Of a DNA stretch of 33,444 nt, positions 1 to 33,444 are shown piece by piece. The DNA is taken from NCBI GenBank assembly GCA_022925895.1, contig JAKSYS010000682.1, positions 1-33,444 of the forward strand, read 5' to 3'. Numbering within the stretch: position 1 is the first letter of the stretch; every line of letters begins with the position of its first letter. The notes beneath the pieces are model-generated. The model was not told where the DNA came from and made no database searches. It saw only the letters and a program-made list of their open reading frames with translations. The position numbers and the translations under genes are program-made. The stretch is from Fragilaria crotonensis (lineage: Eukaryota; Bacillariophyta; Fragilariophyceae; Fragilariales; Fragilariaceae).

Positions 1-3
1 AAA

Positions 4-903
4 ATGAAGTATCGAAAGCCTCCATTTGCCAAGTTTGGGGACGCACAATACACTCTGCGACGGAGCACGATTGCTGCTACTTTACGGTTAAGCGCAGACA
101 CTGACAGCGGATGGATGTTTCTTCGAAGTCTGTGCGTGAACTCTGCTTGTCGAGGACAAGGACTTGCGCTCTATTTGCTAGGCTTGGTTTTGGATGACTC
201 CTCTCAGACACACACCAACAACAAGACTGGAATATATTGCTTTACAGAACCCTCCCTATCACAACTGTATTCGAAGGCCGGATTTTGGGAGTCAACAGAG
301 ACTCTCCCCAAGTCAATTTTCCATCGTTGGATGAAACTGAAAGCTCGTGCGAAAGCACAACACCTGCGATGTTTTCAATGGCACGCCTTGAATATTCTTC
401 TTCTTCAGCATTCGAACGAATCCCATCGCAAGACGGGGACCGCGCGCTTACTTTCGGGGACTCGACACTTGAATGTACGAAAAATAGTTTGGAGTGGTCG
501 CCCGGACAACGATACCGTTCAACTTGTTCTGAACGAATACCGAGGTGACACTGTAGTTTTGCTATGGACTGGAGGTGAAGCAACCCTGCCAACAGTGCCG
601 TCAGGGGGTTCGACTACTTATTTCCTGTTGTTGGATGGCACTTGGCAAGAAGCACAGCGTATGTTTCGCAAGATACCAGAACTACGGGGACTACCGCGAC
701 TGTCCCTGCAAGCCTCCGCTCCTTCTGCGTACACCTTGCGGCAGAATTTTGGATGGAGGGAACGCTTTTCACACAATGGCGAGCAGACCTTGCTATGTAC
801 AGCGGAGGTCGGGGCGGAGCTTTTGCAACAGCTAGGTAACCAACCACGAGCGACCCATGTGCGAAATCGTCTGATCGATTTTCAAGTCAAGTTAGTCGAT
901 TGA
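4..903 (+). CDS. GNAT-DTW fusion protein (probable tRNA-uridine aminocarboxypropyltransferase)
   Basis: The 299 residues hold two domains. Residues about 20-100 resemble a GNAT acetyltransferase core, with the acetyl-CoA loop CRGQGLAL at 49-56. Residues about 118-295 resemble a DTW domain: an N-terminal H-S-N-E...TGTARLL segment near 136-150 and the signature LLLDGTWQEAQRM at 208-220. DTW proteins (bacterial TapT/YfiP, eukaryotic DTWD1 and DTWD2) move the 3-amino-3-carboxypropyl group from S-adenosylmethionine to uridine in tRNA, giving acp3U. The fusion to GNAT is unusual. The first ATG lies only three bases into the window, so the true start may be upstream and the GNAT part could be incomplete. 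The next gene begins 98 bp downstream on the same strand. The DTW assignment is fairly firm; GNAT activity is inferred. Confidence 0.75.
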   Translation: MKYRKPPFAKFGDAQYTLRRSTIAATLRLSADTDSGWMFLRSLCVNSACRGQGLALYLLGLVLDDSSQTHTNNKTGIYCFTEPSLSQLYSKAGFWESTETLPKSIFHRWMKLKARAKAQHLRCFQWHALNILLLQHSNESHRKTGTARLLSGTRHLNVRKIVWSGRPDNDTVQLVLNEYRGDTVVLLWTGGEATLPTVPSGGSTTYFLLLDGTWQEAQRMFRKIPELRGLPRLSLQASAPSAYTLRQNFGWRERFSHNGEQTLLCTAEVGAELLQQLGNQPRATHVRNRLIDFQVKLVD

Positions 904-1001
904 GTCAAACGGGTGCGACCACGTCATAGCATATCCCTGCTTTTCTGTCAAAATCCATAACACTCACTTTTGCTGCAGATTTCCGGCTCGACGTTTGCAC
1001 C

Positions 1002-1904
1002 ATGACGAAATGTTTGCGGATCATTGTCGCCTTGACACTACTCTTTGGTGGGACTCAGGCTTTCACAGTGGGACGAACGAAAGAAGCACTCAATTTGAAA
1101 TCTCAGGGTGCAAACACGGCATCAGTATCTTCAATGACGCCATGGTCAGTCGGTCGACAGTTGTCCAAGGCAACGCAGATTCTGGCCACATCTGCCGGCG
1201 GTGATGACGAAGAATACTCGATAGACCCTTCAAACATTCCATTTGCAGCCCTTTGGGCTGCTCTGCTAGCTTTCGCATTCTTCATCGCTCCCGGGGAGCT
1301 GCAGGGGTCGGCGTACGACCAAAGCATCATCGAGGCAATTCTGGCTAATCCACAGAAGCCAGATGTCAACGAACTCTTTGTTTTCGTTTTTAATCAGTTT
1401 GCAGTCCTTCCCCTGGCCTTGGCATGCGTTGCACTTCCCCAAGCGTCTAAGAAGGGTCCTCCACCAACGCCATTTTTGATTGCTGCCAGTTTTCTTGGCT
1501 ACTTTCTCTTCGGGCCATACATGTTTCTTCGTGGATCTCCAAAGGAGGCGACACGCCTAGGAGATGTGGGATGGTTCACTACCAATGTCTTTGAAAATAA
1601 ACTATTCAATATCGGGGCTCTGGCACTCTCCCTGTACTTTGCCACTCAAGTATCCTGGTCGGACTTTGGCACTACTTCTCAAGGATTCGTCGATATGTGG
1701 AACGTGTCCAAGTTTGTTAGTGTTTCATCTGTCGACCTCTCCGTTCTGACGCTTACTACTGCCGCACTGATCCCTCAAGATTACCGAATCAGAAATCCCA
1801 AGGACGATGGTCAGGCAAATCTCATTGCAGCCTCGACCCTGTTACTACCAGTATACGGAGCCCTAATCTACTGCGTCCTTCGACCTACTTTGCCAGAAGA
1901 GTAG
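1002..1904 (+). CDS. Plastid-targeted multi-pass membrane protein of unknown function
   Basis: The 300-residue protein begins with a signal peptide (residues 1-20) ending in TQA-F. This fits the ASAF-type cleavage site, with Phe at +1, used for import into stramenopile complex plastids. A Ser/Thr-rich transit-like stretch follows to about residue 70. About five hydrophobic helices follow, near 80-98, 127-148, 158-177, 200-218 and 270-292. The segment around residue 190 (GDVGWFTTNVFENKLFNIGA) recalls conserved plastid membrane proteins of plants and cyanobacteria, but I cannot name the family. The ATG at 1002 is the first in frame and gives the complete signal peptide. The gene converges on the MscS-like gene, whose stop lies 50 bp away. 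Localisation is inferred and function is unknown. Confidence 0.72.
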   Translation: MTKCLRIIVALTLLFGGTQAFTVGRTKEALNLKSQGANTASVSSMTPWSVGRQLSKATQILATSAGGDDEEYSIDPSNIPFAALWAALLAFAFFIAPGELQGSAYDQSIIEAILANPQKPDVNELFVFVFNQFAVLPLALACVALPQASKKGPPPTPFLIAASFLGYFLFGPYMFLRGSPKEATRLGDVGWFTTNVFENKLFNIGALALSLYFATQVSWSDFGTTSQGFVDMWNVSKFVSVSSVDLSVLTLTTAALIPQDYRIRNPKDDGQANLIAASTLLLPVYGALIYCVLRPTLPEE

Positions 1905-1954
1905 TTTGTCCTGGGTCCTAGCGGTGTTGAATTTCTAGATCGAATTACCATCAC

Positions 1955-4900
1955 TTAGTTTCCACTAGTATTCGAAGCCTTCGTTGTAGCACCTGCTATA
2001 ACAGCAATGACGTCCGAAGCCTTTACCACTTCATTGGAGTGGGTGGAATCGGCAACGGTTGCAACCTGAATAGGAACTTGCGATTTGTTAATACCAAGCT
2101 GCCTCCCGAGCTCAGTGGAAAACCAAAGAAGCTCCCCACGGTTGTGCAGGACGACTGGGGCATCCTGCCATGACCGCATGTGGCGTACTCGAACAGAATA
2201 TTGGATCAGCTCCCTATTCGTGTCAACCAGCTCACACCGGAAGACCATCAAGGCCTCGTAGATACGGGGACGCTCACGAAGATAGTGCTCAAGCTCTTCC
2301 CGGAAAAACTTAAGTTTTTCTTCGTCAACCTTCGGCAAGTTAAAGTCGAGCGTAAAGCTAATCAACGCATTTGGCGATCGGTTGCAATTAACAATTCGGA
2401 GAGACGATAGAATTCCGTTGTTTAGGACAGCGATTTCATTGGTTGCGGCGAATCTAAGCGTCGTGCACCACAGATTGATATCTACAGTAATGGAAATGAA
2501 ATGTGTGAGCCCGGACAAGTGAGAATTTTGAATTGAACAACGCTTACCTTCTACAAACCATGATTGGGATGTCCCTCCAGCCTCATCCTGCGCTGGTTGA
2601 GCAATCACAATGCGGTCTCCAATATCGTATGGTCGGCGAAAAGCTATGAGCAGAACACCCTTTGTTGCAGAGAGTGAGCGAGCGGCTTTCTGTTGAAAAC
2701 ACACATAACGGTTGTGGACTTACTTCAATGTATTTTGACGCAGACGAACCAACTGCAAAGGCGAATGACACCATTAAGGTAGAGAGCGAGACAAGCACTG
2801 GATACGGGTTGTATTGAAGGATCGTCATGACGACCAGGGCAAGAAGGAAATTTACCAACCCGTCTACTATGCTTTCGAGAACTTTGTTGATAACCGAGGC
2901 GTTGCCGACAGAGGCGCGAAAGAAACGCAACCGCTTATAAACTGTGTCACAGGTTTGAACAAAGGCAAGCAGCGTGAGTTCTCTGTGATTGTCAGGACGA
3001 AAGAGACGCTTCAGTGCCTTATCCTTGCCCTCCATGAGATGCCCTTCCTCATTAAGTGCGAGAAGCCTGATTACGTCATAAGACAAGATGGAAAGGTTGG
3101 TCGACCGAAGGAGGCGGCGATAGGTTTTCCTAGCTGATTTGATGACTTGGTCCCTAGTAGCACAGAGACCGAACGCTGCCCCGAACAGAAGTGGGTCATC
3201 CATGTACGTCAGCGCTTTCCGAAACTTGAGAATTTCTGCAATAGATATGTCAGCCGGTTTGTCAAGCTTGTTCTGAGGCTCCTGCCAACGATCAAGCAGC
3301 CGCTTGAGTTGGCCTATACTATCAACGGATTGAATGGATGCATCAGGAACTCCTGCAGCTTGGCCCGGCCTGTTCGGCCCTTCAGGCGGTGTATGTACCG
3401 TCGACGTCTCAGCATTCTGAGCATGAGGCACTCCGGCTGCGCTCGAAGTACGAGATTCTCCCCTTCGATGTCGATCAGCATCCTCTAACTCACCATCTTC
3501 ACTTGATGCATCTTCATCGTCATCATCGTCGTCATCATCATCGTTTTCACATGCATCATCACTGTCGATGCTATCATCGCCATCGACGCTAGCCAATGAA
3601 TCGTCTGCATCACGAGCGTTAGCGTCAGGAAGTGATTCCCCGAAATCGCCTACAAAATCAATTGCATCGTTTGCCTCGCCGGTACTCTCATAATTGACAT
3701 CGAGTGTGTGCTTCCACGTGCCACCTACTCGACGTGCACTAGACAAGGGATGTTCTTCGTCAACGAATTGTAGCTCTGTCGTGAGCTCTGCAACCTCTGT
3801 GATAAGGACAATATCCGCAAGAATTTGTTCGAGTGTCGTCTTGTAGTTAAGGAAGGTCCTCCTTCCAAAGGACATGGCAACATGCGTGCGTTTGATTGCA
3901 TGACAGGTGCCAGCTAGTAAGACAGACAAAAGGATCCTCAAATAGAAATCACTTTTGAGAATGTGCCCACCAGGATTTGCTGACGAGAACACACCAATAT
4001 CAAGGAAGTAAAGCCAATTCTGCTGAAAGGGATGTTCTCCGTGCAATAGACCCAAATCTAACAGAGACCACAAGATCATAATGAGCGGCTAGCCCTTGGC
4101 ATTGATGAACCACAATGTCACAAGAGGACCGCAAGAATACACCATCCATTTTGTCCTCAACGCAATCCCTTCCACAGCAAGGTACTCGACAACCACGACA
4201 AGTTCAAGAACAAGGGCCTGGCGAGCAATAAAGATTAACCACCACGAGAGAGAGGCGTCGCCAGGTAAGAATTCAACGGAAGGATTGCCCATTTGAAAGT
4301 AGAGAAGAGATGCCACGAGTACTGAAGGGAGGATAACGAATGGTAAAGTGGAGGCAAAAAGGAAACGAAACATTCCTCTCATGCAAGTAACAGGGTTCAA
4401 GATCTCCGCCAGACCAAACCGAGAGCGAGGGAGGCACCAAAATTGGGAAGTTGCGACACTTTCAATGGCCCTCTTCTTCTTTTTTTGTCTTTTCAATCCG
4501 ATGACACTACCAGCCGAACCGTAGGAATAAGAGTATTGATCAGCTCCTGGTGAGGTGACAGGAAGCAAGGGTTCCGTGGTATCGTCCCTTGCAAAGACGT
4601 ACGAGTGTGACTGGGTTTCATCATAGGTGTCCGCTTCGTTGCCGTTGCTATTGTATGCATCGTTTTCAAAAAGTTGATTAACCTTGATAGCTGACGCAAC
4701 CAAATTGTCCATGTGGCTATTGAATTTTCCGTCACCTTTCTCCACACGAAAACTAGTGAACACATCAGGTTTTCCATCTTTTCGTCCCTCAACGTGATCC
4801 TTCACCGACGGCATTCTCCGGGTGAAACCCAGCGTTCCTGTCTTCTTGAGTGCTTTAACTCCCTTCGTGATATTAAATTGCTTTGCGATGGAGGTGAACA

Positions 4901-5135
4901 TATCAGGGACGCCTTTTGCTACTTGCGACATAGGGAAGAAAGTGCTGTCGGCAATGGGAACTCTTTCCAGGGGCGGAACTTCCCCATCGACAGCTGCATC
5001 CCAGTCATTCTTTTTCGTAGCATTCGCTCTCCTCACCTCTAGATTAGAGACTAGCGCTCCCTCCGCTTCTTGTTCCTCATCGAAAGCTAACATGCCTCCT
5101 TGACGGTTCAATGTCCTGGATGGAAGGCTCGCCAT
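1955..5135 (-). CDS. MscS-like mechanosensitive ion channel, three exons, with an in-frame TAG
   Basis: Three exons can be read on the minus strand: 5135-2724, 2659-2548 and 2481-1955. The introns are 64 nt (2660-2723, GTAAGT...AAAG) and 66 nt (2482-2547, GTAAGC...GTAG), and both splice in frame. The protein would be about 1,016 residues. It has a long polar N-terminus, transmembrane helices from about residue 255, a very acidic loop near 515-560 encoded by a GAY/GAR microsatellite, and the MscS pore helix followed by the beta domain (GVLLIAFRRPYDIGDR from about 805, starting at the first splice junction). MscS-family channels open under membrane tension. An in-frame TAG at 4089-4091 falls in a hydrophobic stretch (WFINAKG-stop-PLIMILWSLL) where a Trp codon would fit. 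This may be a nonsense mutation, a base error, or an avoided 54-nt intron. The channel assignment is secure; whether the gene is intact is not. Confidence 0.82.
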
Positions 5136-5890
5136 ACTGATCGAAGGATGATCTACGTATCACTTGTTGCTCGTTGCCGCCCTTCTTTGTTATGCGCTCA
5201 GTGTTGGGAGCATCCCGAAAGGCTGTCCTTGAAACACCAAGATACCTGGTAGTCATCTCGAGGAATCATGAAATCCAGAATTTCGTAGATACCCCAGTCT
5301 ACGTTGCCGCTACCTAGAGAACTAGTACTGCAATGAGCACACTATGACATGATAGTAGTCTGAGCACAGTGCGACGCGGTTTCTGGCCATGTGTGATTGA
5401 GTTCTGAGCACTGCAAAAAAACTCTACTACAGTACTACAGTACCAGGTAATATGGTGTACGGTGTACGGTGTTTCCGCATTGGGTATGCGGTATGCATAT
5501 ATTGGCGGGTTGTGTGTTTTGTACTACTATCATACTGTAGCGGTTTGCAGAGGTCCTACCGGTAGTATCATTATTATGAATATGGAATCTGGAACACCAA
5601 GTCACACGAGGCCTTGTTTGGCTCAGCATTTCATGGAGGGTTATATGAATCATAAACGTATACTATATCATATGATCTATGATACGATGATACGTATCTC
5701 ACATATACTCCACATATGCAAGACTCACGTCTCCGTAGATTTTACACGTTTTATTACCGGATATGCAAAAATTCCGGAACCCCTCTGCTAGACTTCTATA
5801 ACGGTTTTCATCAGAGCTGTCAAGCAGTGTCTCGCAAACGGTCAAGAATTCAAATAAGTCCCACCAACTAAAAACACAACATCCTGTTTT
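5136..5890. other. Divergent intergenic region between two channel genes
   Basis: This 755-bp gap separates two diverging ion-channel genes and should hold both promoters. It contains short runs of overlapping CTACAGTACTACAGTACC-like words (5430-5450), a GGTGTACGGTGTACGG tandem (about 5454-5470) and AT-rich ATATGATACGAT words near 5660-5705. I see no RNA gene and no credible ORF. Confidence 0.5.
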
Positions 5891-8800
5891 ATGCCAACCA
5901 TCTTATTTGACGATTGGATCATGAAGGACGATCAAAGCTATCAAAACAACAGGTGGTCGTCATCGATCGTATCCATGCCTGACAATATAGCTCGTATGGA
6001 AGAAGAAGGTGATGTTCACAATGTCGATCATGAAGAAATCATAGGGAGTCCAACCACGGATCCAAAGGTGCGACGCCGAGGATCACCTGCGGCCCCACCA
6101 GGTGTTACTCAACGTAAGCGAGACAAGGAGAATGAGGTTCCGCGCGTCTGGAGGGACGATCCAGTTGGAGTATCGGTGGCTGCTCGACAACCCGATCATC
6201 GACGTGTGAACTTTTCGCCTACGCCCACTGTGCCAACGCCACCGTCTTTGACATGGAAAAATGGTGCGCAAAACCGACCCGTTCTCCACCAACAATGGGT
6301 TTACGATGATCACAGTGAAGCAATTGAGATTGTTGAACGTAAGGGACAAAGTAACGAGGAAATAAAGAACGAGAAGGCGACCACGCCATTATCCAATAAA
6401 GCATCGCCTCACTTGTTAAGAAAAACTTCTGCAATGAAGTCAATCTCATCTTCGCCATCGGATGACTCTAGGCCAATGATGAATCGATCAAATGCGGAGA
6501 TGGAGCTCAGAACAAGCGATAAGATTTATGAGCCCCCAACGCAGCTTCACGATCTGTGTTACAAGGCGAAGAATGTTGATGACCTTCTCGACTTTTTGCG
6601 GTCACCCAGTGTGCGAGGACGAGACTTGTCACTGTCCGCCTCCACGAAGGACAAGAAAGGACGAATCCCTTTGCATATTTTTGCAGAAAATAACGCGTTT
6701 GCTGGATCTTTGTTCACTCCGGTCGATGCAGATGATGACTTTCTCTTGATTCATCACATGTCATCGTACGGTCGTGAACAGTCGAATGACAACAAATTGA
6801 TTAAGTTTGTTCTCGAGGCATTTCTGTCCACCAATCCGGATGGTATCAATTGGCGAGATGCTGATGGTTTCATCCCCTTTGAACGCTCTCTTGTCCAATG
6901 GACCAGGCGCATATACTCGGCAAAACAATCTCGCTCCAACCGAACTATTTCAAGCAACTCTCGTCGCAAGAGTTTCACAACGGAGACGCTACATAGTATG
7001 TGGGCTTCAACGACAATGACTGTCACGTCCGCTATGGCATGGGCAGGACGCTCTCTCCACTTTCAAGCACACCCACGCGATGACGAATCCAGTGAAATGG
7101 AAGATGGCACACTTGGTGAGGCATCTGTGATAGATCCTCGTGCTCCAACGATTTTCCCTACGGCTCCGGTCCGACTAACTTCATTAGCACGATGCTCCAT
7201 CAAAATTCTGTCGCTTATTCTTCAGCAACTCGAGGAGAAAGTGGCACAGTACTCTAATCGACGCATGGGAAACTCATTGCCACGCTTGGAATCACTTCAA
7301 TCAGACTCATTTGACGCTGCGATGGATTCGTTTCGCAGTTTTTGCCAAAGCGAGACTGCCGAGGACGTTGCAAAGCAACTTGTGGCACACATCGCCAAGG
7401 TGCCCAATTTGGTCCTGACGTTGCTTCTGATTGACGACGAAATTGATCGAGATTGGGTTCGTAATACGATCCTTTTCAAACGGATTGCTGTTCACCAATG
7501 TTCGGTCGACCCTTGGATAAACGCCACGCTTCAAAACTCGGACAAGGCTATTGCGCGGCGTGGATTGGACTACCTGCGTTTTGTTTCCGATATCGTTGCT
7601 TGCTCGAAAGAAAACGAGGATGCTTTCTTGGAAGCCATCGCCCAACTAGACGGTTTCATTCCTTCGCTTCTGGCTTTGGACGAGCGTGATATTGAGGAGG
7701 CAGCCACTACCTTCATTGTGCGATCTGTACTCGACAAGATGATATCCAGACCCTTTGCGGCTACTGTCGTCTTTTGCGACTTCTTTTTTCTCTGTATCTT
7801 GATGATTGGATTTCGTTGCAGCGTTAACAATTTCCTGCTGGGTGAACCTCCTGAAATCATCCTGAAATGGATCTACGTTGCGAATACAGGCATATTCTAC
7901 TTTGTCATACGTGAGCTTGGAAAGTGCATCACAATATTGGAACGCACTCGCCAAGCAAGTATTTATTTGTGGAGTATCTGGAATATTGCGGATATTCTGT
8001 CAACTGTCTTCGCTCTCGCAAGTACAATTCTCATTCGGATCAATTTCTCGGAAACCCTTAACTTCGATGATATCGACCCGCTTCGAGCTTTCCTCGCGAT
8101 CACCACGGGATGCCTCTGGATGCGAGCCTTGAGCATCCTTAAATCCCTGAACATTCAGCTTGCTACGTTTGTGTTGGCGATACTTCAAATCTGCAAGGAC
8201 ATTCTCTGGTTCCTCATCATTCTCGGTGCCCTTGTGGCATGCTTTGCCCAAATGTTCTATACTTTACTACTTCCTGCAGCCTGTGCCACGGAAGAAGCCT
8301 ACAAAGAAGCCAGCCTCCAGTGCTCTCAATCGGAATACTATTTACGACTCTACACCATTTTGGGAAACCTTGGAGGCTTTGATGAATTCAACCGAGCCGC
8401 ATTCACGACCAGCTTCTCCGTGTTCCTAATCGTTTTCTTCAGCTTCATGGTGGTGATTATCTTGCTCAACATTCTTATCGCGATTGTTTCTGATTCCTAC
8501 GAGAAATGCCTGATACGATCTCACTGTCTCTTTGGGAGAGCTCGAGTCCTTCTCATTTCAGAACTGGTATCCTTTCAAAACCTGCTTCGAACACAGCAAA
8601 GCTTGGTACAAAAGGATGGTACAGAAAGCTCAAAACGATGCCACCATCATCTATTGAACCGCGGATGGAGTCGGGGATCAATCGGCTTTTTCTGCCTATC
8701 AGTCTTTGTGATCTTTCTGTGGCTCATCAGCGAAGTTGCCGGTTCCTTCTACGGAGAGCGATATGGAAACCTGTTGTTCAGTTTCCTCAGCATCTTCGTT

Positions 8801-9268
8801 AACGTCCTTCTCTTCGCAGCCATCATGGTCTTCTTATCAAGAGGTGCTGAAGACTCCACTCAGGTCGAGGACGCAGAACGACCTGCAAACTCGAGATGGT
8901 ACGACCTTTTCCAACGAATCATGTTTCGACTGCTAGGGACGTCAAAAGAAAAGCCAAAGTTTTCCCGCAAAGCAGAAACTGATGAGTGGAAAGGCCGTAT
9001 CAACTACCTACAAGAAGAGATGGAACGGATCGCTGAGAAGAGTAACGGGCGAATGGAGAGTCAAATCTCAAGCCTTCATTCTGTCATGTCAGAGCCGAAT
9101 CGCGTTGAGGAAGGCCTGTCGAACCTCAGAGCTGAAATCAAGGCAGAATTGAGGGAGATGGAACTCAGGAATAAGGCTGCACTGCAGCAAATTCTAGACG
9201 CCCTTGCACCACGGCAAGCCCTCGGAGAGAGAGCCAGTATTCCGCACTCTGGTAGTCGATACAAATGA
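5891..9268 (+). CDS. TRP/polycystin-like cation channel with ankyrin-like N-terminus and C-terminal coiled coil
   Basis: This is a single uninterrupted 1,125-residue frame. Residues 1-215 are polar and low in complexity. An ankyrin-like helical segment starts near 219 (LHDLCYKAKNVDDLLDFL) and includes KKGRIPLHIFAENNAF. The membrane region begins near 619 (FAATVVFCDFFFLCILMIG) and continues through several helices to a pore-like stretch (ILGNLGGFDEF) and a last helix ending in ILLNILIAIVSDSYEK near 870. That ending is typical of the ion_trans fold of TRP and polycystin channels. Two further hydrophobic segments (about 935-960 and 970-990) follow, which is unusual. A charged coiled coil runs from about 1030 to the end. 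Such channels pass cations across the plasma or endomembranes. The first ATG is used, and Met11 is an alternative. The class is reasonably sure; ion and trigger are unknown. Confidence 0.8.
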   Translation: MPTILFDDWIMKDDQSYQNNRWSSSIVSMPDNIARMEEEGDVHNVDHEEIIGSPTTDPKVRRRGSPAAPPGVTQRKRDKENEVPRVWRDDPVGVSVAARQPDHRRVNFSPTPTVPTPPSLTWKNGAQNRPVLHQQWVYDDHSEAIEIVERKGQSNEEIKNEKATTPLSNKASPHLLRKTSAMKSISSSPSDDSRPMMNRSNAEMELRTSDKIYEPPTQLHDLCYKAKNVDDLLDFLRSPSVRGRDLSLSASTKDKKGRIPLHIFAENNAFAGSLFTPVDADDDFLLIHHMSSYGREQSNDNKLIKFVLEAFLSTNPDGINWRDADGFIPFERSLVQWTRRIYSAKQSRSNRTISSNSRRKSFTTETLHSMWASTTMTVTSAMAWAGRSLHFQAHPRDDESSEMEDGTLGEASVIDPRAPTIFPTAPVRLTSLARCSIKILSLILQQLEEKVAQYSNRRMGNSLPRLESLQSDSFDAAMDSFRSFCQSETAEDVAKQLVAHIAKVPNLVLTLLLIDDEIDRDWVRNTILFKRIAVHQCSVDPWINATLQNSDKAIARRGLDYLRFVSDIVACSKENEDAFLEAIAQLDGFIPSLLALDERDIEEAATTFIVRSVLDKMISRPFAATVVFCDFFFLCILMIGFRCSVNNFLLGEPPEIILKWIYVANTGIFYFVIRELGKCITILERTRQASIYLWSIWNIADILSTVFALASTILIRINFSETLNFDDIDPLRAFLAITTGCLWMRALSILKSLNIQLATFVLAILQICKDILWFLIILGALVACFAQMFYTLLLPAACATEEAYKEASLQCSQSEYYLRLYTILGNLGGFDEFNRAAFTTSFSVFLIVFFSFMVVIILLNILIAIVSDSYEKCLIRSHCLFGRARVLLISELVSFQNLLRTQQSLVQKDGTESSKRCHHHLLNRGWSRGSIGFFCLSVFVIFLWLISEVAGSFYGERYGNLLFSFLSIFVNVLLFAAIMVFLSRGAEDSTQVEDAERPANSRWYDLFQRIMFRLLGTSKEKPKFSRKAETDEWKGRINYLQEEMERIAEKSNGRMESQISSLHSVMSEPNRVEEGLSNLRAEIKAELREMELRNKAALQQILDALAPRQALGERASIPHSGSRYK

Positions 9269-9295
9269 GATGAACAACTAGATGAGAACTTCCTA

Positions 9296-9329
9296 ACGTA
9301 GAATGATTATTCACGTAGAATAATTATTC
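9296..9329. repeat. 17-bp tandem duplication in the 3' intergenic gap
   Basis: Two adjacent 17-bp copies of acgtagaatgattattc differ at one position (g/a). They lie between the stop codons of the converging TRP-like and uS17 genes, in AT-rich sequence likely to hold both polyadenylation regions. Confidence 0.7.
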
Positions 9330-9357
9330 AACTGTATTTATTCGATTTGTTTATGGT

Positions 9358-9864
9358 TTAGAACACACGGAAGGATTTCTTTCCAGAGCTAGCGTTGACA
9401 GCGGCCTCGTGGGAGATAACATTGAAACGGACAGTCTTGGAAAGAGGACGGCATTGTCCAATGGTGACAACATCACCATCCTTGATTGGGAAAGCAGGCG
9501 AGCAGTGAACAGCAATGTTCTTGTGTCTCTTCTCAAAACGACGGTACTTGACAACATAGTGAAGGTAGTCTCTGCGAACAATAATGGTACGCTTCATCTT
9601 GGTCGACACAACCAATCCCTTCAAAATACGTCCTCGGATCGAAACATTACCAGTGAAGGGGCACTTTTTGTCCACGAAATTTCCCTCGATGGCAGCAGCT
9701 GGGGTACGAATTCCAAGACCAACATTCTTCACCCAACGCATGGCCTTTTGAGTGGTACCAATGGCACGCTTGCGGGCGATAAACACGGCATCCTGGGACT
9801 GGTAGGCCTTCTCGTGCTGATCGCACTCGACATACTCCTTTGCAACACGTGGGACAGCAGGCAT
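9358..9864 (-). CDS. RPS11: 40S ribosomal protein S11 (uS17)
   Basis: The 168-residue protein is a full-length eukaryotic uS17. It has the N-terminal eukaryote-specific extension (about 1-65), a [17 protein letters not shown] segment and the OB-fold core with [19 protein letters not shown] and [19 protein letters not shown]. The core ends with [21 protein letters not shown]. uS17 binds 18S rRNA early in small-subunit assembly. Length and motifs agree with the family, and no intron is needed inside the coding part. A CTTACGTAG just upstream of the ATG could mark a 5'-UTR splice acceptor, but I could not define a donor. The gene converges on the TRP-like channel gene and diverges from the gene at 11036. 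Confidence 0.96.
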
Positions 9865-11035
9865 GATTAACTACGTAAGTGCAAGTGAGAAAGCCTGGAA
9901 TCAGGATTCGTTGGTGGAGTGCGAGAGGGAGAGACAACAACACGTTAGAGGGCTGGGGGAATAGCAAATACGACGGACTCAAGACACCACCACACAACCA
10001 AGAACCTGATGGTAAATGAACGTGAACGCTATCAGCGATCTACAATCTTGTTCGTCATCGACATGTCACAACAACTCAAAGTGACCCTTCGATTCGTCAA
10101 AAGTTTCAAATGCGGAGATGATTCAAGTCGCCTGAGCACAAGCCGTCATGGTCAACTCACGGGAAACACTTTTGTTGGTTAACGTGGTGTTGCTATGGAT
10201 GTGGTTTACTCCTTACTTCATCCTACACAAAACTAGTACTGATTGCCACCTGTGGACAAGGTATGACGGGAGGCCGTGTATGTCCCCTAATCGAGCCGAT
10301 CGAGCTTTTCTAAAGAAATCGACTCCATAAATTATATTGCAAATTAAGTTACACATCAATTTTACCTACGAATCTCAGCCTGCTCCTCTGAGAATAGAAA
10401 TACCGTACACTTTACCAGTACAAAGTAGAACTGTGTACTCCCGTACACTACTTCAGGTCATGGCCGGCTCGATTAGGGGACATACACGGGCTCCCGGATT
10501 TGTGGAGGTACTACACTACAGTAGCGGATAGATTAACAGCCATAAACCAACAGACACACTACCAGTGTACAGTAAACATGCTTCCGGTTTCCGGTACTGT
10601 AGTTCTCCATTACTACAGTACCAGTTACCAGTACGTCACTAAACCAGGTAAGCCCAGTACTGTATTCCAGTAGCAAATGCATCTTGTTTCAAACGAGATG
10701 TCCTCGGATCTCTGTTCTATACATGCCAGGCACTACGCACGAGTTAGTAGTGTCCGAGTACTATGATACTGTACCAAGTAGATAGTTGCAGCAGCTACTG
10801 GCTACTGGATACTGGAGGAGGAACCGGTGTACTGTATTGGGATAGACAACGTGTACAGCTGTACAGTAAAACATGAATGTACTGTGAGTTCTCCAGTACA
10901 CCAGTAGAGAGATCTGGTACCGGTAGCTTTCGAACTGGACTTCACTGTGCTATACAGTCATATAGTACATAGTACTATGTCTACTATATATCTTTCGTCG
11001 GACCAGAACAGATATCAATTGCCTGTGTGACAACA
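9865..11035. other. Divergent intergenic region rich in GTAC/TACTGTA words
   Basis: This 1.17-kb region lies between the uS17 gene and the three-repeat gene. It carries a long inverted repeat (10267-10298 with 10465-10496) and, from about 10400 to 10980, a dense set of palindromic or near-palindromic words such as GTACTGTA, TACAGTA, CCAGTAC and GTACAGCTGTACAG. A 60-codon frame at 10148-10330 has no recognisable features. Both flanking promoters must be here, but I cannot point to a core element. Confidence 0.5.
10267..10496. repeat. 230-bp foldback structure with 32-bp inverted arms (possible MITE remnant)
   Basis: The left arm (10267-10298) and the right arm (10465-10496) are reverse complements at 31 of 32 positions, separated by 166 bp. 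The arms contain a 24-bp perfect core (10274-10297 and 10466-10489). The spacer encodes nothing recognisable and is rich in GTAC words. A small non-autonomous foldback element is the simplest reading, but I see no clear target-site duplication at the arm edges. Confidence 0.6.
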
Positions 11036-12092
11036 ATGATCATGCGACGCACCAGATTGCCCGCGAAGCTGACCCTTCAAAGAGTGGTGTCGCACCGAAG
11101 CAGATGTGTCTCTACAGCGCAAGCGCCTTCATCGTCATTGCGAGAACATCATGGTATCAAAGTCGCAGCCGCAACATCAGCAGCAATGTGTGTCTGTGTG
11201 GTCAGGTCTCATTCGCAATCTGCCGTCGACTGTCAAGAGCGACATCCCAATCCCGTATGGCCTTCCGGAATATCAGAGAAAGATGTGAATGATTTTGTTG
11301 ATTCGGTCCTTACTGATTCATCTATAAATATGTCAGGAATCCCCGATGTTGTCGAGCGTTCTATATACGCAGCAACAGTTACCATGACGGCGAATCTCCT
11401 ATACCGAGCGATTGCGGAGCTTCACGGCATCCAGCTCTTTGGTCACGAACTAATCCTTAAGCGACAGATGAGTTCTACTGGAAAGGTAGTGATTGATGGC
11501 GATCACTTTGGAATTGACGAGGAAATTCTGGAACAAGTTGCCGATCGACTTTTGATGAACAGTTCTGTCAATCAAACACTGGTGCCTGATGTCGTGGAGC
11601 GGCAGTTGTACATCAACTGTCTGAAGCTTATCTTTCACATGTTGGATAGCATTGCTTATTCGCTCCGTATTACATTTGCGGTCATGATTTGCGTTTGCAT
11701 TTTGAACCGTCAAGAAACCTCTGGCGCCCAAATCTTCAACCACCAGGGCAAGTTCGAAGGACTTACTGGAAGTTGCGAGGAGAGCAGTCAACCCCGACGG
11801 TGTCTATGGAGATTTTCAAGTGCAGTTGCTAGCAAGCCTTTATGGTCTGGTGCTGGGTCTAGTAGATGACTTGTTGGCCAACACAGAGATCGACATGCTG
11901 TCGGACAAAATAAAAATTGACATTGTACAAGGTATTACGGAAACGCAGCAAGTATCACCAGACGTTCGGTTATCCAAGACAGAGAGTGCTCGCCCGAAGA
12001 AGTCAGGCACCGCTCTTGTATTTGGTTTAGGTGTTGGTGTAGGCGCTGCCGCAACTATTGCAGCTTTAAGTCTCAGCAGTCGACGCGGCTGA
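11036..12092 (+). CDS. Unrecognised protein with three internal repeats and a C-terminal membrane anchor (one frame change)
   Basis: The first frame runs from the ATG at 11036 to about 11712; the second, from about 11706 to the stop at 12092, is shifted. The N-terminus is basic (MIMRRTRLPAKLTLQR), perhaps an organelle presequence. Two repeats are visible: DFVDSVLTDSSINMSGIPDV and ADRLLMNSSVNQTLVPDV, each followed by VER and a hydrophobic helix. A weaker third copy in the second frame reads VDDLLANTEIDMLSD. The C-terminus has a Gly/Ala-rich helix (FGLGVGVGAAATIAALSL) and a short basic tail, like a tail anchor. The join could be a single indel, or an intron such as 11640-11745 (GTTGGA...CCAG, 106 nt). 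The donor is weak, and removing that stretch would delete the helix matching repeat one. The GTG nine bases upstream is not used. I do not recognise the family. Confidence 0.5.
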
Positions 12093-12191
12093 GCTCCTAT
12101 TAGCGAAGCTTTCACAGGTTCACATTGTACGAGATAATAGCTTTTCGGCTCCATTTGTCATGTGATTGCTTCGACGATACAGTAAACACTT

Positions 12192-13262
12192 TCAGGCGCT
12201 TTTGCAGTCAAAGTAATCGGCTGTTTTGGCGCTAGCCTCGGCAGCTTCCTTCATGATTTGCTGCATAATTGCGTCTACGGTCAGCACGTCATGAATCAAA
12301 CCCTGGGACTGACCAACAAATTGCACACCTGCATCCAAATCTCCATCAATTGTGGCCTTCTCCAAATATTTTGTCGCAGCCCCGAACTGTGCCACCGCAA
12401 AAAGTTTGTCCCATTGAGTCAAAAGACCGGGAAGGACCTTCCAGAGCGGAATGGAGAAGTCCCTCGCCGCCAGCATTGCACGCCACGCCACTACCGGAGG
12501 GAGAGGCGGATGAGCCATTAGTCGCTTTGACAAAGGAGTCTTCAAGACTCTTGCAGAAATACCATCAAAGTTGGACCCGTAGACCGAGTCCGATTCAGTA
12601 GATGCACAGATAGCGTCTTTGGCAGCTTGTGAGAGGGAGCTTTCATGCGTGACGGCAAACCTTGAACCCATTGCAATAGCATCTGCTCCAAGGGACAACG
12701 CAGCTGACAAGCCAGCCCCGTTGGCAAACCCGCCTGCAGCAACCAGCGGAACGTCAGGAAATTGTTGAGCTATACTTGGAATAAGTGAAATGTTGCCAAC
12801 TTCGCCTCCGTGAGCTGCAGCTTCGTAGCCGGTCACCATGAGGGCATCTGCACCGGCATCCAGTGCCGCCTGGGCATGTTGTCGATTCGTTACGGTAGCT
12901 AGCACAGTACCTCCGTAGGAATGAACGGCATCTGCGATCCATTGTGCCTTGCCTAAACTGATGTTGACCAGCGGAACTTGTTCCATCACAGCCACCTCAG
13001 CATTCTCCTTGGCACCTGGCATTAGGAGTGTCGCACCCACACCGAATGTTTTGTCGGTGAGTTCGCGAATTCTTTGGATTGATTGTCGCGTTTCATCCGG
13101 TGACAGTGGACCAGTTGCTAGGATGCCGACACCTCCAGCATTCGACACAGCTGCCACCAACTCAGGTTTGGATATCCAAGACATCCCTGGTAGTAGAATT
13201 GGATATTGGCATTTTAGAAGCTTGGTGAGACGAGTCCTAACGGGAGGAGCAGCAGTCATCAT
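12192..13262 (-). CDS. Nitronate monooxygenase (2-nitropropane dioxygenase family)
   Basis: The 356-residue protein is a TIM-barrel flavoprotein of the NMO/2-nitropropane dioxygenase family, which uses FMN to oxidise nitronates such as propionate 3-nitronate. Visible family features are the N-terminal YPILLPGMSWISKPELVAAVS with NAGGVGILATG, the catalytic-His motif EAAAHGGEVG (His151), the phosphate-binding strands VAAGGFANGAGLSAALSLGA (175-194) and AIAMGSRF just after. The length matches the family. The frame stays open 76 codons upstream without an ATG, so I chose the double ATG at 13262/13259, which places the conserved barrel entry near the N-terminus. No targeting peptide is evident. The gene converges on the three-repeat gene (99 bp apart) and diverges from the MYG1 gene. 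Confidence 0.9.
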   Translation of the reverse strand: MMTAAPPVRTRLTKLLKCQYPILLPGMSWISKPELVAAVSNAGGVGILATGPLSPDETRQSIQRIRELTDKTFGVGATLLMPGAKENAEVAVMEQVPLVNISLGKAQWIADAVHSYGGTVLATVTNRQHAQAALDAGADALMVTGYEAAAHGGEVGNISLIPSIAQQFPDVPLVAAGGFANGAGLSAALSLGADAIAMGSRFAVTHESSLSQAAKDAICASTESDSVYGSNFDGISARVLKTPLSKRLMAHPPLPPVVAWRAMLAARDFSIPLWKVLPGLLTQWDKLFAVAQFGAATKYLEKATIDGDLDAGVQFVGQSQGLIHDVLTVDAIMQQIMKEAAEASAKTADYFDCKSA

Positions 13263-13725
13263 GGTTATCAATGATGTGCAGTTCCTGCCGTCGGTTTCCT
13301 TGATATAATATGGTGATGTGGAGATGTGGAGTGTTGGAAAGATGATTGCGAACCCTGTGACCCATGATGACGCGCCGTCCTGTTTATTTGATTTTTCATA
13401 TGATGGCTTCACAAATTCAATCCCACACCCCTCCCAGCGCTCGATTATCATACTGTCCCTGGGGACTCTGTACTCTGTACTCGAGTACAAGTACTCTCTA
13501 CTCTAGTATACTCAAGTGCAGCTCATTGCTAATAATAGCTATCATACGACTGGAATAAACCGAATGTACATGTGCTCTACCCATACCGTATTACTAGAAG
13601 TACAGTACACGGCATGACATCGTACGCAATGGTACCGTGACGGCCCATATCTATTCAATCACCATGTATCCATATCCAATCATCTGGTCTCGAGTTGTTT
13701 GCTCGCCACTGATCCATCTCAAAAA
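13263..13725. other. Divergent intergenic region
   Basis: This 463-bp gap lies between the nitronate monooxygenase and MYG1 genes. It contains a cluster of GTAC-type words at about 13459-13500 (CTGTACTCGAGTACAAGTAC) and AGTACAGTAC near 13600. No gene is seen. Confidence 0.45.
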
Positions 13726-14808
13726 ATGCATTCATCCGTTCGCAGACTTATCTCTGTCTCCATCATTGCGTTGTCACTTCTACGTTCCGTTTCTGCCTGG
13801 GTCACAATGTCGTACAAACGTGCCAAACTAGACCCAACTCCATCCCTGAAGAGGATTGGAACACATTCGGGAACCTTTCAAGCTGATGAAGCCCTCGGTG
13901 TCTGGATGCTGCGTCAAGTGAACGATTATCGTAACTCCAAGGTTGTACGCACGAGAGACACTGAGGTACTAAAGGATCTTGATATTGTTCTCGATGTAGG
14001 TGGTGTCTATGATCATTCAATTCTTAGATATGATCATCACCAACGCGGCTATGAAGAGTACTTTAATCCAGGTCGGTGCACCAAGCTAAGCGCATCTGGC
14101 TTAATTTATCGTCATTACGGCAAGGATGTCTTAAAGGCATTCTATCCTGAGCTATCCGAGGAGGAGTTGGATTGGGCTTACAAAGATTTACGATTCCTTG
14201 TTGGAGGCGCTCGATGCCATTGATACTGGTGTCGAACCTGCGGCGTCGATGCTGTATAAGGATTCAACCGGGTTGTCATCGCGTGAGCCGTCTGAACCCG
14301 CGCTGGAATGAGGTGGATGAGAATGGCGATCAACCAGACGCTGATGATCGCTTTGAGAAGGCATCCAACATGTGTGGAGATGACTTTGTATCCGTGATGA
14401 CCAAGGTGGTCGAGTCCGATCTCCCTGCTAGGTCAATCGTTGAACAATCGGTACTGGATAGATTCAAGACTGACGAGTCTGGTGAAATTATCACTCTTCC
14501 TGAGGCGGTCTCCTGGAGAGGACACCTGTACGAATTGGAGAAGACTCACAACCTGGAAGACTATCAAGTTTGTCCTCTACACAGACCAAGGCGGCATGTG
14601 GAGAGTCCAAGCTGTCACTGTTGAAGGCAAAGCTTTTGAAAACCGCCTCAGCCTGCCAGAAGCGTGGCGTGGTGTGAGAGATGAGGACTTGTCTACGATT
14701 GCTGGAATTCCAGGGTGTAAATTCTGCCATGCGGCTGGCTTTATTGGAGGGAATGAAACTCATGAGGGTGCTCTGCAGATGGCGCGAGTAGCACTGGAAA
14801 CAAAGTAA
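13726..14808 (+). CDS. MYG1: MYG1-family exonuclease with signal-like presequence, interrupted by three frame changes
   Basis: The protein can be followed through four segments: 13726 to about 14183, about 14184-14280, about 14283-14560 and about 14562-14808. Each step moves the frame by +1 and is best explained by loss of two bases (near 14181-14185, 14279-14286, 14556-14566). MYG1 is a DHH-type 3'-5' RNA exonuclease found in the nucleus and mitochondria in animals. Motifs include IGTHSGTFQADEA (44-56), DIVLDVGG (86-93) and YDHHQR (102-107), then LLEALDAIDTG, SRLNPRWNE, WRGHLYELE, KFVLYTDQGGMWRVQ, LPEAWRGVRDE and GIPGCKFCHAAGFIGG. Residues 1-25 form a signal peptide ending SVSA-W, which could direct the protein to the plastid. 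Met28 offers a start without it. The TTG 27 bp upstream is ignored. Identity is firm; intactness is not. Confidence 0.85.
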
Positions 14809-15448
14809 AGTTCACAATTCAGACTTCGCTTCGCCTACTAGACTGCAGTACTGCAGGAGTGATGAGTGACTTCATTTTTGGATCGCGAGGAGGTGCTACA
14901 CTTGTGTACTCCAGTATTACTACCGTTGTCTCGGAGACAAAATGCAAACAATGACCATGGCATCTCCATGCCATGTACACACAGTAGACAATGTCATTAG
15001 TACCGTTGTTTATCGAGCCGTGTCCAGTAGTGTTTAAGACGTATTCCACGTGGTGGGTGTTGGGTTCTGGTTGCGAGTTGTGACGCTGTGACAGTATCAT
15101 ACGATGTCATACCATGGGGTACGTTCGTGTCAAGTACTTGTACTGTACGACTCACTGGAGCTCAAGTTCCGAGTTCCGAGTGGCTCAACGTGGAATCCAC
15201 TCAGGCTCATGACCTAATAAAATTGTGTCTATTGATTTTTTAGTAGTATTCTTATAGGACTTCATGTGCTCGTGGTGGAGCCTGATACAACAAGTTCAAG
15301 TTCCGGGTTCTCCTAAACTTACGTTGTGGCATGCAAACACTGTTCATACGAGGATCCAGATCAACTTTGCCAAAAGAAGGCTGAATACAAAGGCTGTCCC
15401 AACTTCGTCAACTCAGAGGTTCAACAACCACTTGGACGAAGGAGTATC
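14809..15448. other. Intergenic region between MYG1 and CHLD genes
   Basis: This 640-bp gap holds GTAC-type words (CTGCAGTACTGCAG near 14843-14856, AAGTACTTGTACTGTACG near 15132-15149) and the CHLD promoter and 5' UTR. Frames at 15264-15448 show no recognisable protein. No RNA gene is seen. Confidence 0.45.
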
Positions 15449-18055
15449 ATGGCGTCAGTCCTATCAAGAACTGTATTGATTGCATTCTGCTCCCTTGCAG
15501 CCGTAAGTTTCTGTCGGGCTGATCGTAGATCATCAAGAATTGGACTTATCAAACCTTGACATCGCCGACCCACCTCGCCTCATCGTCCAGCTATTGACAC
15601 GATGCTGTGAGCCTCGCTATCGGAGCGAAGGTGCATTCGAGCAATTTACTAACTCAATCACAATCGCTGACCTCCATAATTCAGGTCAACTCTTTCACAT
15701 TCGTTGCGAATAGCCCTCATGTCAGACCACAGGCTACCAAGTCGTTCATGGCGACCATCTCTGAAGACACAGCAGCTGCGAGGGCCAAGGCTGCAATGGA
15801 GGCCGAGGCAGCGGAGAATCAACAAGCTGGACAGACTGTTGGAAAAGTGGGCATCAAGGACAACAAGCTAATGGATTTGGGAGGACGACCGTTTCCACTC
15901 TCCATGATTGTGGGTCAGGAAAATATCAAACAGGCACTTCTACTGGCCGCCGTCAACTATCGCATGGGCGGGTTGTCATCTCGGGAGGTAAGGGTACTGG
16001 AAAGTCCATCATGGCTCGTGGTCTCCACCAACTTCTTCCACCAATCGAGGTCCTCAAAGGATCGCCTTTCAACATTGATCCTGAGGGAGAGTGGGGACTT
16101 TACCAAGGCCGACCTTATGAATGGAGGCATTCCTTTGGAAGAACGCGAGACTGAAATCATTCCCACCCCATTCGTGCAGGTGCCTTTAAATGTTATGGAA
16201 GATCGTCTCATTGGTAGTGCCGATCTTGAGGAGAGCGTCAGGTCTGGTAAGACCGTGTTCTCTCAGGTCTTTTGGCAAAGGCTCACCGCGGTGTTCTTTA
16301 TGTCGATGATATCAATCTCCTTGATGAGGAGACCGCAAACATCCTGTTGAATGTCGTTACGGAGGGATTTGTTACCGTTGAACGTGAAGGAATCTCTCTC
16401 CGCTACCCTTGTCGTCCTCTAATCGCTACCTTCAATCCCGAGGAGGCTCAATTGCGGGATCATCTCCTAGATAGAATTGCCATTGCACTTTCGGCCGATG
16501 CTATCAAGTTGGACTTGAATCAACGTGTTGAAGCTGTTGATAGCGTGATCAATTTTTCAGCTTCAGGTGCTCAAGGCAATGTTGCAGGTGAGGATGCTCT
16601 CAAGATTGCCCTCGCCAACGAAGAAGACCTCAAGACTGCCATCATCTTTGCGCGTGAATACATCAAGGATTTGAAGGTTGCTCCATCACAAATTCAATAC
16701 CTGTGCGAAGAGGCTATTCGTGCGGGTTGCCAGGGTCACAGAGCAGAAATTTTCGCTTGCGAAGTCGCCAGAGCAGCTGCCGCTCTCGAGGGTCGCCAAG
16801 TCACCAGCGAGGACTTGCGCCTCGCTGTCAAGCTAGCCATCGCTCCTCGTGGTACTTTTATCAACACCCCGATGGATCAAGACGAGATGATGCCGCCTCC
16901 TCCTCCACCACCACCACCTCCACCTCAGCAAAATTTGGATGAACAGAAGGACGATCAAGACGAGAAGGAGGAGGAAGAAGAGGAAAGGACGAACCAGACG
17001 ACGAAGAGAGAACGAAAATGAAGCTCCTGATGTTCCTGAGGTTCCTCAAGAATTCATGTTTGAAGTTGACGCCACGCCAATAGATCCCGATTTGATTGAC
17101 TTCGCTAGCAGGCAACGAAGCGGAAAGGGGCGGACGTGGCCTTATCTTCTCCCAGGATCGTGGCCGATACATTAAGCCGATGTTGCCAAAGGAAAGGTCA
17201 CTCGCCTTGCTGGTAGGTCTATATTATGGAAACTATTCGTTATCCATGACAATGTTGTCTGATTTACTTCTTCTTTGCTTCACAGTCGACGCCACCTTGC
17301 GTGCTGCCGCTCCATATCAGAAGAGCCGACGTCAACGTGCGATTGGTACAGACAAGGAATCACGAGGAGTTCATATCGAGCAAGGTGATGTCCGCATCAA
17401 GAAGATGGCCCGTAAGGCTGGGTCGCTGATTATTTTCGTCGTCGATGCTTCCGGATCCATGGCACTTAACCGTATGAATGCTGCCAAGGGAGCCGCTCTG
17501 AGTCTTCTCACTGAAGCGTATCAAAGCCGAGATCAAATTTGCTTGATTCCATTCCAGGGTGAAGCAGCCGATGTGTTGCTTCCACCAACCAAATCTATTG
17601 CAATGGCTAGCAGACGATTGGAACAAATGCCTTGCGGAGGTGGATCCCCCCTTGCTCACGCCCTGCAGCTTGCTAGCCTCACTGGTCTTAATGCACAAAA
17701 AAGTGGAGATGTTGGAAAGGTTGTCGTTGTTCTCATTTCCGATGGACGTGCCAATGTTCCGCTTGCCGTATCCATGGGGGATGAATTCGATCCCGACAGC
17801 GACGAGGATTCCAAGGATGGAAAGCCAAGCCGAAACTACCTAAAGGAGGAGGTCATCGCCTGCTCCAAGAGATTGGGAGCACTTCCTGGTTTCAACTTGC
17901 TCTGCATCGATACCGAGAACAAGTTTATCTCTACTGGTCTGGCGAAAGATATTGCCGACGCCGCCCAAGGGAAGTACCACCAACTTGCCAAGGCTGATGG
18001 TAAGGCTATCGCTACTGTGGCGAGCAACGCTCTGAATGCAATTAAGTCAGCATAG
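15449..18055 (+). CDS. CHLD: Magnesium-chelatase subunit D, plastid-targeted, two introns, seven frame changes
   Basis: CHLD works with ChlI and ChlH to insert Mg into protoporphyrin IX in chlorophyll synthesis. Exon 1 (15449-15502) encodes a signal peptide. The intron at 15503-15684 (GTAAGT...TCAG) restores AAVNSFTF, an ASAF-like plastid-import site. The second intron is 17213-17285 (GTAGGT...ACAG), joining to [12 protein letters not shown]. The AAA+ part has Walker A GGKGTGKS (15984-16007), [18 protein letters not shown], Walker [13 protein letters not shown] (about 16293-16328) and [14 protein letters not shown] Pro-rich then acidic linker (16900-17030) follows, and a vWA domain with MIDAS DASGS (17444-17458), GGGSPL and ISDGRAN. 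Frame changes are needed near 15975, 16095, 16265, 16985, 17007, 17127 and 17190; all can be read as losses of one or two bases. Family members usually have a second Leu in [12 protein letters not shown]. Identity is firm; the frame changes are unexplained. Confidence 0.88.
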
Positions 18056-18136
18056 ACGTTGAGGGAACCCGTACTATAGAGTAATTCGTAGTTCTAAGTT
18101 GTCTCTGATGCGAATTGACTTCGTGCGTACGCAGTA

Positions 18137-19048
18137 CTACGCATCATCTGCTTGGTCAGCACGACGACCAAATACGGTACCAATAACGAATCGCTCAGGC
18201 TTGACCCGTTTCGACATCCGCACGCCCTCTGGAAAAACGACACGATCCAACCTCACCACATCTCTCAGTTGAAGGCCAGTACATTCCAGCTCCAACCTTT
18301 CCGGAATCGGAACTCCTTCCTCGACTGTGCAGCTCACGTAGCGCTTGACGGGGGCAATAAAACCACCGCGCTTCATTGCGGGACTCTCTTCCTCGTTGAC
18401 ATAGACAATTGGGATCTGGATGGGTCTCAAGGCGTGATAGCGCAGATAGTTGACGCAGAATAGTTTATTCTGGATAGGATGTCTCTGTACATTGGTGGGG
18501 ACGACACGGTGCACCGTCCCCTCCGAGTCGGTCTCGTCTTCGAACACCGTCAAGTCATAGACCCGACTCTCAAATGATCGGTGATAAAGATCGAGTTCTC
18601 GCTGGAGCAGTTTCCAAACAGTCTTGACATAAATCTTGGAGCTCTCATCGTCAGAATGAATACCCTTGAACGGATCACCTCCATAGAGAAGACCAGGGAT
18701 TTCAAGGTTGTCGCGAATGTTTCTGCAACGTCGTGATCCCTCTTCTTCAATGGAATGTCGCCGGAAACAACTGATCTTTCGGATATTAAGATGGCTTGCA
18801 TCATCTTTTTCTACAGCTTCATTCGCGACAGCTTTTACAGCATCGTCCACTCGACCAGCAAGTGACAAGTCCTCTTCGGCTTTGAAATTTGCTCGCAAAA
18901 AAGCAGCAATAGTTTCGTTCTTCGCCACATCTTCCGCACTCAGGCCCTGGACAAACTTCCATGGCTCCACGAGTGGGTCAGTACTGAAGAATCGTTTATG
19001 AATACGACGAATTAGCGCTCCATTCCGCAGCAGTCGGCTCATCGTCAT
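18137..19048 (-). CDS. Mitochondrial large-subunit ribosomal protein bL25m (L25/TL5/CTC family)
   Basis: The 303-residue frame begins with a basic amphipathic presequence (MSRLLRNGALIRRIHKRFFS) typical of mitochondrial import. After a helical spacer comes an L25-type domain (SRRCRNIRDNLEIPGLLYGG, then strands including SRVYDLTVFED and VPTNVQRHPIQNKLFCVNYL). A TL5-like C-terminal beta domain follows (IQIPIVYVNEEESPAMKRGG, RYVSCTVEEGVPIPERLEL). bL25 binds 5S rRNA in bacteria; the long TL5/CTC form has this second domain. Two in-frame ATG codons (19048 and 19042) are equally good. Unlike neighbouring MYG1, CHLD and TLC, this frame is unbroken. It converges on CHLD with 81 bp between stops. The assignment is by pattern recognition and fairly confident. 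Confidence 0.75.
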   Translation of the reverse strand: MTMSRLLRNGALIRRIHKRFFSTDPLVEPWKFVQGLSAEDVAKNETIAAFLRANFKAEEDLSLAGRVDDAVKAVANEAVEKDDASHLNIRKISCFRRHSIEEEGSRRCRNIRDNLEIPGLLYGGDPFKGIHSDDESSKIYVKTVWKLLQRELDLYHRSFESRVYDLTVFEDETDSEGTVHRVVPTNVQRHPIQNKLFCVNYLRYHALRPIQIPIVYVNEEESPAMKRGGFIAPVKRYVSCTVEEGVPIPERLELECTGLQLRDVVRLDRVVFPEGVRMSKRVKPERFVIGTVFGRRADQADDA

Positions 19049-19469
19049 GTTGAGGTCCTCGAAGCTTACGTTCCTGTGTGAGTGCGACAGAAGCTGTACG
19101 CTGTGCTGTTGCTACAAGCGTCTGTCCCCCCACACGAAAATGTTTGTCGTCCAAAATCCAAACCAGCACCAATTGGACGGTTGAATGCAAGACATGCTAC
19201 ATGCTGTCACTGCTGTACTGGACACATGACACATGTACTTCCTTTCATCACAGCATCACCGATTCGACTTATATGATCTCTACTGTCCGTGTGTAGCCTG
19301 CTCGAGTGAGCGACCAGCTTGTATGTGATGCACTCCTCCAGGCTCTATAGAGCACTTACATTAACTAAACTCATTATCTGTTTATGTAGCTGGACTTTGT
19401 AAACTCTACCCTGAGGATGTGAATGCCGCAATCTTGTCTCATGGCCACAGCGACCAATGCATGTAACAA
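19049..19469. other. Intergenic region upstream of the bL25m gene
   Basis: This 421-bp gap holds the bL25m promoter and the 3' flank of the TLC gene. I see short repeats of ACACATG/TGTACT type but no gene or RNA. Confidence 0.4.
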
Positions 19470-20437
19470 CTATTTCGCCTTCTTAGTTTTGGCATCACCA
19501 CCCAAAGCCTTGATAATCTGTTGAATAACCAACTTTCCCCAGTACCATTGCAGCATAGTGAAGAGAATTCCGAGCAGCATAACTGTGTACAAGGGCGACA
19601 CAAATTCTGGGTGATCGTTCGCGGCGGACAAACAGTCTGGTAGCACCCCAGTGAACATAACGTATGGAAAATACAACACTCTTGTCGCGACATAGAGCAG
19701 AGCGAATAGAACACGACTTATTTCATTGATCGTCTGGAGGCTCTTGGAGGTGGCAAGGTATGCATGCCACGCCTTTTGCTTGGGATGAAAAACTTGGATG
19801 AATACCATGAGTGTACCAATCAAGGATTCAATCAATGGACGAACTAGATTGCTTACCATCCACAATTGCCAACGGAATACTGCTGAGTTCTACAATCCCG
19901 AAAGAAGGGTACATAAGCGGATCCAATGGGGGTGCCATTCGAGAACAAACCCAGCGCAATGGCTGAAACAATGAAGGTTCCAACATGATGCACATGCATG
20001 ATTAGATCTCCCATACCATCGCTAACAACACCAACTGGAATATCCCAGATCATCATGGACTTGGTATCCGGAACAATGCAAGTGAGAAAGTGATGAAAGT
20101 GTTAGCAATGTCATGTTTGAATTGATTCGTTCCTTTCTTTTCGGCATCCGTCACTTACTGCGACGGAGAAACGAGCCATGAAGACGCCCGGCTGGTTAAC
20201 ATTCATCATTCCGCCGTCCCGATGATACATAAATCCGAGGTAGGTTTGGTAGATCATGAGTACTAAGGCGATCACCTGATGAGCTGTGAAGGAAGGTAGC
20301 ACCTTCCAGGGTCCATCCGGACAGACGTACTTGAACAAGAGAAACAACACAATGTGGATAGCCAATATAGACGACCCCAAAGGGATGATCACAGGGTCAT
20401 TAAGGATGGATTTAATGATGTACAAAATGGTAGACAT
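19470..20437 (-). CDS. TLC-domain (TRAM-LAG1-CLN8) multi-pass membrane protein, three exons, one frame change
   Basis: Exons on the minus strand are 20437-20159, 20059-19857 and 19792-19470. The introns are 99 nt (20060-20158, GTAAGT...CAAG) and 64 nt (19793-19856, GTAAGC...CAAG); both junctions are in phase (VA-SMMIWDIP and VD-VFHPKQKAW). The product of about 267 residues has six or so hydrophobic helices. The central motif GDLIMHVHHVGTFIVSAIA resembles the TLC-domain MHH signature, and ELSSIP and ISRVLFALLYVATRVLYFPY match later TLC helices. The C-terminus is KTKKAK, a possible ER-retrieval signal. TLC proteins act in ceramide synthesis, lipid handling or translocon assistance; this one cannot be placed further. 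Exon 2 changes frame near 19895-19902 (between VPFF and IVELSS), consistent with one extra G or two lost bases. Confidence 0.68.
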
Positions 20438-20634
20438 GACGACGTGTTGCGTCTATTTTGACAAAGATAGCGTTCGATTGGCAAATCGAAGTCTTTAAGG
20501 CCGTTAGTGGGTGTGTGTGTATTACGACGTATGTGTGAGGGCGTTTGTGTGAGACGTGTGTCAGAGTTTGACACCAAAAAAACAATGGTACTTGCACCGG
20601 GTACTTGTACCGGATCTGGTTTATGGGTCATGTC

Positions 20635-20701
20635 CAGGGGTGTTAATATTAGTCGATCCGGCCGGCGCGCCTTTTGACGACTAAAATAGTTATTTTAGTC
20701 G
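20635..20701. repeat. hAT left terminus with a perfect subterminal hairpin
   Basis: The terminus is at 20635. At 20678-20701 an 11-bp perfect inverted repeat with a 2-nt centre (cgactaaaata-gt-tattttagtcg) can form a hairpin. The word TTAGTCG also occurs at 20649-20655, so it is a repeated subterminal motif and a candidate transposase-binding site. Confidence 0.6.
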
Positions 20702-20853
20702 CGAAATCTGGGTCTCCAGTAGGCAACCCGGGGTGAGGGGTTTGTGGCAGTCAGATGATGTCATGATAGGCTAGAGTAGAGCGTCCGCCAGCTAGCTAGA
20801 GCAATTATTACTACTAATAGTAATCAAAGTGCACTATCCTCTAGTCGTACTAT

Positions 20854-21824
20854 CTACTTATGAATTTCCTCAAGCATGAAATACTGCTTGGCTTGGAGGA
20901 CCGCCTCAAGTCCAAAGTCCGAAAGGGACTTACGGAAATCATCCTTCTCCCACCGCAAGGTGGAGAAGTCTGATTCTACAGTACAAGTCCCTGGAAATAG
21001 CGTGGCGATGACACCACAAAACTCGGCAAGATTCTGGAAACTATCTCTTCCGATGACGTTCCATGCCTCAGAGAAAGATGCTGTACTCTTAGTGGAATCA
21101 ATGCTGTTCTTCAGCACCTCATCATTGCGGTAGTGCATGATAAGTGCACGGTGCTCATCAGCAATAAGATCGACGTGCACATCAGAGTATTGATGCTCCA
21201 GCCGAAACTTGAATGCACAGACCTGGCGAAGAAAATCACCGGGGCGGGTCTTGACCAATGCATTTGGTAGGATAGGCGGAAGCGCATTTTGATCAATAAA
21301 TGCTGTATTGTCCTCAGTGCGTAGCACGCAGATGTTGTGAATGCGATCGCAAGCCACGGTGAAGACACGTCCAATGTCAGTGAGCAACTTGTCTTGAGTT
21401 GACGCATCGGCTTCCTCGATAATTTCTTCTACCCAACTTGCCAGACCAACAAGATACTCGCGAATGCTGACCTTCAGCACTGAAAACGAACTGCTTGACA
21501 CGTAAGCTCCAGCATGTTCATGGAGTTCAATATCCGCAGGTGAAAGAGGACCTTGAACACCAACATCGTCAACAAAAGTTGATATCAACTTTTCAAATGC
21601 TGCATTTTGCTGCGACACCAACGTCGTTGCACCTTGTATGAAACGGAAAGTGATTGCAGTGTAGTTGGTGAATGCATTCATTGCTACAAGGTAAACCCAC
21701 CAGATCCGAGAAGGCGAAGTTGCAGGATTCTGCGATTGAATGTAGTTGAGCAGTGCCGGGCGATGCAACTTGAACCAGCTTGTAACTTTGTAGGATGATA
21801 GCCATCTATTCACAATACGTGGGC
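20854..21824 (-). pseudogene. hAT-like transposase, C-terminal part (split by insertion)
   Basis: The frame is open from the insertion junction to the stop at 20854, about 320 residues. It begins CPRIVNRWLSSYKVTSWFK, continues through WWVYLVAMNAF and FRFIQGATTLVSQQ, and ends with a hATC-like dimerisation segment (CTVESDFSTLRWEKDDFRKS...GLEAVLQAKQYF). This follows directly from the N-terminal part encoded at 33218-31688. A TGA inside the inverted repeat of the inserted element lies immediately upstream, and the GTG at 21813 is not a believable start, so this half has no start of its own. No frame change is seen within it. Confidence 0.75.
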
Positions 21825-21826
21825 AA
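21825..21826. other. Target-site duplication (AA), left copy
   Basis: AA directly precedes the CATCAG end of the inserted element and AA also follows its other end (31686-31687). Removing the element plus one AA joins the hAT transposase in frame (minus strand: GCT TGC CCA). Two bases alone could match by chance; the frame restoration is the supporting evidence. Confidence 0.6.
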
Positions 21827-21838
21827 CATCAGAAGGTG
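21827..21838 (+). repeat. Terminal inverted repeat, left
   Basis: CATCAGAAGGTG is the outer edge of the inserted element and is identical to the reverse complement of 31674-31685. Confidence 0.7.
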
Positions 21839-22271
21839 CAATATGGTAACTAAATTTTCACATGTTCAGTGTTACCGGATAATGGTGTCCGTCTTTCCTG
21901 TTCTTACAATGTACATGGTCGAGTAAACAAATATGTTAGCTTAACAATATATTGTTACTTTAAACCATATTAACAACATATTGCCTTGTTTCATAAACAT
22001 TTATGTTAAGATACTTTGCTTCTTGTTACTTTCGTATAACGACAATACACCATCTTTGTTAAGTGATTCCGTTGTAAAATGACCATATTTGTTGTCGTTT
22101 CTGTTGCTTAGTAGATATATATGCTGTTGTCTATGTTTCTTTGTAACTATATATGTTAATCCTAAATTCAATTGTACAAATCACAATTGTTGATTAAATC
22201 CACCTATATTGTTTCATTACGAGTTGCTGATGTTGTTGTCACTTCTAACGAGAAGGCACCCGATGCAACGT
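21839..22271. repeat. AT-rich left subterminal region with recurring motifs
   Basis: This non-coding stretch repeats words such as AACAATATATTG, AACCATATTAACAACATATTG and TATGTTA. The right subterminal region has a related arrangement (ACTTTTAACCATAT at about 31577-31590 followed by TAACAATATATG; on the left, ACTTTAAACCATATT near 21957-21971). Such repeats often bind transposase. No gene is seen. Confidence 0.5.
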
Positions 22272-23863
22272 CTAGTCATCATCTGAGTCCCAGTCCGCCT
22301 CGACAGGCACCATTGCTTCCGCTCTCTCCAACGTATTATTGGGCGCTGCACCACCTGCATCTAGCTCGTCATCCTGATTATCACCAGCATTCTTCTTTCC
22401 AGCGCTTGCCCTGCAGAAACGCATCAACTCCTTTTCCATTTGCTCGGCTTCCGGACACGCCCTGTCCTCTTCAACCACCTTGCGCAATGCATTGAACTGG
22501 CTAATTCCGTCTGACTCCACCCACTGTACTTGCATTGTCCCGCTTTTTTGGTATACTTTCCCGCCATTCTTCTTGCTTTCTTTTGTATTCCCTGCCCGCT
22601 GCCTGTTTCTGCTTCTGTTGTTGTGCTGTTGTTTTCTGTTCTTGGTCCAGTGCCTCCTGCCTCCTCCTCCGCTACGACTTTCCACTTCTCCAAGTAATTG
22701 TCGATTAGCAACAAACCGAAGGCTTCGTCGCTCACACTCACAATTTTGATCCATTGCTCTCTCGCGCCGCCGAAATGAGCTGTGTTGTTTTGCATTTCTC
22801 AAGACGTTCGCACCACAAACACATTCCAAGAAGTTGTTGAAGAACCAGAAGAACGCCCTTTTTCCCTTTCTGACGTAGATCTCCTGAGCTTGCAGAATTC
22901 CTCGAATGTGAAGAACTCTTCCCGCGCTTTTGAAGTCTTTGATTGCATCCCTTGCAATTTGGGAGCGGACTGTTCGCAAGTACTTCGTTTTTGGTTCAAC
23001 GCCCTAGTGAAACATTTTTCGTATGTCAATTGAAACACGAACGGATTCTTGGGCCTCTCCACCTCTCGCACCTTTTGAAAAGCCTTGGTGAATGACGCTT
23101 GACTGGTTACAAACTTGATCCTACGGAACAAGTTGTTTTTGACAAATATCGTAATCCGCTGAGCCACATTCTTCTCCACTGTCGGAACTTCCAACTCTGC
23201 ATTAAACTGCAACTCCCGCGGCCTGTAATCATTTGTTGCTCTCCTTGGGGGCTTTGACGCCTTTGAAGTTCCGTCGTCCTCGCTCGGAGGATCAGCCGCA
23301 CCTTCCTGGGCACGGCGGCTCGACTCCTTACGATTCTGTTGCTGACGTTTCAAGGAGTTGCTGCGACGACGAGAATCCTCGTCATCGCCCGATGATTCGT
23401 CGTCATCTGGTGAGTCATGCATAGCATCGGGGGTTCGAGGAACTTTCCCCCCCGCCTCGGTATCATCATCCCTGTCGCCATCAGTAGATTTGTAGGACGA
23501 GTCATCATGATCCGAGTCCTTTCGTTCAGAACCCGGGTTGTTGCGTGGTGGGGGCGGTGCCCTTTTTGCTTTTGCCCTGTTTGTTTTTTTCCTCTTTGCC
23601 TTGCCGCCCGAACCAACAACTCGCTTTTTTCCCGGTTTCTCCAGCTCAACTGTCTCCACAGGCTCCGTTTGCTGTACTGTCTCCAATAGTTTTGCACGTT
23701 TTGCCGCCTTCCTTTTCTCCTCTTTCAGTTTCCTCTTTGTCCGCGCCGTTGGTGTTTCGGGTTCACCGTTCCTGTCTAGACGAACGCGTCCGCCTTGTCC
23801 TTGTTTGCTCCGAGTGCGCGTTGCTGGTGAGGATTCCAGAATGTTTGTCACCACTGGAGGCAT
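22272..23863 (-). pseudogene. Element-borne gene of unknown function, frame broken
   Basis: The first segment starts at the ATG at 23863 (the upstream TTG is not used). It encodes a Lys/Arg-rich N-terminus with nuclear-localisation-like clusters (RTKRKLKEEKRKAAKRAK) and then long acidic Asp/Ser stretches. A better-structured part follows (RITIFVKNNLFRRIKFVTSQ, FQLTYEKCFTRALNQKRSTC). It then alternates between two frames: EEFFTFEEFCKLRRSTSERE in one, RAFFWFFNNFLECVCGANV in another, and DEAFGLLLIDNYLEKWKVV with GKYTKKAGQCKYSGWSQ in a third. It finally reaches LRKVVEEDRACPEAEQMEKE and an acidic C-terminus ending WDSDDD. At least four frame changes are needed. The family is unknown to me. It diverges from the next gene across 1.2 kb of AT-rich DNA. 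A DNA-binding accessory protein is a guess only. Confidence 0.55.
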
Positions 23864-25029
23864 GACGGCTGCAATGGACAAGTACAAAAAGCAAGCAATG
23901 GGTTAGAAACAAGTCTGACTGGTACGTTTCAATTCGCAGCAAGTGTGAGTTCGATAACAAGATTGCAATTTTTAGTCATGTACTCTTATTTTTGAATCAG
24001 ATAACAGTTTAGGAAGCGTGCACTTGTTGTCCTGTTTGTTCATCATGTAACTGTACATGATTTGAACATAAATTTATTATGTTCAATTTTAACAATAATT
24101 TAACATGTGTATGTCATTTATGTTGTTTGAATGTACTTGCGTGTTCACTACATAACTTCATAAATGTACAGTTTCATCTTCTTGGATGGATATGTGTAAG
24201 TTTTTGAATATATACGACATGTGTGTAGTGCAGTCTTGTTTTTGCATGGGCGGCCTCGCCAATCATGTATCGTCAGTACTGGTAAATGTCGTACGCAGCA
24301 GTGGTACTACTAGTTTGTGTATATATGTTTATTAGTACGGTGTATACAAATATATTTATTAACATATCTTTGAATATGTGTGTCGCGTTGAATACATAGG
24401 TGGATTATGAATCTTATGACAGTTTGAGACACGGATCAAAAAAAATTGTCTACTGTTGATACGTATGCTGCAGTACAACGGCCATGTAGCAGTATGCAGT
24501 CCAGTCATGGGAAACTAATAAATCATACATACATGTAAATAAGCATTCTCTTTTTTTCTGACTATTGAACTTGATTAACACAAATATTTATGCAATGTGT
24601 ATGTCATTTTATTTTACATATACACACATAATTATTTAACATTGCTACGAATTAAATCTGTATATGAAAACCATGTATATATGGCTGTACTCGTGCAATT
24701 ACTCTAAGTAAATGCACCTCATTTAAAGGTCTTGGTTGGAGTTTTTATGTGTGAAGTTTCCTTTTTTTGCATAGCACGTAGTGTATCTTGTTTTGCCTGT
24801 TTTCTGCGCGCACTGACACCAAAAATCACAATCTGGTGTCAGAGTACTTCTATGAAGTACTTCGTTCATTGATTGTGTTTCGCAACATAACGTCGCCGTC
24901 GGATCGTTCTCGCTTCCTTTGAGACGAATAGACAGTCCGCGCCAGGAAGCGTGTTGATTGCTTTGTCGAAAAGGACGCGGAACTGGCATTGTGCGGCTCA
25001 CTACCTGCCAGGAAGCAGTAGAGAGCCCG
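23864..25029. other. AT-rich divergent spacer inside the inserted element
   Basis: This 1.17-kb spacer separates the diverging element genes. A 15-bp direct repeat (atgtgtatgtcattt) occurs at 24105-24119 and 24595-24609, with other ATGTGTAT and AACATAAATTTATTA words nearby. A GTAC-type cluster occurs around 24280-24310. It probably contains both promoters. Short frames here have no recognisable protein. Confidence 0.45.
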
Positions 25030-26612
25030 ATGTCGCCAAATCGACGCGACGTTGATTGCGTTGGCGAGGAGGTTGTTGTGGAGAACCGGATGACGGTTGC
25101 AGTGGAGAGGAAGGTTGTGGGAGTGGGGTTGGCGAAGACGAAGAAGCTCGCAAAGAAGAGGAAGTTTGCGAAGAGGAAGGCTGCGGAGACCGGGAATAGG
25201 ACTTCCCCAACTATGGCGTGTGTCAGGAACCTGGGGAACTCGCCACGTGTTCCGGGAGCAAGTGTTGGGGCGGACGGTGGGAAATTCCTTCCTACTGGGC
25301 GCGACGAGAGGCAGAATCGCCCAACTCATCAGCGCATTATGACGCTGTTGTCCATGGCCGTTGTTCCGGAGGAGAGGATTGCATTCAGGCGGAGATTTGT
25401 GAAGGCCATCGGGGTGGTGATAGGGAGTGCCGCGAATTCTTGTGCTTTACTCCCGTGAGCGTCATTGCAAAGGCTTTTAGATGCAAGCCGTTTCAATTGC
25501 GTTCGGCTGCCGACATGTTCCCAGAGTCCGGACTCCAGTCGGAGTTCCTCAACGAGTTCTACGTGATGGACGTGATACTCAATCGGGCTCCTTCACCGGC
25601 CGTTTTGACTGGCGGTGGGAAGGGAGGAGGGAGTGGTGGTGGCGGCCGTCGTTGGCATCGCGATGACTGCGATGCAGTTCGTCATGCCCTGTCACGCAAA
25701 CCGGAAGACATTGGCCCTGGGATGGATCATTTCTACCGGGCTGCAATTCTGTTCCTACCTCAGTGTGGGGTGTTCTATTGTCACCGTGACCGTCACGTTG
25801 GGGATGCTGGCGTGCCAGGCACGCTGAGAGCATACGATATGAGCTGGCTCCGCTTGCAGAGGGTGGAGGGAACAGAACACGACTTCCCGTTGTATGCCTT
25901 TGGCGGTGACAGCTTTGTGAGGCGGTTCTATTTTGATCACGGTCTAGGCGACAACCGCCGTGTTTCTGCGTGGAGGATCTCCACGGGGTACCTACCCAGT
26001 TCCCTACAGAATCGGGTGGTGTACAGGGCCGTTCACAATAGTGATGCTGAATTACCTGCGTTACCACCGGATTTCATTGCTGGCGTTGACCTGCGGACTG
26101 TCCCTGCTGACTACCGCGCTCATGAATTCCGCAACAAACTCAAAAATTCTAGTAGTGCGAAGTTTGATTGCCGGCATTACGTTGACGGCAGCCACCACTA
26201 CAATCTGCAGGAGTCTTGCTGGATCATTGATCCAGAAGAAACTCACTTTGTTGATGTTCACGTTCGCGTCGATGGAATTCCAAACCGTGAGTCTGTCGTT
26301 GCCATACGGAACGTAACGAAGATCAGTACGTGCGATGACCACCTTGAGTTGCTGGAGCGGTTGACGTCGCGGTGTCGAGAGATCCGAGTGTCGGGGGCGA
26401 AGGGCACTGCCAGGGCTAAGTCGTCCGATGTCGGTTCAATGTTTGCACTGGGCACCAGAATCGAGAAAAAAGAGTCCCCAACAGGCCTTGCTGTTCATGG
26501 CAAAATTCCGTACGCAGCCAATGGATGTGTTTTGGATAGTGTCCTCCGGGGTCTCGTGGTTGACTTGGCAACCCTTGGGAGTCGCTGTTTCCTGTGGTCT
26601 ACTCCGTGGTAA
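25030..26612 (+). pseudogene. Element-borne gene, N-terminal and middle part (function unknown)
   Basis: A first segment from the ATG at 25030 encodes a basic Lys-rich stretch (KTKKLAKKRKFAKRKA), likely a nuclear-localisation signal. After a frame change near 25200 the protein continues to 26612: a Cys-containing motif (GELATCSGSKCWGGRWEIPS), ECREFLCFTPVSVIAKAFRC, NEFYVMDVILNRAPSP, YCHRDRHVGDAGVPG, FGGDSFVRRFYFDHGLGDN, LPPDFIAGVDLRTVPADYR and YNLQESCWIIDPEETHFVDV. I recognise no named domain. Base composition is GC-richer than the flanking transposon ends. The frame changes again after about 26590 to enter an Asp-rich linker (codons at 26716-26749). It is treated as the upstream part of the gene whose C-terminal part lies at 26750-27718. 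Confidence 0.5.
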
Positions 26613-26749
26613 GGGACACCGAGGAGAACTCTGGACTGAGTCCGGTGCCACCGATGGATGGCGTTGCCCTTCCGATTGGGGGTCGTGCGGGGTGGGTCGG
26701 ATTGCGACAACGAGAATTGTGATGATGATGATGACGATGACGAATGACG

Positions 26750-27718
26750 ACGAAGAGACGATGGCGATTGCCTTCGCGAGAAACTTCGGAGGAAAATGGA
26801 AGCGTTGGAGCGTAGACAACGGGTCGGATACACCGTCGACATGAGCATAAACCTGGGCAATTCCTCGCACTACGACGTGAACGATGCCTCGCAGGGCTAT
26901 AGTGTGTGGACAGAGGAGGTGCTGGGCCTTGGGAAGAACTGGTATTTTGTTATCCCCAGTGTGTGTGGCCTGCGACCGGGCACGAAAACCAAGTTCAGTG
27001 GCATGGCGGTGAAACTTGGCCACGGCGTGGCCATCAGCTGGGATGGCAGGGTGATCCGGCACTGCACGTCAGTTTCCTGTCCAGACGGGATGGAACGTGG
27101 GTTTGTTGCCAGGAAGAGGGAGTCTCCCTTCCGAAATTATCTTTATGGAACTTTCACGGCAGCGAAGGAAAAAATTGTGGAGGCGGGGCGCGCCGCGTGT
27201 GCCGACTGTTTCTGTCCCCAAAAGCCCTCTCCTGTTAAAGCGGTGGTGGATCGCAAGAAGCGGCCAAACAGGAGGAGGAGAAGACCCCGTGGGGGGGGCC
27301 TCGGATTGAATCCAGGGATGCCGTGGTTGCAGGTTGTCCTGCTGTTGAGTTCGCATCTGTCGAGCCGACAGTTGAGCTCCCCTCCGTCGTGCCGCTGGTT
27401 TGTTGGAAGGGAGCTGCTTGTGGCGAGTGGCCATGCTGTTCCGACAAACGGAAGAAAGGGGATCTTGGTCGTGATTCTCCGTCCCATGCCGACTGGCAGA
27501 ATGAAGATGCCACCGATGATGGTGGCAACAAGTGGCGATTCCGTTCTCTAAATTGGGTGCCGGCTGTGGGCGATCGGGCACCCCGCTGCACAGATGCTTG
27601 CGTGGACAAGGAAACACGTACAGCTGGTGGGAGTGTGGCTTTTGGTGGCTGGCGGGTGCGGCCAACTGACCTGGAGGTTGGTGGAAGGTACACAATACCG
27701 AGGAAACAAAAAAAATAA
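26750..27718 (+). pseudogene. Element-borne gene, C-terminal part with Fe(II)/2-oxoglutarate dioxygenase-like HxD...H pattern
   Basis: Within the open frame from 26796 the segment SINLGNSSHYDVNDASQGYS contains an HYD triad (26868-26876). After WYFVIPS and FSGMAVKLGHGVAISWDG, a distal His occurs in RVIRHCTSVS (27060-27062), 64 residues after the first His. HxD, then a G-x-x-I-x-W-D-G strand leading into His, is the metal-site layout of double-stranded beta-helix Fe(II)/2OG dioxygenases, including TET/JBP base oxygenases. An Arg 12 residues after the distal His could contact 2-oxoglutarate. A Lys/Arg-rich tail follows. The frame shifts at or near a run of eight G (27291-27298) into a segment ending TIPRKQKK at the stop before 27718. 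It converges on the transposase gene. Motifs are seen; enzyme class is inferred; substrate is unknown. Confidence 0.5.
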
Positions 27719-27791
27719 ACAACATGTTCGATTTGAATTCAGAAACTACTCCTTCTACTGGTTCTATCATTGATGGCACCCAAAGGACTGC

Positions 27792-30700
27792 CTACCCCTT
27801 GTTTGTCTTCGTGGGAGCTTCCCTTCTGCGTTTCAAATTCCCTGTGGACTGTTGTGTGGCAGTGGCCTTCACAGCCTTCGCAGCCTTTGCCGCCGCTTTC
27901 TCTGTGGCGGTGTCCTCCCTCTTCTTCTTGGCAGCGACCTTTTCGGCCTTCTTTGCAGCAACCTCGGCTCCAAACTCTTCGGGGTCTTGACCCTATGCAC
28001 TCCCGGCCACTTGGCAGGCGGCTGACAAATTCTTTCTCGTACTCCTCTTCAAACCAAGTGTCGTCGTCGACGTCGTGTTCCAAATCGTGATGACACTTAT
28101 TGATGAGAGAATCCCACGCTTGGCCACTCCGCCTTCCGACGGATCAAAAACAGGTGACACCGCTTGCGCCTCGGCGCTTTCTCTACTCCAAATGGGGGGA
28201 CGTCTTCGATGCCGAGTACTGGAGATAAGATTGACTTGACGTCCACCAGGAACAAGGTGGGATGTCTCTCATCGGGTGAGTGGAAATGTGGGGTGTAGCG
28301 CCCTATGAGAGTGTTCGGAGTGTCGAGGTCGCCAACGGAAACTGGATCAAACGAATGGGCGACAGCGTACAATCCGGCTTCCAAATTTTTCTGCCCATTT
28401 GCTTTGATGTTAATGCGCTCTCCGTTTGGAAGCCCGCGAAGATCAACAAAGGTGTGGATGAATGCTGGGTAATTGCGAGGGTATCCTTCCCACTTGATCA
28501 TTGCGCTGTCGTTCCAGGCTTTGCCATCGTAACAGGGGTGAGCGCGGTACTTGTTGCCCTTACGGTCGGTAAACAATGTGAAGCATGGAAGTGAGTGCTG
28601 TGGCACCTTGGGCAAGCAGTGTTGACTCAGGAAGTCCATCACTCGGGTTGAAAGGTGGGCTGTCTCCATGTTGTCACCGGGAGACGGGTGAGTCCAGCGG
28701 CACGCTGAAAATTCATCACCAGTCTTCCATGAAAGGTTGAAGTGTCGGCCACCCTTGCCGTCAACAAGTAATGCAACGGGTTGACCTGCTCTGTTGCAGG
28801 CATCGCTTTTTTATCGGTGTCCATGTCCGCGGAAGCAAGCGATACAACAAGATTCTCAACGTAGCGATGGGCAGCTTGCTTGGTGAATGAAACGGCTCGT
28901 TTCTGGGTGTTCCGTGATGTTACCTTTGCGAGTGGAATGTGGGCTGACTCCGCGTACGAACTGTTTACATTCTCTGGGACGCCGTGGTCAAGAATGTCCT
29001 CGCACAGATGCAGGACCAAATGTGTCTTGATTGTGTTGTTTCCCATTGCTCCTGGGCGAGGTGCCACTTCAGCAACAACACGCATCAGCCACTGAACTGC
29101 CACATGCGAACGCTTCACCATTTTCTTTGGAATGGATGGTTGCTTCATCCATTGATGCCACACTAGAAGAGCAGTCACGATGTCAATCCAATCGGTGACA
29201 TGGTTTTCGTAACGAAGCCTTTGGTCGGGAACCCCAAGTCTCGGTTCCTTCTTCCCGACATCAAAGATAGCGCGGAAGCAGGTGGTGTGCAACGCAAATA
29301 ACTTCACCAAAGGCACCCCGCCATCTCGTGTCCCATCAGATTGGTTCCTGATGAGAATCCCTTGGGAAAGTTGGTTCGCGGGACGTCGCGGTCACTCTGT
29401 CTCGACAGTTTGCGGCCCAATTTTGCACACAGTTGATCGTACTCCTTCAATGCGTTGGACTTGGGACCGGCTTGGGTGGAGAAAGCCTGCAGGCAGTATT
29501 TGAACCAACCAAGAGAAATCAAGTGCAGCATCTCACCTGGACAGGCACCAAAAATGCCCCGCTGATTGTGCAGACCAAAACGAACCCTGGCAAAGCCGTT
29601 TTAAGGTAGGTCTGTGACAGCAATTGGAGCTCGTTGGTAAAACCCTTGCGTACAAGGGTGTCCATTTTTCTCGGAAGGCGGTGGGGAAACTTAGACTTCG
29701 AGTAACCAGTCAAGTATGTAGGGCACTCACAGATGCGACAAAGTTGTTTGATCTGTGAAAATCGGGCGGTGTAGTGCCCACATAGGCGGTCGTGACCCTC
29801 TGTGTCACCAATGATGAACGGGACATACGGGTGGAACACGACGGGGTGCATTGTTCCGTTGTACTGCAGATTCCATCGGAAGCCGTACTTTTGTAACTGC
29901 AAAAAACCAGACTCTTCGAGAATAAACTGGATCTGCATGTGTGTCTCGTTGAGGAGTAATGTCGCCCAGCTGACATTTTCATCAGGGCACCGAATTGGGT
30001 TGTTGACGCGGTGCACATCCTTTGGCAAGTCTGCGGGTGCATTGAACTTGGGATCAATTTCGGCGTCCGATGGGAGGTTGGCGGGGGTGCTGTGATTGAT
30101 GTATCCAAGGATGCGCATGGCGCTTGGAAGGCGGCGCGTAATGTGGTTCAAAAGGCCGTGCGAGACTGTTATGGGCTCCATCTGGAGCCGTCCGGCCATG
30201 TCGATGTGGGTCTTGTCCATCGCCATGACACAAGGTAGGAGCATGTCAACACCGGGGTCCTTTATCAGGGCATCGTACGTCTTTCTGTAACAACGACCTG
30301 TGTGTATGTCACCAACATCGGACGATGCTTGTGGTGCAACAAACGGATCCTTTGCTTCATCAAAAAAATAATTTGTGTCCTGATTAAGTGTGGGACATGA
30401 GAGAAGCGACGCGAACACCTCGCGGGCATCAAAAAAAACCATGGACACTATCCTCTGCGTGTAAGGGAGATACAATTTCTTCTCCTTGGGGATCAGTCCA
30501 TTCATATTATACCTTTCGTACAACTTGGCGATGACCTTCTCGCGAGTTGGTTGAAAACCCTCGCGGAACACATGACCACTTGCGTTTGATTTGGCAGCCC
30601 ACTTCAGTATGACGGTAAATGCTTTGAGAGGACAGTGCAGCTTTCTAAGGAGATCCAATAACTCAATTAGGACCTTCTCCTCCTGGGAAAATCGCGCGAG

Positions 30701-31152
30701 ACCTAGTGGATTCGCTCGCAGCTTGAACAGTTCCAAACACAAATCCAACACACCAAGATCAGGACCTTCCTCGTCCTCTTCTTCAGTTTCTTGAAGGCAT
30801 CCTGATTGCCAGCGTCGCCATCATCGTTGTCTTCAAACATCACAAAATTGTCATCGTCAACTGCGTTCAAATCGTTGACGTGATGCAGAGGATCCCCCGC
30901 CTCTCCTCTTACAGATGCACCGCTCCCACGGAGTGAAGTCCTCGAATTCGGGAAAGTGGAACGATTTCCGCCTTGCGACGCATTAGTTGTGTTCGCAATG
31001 CTGTCGTTCGGGATGGTGGGTGCCACTGTTGCAGATGCTGCATTGACACGTGACATGTAGAATGATTTACATGCCAAATTTTGAGCGAGGTGGGACTGAA
31101 GCCTCTTGAAACTCTTTCCACAAACGGCACAAGCATTAGTTGACATTGACAT
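27792..31152 (-). pseudogene. Plavaka/KDZ-like transposase, broken by at least five frame changes
   Basis: It starts at the ATG at 31152 with a C2H2 finger (CAVCGKSFKRLQSHLAQNLAC). A frame change near 30790 leads into the catalytic part (30751-29600). A likely first acidic residue is in LLPCVMAMDKTHIDMAGRLQ, followed by MEPI. A likely second is in PFIIGDTEGHDRLCGHYTAR, with Cys-rich LCRICECP after it. A shift near 29590 gives RVRFGLHNQRGIFGACPGEM and LSRQSDRDVPRTNFPKGFSS. A shift near 29310 gives VPLVKLFALHTTCFRAIFD and NSSYAESAHIPLAK, where the third acidic residue is probable. Shifts near 28120 and 28000 extend the frame through INKCHHDLEHDVDDDTWF to an Ala/Lys-rich helix ending KTNKG at the stop at 27792. 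It catalyses cut-and-paste movement in intact relatives. The superfamily is inferred from the C2H2 finger plus these motifs. Confidence 0.65.
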
Positions 31153-31673
31153 GCTGATCCCTGCTGATGATTGCGTTAATTTGCAGAGTGATGAGAACAG
31201 AACACAAATGTTTTATTGTGATCAACAAAACTTGCGAGAAATGATTGGTGTACAATGATTATTTTCAATGAAGCCAGAAATGGTTCGTTCGTAATCCCTT
31301 CTCCGATCCAATAACAAAAATGTGGGATGTAAGACACATACCGTTCAATAGAAACAAGAAGTGCGTGATAAGCGTAGGTCATTCCATAAACCATGATGGT
31401 CAGATCAGAATATATATGTCGTAATTTTAACCACTTTATTCGACTGTGACGCATAATAACCAAACATGTTATGACTTACAATGCTTAAATTTGATATTTT
31501 GTTAAGGTAACAATCAATAATATTACTTTCAAATATATACCGTAACAAATGACTATTATATTAACTATTGAGCAATATTGCATTTACTTTTAACCATATA
31601 GCCGCGTCTAATAACAATATATGAATCACATCTCACAAAAAAGTTAACATATAATGACAGAGTTAACATTCTC
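31153..31673. repeat. Right subterminal region of the inserted element
   Basis: This AT-rich sequence upstream of the transposase ATG presumably holds its promoter. GTTAACATATAAT and GAGTTAACATTCT lie next to the terminus (31642-31670), and ACTTTTAACCATAT resembles a word in the left subterminal region. A 95-codon minus-strand frame at 31176-31463 shows no recognisable features. Confidence 0.5.
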
Positions 31674-31685
31674 CACCTTCTGATG
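31674..31685 (-). repeat. Terminal inverted repeat, right
   Basis: CACCTTCTGATG is the exact reverse complement of 21827-21838. AA (31686-31687) follows it, matching AA before the left end. Confidence 0.7.
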
Positions 31686-31687
31686 AA

Positions 31688-33218
31688 GCTGTGCCCATGT
31701 CAGCAATGAGCTTATTCTGTCGACTTAGGTGAGTGATAAATTTCAACATAACAGAGAAGAATGCATCGTTTACCACTGTTGTCATGATGTGCTCCATGAC
31801 AAGATCAAGCTGGTGAGCGCCGCACCAAATCCGAATCATAGGACACTTTTCGTGCATTGACCTTTGCAGTCTTGTTACTACTCCAGCTGCTCGGCCCGTC
31901 ATGTTCCTTGCGCCATCCGATGCGACGCCCAGCAGCGCAATCTTCCAATGAGGACAAACAACAGATAAGAATTTTTCGATCATGTCATGCATCACTTCAC
32001 CTGTATGCCGATCATGAAGTGGCAGAGCACATCCGTGAAGATTGTAGATGTCCCTGCTACTCCTGGAGTACACACGAAAACGTAGATCAAGGTAGGAAGT
32101 GCTTTGATGAGTTGCGCTGTCAATGGCGATAGAGAATGCCCACGATTGCTCCAGGACATCAGATATCCGCTGCAGATTGATGGCGCAGCCAACACGAGCA
32201 AACATGCTTACTTCTTGACGATTGCAGACCATTGCTTGTTCTCGTTAATCCCATAACATCTGCAGTATCCCTGAGGATAGCTTGTGGCGTTCTGAATGTG
32301 ACACCATTTGAGATGAAGCGAAGGACGAGAGCCATTACTGTCTTCTTGGAGCTTGGTATTGTGACAATATACTGATAGTTGTCACGGTCATTGGCATCGT
32401 CATCATTATCACTGTCCTCATTGTCAACAACAGCTATTCCTTCTCCTTGCTGCTCATCATCTGCATCATTGCCATCATTTGCAATCACAATCACCTTCCG
32501 TTTCTTGAATGCAGACAGCGCTTGCTCCTTCACCTGAAGTGCTGTTTCTCGGCGATTCTTCTGAACTGCTGCATACTCAGCTGCACTGCCAAAGCAGGCA
32601 GCAGTGCTATCACCGTCACCATCTTCGACTTGATTTTCCTGAAGCAGATGTGAAGGGGTGGCATAGTACATGTCGCCGATGATGACATCAACAATGTCCT
32701 TGTCAATTACATGAACAGTTGGCTTTTCAATTGTGACGGCGGCATTCCTTCTTGAGGAGCAGGACAAAAGGAGAGACAACTACAGTTTGAAAGTGATCCA
32801 TGACAGAGGAGCACTTCTTGCTCTGTGTATCATCATCCTTCTTGGTGAAAAATAAATCACATTGCTTGACACGCGAGAAGGGCTTTGTGAAAGACATCCA
32901 GGACTTCTTGACAGCTTCATACTCAGCCCATTTTGAGGGATGTTGCTTCTTCATATGAGACTCTATGTTGTCGTATCTGAAGGGAGCAACCCACGACTGT
33001 CCAACGGCTGGAGGCTTGCGCTTGGCACCAACTCTCTCTTCGCGTCCAAATACAATGCAGAAACGACACCGGAGTCCATTGACCACGCCAGTATGGAGCT
33101 TGCGAGATGCGATACTCAGGCCTAGCTTGATATCATTCTCCTTGATGTAGGCACATGATCGAAGTGCAGCAGAGGAAGAAGAAGCACCGCCACCAGTAGA
33201 GCTGGCGTTTGCTGTCAT
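31688..33218 (-). pseudogene. hAT-like transposase, N-terminal part with BED-type zinc finger (split by insertion)
   Basis: It starts at the ATG at 33218. Residues about 50-95 form a BED-like C2H2 finger (LRCRFC...HMKKQHPSKWAEYE). After a frame change near 32730-32780 comes IEKPTVHVIDKDIVDVIIGD, then an acidic linker. A second change near 32210-32250 leads to REVSMFARVGCAINLQRISD, SIAIDSATHQSTSYLDLRFR and the RNase-H-like core GVASDGARNMTGRAAGVVTR with WCGAHQLDLVMEHI. This is cut at ADMGTA by the inserted element. The remaining half resumes at 21824. The protein would bind the hAT ends and excise the element. The insertion plus two frame changes mark it as inactive, unless the frame changes are errors or undetected introns. 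Confidence 0.72.
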
Positions 33219-33444
33219 ATTTGGATCCTACATGCAGTCGTACAAGCATGATGATGATAGGAGTGACTGTGAGAAAGCATGAAGCAAATGCGAGGACGAC
33301 ATCCACCTGCATCACACACTTAGGCAGCATCAGCAGTATTCTTACTAGCTAAACAACGTACCAGCAGCAGCGGTCTCTCCTTGTCGACAAAGCAGCAGTG
33401 AAGAATGATGGCAACAAATTGCTCCGCTTCTGGTTGTTGCTTTC

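Follow-up and report, generated by a model that had tools for sequence, protein, structure and literature searches.

The window, the whole stretch of 33,444 nucleotides of Fragilaria crotonensis DNA that was analysed, contains an element bounded by terminal inverted repeats (TIRs), which is home to a decayed plus-strand oxygenase gene (Table 1). The 12-mer TIR occurs 193 times in the genome, versus 7 times for a reversed control pattern. An AA target-site duplication (TSD) bounds the element, and together with the TIRs it bears out the preliminary description, which had placed the gene inside an inserted element. A 2-bp TSD was present at 9 of the 10 other TIR pairs examined, and the H-x-D domain of the oxygenase lay inside 10 of 11 TIR pairs of 8-13 kb among the pairs listed. 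When the element and one AA were removed in silico, the flanks joined as an intact 509-aa frame on the minus strand. A search across the genome for an uninterrupted copy of the joined flanks matched only the two halves in the window, and the case for an empty site is therefore made by the 2-bp duplication and by the 509-aa reading frame that the join brings back.

Table 1. Features of the transposable element in the window (positions are those of the window).
Feature	Position	Strand	Basis or remark
TIR-bounded element	21827..31685		TIRs and AA duplication
TSD AA, left copy	21825..21826	unstranded	
Left TIR, CATCAGAAGGTG	21827..21838	+	12-mer
Third gene, decayed	22272..23902	-	Like the ~600-aa ORF of longer copies; BLASTP to the C30 element ORF
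TET-like oxygenase gene, decayed	25030..27718	+	ATG at 25030; frames broken; longer relatives in genome
C-terminal catalytic segment (putative)	26820..27200	+	Carries H, D, Asp at H+5 and distal H
Codon of H in H-x-D	26868..26870	+	
Codon of D in H-x-D	26874..26876	+	
Codon of Asp at H+5	26883..26885	+	
Codon of distal H	27060..27062	+	
Plavaka-like transposase gene, decayed	28097..30820	-	PF18759 match; three pieces from the window aligned to three long copies
Right TIR, inverted copy of CATCAGAAGGTG	31674..31685	-	
TSD AA, right copy	31686..31687	unstranded	

The transposase was recognised through a Pfam match of positions 29519-30820 to the Plavaka family PF18759, above the cut-off (E 1.2e-6). 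Two long copies of the gene matched the same family with E 1.1e-7 and 3.4e-7, and a third, of subfamily B, scored 19.8 bits, under the cut-off of 26.3. In an alignment of the three copies with the window pieces, the D, D and E residues, with the C2C and H residues of the CMCT clade, could be seen by eye in AMDKT (D), GDTEGHD (D), CRICECP (C2C), HLVLH (H3H) and YAES (E). The preliminary description had drawn its parallel with fungal KDZ (Kyakuja, Dileera, Zisupton) transposons, and Pfam found no family of this group in the scanned window ORFs or the long copies. Because PF18759 matched and KDZ models were absent from the Pfam output, KDZ identity was set aside for the ORFs and copies scanned, and the transposase is to be regarded as Plavaka-like instead.

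The frames of the third gene in the window matched the C30 element ORF in BLASTP with E 4e-34 and 4e-28. The same set of genes recurs across the genome in a fixed order. The third gene was found within 8 kb of the H-x-D domain at no fewer than 45 of 71 genomic places, and the two were head to head in all 45; these places represent 71 of 81 rows, short second fragments being excluded and the window's own place not being among them. Likewise, at least 53 of 85 merged transposase places had the H-x-D domain within 8 kb, versus a chance expectation of about 3, and 52 of these 53 were tail to tail (101 of 112 rows were counted, again without short second fragments). The other 32 places had no such domain within 8 kb among the domains listed, which counts against the reading that we favour below. 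Altogether, at least 150 H-x-D domain places were scored in the 62-Mb diatom genome, nine of the 150 starting downstream of the H-x-D itself.

The oxygenase gene in the window is broken, with coding stretches 24958-25458, 25200-26612, 26748-27551 and 27239-27718 lying in three different frames. It belongs to subfamily A, one of two subfamilies that are 29-34% identical. The HYD triad at 26868-26876, the GVAISWDG strand that follows it and a distal His 64 residues past the first His, on which the preliminary description had based its proposal of a dioxygenase, are all present in the sequence. That description had also set conservation of the HYD and the distal His in homologues as what to look for, and we found H518, D520 and H581, together with D523 at H+5, each in 25 of 25 aligned rows. 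These rows are chosen long members, 13 from subfamily A and 12 from subfamily B. Left out were near-duplicate or shortened members (L013, L015, L022, L025), two with an H-x-D whose frame is broken before the distal His (L024, L028), and broken or partial ones (L026, L027, L001-L004, L006-L008). The window pieces P0001 and P0002 were also outside the count, P0002 holding all three residues, and L038 and L040 were kept although they are out of frame past the distal His.

At the level of sequence profiles the oxygenase is an orphan, with no link to TET/JBP. A Pfam scan of 12 long members gave no family over the cut-off and one weak match in each of four (E 0.036-0.22); such sub-cut-off matches of oxygenase pieces, which spanned E 0.036-0.25, were taken as chance. 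Tet_JBP (PF12851) gave zero matches in the genome at E≤10, in a type of search where misses do not prove absence. Profile comparison with PDB sequences matched no TET, and its matches to a designed pore (E 0.03) and a p-aminobenzoate synthetase (E 0.09) are unrelated and were likewise attributed to chance. Searches for relatives with profile A3 confirmed none of 30 pattern stretches in viral contigs and none of 23 in prokaryote genomes.

The predicted structures point to the TET family. AlphaFold models of two divergent members, L019 and L032, were compared with PDB chains by Foldseek and VIA-align. With L019, 21 of the 22 Foldseek matches at E≤0.001 were TET2, CcTet or CMD1, although TM-scores were low (target-normalised 0.19-0.46, rmsd 7-14 Å, over the 21 TET-family rows). 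VIA-align placed TET2 first with Z 18.2 (304 residues, 5.1 Å), followed by NgTET and CMD1 (both 15.0) and CcTet (14.9). The L032 model gave TET2 16.9, CMD1 14.7, and CcTet and NgTET 14.3 each, and its nine best Foldseek rows were all CMD1, TET2 and CcTet, with CMD1 first. It is not fully independent of the L019 test, because alignments A2 and A4 share most rows. The double-stranded beta-helix anticipated in the preliminary description is thus predicted, in its TET-type form, by both models. The H-x-D loop is modelled at moderate confidence only: mean pLDDT was 70 and 74 for the L019 blocks with H518-D523 and 92 for that with H581, and 62 for the L032 block with H591. The N-terminal half, which had been described as unrecognised and perhaps part of a new multi-domain protein, is probably not a wholly separate domain, because structural alignments of the L019 model reach into it, spanning residues 16-636 with TET2 and 125-632 with NgTET (first and last aligned residues only).

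On the basis of these results, we estimate a probability of roughly 0.7 that Plavaka-like transposons of this diatom carry a TET-fold oxygenase, orphan by sequence, which probably oxidises 5mC in element DNA. The H-x-D and distal His would bind iron, as expected of an Fe(II)-dependent oxygenase of TET-type fold; we take the corresponding His to be His1382 and His1881 in TET2 and His229 and His279 in NgTET1. The invariant Asp at H+5 stands at the spacing of TET2 Asn1387, NgTET1 Asp234 and CMD1 Asp350, which contact N4 of flipped-out 5mC according to PMC7854593 and PMC11040006; the equivalence is by spacing. An equivalent of the base contact TET2 His1904/NgTET1 His297 was not evident. The enzyme would most likely act, with 2OG as predicted co-substrate, on 5mC in or near its own element, and such oxidation might benefit the transposon by weakening methylation-based silencing or readying the DNA for transposition. 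The host genome contains C5 methyltransferase matches, and the diatom Phaeodactylum methylates mainly transposons, as PMC12344493 reports. In six element copies, C>T per site was about 2.2 times commoner at CpG than at other C (odds ratio 2.26, p 4e-5), a value measured within the copies only. CpG depletion as a sign of methylation was not seen in the element (o/e 0.94; flanks 0.91 and 0.65).

A TET-fold oxygenase with other chemistry, using for example ascorbate in place of TET-style 2OG or producing a different modified base, is the most serious alternative, and we regard it as rather unlikely. It would account for subfamily A, in whose 13 rows no Arg is conserved after H581 by sequence, since CMD1, which takes vitamin C, leaves its own Arg unused; CMD1 also headed the Foldseek list of L032, the subfamily B model. 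TET2 Arg1896 and NgTET1 Arg289 bind 2OG at its C5 carboxylate, the Arg of CMD1 being present, and 2OG-binding residues are characteristic of subfamilies rather than universally conserved (PMC7854593), which weakens the argument from a missing Arg. Moreover, an Arg lies 7-9 residues past the distal His in 12 of 12 subfamily B rows, and the invariant R389 and R421 could bind 2OG, as could Lys615, found in 24 of 25 rows by column (the frame of L038 and L040 is already lost at this point, and the L040 match is chance). Divergent transposon TETs may nevertheless have other activities, as PMC12730594 allows.

The structural comparisons also bear on an AlkB/FTO-type N-demethylase whose substrate would be 6mA or alkylated nucleic acid, either DNA or RNA, and not 5mC. 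Next after the TET family in VIA-align came FTO (Z 10.7) and ALKBH3 (10.6) for L019 and FTO (10.2) for L032; the single L019 Foldseek match outside the family was a methyladenine demethylase (6ie3), and 28 of the 37 L032 rows at E≤0.001 were outside it, nearly all FTO. TET-family chains nevertheless reached Z 12.6-18.2 in the two models, versus 10.7 or less for FTO, AlkB and PHD2, and headed both Foldseek lists. In addition, the residue at H+5, an invariant Asp here, clashes with 6mA in conventional TETs (PMC11040006). An N-demethylase therefore seems improbable.

Still less probable is a protein that has lost catalysis and is retained by the transposon for DNA binding or a structural role. 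The window copy is broken and catalysis by the family is a prediction; against this stand the metal ligands kept in every chosen row of two such divergent subfamilies, and the signs of purifying selection on the C-terminal part. There, dN/dS was 0.07-0.28 in 17 of 18 computable pairs among the pairs listed, with synonymous sites saturated in most of them. Only two listed pairs had dS below 1, L017/L018 (dN/dS 0.14) and L036/L038 (0.57; L038 is out of frame past the distal His). That the motif is a chance pattern without function can practically be dismissed: HxD-x(50-70)-H is weak evidence by itself, because 8 of the 58 frames that run from stop to stop over 120 aa or more in the window carry it, but the H, the D and the distal H never vary among the 25 chosen relatives, and two members of the family are predicted to fold like TET enzymes.

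The preferred reading of a transposon-borne 5mC oxygenase suggests that a transposon family may make its own enzyme to rewrite its silencing marks, and that sequence profiles can overlook enzymes of this kind. As an active eraser or writer, the diatom proteins are tangible candidates. A bolder version is tentative and, in our view, doubtful: a branch of TET-fold oxygenases missed by sequence families, present in well over 100 Plavaka-like copies and differing from TET2 in the co-substrate pocket, may write a new base. If so, diatom transposon DNA would bear a modified-base mark made by the transposon itself, beyond the mere erasure of 5mC. Among the papers listed by searches in a limited collection of literature, none was seen to describe a TET-type enzyme or a TET-bearing Plavaka element in diatoms.

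Among known enzymes, the human TET2 catalytic domain was the top VIA-align match to both models and shares the H-x-D...H and a polar residue at H+5, whereas the diatom proteins are 9-13% identical to it, space their two His a mere 63-64 residues apart and, in subfamily A, lack a conserved Arg past the distal His. CMD1 of Chlamydomonas reinhardtii, which converts 5mC to 5gmC with vitamin C, is algal, has Asp at H+5 and a similar His-to-His spacing (52, versus 63 in the diatom proteins), and matched the two models with Z 15.0 and 14.7; it differs in that no transposon is mentioned for it in the source text available. The Coprinopsis cinerea enzyme CcTet, which is of the AG type and linked to Kyakuja, is kin of transposon-encoded enzymes and scored nearly as well, but has Gly331 at H+5, which permits 6mA, where the diatom proteins have Asp. 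In fungi, methylation silences repeats, and TET genes are documented on transposons. The PE type of transposon TET has H-x-E in place of H-x-D as its hallmark (PMC12730594), in contrast to the H-x-D of all 25 diatom rows.

Fungi offer a closer parallel than the preliminary description had drawn, as Kojima 2025 (PMC12730594) describes Plavaka elements bearing TET genes (PlavakaB) from two species, Agaricus bisporus and Gymnopus confluens. The termini CATCA..TGATG and 2-bp TSDs of the diatom element are those printed there for PlavakaB (5'-CATCA..TGATG-3', TSD 2 or 3 bp), and both systems join a transposase of the Plavaka type to an oxygenase whose fold, predicted in our case, is that of TET, within one TIR-bounded element. 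The differences are the diatom host, an oxygenase without detectable similarity to Pfam Tet_JBP, 150 or more domain places in one genome, and the third gene of about 600 aa in fixed order; third genes are not discussed for PlavakaB in the available part of that paper. The same partnership, transposase type and termini in a diatom suggest an ancient alliance, cross-kingdom transfer or repeated capture.

The HYD triad and the second His 64 residues on, which the preliminary description had read as the metal site of a dioxygenase, were both found in the window, in a gene copy now split over three frames. The HxD...H pattern proves nothing by itself, because HxD-x(50-70)-H occurs in 8 of the 58 window frames of at least 120 aa. 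The genome, 62 Mb in 881 contigs, encodes silicon transporters (PF03842, 19 matches, best E 4e-193), which supports its label as a diatom. When a 470-aa piece of the oxygenase served as the query in a six-frame search, at least 101 genome matches were obtained (90 of 373 candidates scored), and the 122-aa C-terminal domain gave at least 150 listed matches out of 297 candidates, 9 of the 150 starting downstream of H-x-D. At 14 of the first 28 loci examined, the H-x-D...H segment lay in a frame that ran uncut for 693 aa or more, and frames of subfamily B reached 1494 aa.

Positions of the features in the window and in two longer copies of the third gene
Feature	Position	Strand	Remark
Inverted repeats CATCAGAAGGTG	21827 and 31674-31685		flanked by 2-bp duplication AA
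Oxygenase gene	ATG 25030 to ~27718	+	split over three frames
HYD triad	26868-26876	+	
Distal His	27060-27062	+	64 residues after first His
Third gene, remains in window	22272-23902		
Third gene, longer copies	L061:7698-9479, L062:7974-9785		
Interrupted 509-aa frame, two halves	20854-21826 and 31688-32244	-	
Host gene, ion-channel-like	5858-9268	+	beside element
Host gene, nitronate monooxygenase-like	12192-13502	-	beside element
Host gene, VWA-domain protein	17096-18055	+	beside element
Host gene, ribosomal L25p/TL5-like	18137-19111	-	beside element

Across 25 aligned long members, the rows being picked for length, H518, D520, D523, W574-D575-G576-R577, R580 and H581 were invariant (numbering of L019, a long member of subfamily A, to which the window gene belongs). 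The dN/dS of the C-terminal domain was 0.07-0.28 in 17 of the 18 listed computable pairs, although synonymous sites were saturated in most pairs and only two had dS below 1. These two gave 0.14 (L017/L018) and 0.57 (L036/L038, where L038 loses the frame beyond the distal His). With the reservation that saturation imposes, this trend points to selection on the oxygenase protein. Subfamily B members (L029, L030, L032 and L040; contigs C122, C829, C466 and C285) carry an extra C-terminal region behind a low-complexity linker, predicted with moderate confidence in L032 (pLDDT 68-82 at about residues 951-1010). One further member (L009, C34:84200-87600) has a long in-frame run of YDDN repeats ahead of the H-x-D segment, and some others have acidic low-complexity inserts at about the same place.

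Tested for membership of the Tet_JBP sequence family, the diatom proteins fell outside it: a genome search for Tet_JBP gave nothing at E ≤ 10, 12 long members gave no Pfam family over the cut-off, and no TET was matched among PDB sequences. Structures were predicted with AlphaFold for L019 (741 aa, 25-row alignment, mean pLDDT 75.8, pTM 0.78) and for L032 of subfamily B (1137 aa, pLDDT 63.8, pTM 0.61); most rows of the underlying alignments are common to the two models, which are therefore not fully independent. Residues 501-630 of L019 reached pLDDT 87-96 in most ten-residue blocks, with 70 and 74 in the blocks bearing H518, D520 and D523, and 78 in the block before the distal His; the L032 block bearing H591 had 62. 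Foldseek against the PDB returned 22 matches for L019 at E ≤ 0.001, of which 21 were TET2, CcTet or CMD1, with low target-normalised TM-scores of 0.19-0.46, and one was a methyladenine demethylase. VIA-align ranked TET2 (Z 18.2), NgTET (15.0), CMD1 (15.0) and CcTet (14.9) ahead of FTO (10.7), ALKBH3 (10.6) and PHD2 (10.5). For L032, the best nine of 37 Foldseek matches at E ≤ 0.001 were CMD1, TET2 and CcTet, the other 28 being nearly all FTO, and the best 16 VIA-align rows were all TET-family (Z 12.6-16.9), followed by FTO (10.2). The suspected transposon-borne oxygenase in a diatom is upheld, with a predicted fold of TET type, TET-family chains being best in both models. Judging from fold and triad, we say that the diatom protein would work like TET. 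Among viral predicted structures (BFVD), the TET-like fold was matched by two unnamed proteins, A0A516LZ85 (E 1.4e-7) and A0A516M562 (E 3.0e-7), and at E 1.5e-3 by A0A076FGU3, a dioxygenase from an Aureococcus (alga) virus.

Asp350 of CMD1, which stands five residues past His345, Asn1387 of TET2 and Asp234 of NgTET1 each hold the flipped 5mC at its N4 (PMC7854593); the residue at this site is reported to favour 5mC and to clash with 6mA (PMC11040006). All 25 diatom rows have Asp five residues after the first His, as in CMD1 and NgTET1, whereas CcTet has Gly331 at the same site (PMC11040006). Since Asp keeps that spacing throughout, the family points to conventional 5mC recognition, as far as residue spacing rather than coordinates can suggest. 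An Arg after the distal His clamps 2OG in TET2 and NgTET1; in CMD1 it is unused and vitamin C is used instead (PMC7854593). Subfamily B has an Arg 7-9 residues past the distal His in 12 of 12 rows, and no Arg is conserved after it in the 13 rows of subfamily A, which counts against a plain TET reading. Because of this lack and the CMD1 precedent, the cofactor could be 2OG or another compound. Lys615 is nearly invariant in both subfamilies.

We then turn to the element. The preliminary description had invoked the KDZ transposons of fungi; Plavaka was found instead, the minus-strand neighbour of the oxygenase matching PF18759 at E 1.2e-6 in the window fragment and at 1.1e-7 and 3.4e-7 in two longer copies (5.2e-4, below the cut-off, in a subfamily-B copy). 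This neighbour, a transposase, shows the motifs D, D, C2C, H3H and E. An HxD domain lay within 8 kb at 53 of 85 merged transposase places, where about 3 were expected by chance, tail to tail in 52 of the 53; the remaining 32 had none within 8 kb among the domain matches listed. At the element end opposite the transposase lies a third gene, about 600 aa long. It lay within 8 kb of the HxD domain at 45 of 71 places, always head to head with the oxygenase (45/45), and two scanned copies gave no Pfam family over the cut-off.

The genome contains 193 copies of the terminal 12-mer versus 7 of a reversed control. Duplications of 2 bp flanked 9 of the 10 other repeat pairs read, and 3-bp duplications none. 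Among 27 plus/minus pairs less than 20 kb apart, surveyed from the first 100 of the 193 places, 11 span 8-13 kb, with an HxD domain inside 10. Nine pairs lie 1.9-2.5 kb apart, several near-identical in length (C55, C58, C111, C134, C173, C209, C215, C223 and C235), and look like internally deleted non-autonomous derivatives. When the window element and one AA are taken out, the flanks join into one uninterrupted frame of 509 aa. Its halves had no Pfam match, no second, element-free version of the site turned up elsewhere in the genome, and the interrupted frame may itself be a mobile gene.

The genome has 13 matches to C5 methyltransferase domains. In six aligned copies, compared within the element only, C>T singletons fell on 48 of 2533 CpG sites versus 67 of 7915 other C (odds ratio 2.26, p 4e-5), and non-C>T changes showed no CpG excess (p 0.32). 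This lends weak support to CpG methylation in element copies; the element is without CpG depletion (o/e 0.94). In the diatom Phaeodactylum, methylation is described as confined to transposons (PMC12344493).

The passages of PMC12344493 describe no diatom TET, the paper of Hoguin et al. on diatom methyltransferases, searched for TET, demethylation and related terms, has no passage on a TET enzyme, and no description of a diatom TET was met in the literature of the searchable library. Kojima 2025, in which the word diatom is absent, reports TET/JBP genes on eleven fungal DNA transposon lineages, including Plavaka in two agarics (PMC12730594). PlavakaB is reported to have termini CATCA..TGATG and duplications of 2-3 bp, and transposon TETs of the PE type to have H-x-E (PMC12730594). 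The diatom element resembles PlavakaB in transposase type, termini and duplication length, whereas its oxygenase has H-x-D rather than H-x-E and is without detectable sequence similarity to Pfam Tet_JBP. This oxygenase, of predicted TET fold, is carried by a Plavaka element and not by one of the KDZ type. Transposon-borne TET is known from fungi, and the diatom case is a variant of it in a different eukaryotic lineage.
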